The notes below the pieces were generated by a model, which saw nothing but the letters and a program-made list of their open reading frames with translations, was not told the origin of the DNA and ran no database searches. Shown one piece after another: positions 1-64,000 of a stretch of DNA of 64,000 bases; position 1 is the first letter of the stretch, and every line of letters begins with the position of its first letter. This DNA comes from Caldanaerobius polysaccharolyticus DSM 13641. Its GTDB lineage: Bacteria > Bacillota > Thermoanaerobacteria > Thermoanaerobacterales > Caldanaerobiaceae. A program made the position numbers and the translations under genes. The DNA lies in the NCBI RefSeq assembly GCF_000427425.1, contig NZ_KE386495.1, forward strand, positions 857,072 through 921,071, given 5' to 3'.

Positions 1-276
1 TCTATGTTTGTTAACGCTCTTGAAAAAGGTGTATCACGAATGATGTTAAATATTATTTATAAAGCTGAGGAACAAGAAAGAACAGCTGAAAAATATGGAG
101 AGATGTTTAAATCATGGTGGTTGATTTATCACATTGCTCGATTAGATGAAAGGTATAAAAACACAAAAGATATTATAAATAACATTAAGGATGCATTACT
201 GGAAAAAGGAAATTTACTTTATAAACATACTTATCTTGCGTGCCGTTGGGCAGAAATGGAGACAAGAAATGAATAA
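1..276 (+). CDS. csm1: Cas10/Csm1, C-terminal end only (partial)
   Basis: Open frame running in from the window edge and ending at TAA 274-276, so only about the last 91 residues of the type III-A large subunit are visible. The helical stretch with AEEQERTAEKYGEMFKSWWL followed by IYHIARLDERYK resembles the C-terminal helical domain of Csm1. Identity rests mainly on position: csm2, csm3, csm4 and csm5 follow in canonical order on the same strand with short gaps. The HD nuclease and the GGDD cyclase motif of Cas10 would lie upstream of the window, so whether this copy can make cyclic oligoadenylate cannot be judged here. The ATG at 4 is an internal Met, not a start. Confidence 0.8.
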   Translation, partial: SMFVNALEKGVSRMMLNIIYKAEEQERTAEKYGEMFKSWWLIYHIARLDERYKNTKDIINNIKDALLEKGNLLYKHTYLACRWAEMETRNE

Positions 277-294
277 ATGACGGGAGGGGTAGAA

Positions 295-738
295 ATGCCA
301 AATGATGGTGTAAGTGTAAAAGATAAAAAAAATAAAGAATTAGATGAAAAGATAAATGAAATTAAAAACAAAATAATGGAAAAAATTAATGATGCCATTG
401 ATGTAGAAAGAGATCCTAAAGGTGATGTTTTTTTGTTCTGTGCTCAAGAAACCGGCAGATTGCTTGCTTTGAAAGATGTGAGCGTATCGCAAATAAGAAA
501 GGTTTATAGTGAGGCAAGGAGAATTAAATACAATGAAGATGGAATTTATAGACTAAAAATTTTAGAGGCTATGCTCGCATATATGGCAGGTAGGTTTAAT
601 AAACAACTTAAAGAATTTAAAGATATTTTTACAAAAGCTATTAGAATAGCAGAAAAAAACGATGACAATTTAAAGAGATTTATTGACTTTTTCCAAGCTG
701 TTATTGCTTATCACAGAGCATTTGGTGGCGATGAGTAA
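295..738 (+). CDS. csm2: Csm2, small subunit of the type III-A complex
   Basis: 147-residue, Lys/Glu-rich, all-helical-looking protein in the csm2 position between csm1 and csm3. The C-terminal stretch FIDFFQAVIAYHRAFGG is typical of Csm2, which lines the crRNA-target duplex as repeated small subunits. I chose ATG 295 because GGGAGGGG at 282-289 sits at proper spacing from it; an in-frame ATG at 277 has no such site. The gene starts 19 nt after the csm1 stop, so it is probably in the same operon. No catalytic role is known for the family. Confidence 0.85.
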   Translation: MPNDGVSVKDKKNKELDEKINEIKNKIMEKINDAIDVERDPKGDVFLFCAQETGRLLALKDVSVSQIRKVYSEARRIKYNEDGIYRLKILEAMLAYMAGRFNKQLKEFKDIFTKAIRIAEKNDDNLKRFIDFFQAVIAYHRAFGGDE

Positions 739-762
739 TTTTTTGGTGGAGGTGTATTAATA

Positions 763-1566
763 ATGGAAGAGTTAAAGTTTCAGGGTAAATATATAATAAC
801 TGCTGATATAGTGGCTAAGACAGGATTACATATAGGTTCTTCTGAGAGCAGCCTTGAAATCGGTGGTGTGGATAATTCGGTTATAAAGGATGCTCAGGGA
901 AGGCCTTATATCCCGGGCAGCAGTTTAAAAGGTAAAATGAGGGCGTTGATGGAGTATGCTGAAGGCCTTATAAACCCAGATAATTTAGTTTTTACGGTTG
1001 AGAAAAAAGACAACAAAGAAGAAAGTATAAGAATTCACATGTGCGATAAAGTGGATTGTCCTGTTTGTAATATTTTTGGAAGGAATCACGGAAATCATAA
1101 TTTTGTCAATGGCGGTCCAAAAAAGATTGATAGTGTAATAACCCCTACAAGATTGATTGTAAGGGATGCTTATTTGATTGAGGAAAGTATTACTAAAGAG
1201 ATGAAAGAGAATCTTGATTTAGATTGGACGGAGGTAAAGTTTGAGAACAATCTAGATAGAATAACATCCAATGCAAATCCTAGGCAAACAGAAAGGGTTC
1301 CGGCCGGAGCGCGATTTGAAGGACAGTTTATTTTAAATGTGTTAAATGACGAAGGAACAAAGTATTTAAAAAAATTGCTTGAAGCCATGGAGTTGTTAGA
1401 AGATGACTACCTGGGTGGGCAGGGAAGTAGAGGATATGGAAGAATTGCTTTTGAAAATTTAAAAATTGTTTTTAGAAGCAAGGAGTTTTATGAAGGTACA
1501 AAAGACGAAGAGATAGTAACTCAAAATTGTGATTGCATAAGAGAGGCATTAAATAAGTTAAAGTGA
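763..1566 (+). CDS. csm3: Csm3, Cas7-like backbone subunit and target-RNA nuclease
   Basis: 267-residue RAMP (RRM-fold) protein. In this family repeated Csm3 subunits form the complex backbone and cut target RNA every 6 nt using a conserved Asp. Visible signatures: the N-terminal motif GLHIGSSESSLEIGGVDN, with Asp37 as the likely catalytic residue; the glycine-rich RAMP motif GRPYIPGSSLKGKMRA; a Cys cluster CDKVDCPVC (probable zinc site); and a second Gly-rich loop GGQGSRGYGRI near residue 220. ATG 763 follows a GGTGGAGGTG ribosome-binding site. It sits 24 nt after csm2 and 10 nt before csm4, consistent with one operon. Confidence 0.93.
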   Translation: MEELKFQGKYIITADIVAKTGLHIGSSESSLEIGGVDNSVIKDAQGRPYIPGSSLKGKMRALMEYAEGLINPDNLVFTVEKKDNKEESIRIHMCDKVDCPVCNIFGRNHGNHNFVNGGPKKIDSVITPTRLIVRDAYLIEESITKEMKENLDLDWTEVKFENNLDRITSNANPRQTERVPAGARFEGQFILNVLNDEGTKYLKKLLEAMELLEDDYLGGQGSRGYGRIAFENLKIVFRSKEFYEGTKDEEIVTQNCDCIREALNKLK

Positions 1567-1576
1567 GGATGAAAAA

Positions 1577-2521
1577 ATGAAGTCATACAGAGTAAAATTG
1601 AAATTTAAAGGACCTGTCCACTTTGGGTACAAGGAGAAGATGGATAATGTGACTGAATACATAGTTCATTCAGATACACTCTTTAGCGGTATCTTGAACT
1701 GTTATTCGCTCTTATATGGCAAGAAAAGGACAGATGAAATCGTAGAGAGAGTTTTATGTGAAGATCTGCCCTTTAAGTTATCATCCGCTTTTTTATATAT
1801 AGATGAAGAGTATTTAATTCCTAAACCGATTAATTTGGATTTATCTGCTGTAGTAGGAGATTTTAAGAAAGCTAAAAAAATTAGGTACGTGCCGTTAGAT
1901 TATAGCTATAAACAAGCCAAAAGTGAGGTTTACATAAAAGGACCTATAATGATAACCAAGAACTATGATAGGATTTTCAGCATTGATGAAAGGCCCAGGG
2001 TGACATTGGATAGAATTGAGCACAGTAGCGAGATTTATTATTTAAGTAGTTGTACGTTTGGTGAAAATGTAGGATTATGGTTTTATCTAGACGTTTATGA
2101 CACAGGTATAGAAAAAGAAATACAGGCAGCAATCAGATTGCTGGGGGACGAAGGATTAGGGGGCGAAAGAACATATGGATTCGGTTTATTTTGTGTAGAT
2201 TTCTGCGAAGAAAAAGATAATTTTGATTTGGAGTCTGATCAATATCTCCTTCTGTCTTTGTTTCTTCCGTCCGAAGATGATGATTTAAAAGACGGTTTAA
2301 TAAGCTATGAGCTTACTGAAAGAGGAGGTTATGTATACTCTCCTTTTAGTTCAAACCTGAAGAAGAAAAAGGTAAGGATGTTTTTGGAAGGCAGTGTATT
2401 TAAGAAAAAATATAATGGTAAAATTGCTGATGTAACACCAGATAATTTTAATACGCATAAAGTTTTAAGATATGGTATTCCATATTGGAAGCCTATTTTA
2501 CTTTCTGGTCAGAGGGGTTGA
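1577..2521 (+). CDS. csm4: Csm4, Cas5-like subunit binding the crRNA 5' tag
   Basis: 314-residue RAMP protein between csm3 and csm5. It starts KSYRVKLKFKGPVHFGYKE, the usual Csm4 opening, has the internal HSDTLFSGILN motif, and carries a Gly-rich loop LGDEGLGGERTYGFG around residues 192-206. Csm4 caps the crRNA 5' repeat tag and contacts Cas10. Length and order are normal for type III-A. The ribosome-binding site is GTGAGGATG just upstream, and the stop is 4 nt before the csm5 start, indicating close translational coupling. Confidence 0.92.
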   Translation: MKSYRVKLKFKGPVHFGYKEKMDNVTEYIVHSDTLFSGILNCYSLLYGKKRTDEIVERVLCEDLPFKLSSAFLYIDEEYLIPKPINLDLSAVVGDFKKAKKIRYVPLDYSYKQAKSEVYIKGPIMITKNYDRIFSIDERPRVTLDRIEHSSEIYYLSSCTFGENVGLWFYLDVYDTGIEKEIQAAIRLLGDEGLGGERTYGFGLFCVDFCEEKDNFDLESDQYLLLSLFLPSEDDDLKDGLISYELTERGGYVYSPFSSNLKKKKVRMFLEGSVFKKKYNGKIADVTPDNFNTHKVLRYGIPYWKPILLSGQRG

Positions 2522-2525
2522 TGGA

Positions 2526-3662
2526 GTGAGGTACGAATTGGAAGTGATATCGCCGTTAAATATAGGAAACGGCACAAGGATTAAAGATTTCGAGTACTTT
2601 TTTAGGAACGGCAGGGTTGAGTATATAGATATTTACAAGCTTGTAAAGGATGTTAGTAAAAACGAAAAAAGAGCTGATTATCTCATAAATAGCTTCAATC
2701 GACAGGATTTTAGATGGAGTGAAATAAAAGAAAAGATTGGGCTTGAAAATTTGGATAAATATATTTCTGTAGTTTTAGAAGCTAACGGGATTACAGATGT
2801 AAAAGGAGAAATTATACCAGTAATTAAAAGTGCCGGGAGGCCTTATATTCCTGGATCTTCAATAAAAGGGGCGATAAGATCTTCAATTACAAGAAGTATT
2901 TGGGAAGATGCAGGTACATATTATAAAAATCAAATAGATTATACTATTAGAAAGAAAAATAATCCTAAATATAAATTAGACCCCAAAAAATTAGATGATA
3001 AAGCAGAAGAAAAGGTGTTTGGAAAACCACATAATTCACCGTTCAGATATCTAAAGATTTCTGACAGTGATATTTTGTCTAATGATAGTCTTAATATATA
3101 TGAAGTTAAAATAATGAATATATGTAATGATAGAGTTAAATGGTTTAGCCTAAATAAAAACTACGATAAAAGCGAAGAGGCACTATCGGTTTATATAGAG
3201 GCTTTTAAAAGGGGGACCAAGACATATGGCAGTTTTAATCTGGATAAAAAAATATGTGATAGTTTTATGGTAATAGAAGGTAACATTGTAAATTACCAGA
3301 TACTTAAGATGTTTAAAAAGCTGATAAGGGAGGATATAAATAGATATATAGAAGAGGAGATTGTTTTCTTTACGAAATATGGTTTAACTGAAATTGTAGA
3401 TTTTTATAAAAACATTAAGATACGAAATGATGAATTAAGAGAAAATGAGATTATGATTCAAATGGGTTTTGCTACGGGATATTTAGGCAAGACTGTCGGT
3501 AATTATCTTAATAAGAGTATAAAAGACATTGAAAAATTGAAATTGGTTATGCCACGGACTAAAGTGTATACTCCACTGTTTCCTAAGACGAGGAGAATAA
3601 TTTTCAAAAATGGGAAACCTGATTGCGTGCCAGGGTGGATTAAACTGACATTTGAAGGATGA
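2526..3662 (+). CDS. csm5: Csm5, crRNA 3'-end RAMP subunit
   Basis: 378 residues if started at GTG 2526, preferred over an upstream in-frame ATG at 2472 because GAGGGG (2512-2517) lies at proper spacing and the protein then begins RYELEVISPLNIGNG, the normal Csm5 N terminus. The Gly-rich motif GRPYIPGSSIKGAIRSSI is the RAMP signature shared with Csm3. Csm5 binds the crRNA 3' region and recruits housekeeping nucleases for trimming in characterised systems. The stop at 3660-3662 is followed directly by the site for the next gene. Confidence 0.92.
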   Translation: MRYELEVISPLNIGNGTRIKDFEYFFRNGRVEYIDIYKLVKDVSKNEKRADYLINSFNRQDFRWSEIKEKIGLENLDKYISVVLEANGITDVKGEIIPVIKSAGRPYIPGSSIKGAIRSSITRSIWEDAGTYYKNQIDYTIRKKNNPKYKLDPKKLDDKAEEKVFGKPHNSPFRYLKISDSDILSNDSLNIYEVKIMNICNDRVKWFSLNKNYDKSEEALSVYIEAFKRGTKTYGSFNLDKKICDSFMVIEGNIVNYQILKMFKKLIREDINRYIEEEIVFFTKYGLTEIVDFYKNIKIRNDELRENEIMIQMGFATGYLGKTVGNYLNKSIKDIEKLKLVMPRTKVYTPLFPKTRRIIFKNGKPDCVPGWIKLTFEG

Positions 3663-3666
3663 TAAG

Positions 3667-4365
3667 ATGAGCGTTGTCAAGTTAAGATTGGAATTTCATT
3701 TAAATGATAATTTCTTTTTCGATAGAGGATATAAGCAAATTTTATCCGACTATTATTATGAGATTATAGGAAATAGATTGTTTGTTTTTTCGGACATAAT
3801 ACCCCAAAAAAAGAAAAACTCTGATGATGGTTTTTGGGCGATAGAAAAAGCTGCATTTGATTTTTCTACGGTACCTACTGAAAAACTATTAAATGTAGCA
3901 ATGAATACCATGAAAAAACCTATACAGTTCAAATATGGTTCATTGGAGATAAAGAAGGTACGTTTTTTAAAAATAAAGCTAGAAAATAAAGCTTATACTT
4001 TGTCTCCAATTATAGTTTTTAAAAATGGTAATCCATTACTGTATGAAGAGAATCCTATATATTTCAGCGAAGTTTTAAGGGAGATTTTAATTTTCAAGTA
4101 TAAAAATTTATTTGGTGTTTATCCCCAGGATGACCGATTTGTTTTTTATTTTAAAAACAAACCTCTTAAAGAAGAAATAAATGGATTTCCAGTTTATAAA
4201 GGTTGTTTTGAAATAATTGGTTCTAAAGATCTTATTAAACTTTCATATAATACAGGGCTTGGTAATTTTAATGAACTGGGTTTCGGAATGATATCAAGTG
4301 ATTTGTATTTTTGGAAAAAATCAACTGACACAAAGTTGAAAAATAATAACGGAAATAGTAGTTGA
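3667..4365 (+). CDS. cas6: Cas6-family RAMP protein, type III-associated copy
   Basis: 232 residues from ATG 3667 (GAAGGATG just upstream; an in-frame TTG at 3652 overlaps csm5 and is less likely). The C-terminal Gly-rich loop NTGLGNFNELGFGMI is the Cas6 signature. Cas6 cuts CRISPR precursor RNA within the repeat. Oddity: the usual N-terminal His-containing segment, seen as LHDEGY in the second copy at 8812-9606, is absent, and the only His I find is His11. This copy may therefore be non-catalytic, use another residue, or act mainly in RNA binding. It is the last RAMP gene before the CARF effector and lies in the csm operon. Confidence 0.8.
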   Translation: MSVVKLRLEFHLNDNFFFDRGYKQILSDYYYEIIGNRLFVFSDIIPQKKKNSDDGFWAIEKAAFDFSTVPTEKLLNVAMNTMKKPIQFKYGSLEIKKVRFLKIKLENKAYTLSPIIVFKNGNPLLYEENPIYFSEVLREILIFKYKNLFGVYPQDDRFVFYFKNKPLKEEINGFPVYKGCFEIIGSKDLIKLSYNTGLGNFNELGFGMISSDLYFWKKSTDTKLKNNNGNSS

Positions 4366-4379
4366 GGAGGTTTTTTATT

Positions 4380-6110
4380 ATGATAAAGTTTTTTTCTTTT
4401 TTAGGAACTAACAGATATATCCCATGTAATTACTATCTGGGAGATGCTAGAGCAGAAAACGACAGTTATGTCCAACTAGCTCTGTTGAAAGTACTTCATA
4501 TTAAAGGTGTTGTGCCTTCCAAAGTGATTGTATTTACAACGAAAAAGGCCGTTGAACAAAACTGGGTACAAAATGCGTATGACAAAACCCTCCCTGGGCT
4601 TTACGAAGCGTTATGTAATCTTGATTTTATACCAGGAACAGTTAATAATTTAGTAATTCCTGAAGGTAACAATGAAAAAGAACTATGGGCGTTATTTGAT
4701 ATAATAATGGGAGAAATAGACGAAGGAGATGAAATAATATTTGATATAACTCATTCGTTTAGGTTTCTTCCTATGCTAGCTTTTATAGTTTTAAATTATG
4801 GACGAGTTGTTAAGAAAGCTCAGATTAAAGCCGTTTATTATGGAGCATTTGAAACATTGGGTTCAACCAGAGATGTTGAAATGATGCCTATAGAAAAAAG
4901 GAACGCACCGATTTTCGATTTGACCCCTTTTATAGATGTTTTTGATTGGACTTTAGGAGTAGACAGATATTTGAATACAGGTGATGTATCGATTATACAT
5001 AATTTAACTCAAGCTGGTGTAAAAGGAATAAATAGCGAAATTTCTGCTATGGATGTTAAAGATAAAAAAGTAATGTTTAGAAATGTAAGTCAATTAAAAA
5101 TACTGGCTGAAAATATGAAGAAGTTTAGTGATGTTGTATTTACGTGTAGAGGGAAAGAATTGGATAAAACAGCTTTAGAGTTAAAGAAAACTATAGATAC
5201 CGTGCTTGAAAGTGCCGTTTATACATATCTTAAACCTTTGTCTCCTGTACTAAACATGTTAAATAGTAAATTTGGCAAATTTGGAGAAAATAATTATGCT
5301 AATTTACTAAATATTTGCGAATGGTGTTTAGATAATAGAATGTATCAACAAGGTTTAACCTTATTAGAAGAAGGAATTGTAAGTTATCTTTGCAATAAAA
5401 ACGAGTTAAACCAAAATGAACAATCTCATAGAGATATTATAAGCGCATGTAGTGCGGTGCTTCACGGAAAAAAGTTAAAGCAAGAGTATGAAAAGGATAG
5501 ACATATTATAGATTCTATAATCCAGAATTCCAAGAACCATGCTTTGTTAAAATTGCTTTATTCAATTGCTTCTGTCAGAAATGATATTAATCATGCAGGG
5601 TGGAGAAATAATCCAGGGAGTCCGAGTATTTTTGAAAAACAGCTAAGAGATTTTATAGACAAGGCTCGTTCTATTCAACATGATAATAGTGAATCCGTTT
5701 GTGTTAAGCCTAGGCGTATGCTTCTTATAATTTCACATTCCATTACTCCAGAACAGGAGAAAGAAGCAAGGACACAATTAGGGATTGATGAGTTTGTGAT
5801 GCTAGAACCAAATCTTTTAGAGAGATGGTCTAATATACCGCCTGATGTTCATTTACTGTATGATCATTTGGAAGGCCTATTTAAGTGGATTGATAAAAAT
5901 GCATGTGATGGAGATTATGTTCTGGTTCAAGGCGATTACGGGGCTACGTTTATGGTCGTAGATTATTGTATGGCCAGGGGGATAAAACCTGTTTATGCTA
6001 CTACCCAGAGAAAGGTTAAAGAAGAAATATCAGGAGATAGCATTATTGCTACTAGGGAGTTTAGACATGTTATGTTCAGAGAATATAGACGACATGGTCA
6101 GTTAATTTGA
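4380..6110 (+). CDS. CARF-HEPN ribonuclease with C-terminal Csx20-like domain
   Basis: 576 residues; ATG 4380 is preceded by GAGGAGG (4364-4370), better than the in-frame TTG 4362. Three blocks are visible. (1) N-terminal CARF sensor of the Csx2/TIGR02221 type with DITHSFRF at about residue 122. (2) HEPN ribonuclease domain with the R-x4-H motif RNDINH near residue 400. (3) An extra 130-residue C-terminal domain from about residue 445, with LLIISHSITPEQ, then GDYVLVQGDYGATFMVV and IKPVYATTQRKV, which resembles the small stand-alone Csx20 family. CARF-HEPN enzymes degrade RNA when Cas10 supplies cyclic oligoadenylate, and Csx20 is among the proteins reported as ring nucleases degrading such messengers. 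Inference: one polypeptide senses, acts and may terminate the signal. It ends the csm operon and abuts array 1. Confidence 0.85.
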   Translation: MIKFFSFLGTNRYIPCNYYLGDARAENDSYVQLALLKVLHIKGVVPSKVIVFTTKKAVEQNWVQNAYDKTLPGLYEALCNLDFIPGTVNNLVIPEGNNEKELWALFDIIMGEIDEGDEIIFDITHSFRFLPMLAFIVLNYGRVVKKAQIKAVYYGAFETLGSTRDVEMMPIEKRNAPIFDLTPFIDVFDWTLGVDRYLNTGDVSIIHNLTQAGVKGINSEISAMDVKDKKVMFRNVSQLKILAENMKKFSDVVFTCRGKELDKTALELKKTIDTVLESAVYTYLKPLSPVLNMLNSKFGKFGENNYANLLNICEWCLDNRMYQQGLTLLEEGIVSYLCNKNELNQNEQSHRDIISACSAVLHGKKLKQEYEKDRHIIDSIIQNSKNHALLKLLYSIASVRNDINHAGWRNNPGSPSIFEKQLRDFIDKARSIQHDNSESVCVKPRRMLLIISHSITPEQEKEARTQLGIDEFVMLEPNLLERWSNIPPDVHLLYDHLEGLFKWIDKNACDGDYVLVQGDYGATFMVVDYCMARGIKPVYATTQRKVKEEISGDSIIATREFRHVMFREYRRHGQLI

Positions 6111-6268
6111 TTAAGGTATTTACAAAACTACGTAAATATGGTTAAATATAATTTAATGGATGTTTAGTTTGTCAACTCTCGAGCGTTTTTACATTATCTG
6201 AGGTTGACGAAAAATTTATACCATAGGAGGGTATCAAAAACCCTCATTTCATGCGTATTTTTTACTGG
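6111..6268 (+). promoter_or_regulatory. Leader of CRISPR array 1
   Basis: 158 nt AT-rich leader between the CARF-HEPN-Csx20 gene and the first repeat. It contains the block CTGAGGTTGACGA followed by TTTATACCATA, and a hairpin GAGGGT-atcaaaa-ACCCTC at 6227-6245, ending 23 nt before repeat 1. The array 2 leader has the same blocks, hairpin and 23-nt spacing. In other systems leaders carry the array promoter and the Cas1-Cas2 docking sites; here this role is inferred from position and conservation. Confidence 0.85.
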
Positions 6269-7366
6269 GTTTTAATCGGACCAGTATGGAATTGAAATTA
6301 ACAAGCGGATTCAAGTTAGAAAGGGCTGGAGGTTAGTTTTAATCGGACCAGTATGGAATTGAAATGTTTACAAGTATTTTATTAAAGTTCTACTATTAAA
6401 AAGTTTTAATCGGACCAGTATGGAATTGAAATGCGCTTGGGGGCTGATACAAAATGACAATCAATGGCAGTTTTAATCGGACCAGTATGGAATTGAAATT
6501 GTAATAGTCAGAAAATTCATACAATAAAATCCTCTTTGTTTTAATCGGACCAGTATGGAATTGAAATGACTTGCCGATGATAGAAAAGCGAGGGCAAGGG
6601 AAGTTTTAATCGGACCAGTATGGAATTGAAATGCACCCAGTACCAGTCGCCGTTTGGAGCCTGCCATGTTTTAATCGGACCAGTATGGAATTGAAATAGA
6701 ATAGCCCTTAACATCTTCAAAAAGAATTACACTCAGTTTTAATCGGACCAGTATGGAATTGAAATTCTTTTTTTGTGCACAAAAAATAGGCCCGAAGGGC
6801 CAGTTTTAATCGGACCAGTATGGAATTGAAATCTGCATGATAAGCAGTTGTGATATATACTACATACGTGCCTGGTTTTAATCGGACCAGTATGGAATTG
6901 AAATCTTGCCAGCCGCAAGCATCCCTCACGGCCAGCATATAGTTTTAATCGGACCAGTATGGAATTGAAATTTAATTATGATGTTTATTATATCATCATA
7001 TCCTGCTGTTTTAATCGGACCAGTATGGAATTGAAATATGAGAAGCAAAGCATGACCCTCTTTACCAAAAATAGTTTTAATCGGACCAGTATGGAATTGA
7101 AATGGGAAGACGTATGCTTCGCCCACCCCGGCCACCTCTGTTTTAATCGGACCAGTATGGAATTGAAATGAAGTAGCATACAACTCATTCAACCTCTGGA
7201 ATGCAGTTTTAATCGGACCAGTATGGAATTGAAATGCGATTTCCCCTGCTAAAAGAAGCTTTTTAACCAAGTTTTAATCGGACCAATATGGAATTGAAAT
7301 AAGCTTTCACCCAATCCCACGTTGTTGACGGTGAAGGTTTCAATCGGACCATTGCGGAATTGAAAG
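6269..7366 (+). CRISPR. CRISPR array 1: 17 repeats of 30 nt, 16 spacers
   Basis: Repeats start at 6269, 6336, 6403, 6470, 6538, 6603, 6668, 6736, 6803, 6875, 6942, 7008, 7074, 7140, 7206, 7271 and 7337. The consensus begins GTTTTAATCGGACCAGTA and ends TGGAATTGAAAT. Spacers are 35-38 nt except one of 42 nt (6833-6874). The repeat 3' end ATTGAAAT matches the usual 5' crRNA tag, so transcription is on the plus strand away from the leader. Repeat 16 has one change (CCAATA). Repeat 17 (7337-7366) is GTTTC...CCATTG...GAAAG, i.e. it resembles the array 2 repeat. Short minus-strand reading frames with repeated FQFHTGPIKT across this stretch are artefacts of the array. Spacers here look more GC-rich than those of array 2. 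Confidence 0.99.
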
Positions 7367-7449
7367 CAGGTTACAATGAGCAGTATAACCATGCCGATCA
7401 TTTCCAGTCGACAACAAACCCCATTTTTACACGCATAATAATTATTTCA

Positions 7450-7473
7450 GTTTAACCGATCTGGAATTGAAGG
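7450..7473 (+). repeat. Decayed CRISPR repeat remnant beyond array 1
   Basis: GTTTAACCGATCTGGAATTG plus AAGG resembles a repeat with a short internal deletion and substitutions. It lies 83 nt after the last recognisable repeat, a gap about the length of one spacer-repeat-spacer unit in which no repeat is recognisable. It marks the old, eroding end of array 1. The remaining sequence to 7532 holds only the upstream region of the next gene. Confidence 0.6.
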
Positions 7474-7532
7474 AATTTTATGTTCAATGTAGAATATAAA
7501 TTTAGGATATATCAGTTAATGGAGGATAATAT

Positions 7533-8762
7533 ATGAAAAATATATTAATCTCTTTAATTGGGCGTGGGAGAAAACCAGATGGAGGTAAAGGATATATAAA
7601 AACGAGGTATAGTTTTGATAATGGTGAATATATAAGCGATGAAACGGCTTTTTTTGGTTCAGCATTGTATAGATACTTAGTAGGTAGAGGTTATGATATT
7701 GATAAGTGGATTATATTTGGTACTAATACTTCAACCTGGTCTGAAATTATTGAAGCAGTAAATAGCGTTCAACATGAAAGATTAGAAGAGATGTATTATA
7801 AAGTCTTAGATGAAGAAGAAAATGGGATAACTGATAAAACATTGAAGCAGTGGGAATGCAATATAAGCAATTTTATAAATGTAAATCTCGTCGCGGTTGA
7901 TCCTTTAGATTATAAGGCCTATATCAACGTGTTGTTAAATATTATAACTGCTGGAGATGAATATAAAATCTTTTTTGACATGACTCACGCTTTCAGACAT
8001 ATGTCTACTGTTTTATCTTTTTCATTGATGTATTTAAAATACCTTCGAGATATTAAAAATATTGAAGTATACTATGGAGCTTTGGATATGGCAAAAGATG
8101 CTGTTAAACCCGTTTTAAAAATTGACTTCATAAATGAACTGTTCTCATTATCTACTTCTTTTGATCTGTATAAAAACTCCGGGTACTTTCCTGAAATATT
8201 AAAAGATCTTGGAATTTCAAACAGGGAAAATACATATTTCAAACTGGAACTAAATAGAAATCCAAGAAATGAGTTAAGAGAAATAGTAAAAGAATTGGAG
8301 AAAATAGTGGGAAGCGATAACTACAAAACAGAAACCGCACTATGCATTAAAAATCAACTGAGCAGATTATATGAGTTAAAGTATTTAGATGAAAGAATGG
8401 TAGAGAGGGCGAAATTTTTCTTTGACAAAAAGCAGTATTTAAAAGCACTGGTGTTGCTTTATGAGGCCATAATCATACTGGCGGGAAGGGCATATCAGAT
8501 CCCAGATAAGCAAAATTACGAGAAAAGAGAAGAGAGCAGAAGAAGGATAAAAGAAGAAATAAAAGGTATTAGAGATAGAAAATTCATAAAAAGAGAGAGG
8601 ATGGGAGAGGTTTTTAATCTTTTAGAATATACGAGAAATGCAGCGGTACATGGCTCTGATCCGCAGGGTATTCAGGAATATTTAGAGCAGCGTTCGTATT
8701 TTGAAAGTTTGTTTAATGAAGCGCTGGACATTTATCACGAAATAAGCAACAGTCTTAGTTAA
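7533..8762 (+). CDS. CARF-HEPN ribonuclease (Csx1/Csx2 family), no extra domain
   Basis: 409 residues; ATG 7533 with GGAGG 7521-7525. The N-terminal CARF domain carries DMTHAFRH at about residue 149, the counterpart of DITHSF in the 4380-6110 protein. The C-terminal HEPN domain has R-x4-H as RNAAVH (Arg368-His373). Proteins of this kind are RNases switched on by cyclic oligoadenylate from Cas10. Unlike the first effector, it ends soon after HEPN and has no Csx20-like tail. It sits between array 1 and the type I-B genes, separated from the csm operon by the array, and is probably transcribed with the second cas6 (49-nt gap). Confidence 0.87.
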   Translation: MKNILISLIGRGRKPDGGKGYIKTRYSFDNGEYISDETAFFGSALYRYLVGRGYDIDKWIIFGTNTSTWSEIIEAVNSVQHERLEEMYYKVLDEEENGITDKTLKQWECNISNFINVNLVAVDPLDYKAYINVLLNIITAGDEYKIFFDMTHAFRHMSTVLSFSLMYLKYLRDIKNIEVYYGALDMAKDAVKPVLKIDFINELFSLSTSFDLYKNSGYFPEILKDLGISNRENTYFKLELNRNPRNELREIVKELEKIVGSDNYKTETALCIKNQLSRLYELKYLDERMVERAKFFFDKKQYLKALVLLYEAIIILAGRAYQIPDKQNYEKREESRRRIKEEIKGIRDRKFIKRERMGEVFNLLEYTRNAAVHGSDPQGIQEYLEQRSYFESLFNEALDIYHEISNSLS

Positions 8763-8811
8763 AGTTTAATTTTTTACCTTATGGCAACAAGTATGAAGCG
8801 GAGGTATTTTT

Positions 8812-9606
8812 ATGCGCGTAAAGATATGTTTTAGACCGGAAAAAGAAGTGGAGATTATTGATATTAATTATAACTATTATATAACATCAATGATATACAA
8901 TTTATTGTCAAAGTCAAATAAGGAGTTTACAGATAAATTGCATGATGAAGGCTATAGATTGGGCTCCAGGCACTTTAAGTTGTTTACTTTTTCTCAGCTC
9001 AAAGTAAAGAAATACATCGTAGAGGAATCGAAAATTAAAATCATGGATGATGCTTTGCTATACATAGGATCTCCTAGGCTTGATTTTTTATATTATTTGT
9101 CTGATACCCTTCTTAAGGCAGAGAGAATTAAAATTGGCAGTGGCTTTTTTATTGTTGATCATGTGGACCTACTGAGAAATGTGAGATTTTCAAGAGAGGA
9201 GAGATTTTACTGCCTTTCTCCAATAACGACTTCAACAATGGAAGTTATAGGCAATGTGAAAAAGGAGAGAAATGTAGATATAAGGGACAGCAAATTTATT
9301 GACAATTTAAAGAACAACCTTATAAGAAAATATTATCTGTTGTACGATCGGCTCCCTGAAGATATGAACATAGACATACATTTTGACGAAGAGTATTTGA
9401 GCAACATAAGAGGAAAGCTGATATGGTTTAAAAACGTGGCGGTAAAGGGCTATTCTGCACCTTTTACTATAAAGGCTGATCCTGAGATCATAAAAGTGGC
9501 TTATGAATGTGGCCTGGGAGATAAAAATAGCGCTGGTTTCGGCATGATTGAAATAGACAGAAAAAATAGAGTGGGATTGGATAATGTATGTGATAGCGGT
9601 GTATGA
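8812..9606 (+). CDS. cas6: Cas6, CRISPR repeat endoribonuclease (type I-B copy)
   Basis: 264 residues; ATG 8812 with GCGGAGG. This is a full-length Cas6: N-terminal LHDEGYRLGSRHFKLF places His44 at the position expected of the catalytic His, and the C-terminal Gly-rich loop is CGLGDKNSAGFGMIE. It cuts precursor RNA in the repeat to leave the 8-nt ATTGAAAT-type tag. Because the two arrays' repeats differ at only three bases, this enzyme could plausibly process both. The 3' end overlaps the cas2 start by 23 nt in another frame, so the two are translationally coupled. Confidence 0.93.
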   Translation: MRVKICFRPEKEVEIIDINYNYYITSMIYNLLSKSNKEFTDKLHDEGYRLGSRHFKLFTFSQLKVKKYIVEESKIKIMDDALLYIGSPRLDFLYYLSDTLLKAERIKIGSGFFIVDHVDLLRNVRFSREERFYCLSPITTSTMEVIGNVKKERNVDIRDSKFIDNLKNNLIRKYYLLYDRLPEDMNIDIHFDEEYLSNIRGKLIWFKNVAVKGYSAPFTIKADPEIIKVAYECGLGDKNSAGFGMIEIDRKNRVGLDNVCDSGV

Positions 9607-9847
9607 CGTAGAGGAAAAAAGGGTTGCAAAGATGTTAAAACTTTTCAGACAGTATCTAAACTGGATTCAAAACTCAGTTTTTGAGGGAGAGTTGACAGAA
9701 GCACAGCTTCTGAAATTAGAGAATTCTATAAAGAAGATAATAGATTCCGAAACTGACTCGGTGATAATATTTAAATTCAGGGATCAAAAATGGGCTGACA
9801 AAAAAATTATAGGCAAAGAAAAAAATTCTACGTCAAATTTTCTATAG
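9584..9847 (+). CDS. cas2: Cas2, structural subunit of the spacer integrase
   Basis: 87 residues starting MYVIAVYDVEEKRVAKMLKL, the standard Cas2 ferredoxin-fold opening with the conserved Asp8 after the first strand. Cas2 dimers bridge Cas1 dimers in spacer integration. It overlaps the end of cas6. Position is unusual: in most type I-B loci cas2 follows cas1, while here it lies between cas6 and cas8, about 6.2 kb upstream of cas1. No second cas2 is visible, so this copy probably partners the Cas1 at 16053-17039 for both arrays. Confidence 0.93.
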   Translation: MYVIAVYDVEEKRVAKMLKLFRQYLNWIQNSVFEGELTEAQLLKLENSIKKIIDSETDSVIIFKFRDQKWADKKIIGKEKNSTSNFL

Positions 9848-9921
9848 TGACATAATATGGCCATCCTGTATGTTATTATTAAAATATAGCGAAAAATCAA
9901 AGTCAACAGGAGGTGATGGGC

Positions 9922-11487
9922 GTGTTAATTACTATTAATAACAGAGACGATGTTTGGCTTAACAACGGTCTTACCAATCTGTGCCGAATGCTTAAAGAGA
10001 TAGAGGATCCCAGGATTTTTGAATGTAGCGTGTTTCCTGATAGGGTGGAAGTGAATATAAAAAATGATGAAGATTTTATAAGAATTCTGGGACGAAAGAT
10101 TGTTGCTGATAGCGATACGTACATTTTCGTCAGAAAGCAAAATGATGATGGCAGCATTAATTGGACGAGAAAGGATTATGTATGTATTCAGTATGGTAGC
10201 AAAGTTAATGGCAGAAATGTTTTAAAGGAGAAAGCGTATACAACAGAAGGTATCCAAGAGCTATTAAAAGCTGTGTTGGTTCAATATGGTGCTCTATCGG
10301 GTAAAAAGCTCAAAAAAGATGTGTGTATTTTGTGCGGACAGGAATATTTTTACGAGAAGCGATGGGATAAATTGAAACAGGCTGTATATCCTTTTATTAC
10401 CCGTAACAAATCTATGTCAGGGGTACGCAGCAACATTGAAGCGGAAAAAGCTCCTAAGACAAGGCCGGAATATTATGACAATGTATGTCCTACATGCTAC
10501 TTGATAGGCGTTCTGGAATGGTGTGATCCTGCACATATTTTCCTCTATAAAGGCGACCGGTCGTTTTTATTTATACCTGAATTATCAAGGCTTGATAACA
10601 TGTTTGATTTTAAAGAAAAATATAGATATAGCCTTGACCCTGATAGGTTTGTATCTAGTGTTAGGGTAATAATTAAGACCGGCGAGGAGGAAAAAGAAGG
10701 TTATACGCAAGGCGGTAGCAGTTTGATGCTGGCTTTTCTTGAAAAGGCTTTATCACAGGAGTTTAAGACAGAGAGGATAACCAGGTTTAAGACTCGCGTG
10801 GAATACTTTAGAAACTGGCTTATGCTGCAGATACCGTCAGGAAATATGAGGGATATAAAGCCCAGGGAAATTGGCATCGACCAGGAGGTTATAGATGTCA
10901 TCGCGGAGTGCGTTGAAAAGGACATAAAGATTTACACTTCTTTTATAAACAATTTATCTATTGTAGAATCTGGAAGCCAGGCACCAAAATACGATATGGC
11001 TGAAGACTTAAAAGAGAGATGTTCGGAGGCTTTTCTCGGCAATGATTATGATGCCTTTGCAAAGGCATTGGCGCCTAGAGGCAAGTACATGGTGCGCTTT
11101 TACAGGGATGCATATGACAATTTGAAAGACTTTGTATATATCTGGAGGTGGGAGAAGATGAGGTTAAGCGAAGATGATTTGAAGGTGGTACAGCAGGTGG
11201 CAAGGATAATAGCAAGAGTTGCTGAGGACCATTCAAATCTGCTGTTTAAGTTGGATAAGGTTCGAAACCTTACAGATCTTTTGGATCTCTTAAGAGAAGT
11301 GGGCAGGAGGTATACATTCCTTGAGGACAGAGAATATTTGAGTGCTGCTTCTCTGGCGAAGATTGCGGAACTGCTGGTGAGCAGGGATTGGTCGGTTCAG
11401 GAATTTAACGATTTTAAGAATACCCTGGCCGTATTCAGTTACGCTTATACTGGACAGAATCAATATTTTGCGAAAGCAAATAAATAG
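9922..11487 (+). CDS. cas8b: Cas8 large subunit, type I-B (Cst1-like, zinc-finger type)
   Basis: 521 residues from GTG 9922, chosen because AGGAGG (9908-9913) is 8 nt upstream; in-frame GTG 9913 and ATG 9916 overlap that site. Two CxxC pairs, CILCGQEYF at roughly residue 132 and CPTCYLIG near residue 190, form the likely zinc finger seen in CXXC-CXXC Cas8 proteins of the Tneap-type I-B systems. Cas8 recognises the protospacer-adjacent motif and recruits Cas3 in Cascade. Sequence conservation in Cas8 is weak; the call leans on the zinc motif and on its place before cas7-cas5-cas3. Confidence 0.82.
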   Translation: MLITINNRDDVWLNNGLTNLCRMLKEIEDPRIFECSVFPDRVEVNIKNDEDFIRILGRKIVADSDTYIFVRKQNDDGSINWTRKDYVCIQYGSKVNGRNVLKEKAYTTEGIQELLKAVLVQYGALSGKKLKKDVCILCGQEYFYEKRWDKLKQAVYPFITRNKSMSGVRSNIEAEKAPKTRPEYYDNVCPTCYLIGVLEWCDPAHIFLYKGDRSFLFIPELSRLDNMFDFKEKYRYSLDPDRFVSSVRVIIKTGEEEKEGYTQGGSSLMLAFLEKALSQEFKTERITRFKTRVEYFRNWLMLQIPSGNMRDIKPREIGIDQEVIDVIAECVEKDIKIYTSFINNLSIVESGSQAPKYDMAEDLKERCSEAFLGNDYDAFAKALAPRGKYMVRFYRDAYDNLKDFVYIWRWEKMRLSEDDLKVVQQVARIIARVAEDHSNLLFKLDKVRNLTDLLDLLREVGRRYTFLEDREYLSAASLAKIAELLVSRDWSVQEFNDFKNTLAVFSYAYTGQNQYFAKANK

Positions 11488-11501
11488 GGGAGGATTTAAA
11501 T

Positions 11502-12437
11502 ATGGATATGAAATGCATTGAAATGACATGGTTAAGTAAGACATCGCTTACAAATCTTAACTCAGGAGAAGGAGAAAGCAATCTCATTGATGTGAAGAAG
11601 TACAGGTGGAAGGGCGAGGAGTACCCTTATGTCAGCGGGCAGGCCATGAGGTTTTACATGAAGGAAGCTATAAGGCGCCTTACGGATTTCAACAGTTCGT
11701 GTATACCCAATGATAAAGGAGAAAGCTGCGGCGATGTGAGTTCATGCGAACTGTGTGACCTTTTTGGATACATGAGTACCATTGAGAAAAAAGAGTCTAA
11801 AAAGGGCGGCGCAAAGATCAGGGTATCGCCGGTGAAAGTGGCTCCTGCTATGGGGTTGCTTCCTTTTGATGAGAACAGCACTATTGACTTTCTGACAAGG
11901 AAGAAGAGATCTTCTACAGATAGCGGCGATCTCAAAGGAGATATAGTCAATGTGGAGATGGGACTAAACATATATAGGAGTGGTATATCCATAGATGTTT
12001 ATAAGATAGGGAGAGAAGAGGTAATAAATGAGGATAATGGCCGCAGGACAATAGAGTTAAAAGACTTGGTACCCGCTGATGAAAGGTTAAAGCGAATTAT
12101 ACATGTATTGGATGCGGTGAAAAATATGAGTGACTATTCTAAACAAGCTCGACTATTGACGGATTTCACTCCGGACTTCATAGTATGTTCCCTTCAGCCC
12201 AACTATAATCACAGACTTCAGAAGGCGATCGAGATAGATGAAGGGCAAAATTTAAATACAGATAGGCTAAAAGAGATATTGATTCAGTTAAAAGAGGATG
12301 GATCTTATATAGTCGCTGGAGCCATATCGGGTATTGTGAATAATTTAGATGAGGTAAAAGAGGTATTAAGTGAGCTGGGTATTGAGTTGAAATTACCAGG
12401 TGAGGCAATAAATGCATTAAAAGAAAAGATAAGGTGA
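11502..12437 (+). CDS. cas7: Cas7, Cascade backbone (Cst2/DevR family)
   Basis: 311 residues with GGGGAGG just upstream of ATG 11502. The N terminus MTWLSKTSLTNLNSGEGESN and the motif YPYVSGQAMRFYMKEA match the Cas7/Cst2/DevR family; a Cys-rich insertion CGDVSSCELCDLFGY follows, as in many members. Cas7 polymerises along the crRNA guide. It lies 14 nt after cas8 and 4 nt before cas5. Confidence 0.92.
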   Translation: MDMKCIEMTWLSKTSLTNLNSGEGESNLIDVKKYRWKGEEYPYVSGQAMRFYMKEAIRRLTDFNSSCIPNDKGESCGDVSSCELCDLFGYMSTIEKKESKKGGAKIRVSPVKVAPAMGLLPFDENSTIDFLTRKKRSSTDSGDLKGDIVNVEMGLNIYRSGISIDVYKIGREEVINEDNGRRTIELKDLVPADERLKRIIHVLDAVKNMSDYSKQARLLTDFTPDFIVCSLQPNYNHRLQKAIEIDEGQNLNTDRLKEILIQLKEDGSYIVAGAISGIVNNLDEVKEVLSELGIELKLPGEAINALKEKIR

Positions 12438-12441
12438 TAGC

Positions 12442-13092
12442 ATGAATGGCCTGATGTTTAAAATGTCAGCTCCTTATTTTGCGGCGTTCAGAAAGCCTAC
12501 CTCCAATAGCTCTTTGAGCACGTTTCCTGTACCGCCGTTTACTACTATAAGGGGCATGATATCCAATGCGATGGGTTTGAGAAGGGATGATTTTACTTTG
12601 CAAGATATTATGGAGATAGGCGTCGCACCTGTTTATATAGAAAGGCCTGTAAAGGAAAAAGCGCTTATGTTGAAAACGGTTAATAACCCCAAAGATAACA
12701 TAAAAGCTTTCTGGACTTCGCCGTTCTGGAGAGATTTCATGGTCATGCCTGAATACAAAATATACATAAAAGCAGAGGACGCTTTAATAGATGAAATATA
12801 TGAAGCACTTATAAACCCTGCAAGGCCGCTTTATATAGGCCAATCGGACGATATGGTCGTGATTGAAGATCTAGAAAAAACCGATGTAGTCAAAGGCCAA
12901 TCTGACACTGTAAATTCCATTATAGAGGGCCTTTGTGATGGCTGTGAACTGGTAAAGTTGCTCTATAAATTTCGGGATAAAGATACGTTGATTTACACGC
13001 CTACAATATCTGTGCCTTATGAATTACCGTATAAGCTAAATAAAGTTATAGAGGGTTATTACTTTAAAAATGATTTTGTTCAGCTGTTTTGA
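12442..13092 (+). CDS. cas5: Cas5, crRNA 5'-handle cap of Cascade
   Basis: 216-residue Cas5t-type RAMP protein. The N-terminal signature FKMSAPYFAAFRKPTSN followed by STFPVPPFTTIRGMISNAMG is characteristic of Cas5, with the PPxTTIxGmi block. It binds the 5' handle of crRNA and joins Cas8. ATG 12442 follows cas7 by 4 nt. The stop at 13090-13092 lies just upstream of the cas3 start. Confidence 0.92.
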   Translation: MNGLMFKMSAPYFAAFRKPTSNSSLSTFPVPPFTTIRGMISNAMGLRRDDFTLQDIMEIGVAPVYIERPVKEKALMLKTVNNPKDNIKAFWTSPFWRDFMVMPEYKIYIKAEDALIDEIYEALINPARPLYIGQSDDMVVIEDLEKTDVVKGQSDTVNSIIEGLCDGCELVKLLYKFRDKDTLIYTPTISVPYELPYKLNKVIEGYYFKNDFVQLF

Positions 13093-13102
13093 GGTGAAGG
13101 GT

Positions 13103-15550
13103 ATGGATATAGCCAAAAGGCATGAATATAATGATAAGGTGTTTTTCCAGACGCTAAAAGGCCACACAGTAGATGGACTGGTGATATTAAAGAGATATTT
13201 TGATTCCAACGAAATGACAGTACGGGAATTTTGCCGAAAGTGGGATGTGGACTATAATAGATTTGTCCAGAATACCTTTGAAATAGTGTTGTTTCACGAT
13301 ACGGGTAAATTGATAAAAGAGTTTCAGGAGAATATAAGGATGGGGAAATCGTCAAAAGATTATCCCCATCCCCTTATATCCGTGTATATAGTTATGATGT
13401 TACAGGAAGCTGGAATGGATATACTTAGGCCTCTTGACGACAAGTATTGTCCTTTTCCAGACGAAGAGTTTATGGCATTGTGCCAGATTTTATCTCATCA
13501 TACCCAGCTTTACCAGGGAATTTACGAAAATGTCTCTAATGTACCCCATCTCCTTTATGACGAAATAAACAGGTTTTTAGATGATATTCCTGAAATTATT
13601 AGATTGAGTGGATTTAAAGGAATAACCATAAAACCGGTTCATGTAAAGAATGAACCTATTCCAAAAGATTTTATAGATGAATTTCGGCACATAAAGAACC
13701 AGTGGGTTGATTTTTGCAGGAATATGAAAGCTAAGGATAAAGTAAGATTAAAAGCCGTATATAGCTACATGTATTCGCTCTTGCAGCTATGCGATGATTA
13801 CTCCAGCGCCTATTTCTCAGAGTATGTTGAGGAACATAATCTTGATTGGGATATAACTGGTCCCATATTAAGCTATGATGCTGCCGGTAAGTATGTCATT
13901 CCATATCCGGAAATCGATAAAAACGCTATAACTGGTGGACGAGATCCAAGGGATTTTCAGAAACGGTTGGGTGATGTTGGTCCTTATGTGATGCTGCTGG
14001 CGCCATGTGGAAGGGGAAAGACTGAAGGGGCATTATATTGGGCTGAAAACATGAGAAAACATCGGTTTATCAATAGGCTTATTTTTGCCATGCCTACCCA
14101 GATAACCAGCAACGCCATGGCGGATAGGTTAAAGATGATTTACGGCGAGGAAAACGTAGGGGTATATCATGGTAAGAGCCTTTTGTATTACCAGGAACAA
14201 TTAAAAGGAATAATTGATGAAGACGATCTAAAGCTTATAGAGCTGGCTGAAGAACAGAATTTTATGTCAAAAGTTTTTTTAAAGCCTATCATGGTTACCA
14301 CTATTGATCATTTAGTTTTTTCCTTTATACATGGTTTCAGTCAGGCTGATTTTACTCTGGGTAATATACAAACGGCGTGTATAGTATTTGATGAAGTTCA
14401 TTATTATGAGAAGGATACATTGAGGCATCTTGTCAGTTTGTTTTCGCTGTTACGGGAGATGAAGATACCCCATCTACTTATGAGCGGTACCTTTCCTGAG
14501 TTTCTCAAAAAAAATTTGGAAGAGAGTGCTGCGTTAGAAGGAAAAAGCTATGAGACCGTAATAGATGAGGAGGGGCTCAAATATCAGCCTTTTATTGTGA
14601 AAAAACACGGCGACTGTATAGTAAATAAAATAGAAAATGACTTTGCCGTAAATGACGATGTGATAGAAGAGATCAGGAGCAATTACCATAAAGGTATAAG
14701 GCAGTACATAATCTTAAATACGGTGAGAAAGGCTCAGGAGGTATATAAAAGGTTAAAGGGGGTAATAGAGCCATCTGACAATTTAGTATTATACCATTCG
14801 CGATTTACCGGCCATGATAGATCAAAAAAAGATAAATCCTTATTGCGGGACAGGGATAAGAGGCCGTATATCCTTGTAAGCACCCAGGCTATCGAAATAA
14901 GCCTTGATATATCTTGCGACGTTATGTTCACCGAACTGGCACCTGCTGATGCTATAGGCCAGAGGGGTGGCAGGTTGAACAGGGGTGCAAAGCATTACTT
15001 AAAAGATAATTTGGAGTGTGTTTTACATCTATACAATACTGATACGATGAGACCTTATGTAAATTCAAAAAAAGATGAAGATGTGAAGGCGGTATTAGAG
15101 AGGACGTACGCTGGTTTTACAGATAAACCGTATACTTATGGAGATATTAAGGCCATATGTGATATAGCTTATAGAGATTTTAGGCTGGATTATACAGATT
15201 TTCTGGCATTCTTTTACGCTGGCACTTTGTTCGGTTATAGTTATAAAGAGATTACCCGGGAAGGGGCAGGAGAGGAAGGAAATGTATTTAAGCTTCGAAG
15301 CGATGATTATATAATGATCGATGCATATCCATTAGATGTAGTAGGAGATAACGTGGAAAATTGCAGAGATTATGAAAACATTGTTAAAGTACCGTACTGG
15401 TGGTACGTGTCAGCGAAAGAGAATTTGTTCAAAAATTTAGAGGATAAATACCACAAGTACCTGGTATGCAAATTGCCATATTCATTTGAAATAGGGTTTG
15501 ATGAGTCCAAGCTAAAGGAAGTGATGCCTGATTATGGGGCTTTTCTCTAG
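13103..15550 (+). CDS. cas3: Cas3, HD nuclease-helicase of type I interference
   Basis: 815 residues from ATG 13103 (GAGGTGAAGG upstream; an in-frame ATG at 13070 overlaps cas5). The N-terminal HD nuclease has KGHTVDGL, LFHDTGK (His64-Asp65) and LSHHTQ. The SF2 helicase follows: Walker A APCGRGKTEG near residue 302, DEVH near 430, SGTFP, VSTQAIEISLDIS and QRGGRLNRG. All key motifs appear intact, so this should be an active single-polypeptide Cas3 that unwinds and degrades DNA marked by Cascade. The last 17 nt overlap cas4. Confidence 0.96.
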   Translation: MDIAKRHEYNDKVFFQTLKGHTVDGLVILKRYFDSNEMTVREFCRKWDVDYNRFVQNTFEIVLFHDTGKLIKEFQENIRMGKSSKDYPHPLISVYIVMMLQEAGMDILRPLDDKYCPFPDEEFMALCQILSHHTQLYQGIYENVSNVPHLLYDEINRFLDDIPEIIRLSGFKGITIKPVHVKNEPIPKDFIDEFRHIKNQWVDFCRNMKAKDKVRLKAVYSYMYSLLQLCDDYSSAYFSEYVEEHNLDWDITGPILSYDAAGKYVIPYPEIDKNAITGGRDPRDFQKRLGDVGPYVMLLAPCGRGKTEGALYWAENMRKHRFINRLIFAMPTQITSNAMADRLKMIYGEENVGVYHGKSLLYYQEQLKGIIDEDDLKLIELAEEQNFMSKVFLKPIMVTTIDHLVFSFIHGFSQADFTLGNIQTACIVFDEVHYYEKDTLRHLVSLFSLLREMKIPHLLMSGTFPEFLKKNLEESAALEGKSYETVIDEEGLKYQPFIVKKHGDCIVNKIENDFAVNDDVIEEIRSNYHKGIRQYIILNTVRKAQEVYKRLKGVIEPSDNLVLYHSRFTGHDRSKKDKSLLRDRDKRPYILVSTQAIEISLDISCDVMFTELAPADAIGQRGGRLNRGAKHYLKDNLECVLHLYNTDTMRPYVNSKKDEDVKAVLERTYAGFTDKPYTYGDIKAICDIAYRDFRLDYTDFLAFFYAGTLFGYSYKEITREGAGEEGNVFKLRSDDYIMIDAYPLDVVGDNVENCRDYENIVKVPYWWYVSAKENLFKNLEDKYHKYLVCKLPYSFEIGFDESKLKEVMPDYGAFL

Positions 15551-16043
15551 TGAGGTAAAAATTACCGGTGTAGAGGTAAACTATTATTTTTACTGCAAAA
15601 GGCAGTTGTGGTTTTATACCCATGGACTGGATATGGAGCAGAATTCTGTGGATGTGGAAATCGGCAGAGAAATTCACGATGAAAGCTTCGAAAGAGAGCA
15701 CAAAGAGGTTTTGATAGATGATACTATAAAGCTAGATTTTGTAGGTAAAAGTGCAGAAATTCATGAAGTCAAAAAAGGAAAGAGATTGGATAAAGGCGAT
15801 AGGTATCAGATACTATTTTATATCTATTACCTTGAGAAAAAGGGTATAGAAAATGTGCGGGCCGTGGTTCACTTTCCTCTGTATAAGATGAAAGAGGAAT
15901 TATATTTGACCGATGAAGATAGGAAGGTATTAGAGGAGGCTCTTGCGGAAATAAAAAAGATAAGGCAAGCCAATAAGCCAGATCCTCCTTTGAACAAGTC
16001 TGCCTGCAAAAAGTGTAGTTATTATGAACTTTGCCTGAGTTGA
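15534..16043 (+). CDS. cas4: Cas4, Fe-S RecB-like nuclease of spacer adaptation
   Basis: 169 residues. Cas4 signatures: N-terminal YYFYCKRQLWFY with the first cluster Cys, the RecB nuclease strand EIHEVKKGKRL, DRYQILFYIYYL (QxxxY motif), and the C-terminal cluster CKKCSYYELC, giving four Cys for the iron-sulfur centre. Cas4 trims prespacers and selects those with the correct adjacent motif. ATG 15534 overlaps the cas3 3' end; cas1 follows within 10 nt. Confidence 0.93.
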   Translation: MGLFSSEVKITGVEVNYYFYCKRQLWFYTHGLDMEQNSVDVEIGREIHDESFEREHKEVLIDDTIKLDFVGKSAEIHEVKKGKRLDKGDRYQILFYIYYLEKKGIENVRAVVHFPLYKMKEELYLTDEDRKVLEEALAEIKKIRQANKPDPPLNKSACKKCSYYELCLS

Positions 16044-16052
16044 GGTGTGCAT

Positions 16053-17039
16053 ATGAAAAGGAATTATTATATAATGAGTAACGGTCGTATATCACGAAAA
16101 GATAATACTATATACTTTGAGGGAAGCGAAGGCAAAAAAGCCATACCTATAAACGATGTGGAGTCCATTTATATTTTCGGCGAGGTGGATTTTAATAACA
16201 GGGCTGTAAACTTTCTGGCACAGAATAACGTGACAGTTCATCTTTTCAATTATTATGGCTTTTATACCGGCAGCTTTTATCCGAGAGAGTATTTGCTTTC
16301 GGGCTTTTTAGTGGTTAAACAGGTAGAGAAATATCTCAATAATTTCACACGGCTTCAAATAGCCAGAGAATTTATAGATGCAGCCAGCTACAATATACTT
16401 AAAAATCTTAAATATTATAATCGCAAAATAGATCTAGAGGATTATATAGAGAGAATAGAGGTAGAAAGAGAAAATATATCTAAGGCAAATAGCATAAGCG
16501 AATTAATGGGAACTGAAGGCAGGATAAGGGATATATACTATGAAACATTTAATTTAATCACTACTGGTAGATTTGAATTTGATAAAAGGGTTAAACAACC
16601 ACCTGATAACGCTATGAATGCATTGATATCTTTCGGCAATTCCCTTATGTATACAACGGTTTTAAGTGAAATTTACAATACGCAGTTAAATCCAACTGTA
16701 AGTTATCTCCACGAACCAGGCGAGAGGAGATTTTCTTTGAGTTTAGATATAAGTGAAGTTTTTAAGCCGATAATAGTGGATAGGGTTATATTTAAGTTAA
16801 TAAATGAAGGCATGATAAGAGAGGAACACTTTGATAAAGATCTGAATATGTGCTATTTAAGCGATAAAGGTAGAGCCGTTTTTTTAAAAGAATATGATGA
16901 AAAATTAAATACTATAATCCACCATAAAGACTTAGATAGAAACGTTAGCTATAGAAGATTGATAAGGCTGGAATGTTATAAATTGATAAAGCATATTACA
17001 GACGTAAAGAAATATGAAGGGCTAAAAATTTGGTGGTAA
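16053..17039 (+). CDS. cas1: Cas1, CRISPR spacer integrase
   Basis: 328 residues from ATG 16053 (TGAGGTG 6-12 nt upstream; in-frame GTG 16047 overlaps that site). Catalytic metal-binding residues appear intact: Glu155 in MGTEGR, His220 in YLHEPGE and Asp232 in SLSLDISEV. It integrates spacers at the leader-repeat junction with Cas2. It is the last gene before the array 2 leader, and it is the only cas1 seen for the two arrays. No reverse-transcriptase fusion is present. Confidence 0.96.
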   Translation: MKRNYYIMSNGRISRKDNTIYFEGSEGKKAIPINDVESIYIFGEVDFNNRAVNFLAQNNVTVHLFNYYGFYTGSFYPREYLLSGFLVVKQVEKYLNNFTRLQIAREFIDAASYNILKNLKYYNRKIDLEDYIERIEVERENISKANSISELMGTEGRIRDIYYETFNLITTGRFEFDKRVKQPPDNAMNALISFGNSLMYTTVLSEIYNTQLNPTVSYLHEPGERRFSLSLDISEVFKPIIVDRVIFKLINEGMIREEHFDKDLNMCYLSDKGRAVFLKEYDEKLNTIIHHKDLDRNVSYRRLIRLECYKLIKHITDVKKYEGLKIWW

Positions 17040-17194
17040 AATATTGACACAAATATCTTATTTATGATAAACTGAAAAGTAATGGTCGTTAAAGATGTCA
17101 ACGTCCAAGCTTTTTTACATCACCTGAGGTTGACGATAATTTTATACCATATGAGGGTATCAAAAACCCTCATATATAAACATTTTTTGCTGGG
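17040..17194 (+). promoter_or_regulatory. Leader of CRISPR array 2
   Basis: 155 nt between cas1 and repeat 1. It shares TTTTTACATCACCTGAGGT, then TGACGATAATTTTATACCAT, with the array 1 leader, and the hairpin GAGGGT-atcaaaa-ACCCTC at 17153-17171, again exactly 23 nt before the first repeat. The conserved hairpin and spacing suggest a common signal for integration or transcription. Confidence 0.87.
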
Positions 17195-20100
17195 GTTTCA
17201 ATCGGACCATTGTGGAATTGAAATATATTTCCACCAGTTCCGCCTCCAAAGTTGCCTGTATGTTTCAATCGGACCATTGTGGAATTGAAATAAAAACGGT
17301 TCTACAATTTTTTCTTTTATGCTTTCGTTTCAATCGGACCATTGTGGAATTGAAATATGAAATTATGCGTACCCACCTAGAAGGTATAATAAAAGTTTCA
17401 ATCGGACCATTGTGGAATTGAAATGTAGAAAGTCTTAAAGATAAAATTGTAGAACCATTCTGTTTCAATCGGACCATTGTGGAATTGAAATTAGACAAAC
17501 CTCCAATTTATTAATATTAATGATATTGTTTCAATCGGACCATTGTGGAATTGAAATACGATTTGCTTACATTTTTTACATTTCAGGTAGACACGTTTCA
17601 ATCGGACCATTGTGGAATTGAAATTACAAAATATCAATGCTTGTCTGATCTCTTTGCTCCAAGTTTCAATCGGACCATTGTGGAATTGAAATAGAAAAAG
17701 TAGCTGCAACAATTGTCAATGCGATTTGGTTTCAATCGGACCATTGTGGAATTGAAATAAAATTTTTACACGGTTTGTTGCGTTATTGTCGTTTGTTTCA
17801 ATCGGACCATTGTGGAATTGAAATTGAGCAACTAAATACATATGCTTGTTTGATATATCAAGTTTCAATCGGACCATTGTGGAATTGAAATTGGAAATCC
17901 TGTTCTTTAATTTCCTCGTTTGATCTAAGTTTCAATCGGACCATTGTGGAATTGAAATGAGTAATCTGTTTGCCTTCCAATTGGGACTTTGTAGTTTCAA
18001 TCGGACCATTGTGGAATTGAAATAGTGAAAACAGCCACAACAACAGTAGCAAGTACACTTGTTTCAATCGGACCATTGTGGAATTGAAATGTAGTGATAA
18101 AACTTACATATGGTAATACATCTTTTAGTTTCAATCGGACCATTGTGGAATTGAAATGGAGTATAAGAAACAGGGATATGGTGTGATAAAAGTAGTTTCA
18201 ATCGGACCATTGTGGAATTGAAATTTTAAGTCGTACCACATCTTTTCATATCTCATCTTCGTTTCAATCGGACCATTGTGGAATTGAAATCTGATAGACT
18301 ACGAAAACGGAAGAACGATACCGAGTTTCAATCGGACCATTGTGGAATTGAAATCCTTGTAAATTATTACAAGATACCTATCTAACCCAAGTTTCAATCG
18401 GACCATTGTGGAATTGAAATTTTAATAAATGTTTAATAAATATTTTTAATGCATCAGTTTCAATCGGACCATTGTGGAATTGAAATCAATTTCTTCTATG
18501 TCAACATCATCATTCAACATATGTTTCAATCGGACCATTGTGGAATTGAAATAACATAGGAACAGAAACGTTCCTGTGTGTTGAAACGGGTTTCAATCGG
18601 ACCATTGTGGAATTGAAATGAATATTTAAGATGAGATAAAAAATCTTGTTGACAGGTTTCAATCGGACCATTGTGGAATTGAAATACTACCTTCTTCCTT
18701 GCTCTCTCCAGTATCCATGGAGTTTCAATCGGACCATTGTGGAATTGAAATTGGTCAACTATATTGTGCCATCTGTTTTTCTCATGCGTTTCAATCGGAC
18801 CATTGTGGAATTGAAATACAGGTTTTTGTATATTGTTAATTCATATACAGCTGGTTTCAATCGGACCATTGTGGAATTGAAATGGATTAAGTTGGGATAT
18901 ATAAGTACCTAATATACTAGTTTCAATCGGACCATTGTGGAATTGAAATAGTAGATGTGGAATTTGATATTAGGGATGATGCGACTAGTTTCAATCGGAC
19001 CATTGTGGAATTGAAATTGTTATAGCTAATAGAGTTGGATATTTAGATACTACTGTTTCAATCGGACCATTGTGGAATTGAAATGAAACAAGACTTTCAT
19101 CCATACGATAATACAAGCAAGTTTCAATCGGACCATTGTGGAATTGAAATCAATAATAATCACCATCTATTTCAACAACATTATCTGTTTCAATCGGACC
19201 ATTGTGGAATTGAAATAAAGCTGATACAACGGCGACTGCGTATTTCCAGCATGTTTCAATCGGACCATTGTGGAATTGAAATATATCCCTCCATTTTTAT
19301 TAGTATATCAATATTTCGTTTCAATCGGACCATTGTGGAATTGAAATGTTGCGTAGAAACTTATATCCGTTACATCGTAATCGTGTTTCAATCGGACCAT
19401 TGTGGAATTGAAATAGTTGTTGTATTTCCTTATTTAATTCTTCTTCATATGTTTCAATCGGACCATTGTGGAATTGAAATTTATGAAAATTAATATATAA
19501 ATTCCCGTCTTCTAAATAGTTTCAATCGGACCATTGTGGAATTGAAATGCAACGCAATCGAAAAAGCAGGTGCTTGCTGTGGCGTTTCAATCGGACCATT
19601 GTGGAATTGAAATAAATTATCCACAAAACTTACTAGAGTACCAGGATTCGTTTCAATCGGACCATTGTGGAATTGAAATAATTTAAGAAGGCAAAAATAA
19701 AAAGCTAAAGAATTTTTGTTTCAATCGGACCATTGTGGAATTGAAATGAGCTGTAGGTAAAACATGCAATCTCAATCTAATATCGTTTCAATCGGACCAT
19801 TGTGGAATTGAAATTACAATAAATTTATTTTTTGATAATGATAAAGCGGGGTTTCAATCGGACCATTGTGGAATTGAAATACGTTACACGTGGAATGTGC
19901 ATTTGAGCGATGACCCGTTTCAATCGGACCATTGTGGAATTGAAATATATTAGAATTATTTAATAAATATCCTTTAGACTGGTTTCAATCGGACCATTGT
20001 GGAATTGAAATGATCGGCTACTTTTTCTCTTTCGACATACAAAATGCGTTTCAATCGGACCATTGTGGAATTGAAATAAAAAACAAATTAAGGAAATACA

Positions 20101-21137
20101 AGAGAGATTGAATAGGTTTCAATCGGACCATTGTGGAATTGAAATGAGTGATCGACGCTTACAGATGGAATACATTGTAAAGTTTCAATCGGACCATTGT
20201 GGAATTGAAATGCTGTTGTCAGAGGCCCTTCTTTTGCTGGAGAATGTGGGTTTCAATCGGACCATTGTGGAATTGAAATAGTGAAAACAGCCACAACAAC
20301 AGTAGCAAGTACACTTGTTTCAATCGGACCATTGTGGAATTGAAATGTAGTGATAAAACTTACATATGGTAATACATCTTTTAGTTTCAATCGGACCATT
20401 GTGGAATTGAAATGAATATTTAAGATGAGATAAAAAATCTTGTTGACAGGTTTCAATCGGACCATTGTGGAATTGAAATACTACCTTCTTCCTTGCTCTC
20501 TCCAGTATCCATGGAGTTTCAATCGGACCATTGTGGAATTGAAATATGAAAAAAGGTTATATCAGAACTGCTTCAAAGGATGGGTTTCAATCGGACCATT
20601 GTGGAATTGAAATACATAATCTAATACTCTATAAAGTAATTCCATTCATGTTTCAATCGGACCATTGTGGAATTGAAATCTACAGTACGTTAATAAAAAT
20701 CATGCGAGAGCAGGGAGCAAGTTTCAATCGGACCATTGTGGAATTGAAATAGAGCAGAAAATAAAGTTTATAATTGGTTAAAAGAAAGTTTCAATCGGAC
20801 CATTGTGGAATTGAAATATTATGACAAGACAATGACCCTCTTTGCCAAAAATACCGTTTCAATCGGACCATTGTGGAATTGAAATGTTTTTCCCTAAAGA
20901 TGCTTCACCTATCGATTTGAGTGTTTCAATCGGACCATTGTGGAATTGAAATATGCAAGGTGCAGGATACAGAAGGACTTCATCTATGTTTCAATCGGAC
21001 CATTGTGGAATTGAAAGAAACTATAACAGCCAAATTACCATAAGTTTACAAATGTTTCAATCGGACCATTGTGGAATTGAAATAGTATAAAAGGTAGAGG
21101 GATTCATAAAGGTTTAAAAAGTTTCAATCGGACCATT
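17195..21137 (+). CRISPR. CRISPR array 2: 59 full repeats plus a truncated 60th
   Basis: 30-nt repeats start at 17195, 17262, 17327, 17395, 17462, 17528 and so on every 64-71 nt to 21054. The consensus starts GTTTCAATCGGACCATTG and ends TGGAATTGAAAT. Repeat 58 (20988-21017) ends GAAAG; a final 17-nt repeat fragment is at 21121-21137. Spacers are mostly 34-38 nt and AT-rich; one is 41 nt (20680-20720). Four spacers occur twice exactly. The outer arms TTTCAAT/ATTGAAA are complementary and CCA-TTG-TGG forms a small central hairpin. Plus-strand orientation follows from the leader and the ATTGAAAT tag. It should serve the adjacent I-B genes and possibly the type III complex too. Reading frames with repeated FQSDHCGIEI or RTIVELK inside it are artefacts. 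Confidence 0.99.
20250..20515 (+). repeat. Duplicated spacer block within array 2
   Basis: Four successive spacers at 20280-20316, 20347-20383, 20414-20449 and 20480-20515 are identical to those at 18024-18060, 18091-18127, 18620-18655 and 18686-18721. In the leader-proximal copy, seven further spacers lie between the second and third. The simplest explanation is a segmental duplication with loss of the seven intervening units in one copy through repeat recombination. Confidence 0.95.
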
Positions 21138-21419
21138 TGACAAGGATTGGTGGTGGGTAATGAGCGCACTGGAACGCTTGACAGTTAATCTGTTCGCATA
21201 AAGAAACCACACTGAAAAACTGTGAACGAAGGACGTTTGATTAGGCTGTATAAGCCTTGTTTAAACAGCCTTGAAATTGTGAAACCGTTTTTACCACGGT
21301 TTTGTGGGGAAAAGGGGTCCCACAGGTTATTGGAGACTTGCCTTGAAGATGTATAGTAAGATTTTTGATCAGAGGAAATTTTACCCTGTGTTTGGATTTG
21401 CTGCTACGTGGCGTACACG
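21138..21419. other. Unassigned hairpin-rich stretch after array 2
   Basis: No convincing gene. The frame continuing from the truncated repeat reads FDKDWWWVMSALERLTVNLF then Ala-stop (TAA near 21200), which looks like a protein tail without a start. After it come several potential stems: CACA/TGTG around 21211-21224; AGGCTGT/ACAGCCT around 21243-21271; AAACCGT/ACGGTTT around 21282-21302; GTGGG/CCCAC around 21304-21323; and CGTG/CACG near 21408-21419. This could be a structured RNA or the remnant of a mobile element abutting the array. It does not resemble tmRNA, RNase P RNA, SRP RNA or a T-box. Confidence 0.4.
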
Positions 21420-21448
21420 TTGCAAAAGAAATGCGTTATTGTTATAAT
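21420..21448 (+). promoter_or_regulatory. Sigma-A-type promoter upstream of the DUF4330 gene
   Basis: TTGCAA at 21420-21425, 17-nt spacer, TATAAT at 21443-21448, 35 nt before the start codon at 21484. Confidence 0.65.
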
Positions 21449-21483
21449 ATTTAGTGATTAATTTTAAAGGACGGAGGTAAAAA

Positions 21484-21963
21484 ATGAAACTAATAGACGA
21501 CAAAGGAAAAATCTTTGGTATTATTAATTTAATCGACCTTATTGTAGCTTTACTAATAATATTAATTATAGGTGGACTTGTTTATAAAACTCAATCAGGT
21601 AAAAATGTGGCTCAATTAAAGGAGGTCTATATAACGGTTAGAGTACCTAATCTGTTGCCGGATACCGCTGCTTCTTTAAAGCCTGGTGACAAATTGATAT
21701 CCGGAAATTATTATACTACCGATGAAATAGTTGATGTAAAAGTGTCACCTGCTCTTTCTGTCAACACAAACTCAGAGGGAAAAATGGTGCTTACTACGAA
21801 TCCCTACAGAAAAGATGCGATAGTGCTTATAAAGGCTCATCTCGATACATCCAGCCCTACTGTTAGAATGGGGCAGCAGGATATAAGGGTTGGTAATCAA
21901 ATTACTGTAAAAACCCATTTTACGGTGGTGCAGGGTGAGATAATAAAAGTGGATGTTAAGTAA
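21484..21963 (+). CDS. DUF4330 family membrane-anchored protein
   Basis: 159 residues; ATG 21484 with GGAGG. It begins with a short cytoplasmic segment MKLIDDKGKIFGIINLIDL, then one hydrophobic helix (about residues 17-35, IVALLIILIIGGLVY), then an extracytoplasmic part of beta-rich character with repeated polar strands. This matches the DUF4330 family, whose function is not established. It is followed by a small membrane protein and an O-antigen-ligase-like protein, so a role in export or assembly of a surface polymer is possible, but that is context only. Confidence 0.75.
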   Translation: MKLIDDKGKIFGIINLIDLIVALLIILIIGGLVYKTQSGKNVAQLKEVYITVRVPNLLPDTAASLKPGDKLISGNYYTTDEIVDVKVSPALSVNTNSEGKMVLTTNPYRKDAIVLIKAHLDTSSPTVRMGQQDIRVGNQITVKTHFTVVQGEIIKVDVK

Positions 21964-21973
21964 GGTGAATGCA

Positions 21974-22474
21974 ATGAATATTAGAAAGGTTTATATAGAA
22001 AGTATTACATTTAAACTATTAAGACGCGTTTTTAGAATAGCTAGTATAGTGTCAGAAAACAGTATAGCAGTTTCCTACATAAGCGGCAAAACACAAAGAG
22101 ATTATAAAAAGGGGTCTTTCGTTTATAAAATATATGTCAGAGTATGCGATAGCATTGGCAGGGTATTGTCAAAATTTGCTAGTGTGAGTAAAAGAATAAC
22201 CCAAAAAAGTGTGTTTTTAAGCAGTATAGATAATTTATGTCAGTATATAAGAAGATATCCAGTGAAGTTAATGGGTATTTTCATTTTTTGGTTTATCATA
22301 GGCAATTTTGTTGCGGCAATAGCCAGTGGGAAGGGCGTATCTCTGAGAGGATTTGTTTTAAGAATAATATTGTTGTTAATAGGAGCAATGATGTATAAAG
22401 TAAATACCACTTTTAAAGAACTAAAAAGCAGTAGTATTTTATTAAAGGCAATAGACAATTTATTTTCAATTTAA
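21974..22474 (+). CDS. Small membrane protein, unknown function
   Basis: About 166 residues from ATG 21974 (AAGGTG at 21962-21967); an in-frame ATG at 21953 overlapping the previous gene is a less likely start. The N-terminal half is basic and polar. The C-terminal half has two hydrophobic segments, LMGIFIFWFIIGNFVAAIA and FVLRIILLLIGAMMY, separated by a short loop. I do not recognise the family. It lies 10 nt after the DUF4330 stop and 9 nt before the next gene, so it belongs to the same operon. Confidence 0.6.
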   Translation: MNIRKVYIESITFKLLRRVFRIASIVSENSIAVSYISGKTQRDYKKGSFVYKIYVRVCDSIGRVLSKFASVSKRITQKSVFLSSIDNLCQYIRRYPVKLMGIFIFWFIIGNFVAAIASGKGVSLRGFVLRIILLLIGAMMYKVNTTFKELKSSSILLKAIDNLFSI

Positions 22475-22483
22475 AGCGGTGAT

Positions 22484-23848
22484 ATGATGGTAGACACAAG
22501 TGTAAAAAGTCCAATAGCTATATTGGCATTGCTGTTAGGAATAGCGGCTGTATTTGTGCCATTTAAAAGCGTGGCTCTTTTGCTATTGGCCATAACTATT
22601 GTATTTATAATTTTTGCAAGGCCCGAGTATTCTCTCTTTGCTGTAATAAGCTATTCGGTAATTGATTGGCTGTTTAGATCAGTAATCAGCAGTTCTTTAT
22701 TTTCAAACATATGGGACGAAGCCCTTTACATAATAATAGTTTTGCTATGGATTTACAAAACTTTTTGGCAAAATAATTCTAAAAAGCTGGAGTTAAATTT
22801 GACGCCGCTCTTCGCACCTATATTTATGTACATGGTTTACAGTATTTTTTTAGTTATAGTCAATTCTACGGATATAGCAATAGCTATCGATGGCCTTAGG
22901 GTTAATATAGAGTATATTTTCTGGTTTTTTGTGGCTATAAATATGGTAAAAGATAGGGATACAATAAATAAATTAATGGTATTTTTTATACTGATAGTAA
23001 CTGCCATGGCCCTTTACGGTATATACCAGTATATAATAGGTGTTAAGATACCGCCTGAGTGGATTGATAAGGCTGAAATGCCTGTTAGGACAAGGGTATT
23101 TTCTATACTTACAAGCCCTAATATACTGGGCAGCCTTATGGTTTTGGCCATACCTATAAATATTTCATATATATTTAATAGCAAACATTTATTAAAGAAG
23201 GTTTTTTACTCTGCGACGAGTATGGCTATGTTGGCGTGTCTCTTGTTTACATTTACAAGAGGCGCATGGCTTGCTCTGGTGGTGTCTCTGCTCATATACG
23301 CTTTTTTAAAGGATAAAAGGATAATCGGCTTACTTGTAATAATAGGTATTATAGCATTATTTATACCGCCTGTTTACAATAGGATCAGCTATCTTGTAAG
23401 TCCAACGTACTTAGTGAGCAGCATGGAAGGTGGGAGATTAAAGCGACTGCAAATCGGTTTGAATCTTTTAAGTCAGAGTCCTATAATAGGAATAGGATTG
23501 GGACAATTTGGAGGTGCTACTGCTGCCAGGTTTAATGTTAACTCTTTGTATTCAGACAATTATTTCTTAAAAATCTTAGTGGAAACAGGCTATATAGGCA
23601 TAATACTTTTTATATACCTATTGTTATCTGTGATCAGGCAGTTTTTTGTAACAATGAAGAGATGCGAAGATAGGTTTATAAAAGATATAGTCAAAGGCAT
23701 TTTTGCGGGGTTGATGGGAGTGGTATTCCACAACCTTGTGGAAAATGTGTTTGAGGTTCCCATGATGTCTACGTATTTTTGGTTTTTAACAGGGATAATT
23801 GTGGTATCAAGTAGGTTGAAATCACCTATAGAAAAAAGCGAGGTGTAA
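22484..23848 (+). CDS. O-antigen ligase / Wzy-like polymerase
   Basis: 454 residues, about ten or more hydrophobic helices, with the family's periplasmic-loop region and the motifs FTRGAWLALVV and SPIIGIGLGQFGGA, then DNYFLKILVETGYIGI. These are typical of the PF04932 O-antigen ligase/polymerase family, which joins or polymerises lipid-linked glycans at the outer face of the membrane. ATG 22484 (or 22487). In a Gram-positive it would act on a wall-linked or exported polysaccharide. Its stop codon TAA is at 23846-23848, inside the IS target duplication. Confidence 0.82.
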   Translation: MMVDTSVKSPIAILALLLGIAAVFVPFKSVALLLLAITIVFIIFARPEYSLFAVISYSVIDWLFRSVISSSLFSNIWDEALYIIIVLLWIYKTFWQNNSKKLELNLTPLFAPIFMYMVYSIFLVIVNSTDIAIAIDGLRVNIEYIFWFFVAINMVKDRDTINKLMVFFILIVTAMALYGIYQYIIGVKIPPEWIDKAEMPVRTRVFSILTSPNILGSLMVLAIPINISYIFNSKHLLKKVFYSATSMAMLACLLFTFTRGAWLALVVSLLIYAFLKDKRIIGLLVIIGIIALFIPPVYNRISYLVSPTYLVSSMEGGRLKRLQIGLNLLSQSPIIGIGLGQFGGATAARFNVNSLYSDNYFLKILVETGYIGIILFIYLLLSVIRQFFVTMKRCEDRFIKDIVKGIFAGLMGVVFHNLVENVFEVPMMSTYFWFLTGIIVVSSRLKSPIEKSEV

Positions 23849-23880
23849 ATGAAGTGCACCCCAAATGTTAGACAGTTTAA

Positions 23881-24690
23881 TTAAGCTACTTCTTGGGACT
23901 GAATCCGGTATTGAACCGGGCTCAGTCCTTTTAGTTTACACTTAATCCTCTTATTATTGTAATAGTCTATGTATTCCTCTAATTCTTTCTTAAAATGGTC
24001 AATAGAGTCAAATTCCTGTAAGTATAACAGTTCTGATTTTAATAAACCAAAGAAATTTTCCATAACAGAATTATCAAGACAATTGCCCTTCCTGGACATA
24101 CTCTGAATTATGCCTTTCTTTCGTAGTCTGTACTGGTATTGTTTCATCTGATACTGCCAACCTTGGTCTGAGTGCAAAATAAGGTTTGTGCCATCAGGAA
24201 TTTTAGCAAAGGCTTTATCCAACATATCCATGGTTTGGTAAAATGTTGGTCTATCTGAAATATTATAGCTTATAATCTCTCCATTATATAAATCAAGTAT
24301 AGGTGAAAGATAAAGTTTAGCACCAAACAGCGAAAACTCCGTTACATCGGTAACCCATTTCTGATTTGGCTTTTCTGCTTTAAAGTCACGCTGTAGTAAA
24401 TTCGGAGCAACTTTCCCAATTTCACCTTTGTAGGAACGGTATTTACGGATTCTTACTTGACATTTAATTCCGCATTCATTCATGAGTTTTAGTACTGTTT
24501 TATGATTAATACAGTATCCACGGTTTCGTAATTCCAATGTAATTCTTCTGTACCCATATCTGCCTTTATTCTCATGATAGATAGTTTGTATTAATTCCTT
24601 GATTTCGACATATTTATCTGGCTTATTTAATTTTTTCAAATAGTAGTAGAAAGTACTCCTTGGGATACCTGCAAACTCTAATAAAGCCAT
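23881..24690 (-). CDS. IS3-family transposase OrfB (DDE domain)
   Basis: 269 residues from the first ATG, but the frame is open further upstream and overlaps the orfA end. It is normally made as an OrfAB fusion by -1 frameshifting; the A-run CAAAAAG near 24733-24741 is a candidate slip site. Integrase-type catalytic triad: Asp in VTDVTEFSLFG, Asp in LHSDQGWQY, and Glu in SVMENFFGLLKSEL. The N-terminal PRSTFYYYLKKL is the usual IS150-group start. It appears intact. Confidence 0.94.
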   Translation of the reverse strand: MALLEFAGIPRSTFYYYLKKLNKPDKYVEIKELIQTIYHENKGRYGYRRITLELRNRGYCINHKTVLKLMNECGIKCQVRIRKYRSYKGEIGKVAPNLLQRDFKAEKPNQKWVTDVTEFSLFGAKLYLSPILDLYNGEIISYNISDRPTFYQTMDMLDKAFAKIPDGTNLILHSDQGWQYQMKQYQYRLRKKGIIQSMSRKGNCLDNSVMENFFGLLKSELLYLQEFDSIDHFKKELEEYIDYYNNKRIKCKLKGLSPVQYRIQSQEVA

Positions 24691-24725
24691 CAGTTTATAT
24701 TCATGCCTTAGCTCGTTGATGGCTA

Positions 24726-25235
24726 TTACTTTGTCTTTTTGTCGGATTTCTTCCTTTCCTGAACTAAGGCCATTAATTTTTTTAAGTACGCATTCTCCAT
24801 ACGAAGTCGCTGAATTTCAGCGATTAGATTTTCTTCTGTTTGTTTAGAAAGTTTAGGCTTCTTTGGTTTATCTAAATTCATTGTTTTTTTCCTCCCTCGG
24901 TTTTCTGTATAGAGAGCTTCCGGTCCTTCCTCACAGTATATACGTTCCCATTTGCCGACGGTAGCATCAGAAGGTATACCGAATATAGCAGCAGCTTCAG
25001 AAATCGACAAATGTTCTTTATGTATAAATTCTACAACATGTTGTTTAAAATCGCCAGTATAAGTTCCCTTTTTCATTAATAATCCATTTGTTCCGTATAA
25101 TTCATAACGTTTTACCCACCGTCTTACATGTTCATAGCCAGTTCCTAAATTTTTAGCAACAGCCCTGGCAGACATTCCATTTTCTAAAACATCTTTTACC
25201 GCTTTTAATTTCGTTTCATAAGAGTATTTTGCCAT
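24726..25235 (-). CDS. IS3-family OrfA, helix-turn-helix DNA-binding protein
   Basis: 169 residues from ATG 25235 (GGAGGTG upstream on the minus strand; the in-frame TTG 25253 is less likely). Two helix-turn-helix units are visible, one in AVAKNLGTGYEHVRRWVKRY and one in SISEAAAIFGIPSDATVGKW. They are followed by a basic, leucine-containing tail with EENLIAEIQRLRMENAYLKK, a probable coiled coil. It binds the IS ends and is fused to OrfB by frameshifting. Confidence 0.92.
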   Translation of the reverse strand: MAKYSYETKLKAVKDVLENGMSARAVAKNLGTGYEHVRRWVKRYELYGTNGLLMKKGTYTGDFKQHVVEFIHKEHLSISEAAAIFGIPSDATVGKWERIYCEEGPEALYTENRGRKKTMNLDKPKKPKLSKQTEENLIAEIQRLRMENAYLKKLMALVQERKKSDKKTK

Positions 25236-25313
25236 AATAAAATGCACCTCCAAATATTAGTTGATTTTTGTCTAATATTTGGGGTGCACTTCATAAATGC
25301 CTCGCTTTTTTAT

Positions 25314-26633
25314 TTATTTCAATTTTATCGGCAAAAGCCATTTTTCTTCTGCTGCGAACATCTCAGAGACCATGGACCTAATCTGATCCATATCCAGCAC
25401 GGCAGATGTCAGGGGATCCATCATAATAGCCTGGTATATATATTCTTTTTTGCCAGTGAGAGCTCCCATAACAGCTAACTCCTGAACGTTTATGTTAGTC
25501 CTATTTAAGGCAGCCAGCTGTGGCGGCAAATCGCCTATTACAGTGGGCTGTATACCGTTTTTGTCTACAAGGCATGGAACTTCTACACAGCATCCTTGAG
25601 GTAAATTAGTTATAAGACTTTTATTGTCTACATTGCCGTAAATAACCCTTGGAACGCCTGTTTCTATTGAATGAATTATGTACGCACCGTACTCATGAGT
25701 CCTCTTTACTTCAACTTTTTCGGCGTTTATAAGTTCTTCCATGTCCTCGTCAAATTTCGCTGCTGCGTTCTGACAGCACTTGAGGTACATACCATTGTAT
25801 ACTCCGTCGTCATTCCAGTTGGCATCTTTATGGATTTTATCTATCCAGTGATCAAACTTTCTGAAATAAGGAACGTATTCTGACATATGATGGCTTGATT
25901 CTGTCACGTAGTAGCCAAAGTGTTTGAGGAACTCAAATTTGGTTACGTCCATTTTGTAAACATTGGGGTCATTGTACTTTTCTCTTATCAGCGGATACGC
26001 ATCTTTACCTTTCCATTTAAATTCTAAAAACCAGGCCATATGATTTATTCCCGCTGCAATAAAAGACACTTCACTGTAGGGAGCGCCTATTATCTTGGCA
26101 AGCCATTCTGATGTGCCCTGGACGCTGTGGCACAACCCCACATTTTTTATGTTTGAAATCCTGTTAATATACCAGCAGTTCATTGCCATGGGATTTACGT
26201 AATTTATCCAGAGGGCATCAGGGCAAAGCTCTTCCATGTCCCTGGCTATATCCTTAAATACGGCTGCTGTTCTCAAGAACCTGAAAACACCGCCAGGTCC
26301 TAATGTATCTCCAACCGCTTGTTTGACACCGTATTTCAGCGGTATTTCGATATCTATTTGATAAGCTTCGAGACCACCTACCTGTATCATCGTTATAACG
26401 TAATCAGCGTCTTTGAGAGCTTCTCTTCTATCAGTGGTCGAGATTATCGTCGCTTTATAATTTTCTTGTTTAACCAATTTATCTGCTAGCTTTCTGATAA
26501 GGTCGAGGCGCTTGGGGTCAATATCCATTAAAGCTATAGTGCTGTCAGATAGCTCTGGAAAAGAAAGAATATCCACCATTATGTTTTTAGCGAATACGAT
26601 GCTTCCTGCTCCGATCATAGCTATTTTTGCCAT
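25314..26633 (-). CDS. melA: GH4 family glycosidase, probable alpha-galactosidase
   Basis: 439 residues. N-terminal NAD-binding Rossmann motif GAGSIVFAKN, then YVITMIQVGG, VNPMAMNCW, and the GH4 Cys-His motif GLCHSVQGT; INHMAWFL supplies the other metal-site residues. GH4 enzymes hydrolyse glycosides through an NAD- and Mn-dependent oxidation-elimination route. The CHSV form is the one reported for alpha-galactosidases (MelA), so that substrate is preferred, but related GH4 activities cannot be excluded. It is the last gene of a three-gene minus-strand operon, 17 nt after the DUF4380 gene. Its terminator has been split by the IS, so transcription may now run into the transposase genes. Confidence 0.85.
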   Translation of the reverse strand: MAKIAMIGAGSIVFAKNIMVDILSFPELSDSTIALMDIDPKRLDLIRKLADKLVKQENYKATIISTTDRREALKDADYVITMIQVGGLEAYQIDIEIPLKYGVKQAVGDTLGPGGVFRFLRTAAVFKDIARDMEELCPDALWINYVNPMAMNCWYINRISNIKNVGLCHSVQGTSEWLAKIIGAPYSEVSFIAAGINHMAWFLEFKWKGKDAYPLIREKYNDPNVYKMDVTKFEFLKHFGYYVTESSHHMSEYVPYFRKFDHWIDKIHKDANWNDDGVYNGMYLKCCQNAAAKFDEDMEELINAEKVEVKRTHEYGAYIIHSIETGVPRVIYGNVDNKSLITNLPQGCCVEVPCLVDKNGIQPTVIGDLPPQLAALNRTNINVQELAVMGALTGKKEYIYQAIMMDPLTSAVLDMDQIRSMVSEMFAAEEKWLLPIKLK

Positions 26634-26650
26634 TCTAAAAATCCTCCTGC

Positions 26651-27559
26651 CTACATGCCTTTTTCGATCAATGACGCTAGTTCATCAAAAATGCCCTCGT
26701 CAAAACCAGGGGTGTGTATGTTATGGAAAAGCTCCCATTCTTCTACATGTTCTACGGTTGCTCCAGGTTCTAGATCTACCAAAGGCCCTAAGGTTTCTAT
26801 TTCTATCATCCAATCAGTAGTGTAAGTTTCAAAAGATGCGCCAAAATCCGGATATTCAGATTCGGGCATATGATTATACCTCTTTACAAACATCTGGCCA
26901 TTATTTACGTAAGCTGCCCACCCTTTTTCATTTTGAGTGCCCAACTTAAAAGGCGGTTTCATATGGGGGTCTTGTCTCAATGCAATATATTTTTCACCCC
27001 AGTATACCCTTGGATCGTTCATCTTAGAATAAGGCCATAAAACTACAGATCTGTTGGGCAAAAATCCCGTGTCTTTTTTAACCTGAGGTATTATTTCAAT
27101 TCCCCCAGTGGACATAACAGAAATAGACCACGGTGCTAAGCGAGCAGCCCACGCGCCTACATTGGTGATTTTATGAATTACCTTCACTTTAGAGCTGTCT
27201 GGGCTCAATACCACGTCAATTTCTTTTTGCATGTTGACCCATGGTTCAGGTTTTTGCACTAATTTAATACCGTTTTGAATTTGCTGGCAGTCAACGGCTT
27301 GATTGTCAGGGGAGTACGTTCTTGGCATGACTTCAGGACTGTGCCATAATCTATGCCCACCGTAATTTCTCCACTCATCCCCACCAACTTTTCCTGCGTC
27401 TTCTTCTCTCACGCAAAACACGTTAGCATCGCCTGCAAAGCCATATCTTATGATCCTGGGGCCTATGTCCAATGTAGCCACGATGTCCACGATTCCGTTG
27501 GACACATGGACACAATTTTTCCACCCAGCAAATTCAATTTTATCGACTTTTACGCTCAC
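26651..27559 (-). CDS. DUF4380 family protein, aldose-epimerase-like fold
   Basis: 302 residues. The N terminus VSNGIVDIVATLDIGPRIIR and the block NYGGHRLWHSPEVMPRTYSP, with conserved His and Glu, resemble the galactose-mutarotase-like beta-sandwich proteins annotated DUF4380. A carbohydrate-binding or epimerising role is inferred from the fold and from its place between a TIM-barrel epimerase and a GH4 glycosidase; no reaction is established. No signal peptide is visible, so it is cytoplasmic. Confidence 0.72.
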   Translation of the reverse strand: MSVKVDKIEFAGWKNCVHVSNGIVDIVATLDIGPRIIRYGFAGDANVFCVREEDAGKVGGDEWRNYGGHRLWHSPEVMPRTYSPDNQAVDCQQIQNGIKLVQKPEPWVNMQKEIDVVLSPDSSKVKVIHKITNVGAWAARLAPWSISVMSTGGIEIIPQVKKDTGFLPNRSVVLWPYSKMNDPRVYWGEKYIALRQDPHMKPPFKLGTQNEKGWAAYVNNGQMFVKRYNHMPESEYPDFGASFETYTTDWMIEIETLGPLVDLEPGATVEHVEEWELFHNIHTPGFDEGIFDELASLIEKGM

Positions 27560-27638
27560 ATTTTCAACTCCTTTCTAAATCTAAATATCTATTCGCCGTA
27601 AGCGATGAAAATCCTCTTTTTTATATATAAAATCCTGT

Positions 27639-28400
27639 TTACACGTATCGCTTTAAAACCTTTATAGCGTTTGCATAATCGCTTTCGTCAGTCAATCTAG
27701 CCTCGATGCTCACGCGCCCATTGTAATTTATGTCTTTTAAAGCGTCAAAAAATAAATCGTATCTGTCTTTATCCTTTTCACTGGGATAAGTCCTGTTAGT
27801 ACCGCTGGCAATATGGGTATGAACGAGATTACTATCTGCCTTTATAATTGCGTCAAAGCCTTCATTTTCTACTGCCATGTGATAATAATCCGCTAATACT
27901 TTTACGTTGCTATGGCCAACTGATTTCACCATGTTAAGGCCTTCTTCAACTGTATTTAAAATATTTGATTCGTTTTTATTGAGATTTTCTATGGCGATAT
28001 AAATACCGTACTTAGCTGCTTCATCGCCAGCCATCCTTAGAAAATCCGCTATCTGATTCCATGCTTTTTCTCTCGGATAGCCTTCAGGAACGTTTCTAGC
28101 TCCTGCGCTTCCGAACACCACTATTTTACCGCCAAGAGCATTTGCGCGCTCCATAGCAGCTTTTACATAATCTTTAAGAGCAACCCAATCCACGCCATCC
28201 CCTACGACCTTCAAAGTTCTTACAAAGCTATTGAAGGCCTCTACTTTCAATGGGCTTCTTTCGGAAGAATTTAGCAGATCTTTAAATTGAATATCGGTCA
28301 TTGACATAACGCCAGCGAGGCTGAATTCCAGATAATCATAGCCAAGGTCTTTTAATAAATCAGCTTTATCAAAGTTTGAAGTGCAAATTCCAAATTTCAT
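27639..28400 (-). CDS. Sugar isomerase/epimerase, xylose-isomerase-like TIM barrel
   Basis: 253 residues, starting KFGICTSNFDKADLLKDLGY. Likely metal-binding residues are in YIAIENLNK (Glu), LADYYHM (Asp, His), THIASG (His) and VSIEARL (Glu), the pattern of the AP-endonuclease-2/xylose-isomerase-like superfamily that includes tagatose/psicose epimerases and inosose isomerases. It is the first gene of the operon with DUF4380 and GH4. Substrate not assignable from sequence. Confidence 0.8.
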   Translation of the reverse strand: MKFGICTSNFDKADLLKDLGYDYLEFSLAGVMSMTDIQFKDLLNSSERSPLKVEAFNSFVRTLKVVGDGVDWVALKDYVKAAMERANALGGKIVVFGSAGARNVPEGYPREKAWNQIADFLRMAGDEAAKYGIYIAIENLNKNESNILNTVEEGLNMVKSVGHSNVKVLADYYHMAVENEGFDAIIKADSNLVHTHIASGTNRTYPSEKDKDRYDLFFDALKDINYNGRVSIEARLTDESDYANAIKVLKRYV

Positions 28401-28442
28401 ATATATCCCCCTTTAATTAACATGTTCACAAGATAAATTATA

Positions 28443-28472
28443 TATATTCTATACAAATATATTCTATACAAA
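28443..28472 (-). promoter_or_regulatory. Two tandem 15-bp repeats upstream of the GH4 operon
   Basis: Two exact, adjacent copies of TATATTCTATACAAA (28443-28457 and 28458-28472), about 45 nt upstream of the first operon gene on the minus strand. Read in the gene's direction each is TTTGTATAGAATATA, which offers overlapping -35/-10-like elements. It is either an operator repeat or a recently duplicated promoter element. Confidence 0.5.
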
Positions 28473-28557
28473 GCCCCAAAATCCTCTAAAAAACAAATAA
28501 AAAAGCTTTGTTTTTATTTGTTTTTTGTTAGGTTGTGCAAAAAATCAGCAAAAAAAA

Positions 28558-28629
28558 TCGGGGTGAGAGGATTTGAACCTCCGACCCCCTGGTCCCGAAC
28601 CAGGTGCGCTCCCCCTGCGCTACACCCCG
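28558..28629 (-). tRNA. tRNA-Pro (CGG anticodon)
   Basis: Cloverleaf on the minus strand: acceptor CGGGGTG/CACCCCG, D-stem GCGC/GCGC, anticodon arm CCTGG-TTCGGGA-CCAGG (anticodon CGG), T-arm GGAGG-TTCAAAT-CCTCT, discriminator A. CCA is not encoded. The gene is followed on its strand by a T-run. A 60-codon reading frame over the same bases is an artefact. Confidence 0.97.
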
Positions 28630-28689
28630 CTACTTCGTTTATTATAGCATAAACAACTTTGTAATTCAATAGTGGATTTTCTGTGTGCC

Positions 28690-28718
28690 TTGACATTTCT
28701 TTAAAATATTTATATTAT
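28690..28718 (+). promoter_or_regulatory. Sigma-A promoter of the MATE gene
   Basis: TTGACA at 28690-28695, 17-nt spacer, TATTAT at 28713-28718. The predicted transcript start near 28725 lies after or at the in-frame GTG 28727, which supports the later ATG 28772 as the translation start. Confidence 0.8.
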
Positions 28719-28771
28719 ATAAATATGTGAGATTTATGCAAAACCATCAACAATCTGATAGGATGAGGCTA

Positions 28772-30142
28772 ATGGAGATTTCGTGTAATGTCAATAAGAA
28801 GACTAAAAGTGAAATACTGCAACTGGCTTGGCCTTCTATTGTAGAGCAGTCCCTTATAATGATGGTGGGTCTTGTTTCTACCATGTTTGTAGGTAGGTTG
28901 GGCAATGCGGCCATTGCCGCTGTAGGAGCCATAAATAGCATGATATTTTTCTTCCAGGCTGTATTTGCAGGTCTTTCCACTGGTTCCACTGTAATTGTGG
29001 CCAGGCTTATTGGGGAGGAGGACTACGAAAATGCCAAGTTAGCTGTGATGCAGTCCCTTATAATGTGCCTTATTATTTTCATCGCGCTTACTGTGTTAGG
29101 TTACATTTTTGCGATACCGCTTATCCACCTTTTTTTTGGCCATATTTCAAAGGACGTTTTTGACAATGCATTGCTTTACTACAGAATTGTTCTTATAGGT
29201 TTGCCTTTCGTGATAATAGATATCGTCATAGGTGGCGCTCTGAGGGGAGCAGGAGATACCAAGACCCCCATGTACATTACAGCAGTTGTCAATGTTATAA
29301 GCTTTTTACTGAATGCACTGCTGGTATTCGGAGTTAAAGTGAACGGCAATTACCTGATACCGCCATATGGAGTAAAAGGTACGGCTATGGCTGTCACCAT
29401 AGCCAGGGTGATAGGCGGCTTTTTGCAGCTCTATATACTCTATTTTGCCAAGCGCGTTATCAATCTGAGCATAAAAGATAAAATTAGGCTTGACTTCAAG
29501 ATGATGAAGAGAATAATACATGTGGGATTGCCAGCGTCTTTCGAGCAGTTGGTTATGCAGGGCGGTTTTCTGGTGATGCAGGTTATGGTGGCTACCATGG
29601 GTACGGTGGCCATGGCTGTGTATCAAATAGGCATGAACGCTAATTCCATAGCTTTTATGCCCATATTTGGCTTTACTCTGGCGGCTACTAGCCTTGTAGG
29701 TAGGAGCCTTGGTGCCAAAGAGTACGAGGCAGCGGAAAATTATGCCAGGCAGACCAACAGTATAGCTGTAAAAGTGATAACCGTAATAGGAGTGTGCATG
29801 TTTATATTTGCGAAACAGCTAGCAGCGCTTTACTCTACGGATCCTACGGTTATACACATGGGGTCTGTGGTTATCAGGATATTTGCGGTAATAGAGCCTA
29901 TGCTCGCTGTCATGAATGTAATTTCGGGTTCTCTAAGGGCTGGTGGTGACATTCTCTATATCGTTCTTACAGCTTTTGCAGGGTTATGGGCTTTTAGAGT
30001 GCTGATAGGCTTTATCTTAGGCAAATTGTTGAACATGGGTGTTTACGGTATATGGATAGGCATATGCTTTGATTTTGCTGTCCGCTCGTGTATGTATTGG
30101 TTCAGATTCAAAGCCGGCAGGTGGAAGTATATAAAGGTGTAA
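28772..30142 (+). CDS. MATE family multidrug/toxin efflux transporter
   Basis: 456 residues from ATG 28772, chosen because AGGATGAGG (28759-28767) precedes it and the promoter lies at 28690-28718. About twelve hydrophobic helices in two homologous halves. The N-terminal block ILQLAWPSIVEQSLIMMVGL and VSTMFVGRLGNAAIAAVG is typical of MatE domains, as is GALRGAGDTKTPMYI at the end of the first half. Such proteins export cationic drugs or metabolites using Na+ or H+ gradients. Monocistronic, with its own promoter and terminator. Confidence 0.9.
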   Translation: MEISCNVNKKTKSEILQLAWPSIVEQSLIMMVGLVSTMFVGRLGNAAIAAVGAINSMIFFFQAVFAGLSTGSTVIVARLIGEEDYENAKLAVMQSLIMCLIIFIALTVLGYIFAIPLIHLFFGHISKDVFDNALLYYRIVLIGLPFVIIDIVIGGALRGAGDTKTPMYITAVVNVISFLLNALLVFGVKVNGNYLIPPYGVKGTAMAVTIARVIGGFLQLYILYFAKRVINLSIKDKIRLDFKMMKRIIHVGLPASFEQLVMQGGFLVMQVMVATMGTVAMAVYQIGMNANSIAFMPIFGFTLAATSLVGRSLGAKEYEAAENYARQTNSIAVKVITVIGVCMFIFAKQLAALYSTDPTVIHMGSVVIRIFAVIEPMLAVMNVISGSLRAGGDILYIVLTAFAGLWAFRVLIGFILGKLLNMGVYGIWIGICFDFAVRSCMYWFRFKAGRWKYIKV

Positions 30143-30154
30143 TGATTATAGAAC

Positions 30155-30186
30155 AAAAATAGGTAGGCAAGTGCCTACCTATTTTT
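30155..30186. terminator. Bidirectional terminator between MATE and DUF2680 genes
   Basis: AAAAATAGGTAGGC-aagt-GCCTACCTATTTTT: a 14-bp perfect stem with a 4-nt loop, T-rich on both strands. The stop codon of the minus-strand gene overlaps its edge. Confidence 0.92.
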
Positions 30187-30556
30187 AATTGGTATTATTT
30201 GAGTTGTAGCCATAGCCTCCCATCATGCCCATGCCAAAGCCGCCACATCCACCGTTCCTCATGTAGTTGTACATGTCGTTTATATGGTCTTTAATGATAT
30301 TTGCCTGGGATTTGTCGATGAGCCCAAAGCTCTGATATTTATCGATTAATTTTTGTTGTAGGCCTTTTATTTGCTGTTGGATGTCGCTGATTTCTTTTTT
30401 CTGCGAGTCGGTTAATTTAGGCCATTTTTCTTGAAATTGGCTTTGCCCGTAAGGAATAGTGGATGGAGATGGTTGATTTGCAGCCATGGCCAATGGCACT
30501 GCTATTGCTAGCACCAACACTGCTACTAGACCTGCAATCATTAATTTTTTCTTCAT
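30185..30556 (-). CDS. Secreted DUF2680 (YckD-like) protein
   Basis: 123 residues from ATG 30556 (AAGGAGG upstream on the minus strand; a TTG one codon earlier is unlikely). Signal peptide: MKKKLMIAGLVAVLVLAIAV, then PLAMA with likely cleavage after AMA. The mature part has KLTDSQKKEISDIQQQIKGL, two amphipathic helices, and a Gly/Met-rich tail GGCGGFGMGMMGGYGY. The helical part matches DUF2680; function unknown, although the Met/Gly/Cys tail could bind metal. It is divergent from the two-component operon at 30724, whose sensors could control it. Confidence 0.75.
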   Translation of the reverse strand: MKKKLMIAGLVAVLVLAIAVPLAMAANQPSPSTIPYGQSQFQEKWPKLTDSQKKEISDIQQQIKGLQQKLIDKYQSFGLIDKSQANIIKDHINDMYNYMRNGGCGGFGMGMMGGYGYNSNNTN

Positions 30557-30723
30557 CAACTGTACCTCCTTTTCTCTGTAAATATATTATAATACTCAAT
30601 TATGGCTTAACAGTGATGTAATTTTGAACAATTTGTGAAAAATGTATTTGTAGCGAGATTTTTAGCTTTGATACTTTTTCGCATGTTGTTTTCGTAATAT
30701 AATTAAAGCGGAGGTGTCACTGG

Positions 30724-31425
30724 GTGGCAAATAATCTTATTCTAATAGCAGACGATGATAAAAATGTCCAGGAGATATTGCAGATTTATTTGAAAAAAGA
30801 AGGATTTAACCTGGCTTTTGCCGATGATGGCGAGACGACGTTAAAAAAGGCCAGGGAGTTAAAGCCCGATCTAATCGTGCTGGATATAATGATGCCTGTA
30901 CTAAATGGAATAGATGTTTGTAAGCAGTTAAGAAAAGAGTCCGACGTACCCATTATAATGTTGACTGCAAAGGGAGAGGACGTGGATAAGATATTGGGGC
31001 TGGAAATAGGCGCTGATGATTACGTGACGAAGCCTTTTAACCCCAGAGAAGTGGTAGCGAGGATAAAAGCGGTTATGAGAAGGTCTGTAGAGTGCCGTCA
31101 AAGACACACTAATGTTAAGAAAGCCATTAGTTATCCAGGGCTTGAAATCGACATCGACAATTATTATGTAAAATTGGATGGCAAAGAGGTACCGATGACG
31201 CCTAAAGAAATAGAGCTTTTGTGGTATCTTGCCAGCAATTGCAACAAGGTTTTTACTCGAGAGCAATTACTGGAAGAAATATGGGGTTACGACTATTATG
31301 GTGATATAAGAACTGTAGATACCCACATAAAGAGAATAAGAGCCAAACTAAGTAAAAGAGAAAGTCACCCATGGGATATCAGGACTGTGTGGGGGGTTGG
31401 ATATAAATTTGAGGTGAATTCATGA
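30724..31425 (+). CDS. OmpR-family response regulator (first of two)
   Basis: 233 residues; GTG 30724 with GGAGGTG upstream. Receiver domain residues 1-120 with acidic pocket DDDK, phosphoacceptor Asp54 in IVLDIMMP, Thr in MLTAKG and Lys in VTKPFNP; winged-helix DNA-binding domain residues 130-230 with the ending GVGYKFEV. It controls transcription after phosphorylation by the adjacent kinase. Its stop overlaps the kinase start by 4 nt. Targets unknown; the divergent DUF2680 gene is a candidate. Confidence 0.94.
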   Translation: MANNLILIADDDKNVQEILQIYLKKEGFNLAFADDGETTLKKARELKPDLIVLDIMMPVLNGIDVCKQLRKESDVPIIMLTAKGEDVDKILGLEIGADDYVTKPFNPREVVARIKAVMRRSVECRQRHTNVKKAISYPGLEIDIDNYYVKLDGKEVPMTPKEIELLWYLASNCNKVFTREQLLEEIWGYDYYGDIRTVDTHIKRIRAKLSKRESHPWDIRTVWGVGYKFEVNS

Positions 31426-32867
31426 TGTTTAATACGCTGTCAGGGAAAATATTTGCGTCATACCTTATGGTTATCCTTATAACCGTGCTCATCGTAGGCC
31501 TTCTTTTTTCCAATGCGCTGAGCAGCTACATAGTAAACGCTAAATCTAAAGAGATGGAAACTAGAGCGGCGGAAATAAGTCAGATTACTGCCAGTTATTT
31601 TTTAGGCAAAATTGATGGGAGAATGTATTACAGCATACTAAAAACCTTTAATAGATCGACAAATTGCGCTATCTTGGTAGTCGATAAAAGAGGAAAAATC
31701 GTAGCAGCTTCTTTTGATGTCATGAGCAAAATGATGAAAGGCATGCGGGAGAGACCTATGGACTTGGCAAAAACCGTGAAAGTCCCTCCCCAGTATGTGG
31801 ACAGGGTGAATAGCGGTCAAGGTGTTGTGGCGGTAGTTAAAATGGCAGGTATGGAAGGATTAATGATAATAACAGGTGTACCTGTATTTTTGGGCGATAA
31901 AGTAGCAGGAGGTGTATTTCTGAATTCCCCCATAAAGGATATTGCTGAAGTGCTAAGCAGGTTGTATTTGCTCCTGATTATCGTGACACTGATGGCCCTT
32001 GCCATGGCGTCTGTGATAAGCGCGTATCTTTCTAGATTGATCACCAGGCCATTAAGGCAGATGTCCAGGATTGCCCTGGCTATGGCGAAAGGCGATTACA
32101 AAGTTAAAGTTAATATAAGGAGCGATGATGAAATAGGTCAGCTGGGTAGATCGTTGAATTACCTAGCTTCTGAGTCAGAAAGGCTGGAGAACATGCGCAG
32201 GGATTTTATAGCAAATGTCTCCCACGAGTTAAGAACCCCGCTCACGGCTATCAGGGGATTTATGGAGCCGCTTATCGATGGTACGGTGACTGATAAAGAA
32301 GACGTGGAGAGGTGCCATAAGATCATATACGGTGAGACGTTGCGCATGCAAAGGCTGATCAATGATCTGTTGGACCTGAGCAGACTACAGGCTGGTAAAA
32401 TATCGATCAACATGCAACCCATCGCTTTAAGACAAGTAGTAGACAACGTGATTGCAAAGATGAAACCTCAGGCGGATGGCAAGGGAATTCGATTAATTAA
32501 CAGGTGCCCTGACGATATTTCTCCTGTGTTAGCTGACGAAGACAGGATTCAGCAGGTCCTTATTATATTTATAGACAATGGGATAAAGTACACGGGAGCC
32601 AATGGCACTGTAACGGTGACAGCTGAAGAGGGAAGAAGTTTTGTGGAAGTTAGGGTTGAGGATACAGGTATGGGTATATCCAGTGAAGATCTAGAACGCA
32701 TCTGGGAGAGGTTTTACAAAGCTGATAAGGCCAGAGGAAAAGACGGAGCTGGATTAGGTCTCGCTATAGCGAAAGAAATTGTGCAGTTACACGGTGGAAC
32801 TGTCAGTGTAAAAAGTCAGGTAGGTCGCGGTAGCGTGTTTGGATTTACTTTAAAGAAAGCAAAATAG
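31422..32867 (+). CDS. Membrane sensor histidine kinase (first of two)
   Basis: 481 residues. Two membrane helices (about residues 8-32 and 185-207) enclose an extracytoplasmic sensor of about 150 residues. Then HAMP (about 205-258), H-box ANVSHELRTPLTAI with phosphorylated His268, N-box IDNGIKYTG, G1 DTGMGIS and G2 GAGLGLAIAKE. All catalytic motifs are intact. It pairs with the regulator just upstream. The signal is unknown; the sensor domain has no motif I recognise. Confidence 0.93.
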   Translation: MMFNTLSGKIFASYLMVILITVLIVGLLFSNALSSYIVNAKSKEMETRAAEISQITASYFLGKIDGRMYYSILKTFNRSTNCAILVVDKRGKIVAASFDVMSKMMKGMRERPMDLAKTVKVPPQYVDRVNSGQGVVAVVKMAGMEGLMIITGVPVFLGDKVAGGVFLNSPIKDIAEVLSRLYLLLIIVTLMALAMASVISAYLSRLITRPLRQMSRIALAMAKGDYKVKVNIRSDDEIGQLGRSLNYLASESERLENMRRDFIANVSHELRTPLTAIRGFMEPLIDGTVTDKEDVERCHKIIYGETLRMQRLINDLLDLSRLQAGKISINMQPIALRQVVDNVIAKMKPQADGKGIRLINRCPDDISPVLADEDRIQQVLIIFIDNGIKYTGANGTVTVTAEEGRSFVEVRVEDTGMGISSEDLERIWERFYKADKARGKDGAGLGLAIAKEIVQLHGGTVSVKSQVGRGSVFGFTLKKAK

Positions 32868-32921
32868 GTGGATTTTATGATATAATTATAAATATAATTA
32901 AATAGGTATAGGGTGGGTAGT

Positions 32922-33617
32922 ATGGCTACAAAGATAATGATTGTAGATGACGACAGAAACATATGTGAACTTATATCAATTTACCTTACAAAAGAGGGGT
33001 TTGATATTGTAAAAGTATATGACGGCAAAGAAGCTATTGATAAATTCAATGAGGTTGCGCCGTCACTGGTTATATTGGATTTAATGCTGCCGGGTGTAGA
33101 TGGTTATACGGTGTGTAGAGATATCAGAAAAATCAGCAGTACCCCGATTATAATGTTAACGGCTAAAAGCGAGACGCTGGATAAGGTCTTGGGCTTGGAA
33201 CTGGGAGCGGACGATTATATTGTTAAGCCTTTTGATCCTAAAGAGCTTGTAGCTAGGGTAAAAGCGGTTTTGAGAAGATATGCGCCTATGACAGGTGAAG
33301 AGAATAAAAAAGTGGTATACCCTGGGATAGTAATAAATATGAACGAATACAAGTTGAAGATCGATGGGCGAGATGTAGAAGTGCCTCCTAAGGAATTTGA
33401 ACTTCTGTACTTTCTGGCGTCTCACCCTAATCAGGTTTTTACCCGTGAACAACTGCTAGAGCAAGTGTGGGGTTATGATTATTTTGGTGATTCGCGAACC
33501 GTTGACGTGCATATAAAGAGGTTGAGAGAAAAGCTTCCGGCTAATGAGTTTTGGACGTTAAAGACGGTTTGGGGTGTCGGCTATAAATTTGAGGTGAAAA
33601 CAGGTGAAACAAAATAG
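32922..33617 (+). CDS. OmpR-family response regulator (second of two)
   Basis: 231 residues from ATG 32922 (an in-frame GTG at 32913 overlaps the ribosome-binding region AGGGTGG). Receiver with Asp53 in VILDLMLPG, MLTAKS and VKPFDP; winged helix ending GVGYKFEV. It is similar throughout to the regulator at 30724, so the pair probably arose by tandem duplication. It overlaps the second kinase by 14 nt. Confidence 0.94.
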   Translation: MATKIMIVDDDRNICELISIYLTKEGFDIVKVYDGKEAIDKFNEVAPSLVILDLMLPGVDGYTVCRDIRKISSTPIIMLTAKSETLDKVLGLELGADDYIVKPFDPKELVARVKAVLRRYAPMTGEENKKVVYPGIVINMNEYKLKIDGRDVEVPPKEFELLYFLASHPNQVFTREQLLEQVWGYDYFGDSRTVDVHIKRLREKLPANEFWTLKTVWGVGYKFEVKTGETK

Positions 33618-35013
33618 CCTTTTTAAGAGGCTGATGTATGTCAACATGCTTTTGGTATTTATAACCATATTAATAGTGACAGGACTGCTGATACAACTAT
33701 TTACGGGATTCTACTATAGCGAAAAAAAGGACATGCTGTTAGAGGAAAGCCGTAAGCTCAACAATACTTTTGCTGCCATATTGGTTGGCAATATAATTCC
33801 GGGGAGTTTGGCATATGATCTTAGGTTTGTGGACGAATACCTTAACGCTAGGATATGGTTGCTGGATAGGAGGGGTGTTGTTTATACGGTTTCTACATCC
33901 CAGGATAGGCAGGCAGTAGGCCTAAAAATTCCTTTAAATGAAGTCAATGAGGTTTTAAACGGTAAGGTTGTGGTTATCAAAGGCAGTTTTGGCGGCATGT
34001 TTAAAACCCCTGTCTTGACAGTGGGATCGCCGGTTTACTTTGGAAATACCATAGTCGGCGCTATTTTTATGCACGCGCCTATATTTGAAATCCAAGGGGC
34101 TCTAAACAGGATATACATTATCATAGCCATATCGGCTTTGGCCGGCGTGGCTGTTGCTATGCTGCTGAGTTACTTATCGGCTGGAAGGCTGTCAAAACCC
34201 CTCGTGGAAATTTCTAAAGCAGCTAGAAACATAGCTAAGGGCAATTTTGACATAAGGGTTGCTGTAAATAGCGATGATGAAATAGGGCAACTGGCCAGGA
34301 GTTTTAATACTATGGCCAATGAATTGGAGCACCTTGAAGAAATGAGGAGGGGATTTGTAGCCAATGTTTCCCATGAATTAAGATCGCCTTTGACCTCTAT
34401 AATAGGGTATCTTAATGGTATCATCGATGGCACCATACCTGAAGGCGATAGGGATAAGTATTTAAAAATCGTCAAGTCCGAGTCAGAAAGGTTAAGCAGG
34501 CTGGTTTCGGATCTCTTAAATCTGGCAGAATTGGAAGCTGGTATTAAATTGAACCTTAGGAATTTTGATATAAATGAATTGATAAGAAGGGTTTTAATAA
34601 AATTTAGCGGTAAAATGGACGCAAAGGGACTGGATGCAGAAGTGGATTTTGCAAAAGACTATATGTACGTTGAAGCAGATCCCGACAGGATTGAGCAGGT
34701 TTTGATTAATCTTTTGGACAATGCGATTAAATTTTCTAAGGAAAATGGCCATATTGCCATAAGGACTTACCAGAAGGATTTATCGGCGTATGTGTCTATA
34801 GAGGATAATGGGATAGGAATAAAGGAGGAGGATATACCGTTTATTTGGGATAGATTCTACAAAGCTGATAAGTCCAGAGAGAGTAAGATTGAGGGAACAG
34901 GACTGGGACTGTCTATTGTTAAATCTATAATAGAGTCCCATGGAGGGGATATTTACGTAGAAAGCCAATATGGAAAAGGTACGAAATTCACTTTTACATT
35001 AAAAATAGCATAA
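33604..35013 (+). CDS. Membrane sensor histidine kinase (second of two)
   Basis: 469 residues from GTG 33604 with GAGGTG upstream. Same layout as the first kinase: helices near residues 11-33 and 175-198, an extracytoplasmic sensor, HAMP, H-box ANVSHELRSPLTSI with His257, N-box LDNAIKFSK, G1 DNGIGIK and G2 GTGLGLSIVKS. The sensor part differs clearly from that of the first kinase, consistent with a different input after duplication. Phosphofructokinase starts 22 nt downstream and is likely on the same transcript. Confidence 0.93.
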   Translation: MKQNSLFKRLMYVNMLLVFITILIVTGLLIQLFTGFYYSEKKDMLLEESRKLNNTFAAILVGNIIPGSLAYDLRFVDEYLNARIWLLDRRGVVYTVSTSQDRQAVGLKIPLNEVNEVLNGKVVVIKGSFGGMFKTPVLTVGSPVYFGNTIVGAIFMHAPIFEIQGALNRIYIIIAISALAGVAVAMLLSYLSAGRLSKPLVEISKAARNIAKGNFDIRVAVNSDDEIGQLARSFNTMANELEHLEEMRRGFVANVSHELRSPLTSIIGYLNGIIDGTIPEGDRDKYLKIVKSESERLSRLVSDLLNLAELEAGIKLNLRNFDINELIRRVLIKFSGKMDAKGLDAEVDFAKDYMYVEADPDRIEQVLINLLDNAIKFSKENGHIAIRTYQKDLSAYVSIEDNGIGIKEEDIPFIWDRFYKADKSRESKIEGTGLGLSIVKSIIESHGGDIYVESQYGKGTKFTFTLKIA

Positions 35014-35035
35014 GTTGAAAAAGGAGAGGATTTTG

Positions 35036-36253
35036 TTGCGTGGTAATTGTCTTGTAGCTCAATCGGGAGGTCCAACAGCAGTTATAAATGGAAGTCTGTA
35101 TGGGGTTATAACAGAGGCTCTAAATACCCGTTGTTTTGATATGGTCTTTGGGGGAATTCACGGGATAAAAGGGATTTTGGAAGGAAAAATTAAAGATTTG
35201 ACGGGTATTTCTATGGATTATCTGGAGAGAGTTAAACTAAGTCCCTCTGCGGCATTGGGATCCTGCAGGTATAAACTAAAAGACCCCAATGAGTCGGTAG
35301 AAGAATACGAAAGGCTTTTTAGGCTGTTTGACCAAAACCGCATCAAGTATTTCTTTTATATAGGTGGAAATGATTCTATGGATTCCACATATAAAATCGA
35401 GAGATATGCAAAAAAAGTAGGCTATGATTTAAAGGTTATAGGTATACCCAAAACTATAGATAATGACCTTATGTATACAGACCATTGCCCGGGGTATGGA
35501 AGCGCGGCTAAATACGTAGCAACAGCAGCTATAGAGTTGGCATTGGATTCTGCTGTGTACGGGACAGGGGTAATAAACGTGCTGGAAGTCATGGGGCGAA
35601 ATACAGGATGGATAGCAGGAGCTGCGGCTCTGGCGAAAGATAAAGTGCCTGGATTGAACATGCTCGTGTACTTGCCTGAAGTGGTTTTTGACGAAGAAAA
35701 GTTTTTGAATGATTTGGATAAGGCTTTTAAGGCAGATAACCATTTGTTTGTGGTTGTATCTGAAGGGCTTGTAAATGAGAAGGGAGAATATGTGTTCAAT
35801 AGGAGAAATTCATATAATAGAGATATTTTTGGCCACGTTCAATTAGGTGGTGTGGGAGATTATATTGAACAGCTGATAAAAGAGAATATCTACGACAGGG
35901 TAAAATTGACTAGGTTGGGTTTTTTACAGCGATGCGCTATGCATTGTGTTTCAAAGACCGATCTGGATGAAGCTGTAATGGTAGGGCGAATGGCAGTTAA
36001 ATACGCACTGGACGATATAAGCGGAAAGATGGTGAGTTTAAAGAGAATTGAAGCACCTGAATATAAGTGTTTTACAGATGTAGTAGATCTCAATAAAGTG
36101 TGCAATTGTGAGAAGAAGGTACCATTAGAGTGGGTAAACTCAGATGGCAATTTTGTAAATGAAAACTTTTTAGATTATGTGAGGCCGTTGATTTTGGGTG
36201 AGGAGGAGGTTCCTAGGGATTGCGGCCTTCCAGAATACGTCCGATTGTTTTAG
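35036..36253 (+). CDS. pfp: 6-phosphofructokinase, probably pyrophosphate-dependent
   Basis: 405 residues from TTG 35036 (AAGGAGAGG at 35021-35029). Motifs: AQSGGPTAVINGSL (nucleotide/PPi loop), IGGNDSMDS near residue 110, PKTIDNDLMYTD, CPGYGSAAKY and MGRNTGWIAGA. Lys in PKTID and Asp in GGND are the two residues associated with PPi rather than ATP as donor, so the enzyme probably converts fructose-6-phosphate plus PPi to the bisphosphate reversibly. The usual GGDD is GGND here. It sits directly downstream of a sensor kinase. Confidence 0.85.
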   Translation: MRGNCLVAQSGGPTAVINGSLYGVITEALNTRCFDMVFGGIHGIKGILEGKIKDLTGISMDYLERVKLSPSAALGSCRYKLKDPNESVEEYERLFRLFDQNRIKYFFYIGGNDSMDSTYKIERYAKKVGYDLKVIGIPKTIDNDLMYTDHCPGYGSAAKYVATAAIELALDSAVYGTGVINVLEVMGRNTGWIAGAAALAKDKVPGLNMLVYLPEVVFDEEKFLNDLDKAFKADNHLFVVVSEGLVNEKGEYVFNRRNSYNRDIFGHVQLGGVGDYIEQLIKENIYDRVKLTRLGFLQRCAMHCVSKTDLDEAVMVGRMAVKYALDDISGKMVSLKRIEAPEYKCFTDVVDLNKVCNCEKKVPLEWVNSDGNFVNENFLDYVRPLILGEEEVPRDCGLPEYVRLF

Positions 36254-36284
36254 AGCTCTGTGCAAATACAGGGCTCTTTTATTA
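36251..36284 (+). terminator. Terminator after the phosphofructokinase gene
   Basis: AGAGCTCTGT-gcaaat-ACAGGGCTCT followed by TTTA. The stem is 10 bp with one T-G wobble, directly overlapping the stop codon. Confidence 0.8.
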
Positions 36285-36365
36285 TGCGTCTGTTTATTAC
36301 CTGCGCGTTTTGGGAATAATATTTTTTGCGTATCAACATAAAAAGGACAAGGAGTTGATAAGAGC

Positions 36366-39300
36366 GTGCTTTACACAATAGCTACAGCTGTTGTCACATT
36401 GGCCCTGCTTTATCGGTTTATTTACGCGATTGCGTATAGAAAAAGATTTCGCAATATGGGATTTGCCAGCGTACAGGATGTTTTTTTGGTACCTGAAGAA
36501 TTACAGAAGCATGCCGGCGAAGTGGCCAAAAGGCATATTATTTCTAGGAAAAAAAGAAACCCTCGGTGGCTCGTAGGTAGGGTAAATGACAATTACAGGT
36601 ATATTAAATCATTGTATAAAAAATTAAATGGGGAAGTAAAGCAGCAAAAATCTGTAAACCCAGCGTCAGAATGGTTGTTAGATAATTTTTACATAATCGA
36701 AGAGCAGATTAAGGATGTTAGAAATACGTTGAGACACGGCAATAATCCGTTGCCTGTATTAAAAGAAGGATATTTAAAGGGGTATCCTAGAATATACGCT
36801 TTAGCTCTAGAAATAGTATCGCATACAGACGGCAAAGTGGATGAAAAAGTGATATCTGAATTTGTCACAGCTTACCAGTCTAAATCGTTGCTTGCTAACG
36901 GTGAGATATGGGCTTTAAGCCTTATGCTGCGCGTAGCATTGATTGAAAATATAAGGTTTTTATGCGAGAGAATAGATGAGACCAACAGGCAGTGGCGTAA
37001 AGCTGAACAGATCCTCGACAGCGAGGATATATTTAAGGCTGCGAAAGAATATATCAAAAGTACTGAGTTAAATTATTCCTTTGTAGAGCACCTTATTCAA
37101 AAGTTGAGAAAACGTGGCCGCGAAACGGTTCACGTTATAAACGATCTTAGAAATTTTTTAGTAGAATACGGGATAACGGAAGAAAAAATAGTACAGATGG
37201 AACATCAATATCAGGCATCTATGGAGGTTTCTATTGGTAATTCTATAAGCAGTTTAAAACTGCTTTCCAGCATGGATTGGACGGATATATTTGAGGATTT
37301 AAGCACTGTAGAACAGATATTAAGGCGTGACCCCAGCGGCGTATATCCTAAGATGGACTTTGCCTCAAGGGATTATTACAGGCGCATTGTGGAGAAAATC
37401 GCATCGATTGCTGGCGTTTCTGAGACCCTTGTTGCCCTTAAAGCTGTAGAATGCGCTCATGAAGCTCAAGGAAAAGAAGAAAGAGAGAGGCATGTGGGTT
37501 ATTATCTGATCGGAAAGGGGAAGGATGTTCTTGAGAAAAAAGGCGGATTTAGAGCAAAAAATCCCTGTAAATGGGCTATGGGGATACTGCAACACGCTGA
37601 GCTGTTTTACTTTGGGTCTATTGTGTTTATTACGTTGATGGTAATTTTAGCGCTTATGGCTTACGCCTATAGAAATATGGCGACTGCTGCTGATGTGTCA
37701 GCTGTGGTTAAAATCGCACTGGTATTAATAGCGATATCTGTACCTGCCAGTGAGATATCAGTGAGCACGGTAAATTGGCTGGTAACCCATATTTTTCGGC
37801 CTAGAATACTTCCTAAGCTTGAATTAAAAGAAGGTATACCAGAAGAAGCGGCCACTTTTATAGTCATTCCTACATTGTTGTCAGATGAGCGACGAGTTAA
37901 GGATTTAATATTTAACTTGGAAAAATACTACCTGGCTAATAAAGAAAAAAACCTATACTTTGCGCTACTGGGCGATTTTAAAGATGGGCCTGAGAAAGAT
38001 ATGCCTGAGGACGAAGCTGTTGTAAAGTGCGCTTTAGCTGGAGTAAAAGAATTAAACGAGCGTTACGCTAAAGGTCGTGAAGACATCTTCTACTATTTTC
38101 ACAGGGAAAGACAATATAGCGCTGGACAGGGGAAATGGATGGGTTGGGAGCGCAAAAGAGGCGCTTTGCTGGAATTTAACGACCTGTTGCTTGGCTCAAG
38201 ACAAACCAGTTATCGCATATTGAGCTGTGATGCAGGTAAATTGCCAAAGATAAAGTACGTCATCACATTAGATGCTGACACCGAATTGCCTTTAAATGCA
38301 GCTAGAGAGCTGATAGGCACGATGATGCACCCGCTAAATAAAGCTGTAGTGGACGAAAAAAGAGGCATAGTGGTAGATGGATATGGGCTTTTGCAACCCA
38401 GGGTAAATGTGGACATAGTCAGTGCAAACCGAACTTTTTTCTCTAAGGTATTCGCAGGTCAATGGGGAATAGATCCTTACACAACGGCTGTATCGGATGT
38501 GTATCAGGATCTGTTTAAAGAAGGCATATACACAGGCAAGGGTATATACGACGTAGAAGTATTTCAAAAGGTCTTGCGGGATGCTATACCTGACAACTCA
38601 ATATTAAGCCATGACCTTTTAGAAGGCTGTTACGTGAGGACAGGCCTGGTTACGGATATAGAATTGATAGATGGCTATCCTGCTACGTATCATTCTTATG
38701 CTATGCGCATGCACCGGTGGGTGAGAGGGGATTGGCAGTTAATACCATGGCTTGCTTCAAAAGTTAAAAACAGAAAAGGCCAGGTGATATCTAACCCCCT
38801 GTCTACGATTTCCAGGTGGAAGATTTTTGACAACTTGAGGAGAAGTCTTGTGTCGCCTTTTTTAATGGCAGTAACGGTTTTGGCGTTTGGTGTATTTCCT
38901 GGCAGCGAATATGTATGGTTTACTTTTGTCCTGCTTACTGCAGGTTTTCCAGTGGTGCTAGAAATTTTTGATATAGTTTTATATGGACAGTTTCTCATGC
39001 CTAAAGGCAAGAGGCATTCAGCTGCGATTACGGGGATTAAAGCCGCTTTTTATAGATTCGGGATTTTATTTGCTTTTATGCCCTATCAGGCGTATTTAAT
39101 GGTTGATGCTATAGGGAGGACGTTGGTAAGGGTATTTTTTACCCGCAAAAATCTCATAGAATGGGTAACTGCCGCAGATGTAGAGCGTCGATTAAAAAAC
39201 GGCGTCTTAAAATCCTTTGGCAGGATGTGGGTGTCGATTTTAGAGGCGCTGCTTGTAGTTATAGTTGATGCAGTCTATAGTCCTTTTACGTGGCAGATTA

Positions 39301-42300
39301 CATTGCCTTTATTGGCTTTGTGGAGTTTATCACCGTATATAGCATATCGTATAAGCCTGGTTAAAGAGCGAAAGATGAAGCAATTGTCCGAACAGGATAA
39401 AAGAGAGTTGAGACTTATAGCTAGGAAAACATGGAGGTATTTTGAGGATTTTGTGGGCCCTGATGACAATTATTTGCCCCCTGACAATTACCAGGAGGAT
39501 CCACCTAATGGCGTTGCCCATAGGACTTCTCCCACCAATATAGGGCTCTTACTTGTTTCCACCCTTGCGGCCAGGGATTTTGGTTATATAAGCACCATAG
39601 AAATGATTCGCAGATTAAACAATACCATTTCGACGGTTGAGAGAATGGAAAAGTGGAAAGGGCATTTGTTTAACTGGTACAATACCAGGACTTTAAAGCC
39701 TTTGAGGCCGCGATATGTTTCTACCGTCGATAGCGGTAATCTGGTAGCGTATATGATGACGTTGAAACAAGGGCTTTTACAATACATGAGAGAACCTGTA
39801 TTGGATGAAAGGTACGGTAGAGGTCTTCTGGATACACTGGAGCTATTAAAGATGGACAATGCCTTTATCGGTTTAGATACGTCGGTTTTGGAAGATGTGG
39901 TAGACTCTAACTTTTCTGTATTTGAGTTTAAAAAAGCTTTAGAAGAACTCAAATACAATATAGATAAAGAAACAATCGCCGTGAATTCTCCATGGTACAG
40001 AAAGGTCAGGGAGATGCTGGAAGACTATTTGAGGGAACAAAAGGATGTGATGCCATGGTTGGACGATTATTACCAAATACTTCAATGGGAAGGTGCCGAC
40101 TTTATAGTTTCCATTCTTGTTGATGCGCAAAAGGATAGGTCATTGATAGGGCTAAGCAGAATTTACGATAAAGCAATCGCTAGGATTGAGGAATATGAAA
40201 AGGGTTTAACTGACGAGGAAGTGGCTTCACAGGTTGTCGTATTAAAAGACAAAATTGTTAAAGCTAAACAGCAAGTGGATAAGGCTATGGGGAGTATAAG
40301 GGAGCTGGTAAATAGGCTGAGCCGCTTGGTGGATGACACAAAGTTTGAGCCGCTTTACGTGCCAGTCAGACAGCTTTTTTCCATAGGTTATAACGTGGAA
40401 GAAGGCCAGCTTTCAAAGGCTTATTATGACCTCTTGGCATCAGAGGCAAGGCAGACCAGTTATATAGCTATCGCCAGGGGCGAGGTGGACAAAAAGCATT
40501 GGTTTCGCCTGGGGAGAGCTCTCACAGTAGTGAACGGCTACAGGGGCTTGGTATCTTGGACAGGAACTATGTTTGAATACCTGATGCCTATGCTCACCAT
40601 GCGCAGTTACGAAAATACCCTTTTAGATGAAACCTATTATTTCGTCATAAGAGCGCAGAAATTGTACGGCCGCCAGCGAAGAGTGCCGTGGGGTGTGTCT
40701 GAGTCTGCATTTTACTCCTTTGATATAAACCTCAATTACCAGTACAAAGCTTTTGGGGTACCGTCGCTGGGATTGAAAAGGGGATTGGCTAATGAAGTGG
40801 TTGTAGCTCCCTATGCTGCCATGCTAGCGCTGCCTTTGGATCCAGAAGGGGTTATGCAAAATATCCGCATGCTGAAGAGACACGGTTTGGAGGGCCCTTA
40901 TGGGTTTTATGAAGCTGTGGATTATACCTCTGAGAGGCTTGTTCAGGGAGAAGAGAGCAAAATCGTCAAAAGCTTCATGGTACATCATCAGGGGATGAGT
41001 TTTTTGGCACTGGATAACTATTTTAACGATAATATAATGCAAGAGCGATTTCATCGTGACCCTGTGATAAGTGCAGCAGAAATACTGCTTCAGGAAAGAT
41101 TGCCTGAGGGGATCACTTTTAAGAACGAAGAGAAAAATCGCTATGAGTCGGTAAAAGTCGTGGAACATGAAGAAGTGGAAGTCATCAGAATGCCTCGGGT
41201 TAACGAGGGGTCACTTCCTGATGTGCACCTTTTGTCCAACGGCAGTTATTCCATTATGATATCGGATAAAGGCACAGGTTACAGCAAAGGTCTAGGACAG
41301 GCTGTTACCCGATGGAGAGAGGATCCTTTGGGGAATTTTGGAATGTTTTTCTATATCCAGAATATAAATTCTAACGACGTTTGGTCTGCCACTTATGCTC
41401 CTTACAATGTTATGCCGAATAAGTACAAAGTGGTGTTTTCTCAACATAAAGCCGATTTTTACAGGACAGATGGCAACATAGACACCCATATGGAAGTAAT
41501 CGTATCTCCTAGTGATATAGCTGAGATAAGGCGTCTTAGTATAACCAATCACAGCAAGCATTCCAGGACGATAGAAGTAACCAGTTATGCAGAGCTGGTA
41601 ATCGCTCCCCAAGCGGCGGACGTAGCTCACCCTGCTTTTGGCAATCTTTTTGTTAAGACCGAATACATAGGCGAATACGAAAGCTTATTGGCCCACAGGC
41701 GACCTAAAAGCAGCGATCAAAGTCCTGTATGGGTATTTCATACTGTCACGGTAGACGGAGGAGAGATAATAGGCGATGTCCAGTATGAGACTGATCGGTC
41801 CAAGTTTATAGGAAGAGGCCGTACCCTCAAGGATCCGGTGGCAATGGACGTGGACCATCCTCTTACCAATACCGTAGGTTCTGTTCTGGATCCTATTATG
41901 AGTATAAGGCGTAGGGTAAAGATAATGCCTGGGCAGACTGTTACCATTGCCTACACTACGGGCATGGCGGAAAGCCGCAACGAAGCTTTGCAGTTAGCTG
42001 AAAAATACCACGACAGCGGTTGTATTCAACGGGCATTTGAGCTGGCATTGACCAGGAGCCGCGTTGAGTCCAGGTACCTTAATATGAAAGCTAGTGAAAT
42101 ACAGCTATACCAACAATTAGTACCTCACATATTGTTTATAAGCCCGTTAAGGCAAAAGTGGAGTAATGAGATACGCAATAACTTAAAAGGCCAATCGGTA
42201 TTGTGGGGCTATGGTATTTCGGGAGATCTGCCTTTGGTGCTGGTGTGCATTGATGATCCGGAAGATATCGATATCGTTTATCAGATGATTAGGGCTCATG

Positions 42301-45047
42301 AGTACTGGAGGGTAAAAGGTTTAAATGTAGATCTGATCATATTAAATGAAGACGACAGCAGTTATCTACAGCCATTAAACGATATGATAAAAGAAGCTAT
42401 TGCTTCCAGTCACGCTAGAGAATTGGTGGGGATACCTGGGGGCATACACGTGATTCAGGGCAATAACGTTAGCGATGACGTTAAGGAGTTGTTTTACAAA
42501 GTCGCCCGCCTGGTGCTAAGAGGTAAGGACGGTTCTGTGTACGATCAAGTAGCTGTTGAAGAGCAGAGGGTGTTACCAGATGTAGTGGAGTGGAGGGGCG
42601 GTAAGCAGTATAAACAGCATTCCACAACAGCTGAAGGGCTGGTGTACTTTAATGGGACAGGTGGATTTAGTCCTGATGGAAAAGAATACGTTATATATTT
42701 GAAAGACGGAAACACCACTCCACTGCCGTGGATAAATGTGATTTCAAATGAGGAATTCGGCTTCCAGGTATCAGAATCGGGTTCAGGTTACACCTGGGCT
42801 GAAAATAGCAGGGAGAATAAACTGACGCCGTGGTACAATGATCCTGTGGTAGATCCTCCTGGTGAAGTGCTGTATTTAAGGGACGAGGATAGTGGCGATG
42901 TATGGACCGTGACATCCCAACCTATAAGAGACGATGAGCCGTACCTTATAAGGCACGGAAATGGTTACTCTGTTTTTGAGCACATAAGCTATGGTATTCA
43001 GCAGGAGCTGACTCAATTTGTGCCATTGCATGACCCGGTAAAAGTGTGTTTGTTGAAACTTAAAAACCTCACCGCAGATATTAGACACCTAAGCCTCACG
43101 TATTACATGAGGCCGGTGATGGGGGTAAGCGAACAGGCGACAGCGCCATTTATAGTCACGGAAAAATATGAAGATGGTATTTTGCTTATTAGAAACACCT
43201 ACAACGAAGATTTTCCGGCAAGGATTGCGTTTTTGGATTCCTCCGAGTTAAGCGGTAGGTCGTATACCGGCGATCGGCGGGAATTTATAGGTCTAGATGG
43301 TAGCCTGAGATATCCTGAGGCCCTCAAAAGAAAAGAATTATCAGGTAGAGTAGGGGCAGGGCTTGATCCCTGTGGAGCTTTGCAGGTGAAAGTGATGTTG
43401 GATGCCGGCGAAGAAAAGACAGTGGTGTTTATGTTAGGGCAATGCGCTGACTTGGACGCTGTGAAAAAATTGTGTGCTAAGTATAGAGATGTAAATAATG
43501 CTTTAGAGGAGCTGGATAATGTTAAAAAATTCTGGGATGATCTTTTAGATACCATCCAGGTTAAGACGCCGGATACGTCTATGGATTTTATGATAAACAG
43601 ATGGTTACCCTATCAGACCGTTGGGTGCAGGATATGGGCGAGATCAGCTTTTTATCAATCAGGGGGTGCTTATGGCTTTAGAGACCAGCTGCAAGATGCG
43701 ATGAATGTGGTGTTTATATACCCTGGACTAACGCGCAGGCAGATACTAACCAGTGCAGCACACCAATTTATAGAAGGGGATGTACAACACTGGTGGCATC
43801 CCGGCTCAGGCAAAGGTATACGCACCAGGCATTCTGATGACCTGTTATGGCTGGCTTATGTCACGGCAGATTATATAAAGAGTACAGGAGACGTGGATGT
43901 ATTAAAAGTTCAGATTCCTTACCTCATAGAGGAACCGCTGAAGGAAGAAGAGAACGATAGATACAGTAAACCTTTGGTTTCTACTACCACGTCCACCCTT
44001 TATGAACACTGCAATAAAGCTATTGAACGGGCATTGAGGTTTGGCCCCCATGGTCTACCTCTTATAGGCTCAGGGGATTGGAATGACGGTATGAATACAG
44101 TAGGTAATAAAGGCAAAGGTGAAAGCGTATGGTTGGGTTGGTTCCTGTACGCTGTTTTGATGGCGTTTATACCGTTATGTGAGGTTCAAGATGATCGCGA
44201 AAGAGCAGAAAATTATCGAGTTATCGCTCAGAACATAGTGAATGCTATTGAGGAAAGCGGATGGGATGGGAGCTGGTACAGAAGGGCGTATTTTGACGAC
44301 GGAACTCCGCTAGGATCTGCTCAAAACACCGAGTGCAAAATTGACTCCATTTCCCAGTCGTGGTCGGTTATCTCGGGTGCGGCTAAGCTGAACAGGGCCA
44401 GAGAAGCCATGGGTGCTGTGGAGCATTACCTGGTAAACAAAGAGAACGGGATTATAAGGTTGCTGATGCCTCCTTTTGACGAAGGCGATTTAAAGCCAGG
44501 TTATATCAAAGGATATGTGCCCGGAGTAAGGGAAAATGGAGGTCAGTATACCCATGCGGCAGTGTGGGTTGTAATGGCTTTTGCTCTCTTGGGCGAGGGG
44601 GATAAAGCCTGGGAGTACTATAACCTCATAAATCCTATAAATCATAGCAGAACTGCATTAGAGGTTTCGGTGTATAAAGTAGAACCTTATGTAATGGCGG
44701 CAGATGTGTACGCAGTTCAGCCTCATGAAGGAAGAGGAGGATGGACGTGGTATACGGGAGCTGCAGGGTGGATGTACAGAGTAGGGATAGAACATATTTT
44801 AGGGTTAAAACTCAGGGGCGACAGCATTGTAGTTGACCCGTGTATTCCCAAAGGATGGGAAGAATACCGAATAGTGTACAGGTATAAGAACACTAGGTAC
44901 TTTATCACTGTAAAAAACCCTGAAAAGGTAAACAGAGGTGTAAAAGAGGTGCTTATAGACGACAAGCCTATAAAAGACAAAGTTATACGCTTGGTAGATG
45001 ACGGGACAGAGCACGATGTGAAAGTATACTTGGGGGAATGCCTATAG
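36366..45047 (+). CDS. Cyclic beta-1,2-glucan synthase-like giant protein (GT84-GH94)
   Basis: 2,893 residues from GTG 36366 (AAGGAG at 36349-36354). An N-terminal membrane helix lies at residues 1-25; further helices are near 415-440, 445-475 and 825-900. A glycosyltransferase domain (about 480-820) has YVITLDADTELPLNA and MHRWVRGDWQLIPW. A glycoamylase-like region near 1030-1420 has DDNYLPPDNYQEDPP and ends near DYTSERLV. Two GH94-type sandwich domains follow, then a C-terminal GH94 (alpha/alpha)6 barrel with HWWHPGSGKGIRTRHSDD and GSGDWNDGMNTVG near residue 2570. NdvB/Cgs-type enzymes polymerise UDP-glucose into beta-1,2-glucan and cyclise it by phosphorolysis. The full layout is conserved; cyclisation in this organism is inferred. 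No export partner is adjacent. Confidence 0.88.
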   Translation: MLYTIATAVVTLALLYRFIYAIAYRKRFRNMGFASVQDVFLVPEELQKHAGEVAKRHIISRKKRNPRWLVGRVNDNYRYIKSLYKKLNGEVKQQKSVNPASEWLLDNFYIIEEQIKDVRNTLRHGNNPLPVLKEGYLKGYPRIYALALEIVSHTDGKVDEKVISEFVTAYQSKSLLANGEIWALSLMLRVALIENIRFLCERIDETNRQWRKAEQILDSEDIFKAAKEYIKSTELNYSFVEHLIQKLRKRGRETVHVINDLRNFLVEYGITEEKIVQMEHQYQASMEVSIGNSISSLKLLSSMDWTDIFEDLSTVEQILRRDPSGVYPKMDFASRDYYRRIVEKIASIAGVSETLVALKAVECAHEAQGKEERERHVGYYLIGKGKDVLEKKGGFRAKNPCKWAMGILQHAELFYFGSIVFITLMVILALMAYAYRNMATAADVSAVVKIALVLIAISVPASEISVSTVNWLVTHIFRPRILPKLELKEGIPEEAATFIVIPTLLSDERRVKDLIFNLEKYYLANKEKNLYFALLGDFKDGPEKDMPEDEAVVKCALAGVKELNERYAKGREDIFYYFHRERQYSAGQGKWMGWERKRGALLEFNDLLLGSRQTSYRILSCDAGKLPKIKYVITLDADTELPLNAARELIGTMMHPLNKAVVDEKRGIVVDGYGLLQPRVNVDIVSANRTFFSKVFAGQWGIDPYTTAVSDVYQDLFKEGIYTGKGIYDVEVFQKVLRDAIPDNSILSHDLLEGCYVRTGLVTDIELIDGYPATYHSYAMRMHRWVRGDWQLIPWLASKVKNRKGQVISNPLSTISRWKIFDNLRRSLVSPFLMAVTVLAFGVFPGSEYVWFTFVLLTAGFPVVLEIFDIVLYGQFLMPKGKRHSAAITGIKAAFYRFGILFAFMPYQAYLMVDAIGRTLVRVFFTRKNLIEWVTAADVERRLKNGVLKSFGRMWVSILEALLVVIVDAVYSPFTWQITLPLLALWSLSPYIAYRISLVKERKMKQLSEQDKRELRLIARKTWRYFEDFVGPDDNYLPPDNYQEDPPNGVAHRTSPTNIGLLLVSTLAARDFGYISTIEMIRRLNNTISTVERMEKWKGHLFNWYNTRTLKPLRPRYVSTVDSGNLVAYMMTLKQGLLQYMREPVLDERYGRGLLDTLELLKMDNAFIGLDTSVLEDVVDSNFSVFEFKKALEELKYNIDKETIAVNSPWYRKVREMLEDYLREQKDVMPWLDDYYQILQWEGADFIVSILVDAQKDRSLIGLSRIYDKAIARIEEYEKGLTDEEVASQVVVLKDKIVKAKQQVDKAMGSIRELVNRLSRLVDDTKFEPLYVPVRQLFSIGYNVEEGQLSKAYYDLLASEARQTSYIAIARGEVDKKHWFRLGRALTVVNGYRGLVSWTGTMFEYLMPMLTMRSYENTLLDETYYFVIRAQKLYGRQRRVPWGVSESAFYSFDINLNYQYKAFGVPSLGLKRGLANEVVVAPYAAMLALPLDPEGVMQNIRMLKRHGLEGPYGFYEAVDYTSERLVQGEESKIVKSFMVHHQGMSFLALDNYFNDNIMQERFHRDPVISAAEILLQERLPEGITFKNEEKNRYESVKVVEHEEVEVIRMPRVNEGSLPDVHLLSNGSYSIMISDKGTGYSKGLGQAVTRWREDPLGNFGMFFYIQNINSNDVWSATYAPYNVMPNKYKVVFSQHKADFYRTDGNIDTHMEVIVSPSDIAEIRRLSITNHSKHSRTIEVTSYAELVIAPQAADVAHPAFGNLFVKTEYIGEYESLLAHRRPKSSDQSPVWVFHTVTVDGGEIIGDVQYETDRSKFIGRGRTLKDPVAMDVDHPLTNTVGSVLDPIMSIRRRVKIMPGQTVTIAYTTGMAESRNEALQLAEKYHDSGCIQRAFELALTRSRVESRYLNMKASEIQLYQQLVPHILFISPLRQKWSNEIRNNLKGQSVLWGYGISGDLPLVLVCIDDPEDIDIVYQMIRAHEYWRVKGLNVDLIILNEDDSSYLQPLNDMIKEAIASSHARELVGIPGGIHVIQGNNVSDDVKELFYKVARLVLRGKDGSVYDQVAVEEQRVLPDVVEWRGGKQYKQHSTTAEGLVYFNGTGGFSPDGKEYVIYLKDGNTTPLPWINVISNEEFGFQVSESGSGYTWAENSRENKLTPWYNDPVVDPPGEVLYLRDEDSGDVWTVTSQPIRDDEPYLIRHGNGYSVFEHISYGIQQELTQFVPLHDPVKVCLLKLKNLTADIRHLSLTYYMRPVMGVSEQATAPFIVTEKYEDGILLIRNTYNEDFPARIAFLDSSELSGRSYTGDRREFIGLDGSLRYPEALKRKELSGRVGAGLDPCGALQVKVMLDAGEEKTVVFMLGQCADLDAVKKLCAKYRDVNNALEELDNVKKFWDDLLDTIQVKTPDTSMDFMINRWLPYQTVGCRIWARSAFYQSGGAYGFRDQLQDAMNVVFIYPGLTRRQILTSAAHQFIEGDVQHWWHPGSGKGIRTRHSDDLLWLAYVTADYIKSTGDVDVLKVQIPYLIEEPLKEEENDRYSKPLVSTTTSTLYEHCNKAIERALRFGPHGLPLIGSGDWNDGMNTVGNKGKGESVWLGWFLYAVLMAFIPLCEVQDDRERAENYRVIAQNIVNAIEESGWDGSWYRRAYFDDGTPLGSAQNTECKIDSISQSWSVISGAAKLNRAREAMGAVEHYLVNKENGIIRLLMPPFDEGDLKPGYIKGYVPGVRENGGQYTHAAVWVVMAFALLGEGDKAWEYYNLINPINHSRTALEVSVYKVEPYVMAADVYAVQPHEGRGGWTWYTGAAGWMYRVGIEHILGLKLRGDSIVVDPCIPKGWEEYRIVYRYKNTRYFITVKNPEKVNRGVKEVLIDDKPIKDKVIRLVDDGTEHDVKVYLGECL

Positions 45048-45070
45048 CCATCTCTGCGCTATAGGCATTC
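45036..45070. terminator. Palindrome holding both stop codons of convergent genes
   Basis: GAATGCCTATAGC-catctctgc-GCTATAGGCATTC: 13-bp perfect stem, 9-nt loop. CTATAG at 45042-45047 is read as Leu-stop on both strands, ending the glucan synthase (+) and NAD synthetase (-). No strong T-tract, so termination efficiency is uncertain. Confidence 0.8.
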
Positions 45071-46667
45071 TCCTGCCTGTTCCAAAGGCTTTTGTCGTGA
45101 CTTTAAGCCCTGGAGCAGCCTGCCTTCTTTTGTATTCGGCCTTATTGACTTTTTTCATTATGTCTCTTATCAAATCTTCAGAATACCCCATTTTGACTAT
45201 ATCATCAATGGATTTTTCTTCTTCAATATACGCTTTTAAGATCTCGTCCAGTATTTCGTAGGGCGGCAGTGAGTCTACGTCCTTTTGGTCAGGCCTCAAT
45301 TCTGCAGAAGGTGGCTTTGTCAGCGTGGATTGAGGTATTATCTGTCTTTCCCTGTTGATGTAATGGGCAATCTGGTATACCATGGTTTTGGGTACGTCAG
45401 ATATAACCGCCAGGCCGCCGGCCATATCACCGTAGAGGGTGCAGTATCCCATTGCCAGCTCTGATTTATTGCCTGTGGTGAGGATGAGCCTATTTTCTCG
45501 GTTAGACAGGAACATGAGGTAATTTCCCCTTATCCTTGCCTGTATGTTTTCTTCTGCCAGGTCTTTTAAAGGTTCTCTGTCGCCGTTAAAAACTTTAAGA
45601 TAGGCTTTAAAAACCTCTTCAATGGGATATACCCTAAATTCAATGCCCAGGTTATCAGCTAATGCTTTTGCATCGCTTTTGCTGCCTTCTGAGGAATACC
45701 TGGATGGCATTGATACACCTAGGACATTTTCAGCGCCCAGTGCCTCCACCGCAAGGCAACAGGTGACAGCCGAATCTATGCCACCGCTAAGGCCTATAGC
45801 GACTTTTTTAAATCCTGTTTTGCGCGTATAATCTCTAATTCCCAAAACCAGTGCATTGTAGACCCACGATATGTCTTCATTTACATACAATTCTTCCTGT
45901 TGGCACATGAGCGATTCTGAATCCAATACCACCAGATCTTCGTCAAAGGACTTGGCGTGAAAGATAACCTGGCCGTAAGGATTTACGGCAAAGCTGGAAC
46001 CGTCAAATATAAGCTCGTCATTACCTCCTATTTGATTTACGTATATTATAGGCCTGTGGTATTTTTCGGCTATTGCAGATATCATGTGAGTTCTTAACTC
46101 TTGTTTTTTGTAATTGTAAGGAGACGCCGATATATTTACAAGGATATCAGGGTGGTCTTTTACGAGTTCCTCTATGACGTCGATGTCGTATCTGGGCCTC
46201 TCCCAGAAATCTTTGTCGTTCCATATATCTTCACATATGCTAACGCCAAGTTTTATACCTTTTACATTCATACAGTGGATGCTCTGAGAGGGGGCAAAAT
46301 AACGGGATTCGTCAAATACATCGTAATTGGGCAACAGGGTTTTGTCGACTTTATCCATGATTTTTCCGTCACCTATCAGCACGGCAGAATTGTGCAAAAA
46401 TCCCTTTTCACTAAAAGTGCATACCCCTAGGATCGCGTATATACCGTGTATCTTGCTCTTGAGATCGTTTATAACCGTATCTACATGGGATAAAAAATCC
46501 GGATTATACAAAAGATCTTTAGGAGGATACCCGATAACCGACAGCTCTGGAAATATGATAAGTTCCGCTCCTTTAGATTTGGCCATTTCTATATAACTCA
46601 ATATCTTATTGGCATTTCCGACTAAATCCCCTACTGTTGGATTTATCTGTCCTATGGCAAATTTCAT
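45042..46667 (-). CDS. nadE: Glutamine-dependent NAD synthetase
   Basis: 541 residues from ATG 46667 (GAGGAG upstream; in-frame ATG 46682 is less likely). N-terminal nitrilase-type glutaminase: FPELSVIGYPPKDLL with the catalytic Glu, Lys in VDKTLLPNYDVF and Cys in GVSICEDIW. C-terminal ATP-pyrophosphatase synthetase domain: IGLSGGIDSAVTC P-loop and TGNKSELAMGYCTLYGDM. It amidates nicotinate adenine dinucleotide to NAD using glutamine. The last codons lie in the palindrome shared with the convergent glucan synthase gene. Confidence 0.96.
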   Translation of the reverse strand: MKFAIGQINPTVGDLVGNANKILSYIEMAKSKGAELIIFPELSVIGYPPKDLLYNPDFLSHVDTVINDLKSKIHGIYAILGVCTFSEKGFLHNSAVLIGDGKIMDKVDKTLLPNYDVFDESRYFAPSQSIHCMNVKGIKLGVSICEDIWNDKDFWERPRYDIDVIEELVKDHPDILVNISASPYNYKKQELRTHMISAIAEKYHRPIIYVNQIGGNDELIFDGSSFAVNPYGQVIFHAKSFDEDLVVLDSESLMCQQEELYVNEDISWVYNALVLGIRDYTRKTGFKKVAIGLSGGIDSAVTCCLAVEALGAENVLGVSMPSRYSSEGSKSDAKALADNLGIEFRVYPIEEVFKAYLKVFNGDREPLKDLAEENIQARIRGNYLMFLSNRENRLILTTGNKSELAMGYCTLYGDMAGGLAVISDVPKTMVYQIAHYINRERQIIPQSTLTKPPSAELRPDQKDVDSLPPYEILDEILKAYIEEEKSIDDIVKMGYSEDLIRDIMKKVNKAEYKRRQAAPGLKVTTKAFGTGRRMPIAQRWL

Positions 46668-46748
46668 AATATCGCTCCTCATTGGTGTTCTCTTTATTAG
46701 ATTTTATTTTAGCACATATTTGAAAGATTAAAAAGGAGGAAAATTATA

Positions 46749-47708
46749 TTAGCTTTCTTTTTGCCCAGGACAGCTTTTTAGGTATTCCAGCACCTCTTTT
46801 ATATTTGCTGTAGCTAATGCCACCACACTATCTGCTGCTCCATAGTAAATTCGCATTTCCCCTGTATTTTTGTCCACAATAGCGCCTGTGGGGAAGACAA
46901 CCCCCGGGACATCTCCGATATATTCGTAACTAGTCCTGGGTCCAAATACCCATTCTTCGGAGCGGCGTATGACGCGCCTGGGATCTTCTAGATCCAGCAG
47001 TGCTAATCCCACCCTGTACAGGTTTCCAGCTGCGGTATTTCGGACGCCGTGGTATATGATAAGCCATCCCTCAGGAGTCTCTATGGGGGGTGGCCCCAAT
47101 CCTACTCTAGTGGAATCCCAGGATCCCGTTCTTGAAGGTATAATCATTTGATGTTCGCCCCAGTACTTGAGGTCTGGAGAAAAAGAGATCCAGATATGCG
47201 CTTCTCCTCTTACAATAGGTCGATGTATTAAAGCAAAACGTCCTTTTATGAGTTTAGGGAAAAGAGATGCGTCTTTGTCTTCAGGGGGCAACAGGGCTCC
47301 ATAACGCTTGAAAGTGATGAAATCTCTTGTAGTGGCCAGAGAGACCAGAGGACCGGTTTTAGAGAAAGAAACGTATGTTATTGCGTACACACCCAGATTT
47401 TCCAGCCATACTATTCTAGGATCCTCTACACCGTAATGCTCTTCATTGGATTGGTAGTTCGCTTCCAGTGTTGGCTTTTCATCGATGCGCCAGTCGGTTT
47501 TTCCGTCGCGGCTTCTGGCCAATGTAAAATGAGAATAACCTCTCATATCTTCTACCCTTACCATGAGCAATGTTTCTCCGTTGATTTCCACAGCGCCAGG
47601 GTTAAATACTGCATTTACAGGGTAGGGCCATTTTTGTCTGGTTAATATAGGATTGTTATGATACCGCCTGAAAAGCGAAGACGGGTCTATGTAACTGTTC
47701 ACATACAT
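46749..47708 (-). CDS. GH130 family mannoside phosphorylase
   Basis: 319 residues from ATG 47708 (GAAGGAAGG upstream; GTG 47711 is the alternative). Five-bladed beta-propeller signatures of GH130: NPILTRQKWPYPVNAVFNPG, LLMVRVEDMRGYSH, GVEDPRIVWLE, LIHRPIV and GPPPIETPEGWLIIYHGV. The Asp in VEDPRI is the probable catalytic acid. GH130 enzymes phosphorolyse beta-mannosides, with beta-1,2- or beta-1,4-linked oligomannans or mannosyl-glucose as substrates. The linkage cannot be decided from sequence alone. It lies upstream of nadE on the same strand, 81 nt apart. Confidence 0.88.
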   Translation of the reverse strand: MYVNSYIDPSSLFRRYHNNPILTRQKWPYPVNAVFNPGAVEINGETLLMVRVEDMRGYSHFTLARSRDGKTDWRIDEKPTLEANYQSNEEHYGVEDPRIVWLENLGVYAITYVSFSKTGPLVSLATTRDFITFKRYGALLPPEDKDASLFPKLIKGRFALIHRPIVRGEAHIWISFSPDLKYWGEHQMIIPSRTGSWDSTRVGLGPPPIETPEGWLIIYHGVRNTAAGNLYRVGLALLDLEDPRRVIRRSEEWVFGPRTSYEYIGDVPGVVFPTGAIVDKNTGEMRIYYGAADSVVALATANIKEVLEYLKSCPGQKES

Positions 47709-47879
47709 CACCTTCCTTCAAGAGCTTTATACACGGATTTTCTGATCATAATTATAATCCCTAATTGCCAAAGTTTCCATATTTCATCTTCAGATATCTC
47801 CTTGATTTTCTGTGCTAATAATTTGTGATATAATAAAGCATATAATAATATTGACATGATGCTAAGGAGTTGAAGTGCG

Positions 47880-48854
47880 TTGGCAAGAGTTTTTTCAGGA
47901 GTACAACCTACGGGAGATATACATATAGGCAATTACCTTGGAGCATTAAAGCAATTTGTAGAATTGCAGGATCAACACGAGTGCTTTTTTTGCGTTGTGG
48001 ACCTCCACGCCCTTACGGTGCCTCAAGATCCTACGGAGTTAAGAAAAAAAGTAATCCAGCTGGCGGGATTGTATTTAGCCGTTGGCTTGGATCCATCTAG
48101 GGTGACAATTTTTGTTCAATCCTATGTGCCAGCACATAGTGAACTGGCGTGGCTTTTGGAGTGCATGACGTACTTTGGAGAATTGAGCCGCATGACTCAG
48201 TTTAAAGATAAGAGCAAAGGCAAGGAGAATGTATCTGTAGGGCTTTTCACATATCCGGATCTTATGGCAGCAGATATATTGCTTTACGATACAAATTACG
48301 TGCCTGTAGGGGCTGATCAAAAGCAGCACCTTGAGCTTACCAGAGATGTAGCGCAGCGCTTTAACAACAGATACGGAGAGACCTTTGTAGTTCCTGAGCC
48401 CCTTATAGGGAAGGTAGGTGCCAGGATAATGTCGCTGACTAACCCCACTAAAAAGATGAGCAAAAGCGAAGAGGATGAAATGGGCCGCATATCCCTTTTA
48501 GATACACCCGATAAGGTTAAAAAGAAGATCATGAGAGCTGTAACCGATTCGGAAAACAGAATATACTTTGATCCTGAAAACAAGCCGGGGCTCAGCAACC
48601 TTATATCGCTTATGAGTGTACAGACAGGCCAGAGTGTGGATGAAGTGGTGGCACAGTACGATGGCAAAGGCTATGGCGTCCTTAAAAGAGATCTAGTTGA
48701 TGTTACTGTAAGTACATTGAAAGGTATACAGGATAGGTATTACGCTTTATCTGAAGAAGAGATAAAGGCAGTATTGTCCGAAGGCGCTCAAAGGGCAAAT
48801 GCTATTGCTGAAAAGACCTTGAGGCGTGTTCAAGAGAAGATGGGGTTAAGGTAA
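47880..48854 (+). CDS. trpS: Tryptophanyl-tRNA synthetase
   Basis: 324 residues from TTG 47880, with AAGGAG at 47864-47869. Class I synthetase motifs: VQPTGDIHIGNYLGAL (HIGH-like HIGN) and KKMSKSEEDEMG (KMSKS). The binding motifs VVDLHALT and PVGADQKQHLELTRD are also present. Length is normal for bacterial TrpRS. No T-box leader is visible in the 170-nt upstream region. Confidence 0.97.
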   Translation: MARVFSGVQPTGDIHIGNYLGALKQFVELQDQHECFFCVVDLHALTVPQDPTELRKKVIQLAGLYLAVGLDPSRVTIFVQSYVPAHSELAWLLECMTYFGELSRMTQFKDKSKGKENVSVGLFTYPDLMAADILLYDTNYVPVGADQKQHLELTRDVAQRFNNRYGETFVVPEPLIGKVGARIMSLTNPTKKMSKSEEDEMGRISLLDTPDKVKKKIMRAVTDSENRIYFDPENKPGLSNLISLMSVQTGQSVDEVVAQYDGKGYGVLKRDLVDVTVSTLKGIQDRYYALSEEEIKAVLSEGAQRANAIAEKTLRRVQEKMGLR

Positions 48855-48863
48855 ATTCAAGTG

Positions 48864-48905
48864 AGGACTTTGCAAAACTGATTTGTTGTAAGGTTGCAAA
48901 GTCCT
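48864..48905 (+). terminator. Terminator after trpS
   Basis: AGGACTTTGCAA and TTGCAAAGTCCT form a 12-bp perfect stem with an 18-nt loop, followed by TTGATTTTG. Confidence 0.75.
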
Positions 48906-48935
48906 TTGATTTTGCTTGTTAAAGGAGGAATTTTG

Positions 48936-49391
48936 TTGCAAAGCATTCGAAGGGGCTCTTATACGAGAAAGATTCTGTCGTTTAAGTACCGCAGGTTATT
49001 TAAAAAGGCATACAGATTGCTGGATATATCCCCGCTAAAGGGCGGTGGAGATTGCGGCCTTTTGTGCGGCAGAAAATGCTGTAAACCTATGGAGGGATTG
49101 GGGATATACCTTTTGCCCCATGAGCGAAATGCCTTATACAGCACAAAAGGCGTGTTCAGGTGGGAAAGAGAAAAGAGAGGTTACTTTCTCCAATGCGATG
49201 GCGTGTGTGATAGAAAAAATAGACCCATGCAGTGCAGGGTTTACCCTTTAATGCCCATTATAGGCCTTAACGGTCTGATGTTTATAAGAAATCCTATGGG
49301 TGGCTGTCCTATTGGCAAAAAGGATATAAACCCTGAATTTGTAAGGCGGTGTTTCAAGGCCTATAAGTTGATACTACAAAAGATATTATAG
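48936..49391 (+). CDS. Cys-rich YkgJ-like protein, probable metal or Fe-S binding
   Basis: 151 residues from TTG 48936 (AAAGGAGG at about 48921-48928). A basic N terminus is followed by two Cys groups: GDCGLLCGRKCCKP around residues 38-51 and CDGVCDRKNRPMQCRVYPLM around residues 87-106, then GGCPIG. The pattern resembles the CxxCxxCC zinc/iron-binding (YkgJ) family; function unknown. No membrane segment. It follows the trpS terminator and is probably monocistronic. Moderate certainty for the family. Confidence 0.6.
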   Translation: MQSIRRGSYTRKILSFKYRRLFKKAYRLLDISPLKGGGDCGLLCGRKCCKPMEGLGIYLLPHERNALYSTKGVFRWEREKRGYFLQCDGVCDRKNRPMQCRVYPLMPIIGLNGLMFIRNPMGGCPIGKKDINPEFVRRCFKAYKLILQKIL

Positions 49392-49534
49392 AAGATTGTG
49401 CATAATATGTCAGTAATTTGCGATATTCTTGTGTTTTATTAGTGAGTAGAGCTAATAAAAACTGGGTTTTTATGATTATACGCAGTATAGCAGATTATAA
49501 AATCGAGTTGTATAAATGTTACATTGACAATAAG

Positions 49535-49563
49535 TTGACATTATTTTATAATTAGATTATAAA
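49535..49563 (+). promoter_or_regulatory. Sigma-A promoter of the alcohol dehydrogenase gene
   Basis: TTGACA at 49535-49540, 17-nt spacer, TATAAA at 49558-49563. The region upstream (49392-49534) contains a small hairpin TTATTAG/CTAATAA near 49437-49459 and otherwise nothing I can identify. Confidence 0.75.
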
Positions 49564-49633
49564 AATTCATGCATACAATACACAGTATTCATAATTTAAA
49601 ATACAAATATTGCTTATTAAAGGAGGAATAGAA

Positions 49634-50674
49634 ATGGCAAAAATGAAAGCGGTAGTATTTCATGCTCCAGAAGATGTAAGGGTTGATGAAGTAGATAGAC
49701 CAGAGATAGTAAAACCAACAGATGCAATTGTAAAGGTTACCACTTCTACTATTTGTGGAACAGATCTTCACATACTGCATGGAGAGTATCATGTAAAGCC
49801 GGGATTGATTATAGGCCACGAATTTGTGGGCGTTGTGGAACAAGTAGGTACACAGGTTACCAAATTTAAACCTGGTGATAGAGTAGCGGTATCTTGCATA
49901 ACCCAATGTGGTACATGTTTTTACTGTAAAGAAGGAACATACGCTCACTGCGTAGATGGCGGATGGTTATTTGGAAATATCTTAGATGGTGCCCAGGCAG
50001 AATACGTAAGGGTTCCGTATGCTGATATAGGCATGCATCTGATTCCCGATGAATTGGAGGACGAAGACGTATTATTTGTAGGAGATATACTCTCTACAGC
50101 ATATTTTGGCGTAGAAAATGCTCGCATAAAACCTGGTGATGTGGTAGCTATTGTTGGTGCAGGCCCCGTTGGTTTGTGCGCTATAGCGTCTGCAAAATTA
50201 TTTGGCCCTTCAAGAATTGTAGCAGTAGGGAGAAAAAATTTTGGAAGGCTTGAAGCTGCTAGAGAACTGGGAGCTGATGAGGTAATTCTTTCAGCAAATG
50301 AAGACCCTGTACAGAGGATAAAAGAGCTGACTGATGGCAGAGGCGCTGACGTGGTAATAGAGTGTGTAGGCGGTACGTCCAGCTATGAAACCGCTATGAG
50401 CCTTGTCAGACCAGGTGGAAGAGTATCACTGGTGGGAGTATTTTCAAAGCCTGTTGAGTTACCGCTGGAAAAATTGTGGGATAAAAACATCACGTTATCA
50501 TGGGGTTTGGTTAATGCAAACAGGATACCTGAACTTATACAGCTTATAAAAGGCAGAAAAATAAGTTTAAGGAGCCTTATTACTCATACTTTTCCGCTGG
50601 AGGATGCATTAAAAGCTTACGATGTATTTGATAAGAAAATAGATAATGCGCTGAAAGTAGTGTTAAAACCGTAA
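49634..50674 (+). CDS. Zinc-dependent alcohol/polyol dehydrogenase (MDR family)
   Basis: 346 residues from ATG 49634 with AAAGGAGG. Catalytic zinc ligands: Cys in TICGTDLHI and the GHE motif in IIGHEFVGVVE. Structural zinc cluster QCGTCFYCKEGTYAHC (four Cys). Rossmann loop GAGPVGLCAI. This matches zinc-containing medium-chain dehydrogenases of the Tdh/sorbitol-dehydrogenase/secondary-alcohol class; substrate not assignable. It has a strong promoter of its own, as for a highly expressed fermentative enzyme. Confidence 0.9.
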   Translation: MAKMKAVVFHAPEDVRVDEVDRPEIVKPTDAIVKVTTSTICGTDLHILHGEYHVKPGLIIGHEFVGVVEQVGTQVTKFKPGDRVAVSCITQCGTCFYCKEGTYAHCVDGGWLFGNILDGAQAEYVRVPYADIGMHLIPDELEDEDVLFVGDILSTAYFGVENARIKPGDVVAIVGAGPVGLCAIASAKLFGPSRIVAVGRKNFGRLEAARELGADEVILSANEDPVQRIKELTDGRGADVVIECVGGTSSYETAMSLVRPGGRVSLVGVFSKPVELPLEKLWDKNITLSWGLVNANRIPELIQLIKGRKISLRSLITHTFPLEDALKAYDVFDKKIDNALKVVLKP

Positions 50675-50700
50675 AATATCGTCAAAAAAATAATTATTGT

Positions 50701-50723
50701 ATGCCTGGTGTACAACCAGGCAT
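50701..50723. promoter_or_regulatory. Palindrome between adh and nfnA
   Basis: ATGCCTGGT-gtaca-ACCAGGCAT: 9-bp perfect stem with a 5-nt loop, 26 nt after the dehydrogenase stop and about 38 nt before the nfnA start. No T-tract follows on the plus strand, so it may be an operator or an RNA stem rather than a classical terminator. Confidence 0.5.
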
Positions 50724-50761
50724 AATTCTGTTATCATATAAATGGAGGTGTAACGTGGATC

Positions 50762-53000
<2,239 letters not shown>

Positions 53001-53053
53001 TAAAAAGGAGCCTTAGGGCTCAAAAGGAGTAAGAATCCATCGCTTTTGACAAA

Positions 53054-53092
53054 ACAAACCCCACTTTTTACGTAATAGAAAGTGGGGTTTGT
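53054..53092. terminator. Bidirectional terminator between nfnB and a convergent gene
   Basis: ACAAACCCCACTTT and AAAGTGGGGTTTGT form a 14-bp perfect stem with an 11-nt loop, ending 2 nt before the minus-strand stop codon. Confidence 0.9.
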
Positions 53093-53094
53093 CG

Positions 53095-53709
53095 TCAATC
53101 TGAGCTAATCACTTTAAATTCTTTAAGCATATTGTCAAATCTTACTCCATGTCCTTCTGTTGCTTCTATAAAGAGCTGTTGTTTTATTACAAATGTGCCT
53201 CCTTTTTTATTATCAACAAGGTAATATTTAACTACTGTATCATTCCATTTTAGACCGCTACGAGCATATATAAATATTGCCCTTATAGGTTGTTCAATGA
53301 TGCCTTTATTTTCGACGTTTTCAAAACGGGATCTTAATTCATTTTCTATCTGTGTGGCCATCTCTTGGGGAGATTTATCTTTAATTTGTTGGATTTCCAT
53401 GTATACTTCTGGGTATCTGTCATCCAACTTTATCTTTGGAATGATTTTGTCCTTCCCGTCTTGTTTTATCAATTTATAGTTGTTTTCATCTATATATATT
53501 ACATATCCATTGCTCTCATTAAGATTTACTTTGGTATCTTCTTTTTGACCTTCTATATCCTGTACTATAACCTTTTGAGGAACAAATATATCTTTAATCT
53601 TGGAAACTGCTGCTTTTCCTGCGTTTGTACCAATAGCAAAAGCAATTATAAGAGCGGCTGCTGTTAATCCTATCTTGGCAAATATAGATTTTCTTTTATT
53701 TATACTCAT
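53095..53709 (-). CDS. Anchored extracytoplasmic protein, unknown function
   Basis: 204 residues from ATG 53709 (ATGGAGG upstream on the minus strand). A basic N terminus MSINKRKS is followed by one hydrophobic helix IGLTAAALIIAFAIGTNAGK (about residues 11-30), then a polar domain with KDIFVPQKVIVQDI and a C-terminal part with VKYYLVDNKKGGTFVIKQQL. The layout (short cytoplasmic head, one helix, outer domain) resembles membrane-anchored anti-sigma or DUF4179/DUF4367-type proteins, but I cannot assign a family. It follows a 23-codon reading frame on the same strand that may be part of the same, broken gene. Confidence 0.6.
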   Translation of the reverse strand: MSINKRKSIFAKIGLTAAALIIAFAIGTNAGKAAVSKIKDIFVPQKVIVQDIEGQKEDTKVNLNESNGYVIYIDENNYKLIKQDGKDKIIPKIKLDDRYPEVYMEIQQIKDKSPQEMATQIENELRSRFENVENKGIIEQPIRAIFIYARSGLKWNDTVVKYYLVDNKKGGTFVIKQQLFIEATEGHGVRFDNMLKEFKVISSD

Positions 53710-53756
53710 AGATTTAACCTCCATTTTAGATTGAATATTAATCCCATATATCTTTT

Positions 53757-53828
53757 TTAAGCCGTAGTGATGTATCCGTCTCCTTTAAAAGATTCTCGGA
53801 TTTTTTTATCGAGCATTTTTTCATCCAT
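53757..53828 (-). CDS. Possible 23-residue peptide or broken N terminus
   Basis: ATG 53828 preceded on the minus strand by AAAGGAGG at good spacing. The product starts MDEKMLDKKIRESFKGDGYI and ends with TTA and a TAA stop. The composition resembles the short cytoplasmic head of anti-sigma-type membrane proteins, and the next gene downstream (start 53709) begins almost at its membrane helix. It could be a translated leader peptide, or the 5' part of a single gene split by a frameshift or stop. Confidence 0.35.
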   Translation of the reverse strand: MDEKMLDKKIRESFKGDGYITTA

Positions 53829-54270
53829 TTTTAATCCTCCTTTCTTTCATGTGTAATAAGGTTTTTTGTGATCAAAAAAAATGATATTGCTATAAACCCT
53901 TATAAAGGTTTCCTGTACAGCATCTCTTAAATACCTCCTTGTTGTTTGCTACATAAAATACCCTTCAAAAACTAAAAAAGTTTTCATTTTTTAGAGTAAA
54001 ATTATAACTGACAAATAAATAAGGCTACCCACCTTGTTAGGGTAGCCTAGTGGATAATCATTTGGTACATTTAATATTAATTGTTCGCAAAAATTACATA
54101 TATGGCGGTGACTATACTCAATAATAGTTTACATATAAATACTGCAAATTTCAAGACCTTATAACAAGAAGTTTATCATGTTTTTATTCGCTAAAAAACT
54201 CAATAGTAGAACAAATCCAAAATATAATGTATAATTATCTATAAATCTGAGAGGTCAGGAGGGGATATGT
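53829..54270. other. Intergenic stretch with one hairpin
   Basis: No gene seen in 442 nt between divergent genes. GGCTACCC-accttgtta-GGGTAGCC at 54023-54047 is an 8-bp stem; on the minus strand it is followed by TTATTTATTTG, so it could terminate minus-strand transcripts. AT-rich boxes TATAAT near 54224-54235 may be promoter elements of the aminotransferase gene. Confidence 0.5.
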
Positions 54271-55452
54271 TTGGATTACGATAAATACGTTGCACAACGG
54301 GCTAAATCCATCGAGATTTCCACGATAAGGTATTTTTTTAATATGGTTAATGAAGTAGAAGGGGCTATATCGCTGTGCATAGGAGAACCTGATTTTACCA
54401 CACCTCAACACATTGATGAAGCTGCTAAGAGAGCCCTCGACGAGGGCAAGACGTTTTATACTCCTAACGCTGGGCTTCTTGAGTTGAGACAAGAAATATC
54501 CAGGTACCTCAAACAGCGCTTTGATGTGGCGTATAAACCGGAATCGGAGATAATAGTGACCATTGGAGCCAGCCAAGCTATAGATGTGGCGATTCGCACT
54601 CTTGTGGAAAATGGCGATGAGGTGCTCATTCCACAACCTTCATTTGTAGCTTATAAGCCCTGCGTTATCCTGGCAGGAGGTATACCCGTTTTCGTTCCTA
54701 CATATCTGGAAGATGACTTTGTCCTTAGACCGGATGTGTTAGAAAGGTATATAACAGATAGAACTAAAGTCTTGATTTTACCTTATCCTAATAATCCTAC
54801 TGGGGCGATTATGACAAGAAAACAGCTGGAGGACATTGCTGCGGTGGTCAAGCGCCATGATCTCATTGTGGTATCGGATGAGATATACAGCGAGCTCACT
54901 TATGGTACAGATCATACCTGCTTTGCCAGTATAGAGGATATGTGGGAACGCACTGTGACGATAAACGGCTTTTCAAAAACGTACGCTATGACAGGGTGGA
55001 GGTTGGGATACATAGCAGCGCCTGAGGGATTAACCAGGCAGATGTTAAAAGTTCATCAGTACAATGTGACGTGCGCTGCCACTGTAAGCCAGTATGCTGC
55101 ATTGGAGGCGTTGCGAAACGGAGAGGGCGATGTAAAAAGCATGTTGGCTGAGTACGACAGGAGAAGAAAATACCTTTTAAATAGCTTGATGGATATGGGG
55201 TTTGAGTGTTTTGAGCCAAAGGGAGCTTTTTATGTATTTCCGTCTATTAGAAAAACCGGGCTTACCTCTGAAGAGTTTGCCACAAGGCTTTTACACGAGG
55301 CAAAAGTCGCTGTTGTGCCTGGTAGCGCTTTTGGGGAAAATGGGCAAGGGTGCGTGAGGATGGCATATGCTACATCTATGGAAGACCTTGAGGAAGCAGT
55401 AAAGAGGATAAAAGCGTTTATGGATAAATTAAAGAAGGATACCGTCAGCTGA
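54271..55452 (+). CDS. Class I PLP-dependent aminotransferase
   Basis: 393 residues from TTG 54271 with AGGAGG upstream. Fold-type I motifs: LCIGEPDFTTPQHI, YPNNPTGAIM, VVSDEIYSELTY, and the PLP Schiff-base lysine in NGFSKTYAMTGWRLGY; the terminal Arg motif is CVRMAYATS. It belongs to the aspartate/aromatic/PatA group; the amino donor cannot be decided. The last five residues KDTVS and stop lie in a 30-bp palindrome shared with the convergent Fur-family gene. Confidence 0.9.
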   Translation: MDYDKYVAQRAKSIEISTIRYFFNMVNEVEGAISLCIGEPDFTTPQHIDEAAKRALDEGKTFYTPNAGLLELRQEISRYLKQRFDVAYKPESEIIVTIGASQAIDVAIRTLVENGDEVLIPQPSFVAYKPCVILAGGIPVFVPTYLEDDFVLRPDVLERYITDRTKVLILPYPNNPTGAIMTRKQLEDIAAVVKRHDLIVVSDEIYSELTYGTDHTCFASIEDMWERTVTINGFSKTYAMTGWRLGYIAAPEGLTRQMLKVHQYNVTCAATVSQYAALEALRNGEGDVKSMLAEYDRRRKYLLNSLMDMGFECFEPKGAFYVFPSIRKTGLTSEEFATRLLHEAKVAVVPGSAFGENGQGCVRMAYATSMEDLEEAVKRIKAFMDKLKKDTVS

Positions 55453-55463
55453 CGGTATCCTTC
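55434..55463. terminator. 30-bp perfect palindrome ending both convergent genes
   Basis: GAAGGATACCGTCAG followed immediately by its reverse complement CTGACGGTATCCTTC, with no unpaired loop. It encodes KDTVS-stop on both strands. It is a likely bidirectional transcription-termination or mRNA 3'-end hairpin, although no long T-tract follows on either strand. Confidence 0.8.
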
Positions 55464-55876
55464 CCTTTGCATTGAGGACAGTAGCCATAAAAGTAGAGTT
55501 TTTGGCTTTTGATGTCGTAATCAGATACCTTATTTACCTTCTCTATCAATTCTTCGAAATTCATTTCATCTACGTCATCCACTCTATGGCATTTATAACA
55601 TATTACGTGGGGATGAGGCGCCACATTAGCGTCATATCTAAAGCTTCCCTCTCCCACGTTGAGTTCCTGCACTAGATTTAATTTTTTCAATATGTCTATA
55701 GTTTTATAAACAGTAGCAAGGCTCATAGTGGGAAAGTCGTCCTTCAAGCTGTTATAAATCATGTCGATGCTGGGATGGCTTTTAGTGCTTTTTAACATGC
55801 CATATATTGCTAATCTTTGTGGTGTGACCTTAAATCCTTTTTCTTTTAATATAGTGGATAAATCTTCTTTTACCAT
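55445..55876 (-). CDS. Fur-family metalloregulator, PerR-like
   Basis: 143 residues. N-terminal winged helix with KVTPQRLAIYGMLKS and MSLATVYKTIDILKKL (recognition helix). C-terminal dimerisation domain with APHPHVICYKCHRVDDV and FYGYCPQCKG, giving the two CxxC pairs of the structural zinc site. The DANVAPHPH segment carries the His/Asp regulatory-metal residues typical of PerR, which senses peroxide through iron-catalysed His oxidation. PerR is preferred over Fur or Zur, but not proven. The AT-rich stretch near 55890-55907 upstream, reading ATAATTATTAT, could be an autoregulatory operator. Confidence 0.82.
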   Translation of the reverse strand: MVKEDLSTILKEKGFKVTPQRLAIYGMLKSTKSHPSIDMIYNSLKDDFPTMSLATVYKTIDILKKLNLVQELNVGEGSFRYDANVAPHPHVICYKCHRVDDVDEMNFEELIEKVNKVSDYDIKSQKLYFYGYCPQCKGKDTVS

Positions 55877-56015
55877 ATAAACCTTCCTTTAATAATAATT
55901 ATCTAAAAACAATAACACTACGCCGTTAATATTATATGCGAGAAGCTGATTTTTGTCAATTGACCGCTTTAATTTTTTATTTTAGAATTAAATGTAAAAG
56001 GAGAGAGGTGTTGAG

Positions 56016-56846
56016 ATGAAGTACAAGATGATAGCAATGGATATGGATGGTACTTTTTTAAACAGCCAGAGCATGCCTACGGAAGAAAATATAGAGGCAT
56101 TAAAAAAGGCTAAGCGAAGCGGCGTGGTAATAACTTTTGCTTCAGGGAGGATATACCCAGCCATAAAGGAATACGTCAGATTGTTTGGCGATGACGTGCC
56201 TGTAATAGCGTGTAATGGAGCTATTGTATACAGGTCAGCTGGACAAGAAGCCATATATAAAGCTTATATGCCTTACGAGGAGATGGTTAAGCTTTTAGAA
56301 ATATCCAGAGAATATAATCTCTATTATCACTTTTTTACAGAGGATAAGCTGTTTACGGTAGAACTGAAATACGGGTCACTTTTGTATAAAAAGTGGAATG
56401 ATAGGCTTCCGCCCCAAGAGAAGATAATGATAGAAGTAATAGATAACCCTTACGACGTGCTGAATAGGTATAAAAATAGCCTGGTTAAATTTGTGGTCAG
56501 CGATGACAATACAGATTTTTTAGACAATGTGGTCAAAAAGAAAATTGAAGAAAGCGGCGATTTTGAGGTGACCAAGTCAGCCAAGAACAATCTAGAGATC
56601 ATGGTAAAGGGGGTAAGTAAAGGAAGGGGCCTTGAGATTTTATCGGATTATCTGGCTATACCTAGAAGTCAGATAATTGCTGTCGGCGATAGCTTAAATG
56701 ATGTATCTATGATCAGGTATGCTGGGCTGGGAGTGGCGATGGGGAATGCCGATGAAAGGGTTATGCCATGGGCTGATTATGTAGCTCCAACCAATGATGA
56801 AAGCGGCATAGCTCATGTGGTGGAAAAATTTTTATTAAATTGTTAG
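56016..56846 (+). CDS. Cof-type HAD hydrolase (sugar phosphatase-like)
   Basis: 276 residues with GGAGAGAGG upstream. HAD motif I AMDMDGTFLNS (nucleophile Asp), motif II FASGRIYP, motif III Lys in KGVSKGRGL, motif IV VGDSLNDVSMIRYAGLGVAM. The IIB cap of the Cof family separates motifs II and III. Members dephosphorylate sugar phosphates, nucleotides or PLP; the substrate here is unknown. The next gene starts 13 nt after its stop. Confidence 0.93.
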   Translation: MKYKMIAMDMDGTFLNSQSMPTEENIEALKKAKRSGVVITFASGRIYPAIKEYVRLFGDDVPVIACNGAIVYRSAGQEAIYKAYMPYEEMVKLLEISREYNLYYHFFTEDKLFTVELKYGSLLYKKWNDRLPPQEKIMIEVIDNPYDVLNRYKNSLVKFVVSDDNTDFLDNVVKKKIEESGDFEVTKSAKNNLEIMVKGVSKGRGLEILSDYLAIPRSQIIAVGDSLNDVSMIRYAGLGVAMGNADERVMPWADYVAPTNDESGIAHVVEKFLLNC

Positions 56847-56859
56847 GAGAAGCGTGCGT

Positions 56860-57999
56860 ATGACAAAGGTATCTATTGTAAAATGTGAAAGTTATGACCA
56901 AAACGTGGTGGAACAGGCCATAGCTCAGGCCTTAGAGCACCTGGGCGGAGTAGAAAAATTCGTAAAAAAAGGAGATAAGGTGTTTTTAAAAGTAAATCTA
57001 TTAAAGAAAAACAAGCCGGATGACGCTGTAACCACACATCCTGCAGTGGTGGAAGCGGTGGTAAAGCTGGTTCAGAAATTAGGTGCAATACCTGTGATTG
57101 GCAATAGCCCTGGCGGTCCTTTTACCGAAAGGGCACTTCGCGCCGTGTACAGGATAACGGGTATGGCAGAGGTTGCGCATAGGACAGGGGCTTTGTTGAA
57201 TTATGATACCACCGAGATCACGGAGAAAGTTTACTGCGGTAAAGTCATAAAACAGGTCACGCTTATGAAGGCTATCAGAGACTGCAATGTGGTAATATCT
57301 TTGCCAAAGTTTAAAACCCATGGCATGACTGTATTTACCGGTGGAGTAAAAAATTTATTTGGCGTGGTACCTGGTTTAGTCAAAGCAGGGTACCATTTGA
57401 ACATGCCTGATGTCAGAGATTTTTCAGAGGCTTTGGTGGACCTGTGCTTGCATGTAAATCCTGCATTGACGATAATGGATGCCGTGGTAGGTATGGAGGG
57501 AAATGGCCCTTCTGCCGGAAGACCTCGAAACATAGGTCTGATTTTGGCTTCTTCTGACCCATTTGCGCTGGATACTGTAGCTACATCGATAATTGGATTG
57601 GGTCCCGACCAGGTTCCAACGGTAGCAAAAGCCAGCGATAGGGGATTGGGACTAAAAAAAGACATAGAGGTTATGGGATGTCCTGTGGAAAAAGTTTTAA
57701 TAAAGGATTTCGACGTGCCAGCTCTGAGGACCTTTGCGTTAACCAGTAAACTTCCTCCTCTTGTTGTCAAGTATTTGGACAATTATGTAAAGCCAAGACC
57801 CAGATTCATTTATGAAGTTTGTAAAGGATGTGGCGTATGTGCGGCCAATTGCCCCCCAGGTGCTCTATCTATGCAGGACAAAAAACCCCACGTGGACTTG
57901 GAAAAGTGCATAAGGTGTTTTTGCTGCCAGGAATTATGTCCTTATAAAGCTGTTGAGATAAAACAGCCTTTTATATCCAGGTTTATGTTTAGATATTGA
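56860..57999 (+). CDS. DUF362 protein with C-terminal 2x[4Fe-4S] ferredoxin domain
   Basis: 379 residues from ATG 56860 (TAGGAG about 10 nt upstream; GTG 56854 is the alternative). DUF362 domain with FLKVNLLKKNKPDDAVTTHP, ISLPKFKTHGMTVFTGGVKN and MDAVVGMEGNGPSAG. Then a bacterial ferredoxin tail with two clusters, CKGCGVCAANCPPGAL and CIRCFCCQELCPYKAV. An electron-transfer role is likely; the reaction is unknown. Terminated by a strong hairpin at 58000-58027. Confidence 0.9.
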   Translation: MTKVSIVKCESYDQNVVEQAIAQALEHLGGVEKFVKKGDKVFLKVNLLKKNKPDDAVTTHPAVVEAVVKLVQKLGAIPVIGNSPGGPFTERALRAVYRITGMAEVAHRTGALLNYDTTEITEKVYCGKVIKQVTLMKAIRDCNVVISLPKFKTHGMTVFTGGVKNLFGVVPGLVKAGYHLNMPDVRDFSEALVDLCLHVNPALTIMDAVVGMEGNGPSAGRPRNIGLILASSDPFALDTVATSIIGLGPDQVPTVAKASDRGLGLKKDIEVMGCPVEKVLIKDFDVPALRTFALTSKLPPLVVKYLDNYVKPRPRFIYEVCKGCGVCAANCPPGALSMQDKKPHVDLEKCIRCFCCQELCPYKAVEIKQPFISRFMFRY

Positions 58000-58027
58000 A
58001 AAAATAACCCTTAGGGGTTATTTTTTT
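58000..58027 (+). terminator. Rho-independent terminator after the DUF362 gene
   Basis: AATAACCC-ttag-GGGTTATT flanked by an A-run and followed by TTTTTTT, directly after the stop codon at 57997-57999. Confidence 0.92.
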
Positions 58028-58078
58028 GTATAAAAAAGGCAAAAGATCAAATAATAAAATTAGAGAGGAGGGCGCGTA

Positions 58079-60457
58079 GTGAAAGCAGCGATTATGGCAG
58101 GAGGTGTTGGCAGCAGATTAAGGCCGTTGACTTGCAATATCCCCAAGCCCATGGTGTCTGTAGCCAACAGGCCTGTTATGGAATACACTGTAGAATTGTT
58201 GAAAAAGTACGGTATCAGGGATATGTGCGCTACACTCCAGTATTTACCTAATAAGATAAAAGAACATTTTGGCGATGGCAGTCGTTTTGGGGTCAACATT
58301 CGATACTATATCGAAGACCAGCCATTGGGGACGGCGGGAAGTGTTAAAAACGCAGAAGATTTCCTGGATGAAACCTTTGTCGTGATAAGCGGTGATGTAT
58401 TAACAAATTTTGAGCTTGACAAAGCGTTAGAATATCACAAAAGCAAAAATTCACTGGTCACTATTGTTCTCACAAGGGTACCTGTTCCTCTTGAATACGG
58501 CGTTGTTGTAACCGATGAAAACGGCAGGATTATTAGGTTTCTTGAAAAACCGTCGTGGAGCGAAGTGTTCAGCGATACTGTGAATACGGGAATATATATC
58601 TTGGAACCAGAAGTCTTAAATTATATAGAGAAAGGGCGCGTGTTTGATTTTAGTAAAGACCTTTTTCCGTTGTTGTTGCAGCAAGGCAAGCCTGTATATG
58701 GATATATCGCTGATGGGTACTGGTGTGATATAGGTAATATACAGCAGTATATGGGTTGTCACCGGGATATACTGATGGGATCGGTGCAGGTGAATTTAAA
58801 GGAAAAGGCTTGGAGACCAGGGGTATGGATGGGCGATAATGTTAAAATAGGGGAAGGTTCTGTGATAAGCGACTACGTTATTATAGGAGACAATGTCAGG
58901 ATAGGCAAAAACGTATTGATAGACAGCGGAACGGTTATCGGAGACGATGTGGTAATTGAGGATAACACCACCGTGAAAAAGGCCGTGGTGTGGAGCAATT
59001 CGTATATTGGCAGGAATTGTGAGATAAGGGCTTCTTTGCTTTGCCACAGGGTTCAATTAAAAGACAAGACATGTGCATTTGAGCACAGCGTTATTGGTGA
59101 CGACACTTTAGTCAAAGAAGGCAGTATAATAAAACCCGGTATAAAGATATGGCCACAAAAGGTGATTGAACAAGAGAGCGTGGTGTTTAGCGATGTTGTA
59201 TGGGGCAGTCAATATAAGAAAAATTTATTTGGGTACGATGGCATAGCGGGACAGGTCAACATCGATATAACTCCTGAATTTTGTGCCAGATTAGGCAGCG
59301 CATTACCTTGTGTTTTGAAAGACCACATAGGCGTAAGCTGTGATGACTTCGTGCAGTCGCAGATGTTGAAAAAAGCGTTGATATCCGGTCTGATGTCTAC
59401 GGGTGTTCGCGTTTACGATTTTGGGACAATGATATTGCCTATGATGCGCTCAGCGGTGAGAGACTATGGATTAAATGGAGCTGTGCATATAAAGCGCGTA
59501 AATGATGATAAAACATCGGTTATTGATATACTGGACAGCAAGGGGTGCAACATAGATAAAGATAAAGAGAGAAAATTAGAAAATGCCTTAAACCAAGGGG
59601 ATTTTAAAAGGTGCGGATCTGAAGATATAAAAAATGTAGATGTGATACCGGCTTATGACAGAATATATATGGTTAAGCTGTTAAATGCCATTGATGCCAG
59701 CAGTTTGCGAAGAAGACATTTTACAGTAAGCTTTGAAACCTCATCTGAATATATGAGAAGGCTGCTTGCCGGTATGTTAAATTATTGTGGTTGCATTGTA
59801 AGTGATAATGGCGAGATTAATTTTTATATCGACAGTAACGGGGAAATTCTAGGGCTAAAGGGCCCTGATGGCAAAGTGCTTTCTGAAGAGACGATGATAG
59901 CTTTGAGATCTTACCTTGCCCTTCAAGGCCCAGGCACTGAACCGATAGTTATTCCTGTAAATAGCCCTGACGCTATATGCGAAATGGTTAAATCGAAAAA
60001 CAGGGAAGTGATATATACAAAAACGGCGTTGCAGGATTGGATGGGTAAACTCAGGGATAATGAAACTGATATCAAAGGTATTACGCAATTTGACCTTAGG
60101 TTTGACGCCGTAAGCTTTTTATTAAAGTTAATGGAGACAATAGCTAAGGAAGGCATTACGCTGGCAGAATTGCTTACAAAGTTACCTGCATTTTATTTTG
60201 ACAAAAAAACTGTGTATTGTAGCTGGGATGCCAAAGGGCGTGTAATGCGCAGCCTTTTGGAAGAAATCCACGGCGATGAGGAGATAGAAGGGGTAAAGAT
60301 AAGGCATGATAAAGGCTGGGCAATGGTTTTGCCAGACCCTGACCGACCCGCGTGCAAGGTGTACGCTCAGGGTTATACCGAAGAATACGCCAGAGAACTT
60401 ACGGATATGTATGTACAAAAGATAAAATCGCTGGACAGCGATAAAAAGAAAGAATAA
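58079..60457 (+). CDS. Sugar-nucleotidyltransferase / PMM-like fusion protein
   Basis: 792 residues from GTG 58079 (GAGAGGAGG upstream). Nucleotidyltransferase domain about 1-230 with MAGGVGSRLRPLTCNIPKPM, VVISGDVLTN and YGYIADGYWCDIGN. Left-handed beta-helix of hexapeptide repeats about 245-365 (IGDNVRIGKNVLIDSGTVIG). Phosphomannomutase-like domains occupy about 375-790. It probably makes an NDP-sugar (mannose-1-P guanylyltransferase group) for the surface polysaccharide genes around it. Oddity: where active mutases have the phosphoserine motif TASHNP, this protein reads GAVHIKRVNDDKTSV, so the mutase half looks catalytically dead and may be regulatory. Confidence 0.85.
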   Translation: MKAAIMAGGVGSRLRPLTCNIPKPMVSVANRPVMEYTVELLKKYGIRDMCATLQYLPNKIKEHFGDGSRFGVNIRYYIEDQPLGTAGSVKNAEDFLDETFVVISGDVLTNFELDKALEYHKSKNSLVTIVLTRVPVPLEYGVVVTDENGRIIRFLEKPSWSEVFSDTVNTGIYILEPEVLNYIEKGRVFDFSKDLFPLLLQQGKPVYGYIADGYWCDIGNIQQYMGCHRDILMGSVQVNLKEKAWRPGVWMGDNVKIGEGSVISDYVIIGDNVRIGKNVLIDSGTVIGDDVVIEDNTTVKKAVVWSNSYIGRNCEIRASLLCHRVQLKDKTCAFEHSVIGDDTLVKEGSIIKPGIKIWPQKVIEQESVVFSDVVWGSQYKKNLFGYDGIAGQVNIDITPEFCARLGSALPCVLKDHIGVSCDDFVQSQMLKKALISGLMSTGVRVYDFGTMILPMMRSAVRDYGLNGAVHIKRVNDDKTSVIDILDSKGCNIDKDKERKLENALNQGDFKRCGSEDIKNVDVIPAYDRIYMVKLLNAIDASSLRRRHFTVSFETSSEYMRRLLAGMLNYCGCIVSDNGEINFYIDSNGEILGLKGPDGKVLSEETMIALRSYLALQGPGTEPIVIPVNSPDAICEMVKSKNREVIYTKTALQDWMGKLRDNETDIKGITQFDLRFDAVSFLLKLMETIAKEGITLAELLTKLPAFYFDKKTVYCSWDAKGRVMRSLLEEIHGDEEIEGVKIRHDKGWAMVLPDPDRPACKVYAQGYTEEYARELTDMYVQKIKSLDSDKKKE

Positions 60458-60499
60458 ACTCAAAGTTCTCAAAAATGGTGAACTTTGAGTTTATTCTTT
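60449..60499. terminator. 20-bp palindromic terminator shared by convergent genes
   Basis: AAAGAATAAACTCAAAGTTC (60449-60468) and its exact complement at 60480-60499, with an 11-nt loop. Both genes end Glu-stop (GAATAA) in the outer arms. Confidence 0.9.
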
Positions 60500-61609
60500 G
60501 AGGACACTTAAGTATACCTCCTCTGTTTTTCTTATCATCTCTTTTACGGAAAATCGTTCAACGCTCTTTTTACCGTTTAGAGCCAGATTAGCCGCTAATT
60601 GTTGGTTGTCCAGCAGTAGCAAGATTTTTTCAGCTAGTAGTGTCGGATTAGCTGGAGGTATGAGCAATCCCGTTTCATTGTTGATTATCATTTCACTGGG
60701 GCCTCCCGCGTTTGTAGATATTACCGGCTTTTGATGCCACATAGCCTCGATGATAACCAACGATTGCCCTTCAATCAAAGATGTGACGCATATTATATCA
60801 GAGGCTATATATATGTTATCGATGTCGCTGCGATATCCTGTAAAATGAACGCGATCATGTAAACCTAGATTATTTACCTGTTTTACCAACGAATCTTTCA
60901 ATGGGCCTTCTCCTACTATCAGAAAATGTACGTCGCTTCTCTTTTTTGCAATAAACCATGCGGCTTCGATAAAGTATCTGTGTCCTTTGACTGACTGAAG
61001 CCTTGCCACAGTGGTTACTATTTTTTGCATTGGATCAATGTTTAGCTCTTTTAATACCTCTTCTCTCGTTTTGGTGGCTATTCGAGAAGAAAAATCTATA
61101 CCGTTGTAAATTGTCACAATTTTCTTATCGCTTATACCCATCTTGATTAAATCATTTTTAAGAGCGTCTGAGACAGTAATGACTTTGGTGGAAATAGGCG
61201 ATGTGGCCAGCGTCATGTATTTGGCTACCATGGCTTCCAGTTTGCTGTCATAGTCATTCATTATAAAACTGTGGAAAGTAGTGACAACAGGCTTGCGAGC
61301 TAAAAAAGCAGCGATCCGCGCCATCGTATTGGCCCTTACACCATGGGTGTGCACGATGTCTAAATTGTTTTCCAGAATGTAATTTTTCAAAGGTTTTATC
61401 GTGGAAAAATCGAATTTATGTTTCATTGGGATCACTATGGCATTTATACCTCTTTTAACAGCCTCATCGTACATTGGGCCTTTGCACAGGCAAATGAGAT
61501 AAGGTTCAAAGGTTGACTTATCTATGTATTCAAATATCGTTAAAACATGCATTTCAGCCCCGCCTAGCTCGCTTCCGCCTATGATGTGTAATACCTTGAT
61601 TTTCTTCAT
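60491..61609 (-). CDS. GT4-family glycosyltransferase
   Basis: 372 residues from ATG 61609 (AAGGTG upstream; in-frame GTG 61618 less likely). N-terminal GT-B domain with HIIGGSELGGAEMHVLTIFE and VHTHGVRANTMARIAA. C-terminal domain with IVTTVARLQSVKGHRYFIEA, FLIVGEGPLKDSL, HFTGYRSDID and SLIEGQSLVIIEAM plus PVISTNAGG, the E-x7-E motif of retaining GT4 enzymes. It transfers a sugar from an NDP-sugar during surface glycan synthesis. Downstream partner of the nucleotidyltransferase gene at 61623-62294. Confidence 0.92.
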   Translation of the reverse strand: MKKIKVLHIIGGSELGGAEMHVLTIFEYIDKSTFEPYLICLCKGPMYDEAVKRGINAIVIPMKHKFDFSTIKPLKNYILENNLDIVHTHGVRANTMARIAAFLARKPVVTTFHSFIMNDYDSKLEAMVAKYMTLATSPISTKVITVSDALKNDLIKMGISDKKIVTIYNGIDFSSRIATKTREEVLKELNIDPMQKIVTTVARLQSVKGHRYFIEAAWFIAKKRSDVHFLIVGEGPLKDSLVKQVNNLGLHDRVHFTGYRSDIDNIYIASDIICVTSLIEGQSLVIIEAMWHQKPVISTNAGGPSEMIINNETGLLIPPANPTLLAEKILLLLDNQQLAANLALNGKKSVERFSVKEMIRKTEEVYLSVLKE

Positions 61610-61622
61610 ATTATTCACCTTG

Positions 61623-62294
61623 TTATTTTTTAAACAGATCTATAGCGTTGGAAAGATCTTCTTTAAAGTCGATCTCTATGCACCTGTTTTCACCTATATC
61701 TATAGCCTTAAATTTTTTACCGCCGTTTATCATTATTTCAATAGCTCTTTCAAAATAATCGTCGGCATTACATTTTAGTAAAGCTTGTTTAAATTCATCT
61801 ATATCTTCCTTTGTGATTTTGTTTATCCCAACCGCTTCGCCTTCGGCTTCTTTTACTTTTTTGGAAATCTCTGTAATAAAGCCATTTTTATCTGTTTTAT
61901 ACTTTACTTCTTCCTCAGCGCATCTTGATGTGTTGACGGCAACTGCGTTTCCTTGGTGAGATATAAGCAGTTTTATGATATTTCCATCAAATACCGTGTC
62001 GCCGTTTAACCATATTACGTCATCGTAGAGGTCCTTGATTCCTTCTAAAAGGCTTTTTGACGTGTTTGTCACGGAATACAGAGGGTTGTATTTATATAAA
62101 ATCTCAGGATAAAATTCCATTATAAGTTCTTTTTTGAATCCCACTACTGCTATTATTTCGTTTATGCCGTTTTCTTTTAATAACCTTATTTGCCTACCTA
62201 TTATTGTCTCATCGTTATTGATTTGGGTTAGACATTTGGGCAGTTTTCTACCCAACCTCGAGCCAATGCCAGCAGCTAGTATTACACCTTTCAT
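61623..62294 (-). CDS. NTP transferase, LicC-like cytidylyl/sugar type
   Basis: 223 residues starting MKGVILAAGIGSRLGRKLPK, the signature of nucleotidyltransferases, with VIWLNGDTVFDGNI (catalytic Asp) and IEIDFKEDLSNAIDLF at the end. Length and motifs resemble LicC choline-phosphate cytidylyltransferases and inositol/glycerol-type relatives. Given the CDP-glycerol-type gene at 63630, activation of a small alcohol phosphate or sugar phosphate for wall polymers is plausible, but the substrate is not fixed. It lies upstream of the GT4 gene in a two-gene operon. Confidence 0.82.
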   Translation of the reverse strand: MKGVILAAGIGSRLGRKLPKCLTQINNDETIIGRQIRLLKENGINEIIAVVGFKKELIMEFYPEILYKYNPLYSVTNTSKSLLEGIKDLYDDVIWLNGDTVFDGNIIKLLISHQGNAVAVNTSRCAEEEVKYKTDKNGFITEISKKVKEAEGEAVGINKITKEDIDEFKQALLKCNADDYFERAIEIMINGGKKFKAIDIGENRCIEIDFKEDLSNAIDLFKK

Positions 62295-62401
62295 CTAAGT
62301 AACATCCTTTCCCGTTAATTTTTTTATATGTGTATCCTTTCATTATTATAACCTTTGTCTGCCTTATTTCCAAGCTTTTTTAGATTTTTGTTTATAATAA
62401 C

Positions 62402-62430
62402 TTGACATTGTTTCGGTTATGTCACATAAT
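62402..62430 (+). promoter_or_regulatory. Sigma-A promoter of the TuaH-like gene
   Basis: TTGACA at 62402-62407, 17-nt spacer, CATAAT at 62425-62430, 37 nt before the start codon. It lies in the divergent region 62295-62467. Confidence 0.75.
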
Positions 62431-62467
62431 CTTATTATAAACATGGTAATAGCGGAGGGCATAGGGA

Positions 62468-63622
62468 ATGGATATAGTTTGCTTTTCAGCAGTTAATTGG
62501 GATCCAATAATGACCAGGATACAGCATTTAATGAAAAGGTTTCCGAAAGGCAACAGGGTATTTTTCTTTGAGCCGCCTTCAACTTTAATTTCTCCTTTAA
62601 AGGATAGGGAACGATTAGAGGATTTATACATTTGGATTAAAAATCCGAAGAAGAAATTAGATAACAATATTTACATATTAAAGTTGCCTCCGGTGTTTCC
62701 TTTTTATAATAAAAATAGGATTGTAAATAGAATCAACAGTTTTTTTTTAGCGGTTTACTTAAATATTATTTTTAAAAGGTTTAATGTACAAAAGCCTCTT
62801 TTTTGGATGTACCTCCCTAACAATGTAGATTTATTAAAATACGTTAAATACTCGTATTTGGTGTACGACTGCGTGGACAAGCATTCTGAATTCAGTGGGT
62901 TAATAAATAAAGAACTGGTGGAGCAGTACGAAAGGGAGTTGTGCGAAAAAAGTAATGTGGTTTTTGCTACGGCTGAAACTTTGTATGAAAGTGTTAAATC
63001 GTACAACCCAAATACGTATTTAATACCTAATGGAGCGGATTTTGATTTGTTTAATTCTGCGTACACACAGAATTTAGAAAAACCGGAGGAATTTTTAAAT
63101 ATAAAAGGCAGGGTATTGGGGTACGTTGGTGTTATTAGAGATTGGGTGGACATTGATTTGATAGATTATATTGCCAGCAGACGAGAAGATTGGAGTATAG
63201 TGCTTATAGGCCCTGTGGGCAATGACGTGGACATTACCAGGCTTAGGAGTAAGCAAAATGTGCATTTTTTAGGTGCGAGAAAGCAGCAAGAGCTGCCCAG
63301 GTATATTAAGTATTTTGATGTATGCCTTAACGTGTTTAAAGTCAATGAGTTGACTAAAAATGTAAGTCCTCTTAAATTGTATGAATATATGGCAACGGGA
63401 AAACCTATAGTGTCCACCAGGATGCCGCACGTACAAAATTATACTGATGTAGTTTATATCGCCGATGATTATGAGGATTTTATAAAGAAATGCGAAATAG
63501 CTATGGGCGAAGATAAGAGCGTTGTGGAAAAGAGGATTGAATGTGCAAAACAGGCTTCATGGGACAACCGCATGAAGGATATAATGGCGATAATAGAGAA
63601 GGAGTTTGCGCTGGGGAGGTGA
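62468..63622 (+). CDS. Glycosyltransferase, TuaH-like
   Basis: 384 residues; ATG 62468 with GCGGAGG. Starts DIVCFSAVNWDPIMTRIQHL, a beginning seen in TuaH-type glycosyltransferases of teichuronic acid synthesis. YLVYDCVDKHSEFSG is followed by VVFATAETLYESV and the GT-B C-terminal half with LGYVGVIRDWVDIDLI, VLIGPV, VHFLGARKQQELPRYI and SPLKLYEYMATGKPIVST. A retaining GT4-like enzyme is likely. It is followed after 7 nt by a CDP-glycerol glycerophosphotransferase-like gene, which supports a wall-polymer role. Confidence 0.85.
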   Translation: MDIVCFSAVNWDPIMTRIQHLMKRFPKGNRVFFFEPPSTLISPLKDRERLEDLYIWIKNPKKKLDNNIYILKLPPVFPFYNKNRIVNRINSFFLAVYLNIIFKRFNVQKPLFWMYLPNNVDLLKYVKYSYLVYDCVDKHSEFSGLINKELVEQYERELCEKSNVVFATAETLYESVKSYNPNTYLIPNGADFDLFNSAYTQNLEKPEEFLNIKGRVLGYVGVIRDWVDIDLIDYIASRREDWSIVLIGPVGNDVDITRLRSKQNVHFLGARKQQELPRYIKYFDVCLNVFKVNELTKNVSPLKLYEYMATGKPIVSTRMPHVQNYTDVVYIADDYEDFIKKCEIAMGEDKSVVEKRIECAKQASWDNRMKDIMAIIEKEFALGR

Positions 63623-63629
63623 AATTGAC

Positions 63630-64000
63630 ATGCTGGGCAAGGTTAACTACTATGCTAAAAGGCTGCTCATAAGAGTAATGAATATATGTAAGTTTCTCGT
63701 AAGAACAGAAAAAGGGAAAATAGTGCTGATGGACTATACTCCTTTTAGTGGATCTAATTCGTGGGCGTTATATGATTACATAAAAAATGAGGTAGGTTAT
63801 AAAAATGTAGAAATTGTGAGGAACAGTGAATTAGAGGGTGGAAGCGTATTAAAATACATTAAGGCCATTTTAAATCTATTGAGGGCAGAGGTTCTTTTGA
63901 CGACCCATGATTTGCCTGTATGTAAGAAATCCCAGTTGTTGATACAGATGTGGCATGGCATTCCTTTAAAAGCGATGGGGCTGTTAGACAAGACAATATC
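63630..64000 (+). CDS. CDP-glycerol glycerophosphotransferase-like, N-terminal part
   Basis: ATG 63630 preceded by GGGGAGGTG; the frame is open for 123 codons to the window end, so the gene is cut by the edge. The product starts MLGKVNYYAKRLLIRVMNIC, then KGKIVLMDYTPFSGSNSWAL, and reaches LLTTHDLPVCKK and QMWHGIPLKAMGL. The WHGxPLK motif is the hallmark of the TagB/TagF family (PF04464), which adds glycerol-phosphate (or ribitol-phosphate) to teichoic-type polymers. It is the second gene after the promoter at 62402. Confidence 0.82.
   Translation, partial: MLGKVNYYAKRLLIRVMNICKFLVRTEKGKIVLMDYTPFSGSNSWALYDYIKNEVGYKNVEIVRNSELEGGSVLKYIKAILNLLRAEVLLTTHDLPVCKKSQLLIQMWHGIPLKAMGLLDKTI

Follow-up and report, generated by a model that had tools for sequence, protein, structure and literature searches.

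Two young spacers of one CRISPR array in the window (the whole stretch of 64,000 nucleotides that was analysed) match each other over nearly their full length on opposite strands, and this pair, A2 and A4, is a real, recurring feature of ordinary CRISPR memory. As the more probable of the explanations weighed below, we propose that the type I-B machinery took up A2 and A4 recently and separately, from two related elements carrying a diverged gene, with a PAM at each end of the site and one acquisition per strand.

Results

The spacer pair and its locus

Spacer A2 (17292-17326, plus strand, 35 nt) holds ESIKEKIVEPF in its reverse complement, and spacer A4 (17425-17461, plus strand, 37 nt) holds V-ESLKDKIVEPF. 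The reverse complement of A2 aligns with A4 without gaps at 28 of 34 identical bases, the 14-mer AAAATTGTAGAACC is common to both, and the edges of the two are offset by 3 and 1 bases. An inverted-repeat search returned the spacers as an inverted repeat of 32 nt with 84% complementarity. Their local alignment score is 44, and the maximum was 36 in 400 Markov sets of 70 spacers and 34 in an earlier, smaller null of 40 Markov sets. Because the score beats those of all random sets, the likeness is not mere chance similarity of AT-rich sequences. A second null made of window fragments was discarded as invalid, since the fragments overlapped each other by chance. In 150,360 comparisons between our own spacers and those of relatives, one reached at least 44, and it was a truly shared spacer.

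Both spacers belong to CRISPR array A (17195-21083, plus strand), which has 59 repeats and 58 spacers, 54 of them distinct. The repeats comprise 58 exact copies of GTTTCAATCGGACCATTGTGGAATTGAAAT and one variant at 20988-21017. The array A leader (17040-17194, plus strand, 155 nt) aligns with positions 6111-6268 upstream of CRISPR array B (6269-7366, plus strand, 17 repeats and 16 spacers), which marks A2 and A4 as lying in the most recent part of array A; the degenerate repeats lie at the end far from the leader. The preliminary description had called both spacers new and had reported a near-full-length alignment with an exact shared stretch, and these statements hold, down to the coordinates.

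The arrays are embedded in one block of type III-A and type I-B genes, with array B between the two systems and array A after I-B. The type III-A locus (4-6110, plus strand) contains the end of cas10/csm1, csm2-csm5, a cas6 and a CARF-HEPN-Csx20 protein. The full cas10/csm1 gene begins upstream, outside the window; its product of 780 aa reaches 675 bits against a Csm1 model, so that the Csm core (cas10/csm1 and csm2-csm5) is complete. A CARF-HEPN (Csx1-like) protein is encoded at 7533-8762 on the plus strand. The type I-B locus (8812-17039, plus strand) carries cas6, cas2 (9584-9847), cas8b, cas7, cas5, cas3, cas4 and cas1; the effector and processing genes (cas8b, cas7, cas5, cas3, cas6) were all found, and the adaptation set (cas1, cas2, cas4) is complete. 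A second cas2 gene lies far from the window (L033 10012-10275), and no repeat array was detected in the surrounding 19,901 bases. On the plasmid pMU3262, a cas6-like gene adjoins an AAA ATPase gene (L212 34160-34888; annotation).

Coding frame and strand

Read in one frame, A2 and A4 give ESIKEKIVEPF and ESLKDKIVEPF, identical at 9 of 11 residues, and five of their six mismatches fall at codon position 3. The frame is the one given in the preliminary description, which rightly called the differences mostly synonymous or conservative. The probability of this phasing, for any phase, is 0.053, and the coding signal is thus only suggestive. The opposite strand is open in both spacers as well, reading NGSTIFSFML and NGSTILSLRL, and there, too, these bases occupy third positions, with five of six mismatches falling on them. 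Were this the coding strand, spacer 4 and not spacer 2 would be antisense. We give that arrangement little credence: only 7 of its 10 residues agree (the changes are F/L, F/L and M/R), whereas ES[IL]K[ED]KIVEPF keeps 9 of 11 and changes conservatively at the rest, and the viral matches to NGSTI[FL]S[FL] are unconvincing, with 34 found in viral contigs and no likeness beyond the motif in the 26 inspected. The strand of ES[IL]K[ED]KIVEPF, the better of the two open frames, is probably the coding strand.

Opposite-strand pairs in relatives

Twenty related genomes had a repeat match, and a survey covered parts of the arrays of 15 of them. These 15 genomes yielded 1,074 distinct spacers. Of the 48,307 pairs formed within genomes, seven score at least 34; three of the seven are opposite-strand. 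Judged from these arrays, opposite-strand pairing looks recurrent and not unique to this genome.

The closest twin of A2/A4 is formed by spacers 38 and 56 of one relative, G028, which lie on opposite strands with edge offsets of 1 and 1 and are identical at 32 of 36 bases. All four mismatches are at third codon positions of MNDGEKVKIARA, a peptide that lies within a tail-sheath protein (phrog_1480, E 7e-135) in 17 IMG/VR contigs, one of which has a 36/37 protospacer. The flanks of this protospacer in L236 are CTG and TTT, both short of full YYA, the PAM in 18 of 25 protospacers of the relatives (counted manually without our own spacers and the G028 pair, and after exclusion of matches below 78% identity, at most 8 bases from the end of a locus or with a repeat before them). 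By manual count, YTN stands at both PAM positions of the sheath gene in all 17 contigs, its third base falling on the wobble position of a codon, and full YYA is seen in one of the 17 at each end. With YTN at both ends, a conserved protein stretch can therefore supply each strand with a near-PAM, the two lying one spacer length from each other.

Elsewhere in the relatives, adjacent spacers 12 and 13 of the G031 array (L225) share an identical overlap of 21 bases and lie on the same strand.

Other spacers of arrays A and B

Spacer A55 (20818-20855, plus strand) comes from the same site and strand as spacer B12 (7038-7073), with 27 of 36 bases identical and the same left edge. Their motif IFGKEGH has nine viral matches in unrelated contexts, and in 37 class genomes it was found in our own arrays only. 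The A16 target adjoins a RecT-like gene of a G031 prophage, and A14 targets a metallo-beta-lactamase-fold (ComEC-like) gene that sits close to prophage genes of the same genome (L106 16165-17679), with similar genes matching in several relatives. A6 and A19 have targets in other relatives. Since these spacers have related targets, array A records elements of this clade. The flanking triplets of our own spacers, from these four diverged matches only, are CTT for A6 and A16, TCT for A19 and AGT for A14.

Spacer A15 (18158-18194) first appeared as a target match and is a shared spacer instead. It corresponds at 36 of 36 aligned bases to a spacer in a G017 array with a different repeat (L168 5276-5311), reflecting either transfer or independent uptake of one site with almost identical edges; its motif gave 0 matches. 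Array A also contains duplicates, with A13-A14 and A22-A23 recurring exactly as A47-A48 and A49-A50 (18024-18127, 18620-18721, 20280-20515), as if a block had been copied and then shortened.

Search for the source of A2 and A4

The preliminary description had pointed to phage and prophage proteins containing ES-x-K-x-KIVEPF as the place to locate both protospacers. Searches of IMG/VR, GTDB species genomes, phages, plasmids and 37 relatives from the same class found no protospacer for A2 or A4, whose source may never have been sequenced. With as many as 3 mismatches allowed in the 37 class genomes, and up to 1 in 398 phylum genomes, the spacers matched array A only. A strict degenerate pattern at the protein level had 0 matches in viral contigs and 0 in genome contigs, and six-frame scans of the relatives' stretches (13, later those and 5 more) returned no homologue.

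Looser searches gave candidates that were set aside. KxKIVEPF has 16 matches in viral contigs, 15 of them in one protein family reading RLTKEKIVEPF; the core DNA has 50, the best at no more than 25 of 33 bases; and a loose pattern has 22 in genome contigs, none with ES upstream. At 2 mismatches, KxKIVEPF matched in 37 of 37 genomes, which is noise because the reversed control matched as often or more in most of them. A concatenated query against plasmids returned 72 records, with Lactiplantibacillus and Calothrix only and E 0.2 in the best 25, and a phage search returned three Bacillus phage matches at E 0.9; both were taken as chance. A cross-match of G5 with A4 (score 28) was within noise.

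Two weak leads emerged. For A2, a repeat linker reading KEKIVEKPVE in TSAC_RS14135 of the Thermoanaerobacterium plasmid pMU3262 matches over 26 nt at 92% (E 0.08); by its Pfam matches, TSAC_RS14135 is a ParA/MinD-type ATPase gene, and a G028 spacer matches it at 35 of 35 bases. A looser pattern found EWFKDKILDPF in the tape-measure protein of one viral contig.

The preliminary description had also derived the two spacers from homologous genes of related mobile elements sampled on opposite strands. Their similarity, the best frame and the G028 twin speak for that origin, against which stands the empty search for protospacers; the case for homologous mobile-element genes thus rests on the codon pattern and on analogy, from which we regard this origin as likely.

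Discussion

How the pair may have arisen

In this account we infer homologous-gene sources, the coding strand, the double PAM and any help from priming. The type I-B Cas1-Cas2-Cas4 machinery would have taken up A2 and A4 separately and recently, from two related mobile elements with diverged versions of one gene. At both ends of the site a PAM would be available, with one spacer length between the two, so that each strand could give one acquisition, and priming by the older spacer 4 may have helped the uptake of spacer 2.

The strongest competitor, which we find quite possible if not favoured, is chance overlap with no special site: many spacers taken from one related phage group must sometimes overlap on opposite strands. 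In a simulation that drew all 70 distinct own spacers from one homologous group, 0.43-0.45 coextensive opposite pairs are expected for 20 kb, 0.20-0.25 for 40 kb and 0.02-0.08 for 160 kb, so that one such pair is not alarming in itself, and the relatives have three opposite-strand pairs among 1,074 spacers. However, this account presumes a single group as the source of all spacers. It also predicts partial overlaps at least as often as full ones, whereas here two near-full overlaps (A2/A4 and A55/B12) and no significant partial overlap were found, small as these numbers are.

Somewhat unlikely as the whole explanation is primed acquisition, in which crRNA 4 met a mismatched related element and so prompted the acquisition of spacer 2 at the same place on the other strand. 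Spacer 4 is the older of the two, about six mismatches would be expected in the other element, and new spacers in type I acquisition gather near the targeted site, from both strands, in the experiments treated in parts of PMC7521656 and PMC4117759. Yet priming would offer many nearby places, and the exact A2/A4 site is one of them.

An improbable route is flipped integration, where prespacers of one kind, cut at a single PAM, enter the array once in each orientation. Flipping one fragment predicts near-coincident edges, as seen in the offsets of A2/A4 and of the G028 pair, but Cas4 is regarded as fixing spacer orientation and cas4 is present in the I-B locus; moreover, no flip is needed at the G028 site because PAM-like YTN stands at both of its ends. 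Equally doubtful is an origin of A2 and A4 from separate units within a single repetitive coding region, for which the best plasmid lead, TSAC_RS14135, with its repeat linker and its perfect match to a G028 spacer, would be the model, but it matches A2 at 26/35 and A4 at 24/37, unrelated spacers of the relatives reach 27/38 in the same low-complexity stretch, and the shared V-E-P-F end is missing from the linker. Two separate I-B acquisitions from related elements thus stay our preferred origin.

Predicted hairpin and use by the two systems

As a predicted side effect of the pair, the pre-crRNA would form a hairpin. The stretch repeat-A2-repeat-A3-repeat-A4-repeat (17262-17491, plus strand) is predicted to fold into a single long RNA hairpin in which A2 pairs with A4. 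Its predicted energy is -68.3 kcal/mol, and the mean of all 56 such array A stretches, itself included, is -48.4 (sd 5.7). Among 100 controls in which spacers 2 and 4 were shuffled, the best is -54.7. The z value of the real stretch is -5.9. The repeat starts with GTTTCAAT and ends with ATTGAAAT, and these ends are near-palindromic, so that each crRNA handle can also pair beside the opposite spacer. In the opposite orientation, the triplet at the PAM position is AAC, resembling the self triplet AAT. By the anti-tag rule, the opposite spacer in the array should read as self, a question that matters here since the precursor of each crRNA of the pair also contains its nearly complete complement.

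Type I-B interference is independent of transcription, so type I-B could use both crRNAs, and crRNAs 2 and 4 would both direct Cascade-Cas3 to DNA. Should the best frame prove correct, crRNA 2 alone would run antisense to the transcript, and the Csm complex could use it too. The last 8 nt of the repeat, the crRNA handle, are ATTGAAAT in arrays A and B alike, which makes crRNA sharing with type III, and hence type III use of array A crRNAs, plausible on sequence grounds. The preliminary description had assigned spacer 2 alone to type III RNA targeting and spacer 4 to DNA targeting. The former stands under the better frame and hangs on the coding strand and on crRNA sharing; the latter is correct as to DNA and incomplete, as both spacers suit DNA and spacer 2 probably RNA too.

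Comparison with known systems

Should such pairs exceed the number that random placement can give, they would point to two-PAM sites or errors of uptake orientation, readable from arrays alone; otherwise A2/A4 shows only that hosts repeatedly sample conserved phage sites. It would go well beyond this, and we think it rather improbable, that coextensive opposite-strand pairs are a distinct recurring class, made by conserved-codon double PAMs or flips and yielding complementary crRNAs, near anti-tags and self-reading by type III. A literature search for overlapping opposite-strand protospacers, complementary spacers or one protospacer taken from both strands found nothing on coextensive within-array pairs among the papers listed, which is no proof of absence.

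The G028 tail-sheath pair is the nearest parallel, being opposite-strand like A2/A4, with nearly the same edges and third-position differences. Its target gene is identified as a phage tail sheath, whereas none was found for A2/A4. Primed or target-induced acquisition in types I-F and I-B, as covered in parts of PMC4117759 and PMC7521656, likewise gives spacers from both strands near a targeted site. Those experiments concern one molecule, whereas the diverged spacers A2 and A4 point to two related elements.

For targeting, the counterpart is Marinomonas mediterranea, where, according to sections of PMC5576922, type I and type III systems share one cell, a type III complex uses type I crRNAs, and only spacers antisense to the transcript are useful to type III. 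That case is experimental and combines I-F with III-B; here I-B is combined with III-A, and the handles alone suggest sharing. Compared with other loci in which type I-B stands beside type III-A, the present one has all core genes of both and a common 8-nt crRNA handle. Its cas2 lies upstream of cas8b and does not adjoin cas1, and it is otherwise a usual locus of this kind.
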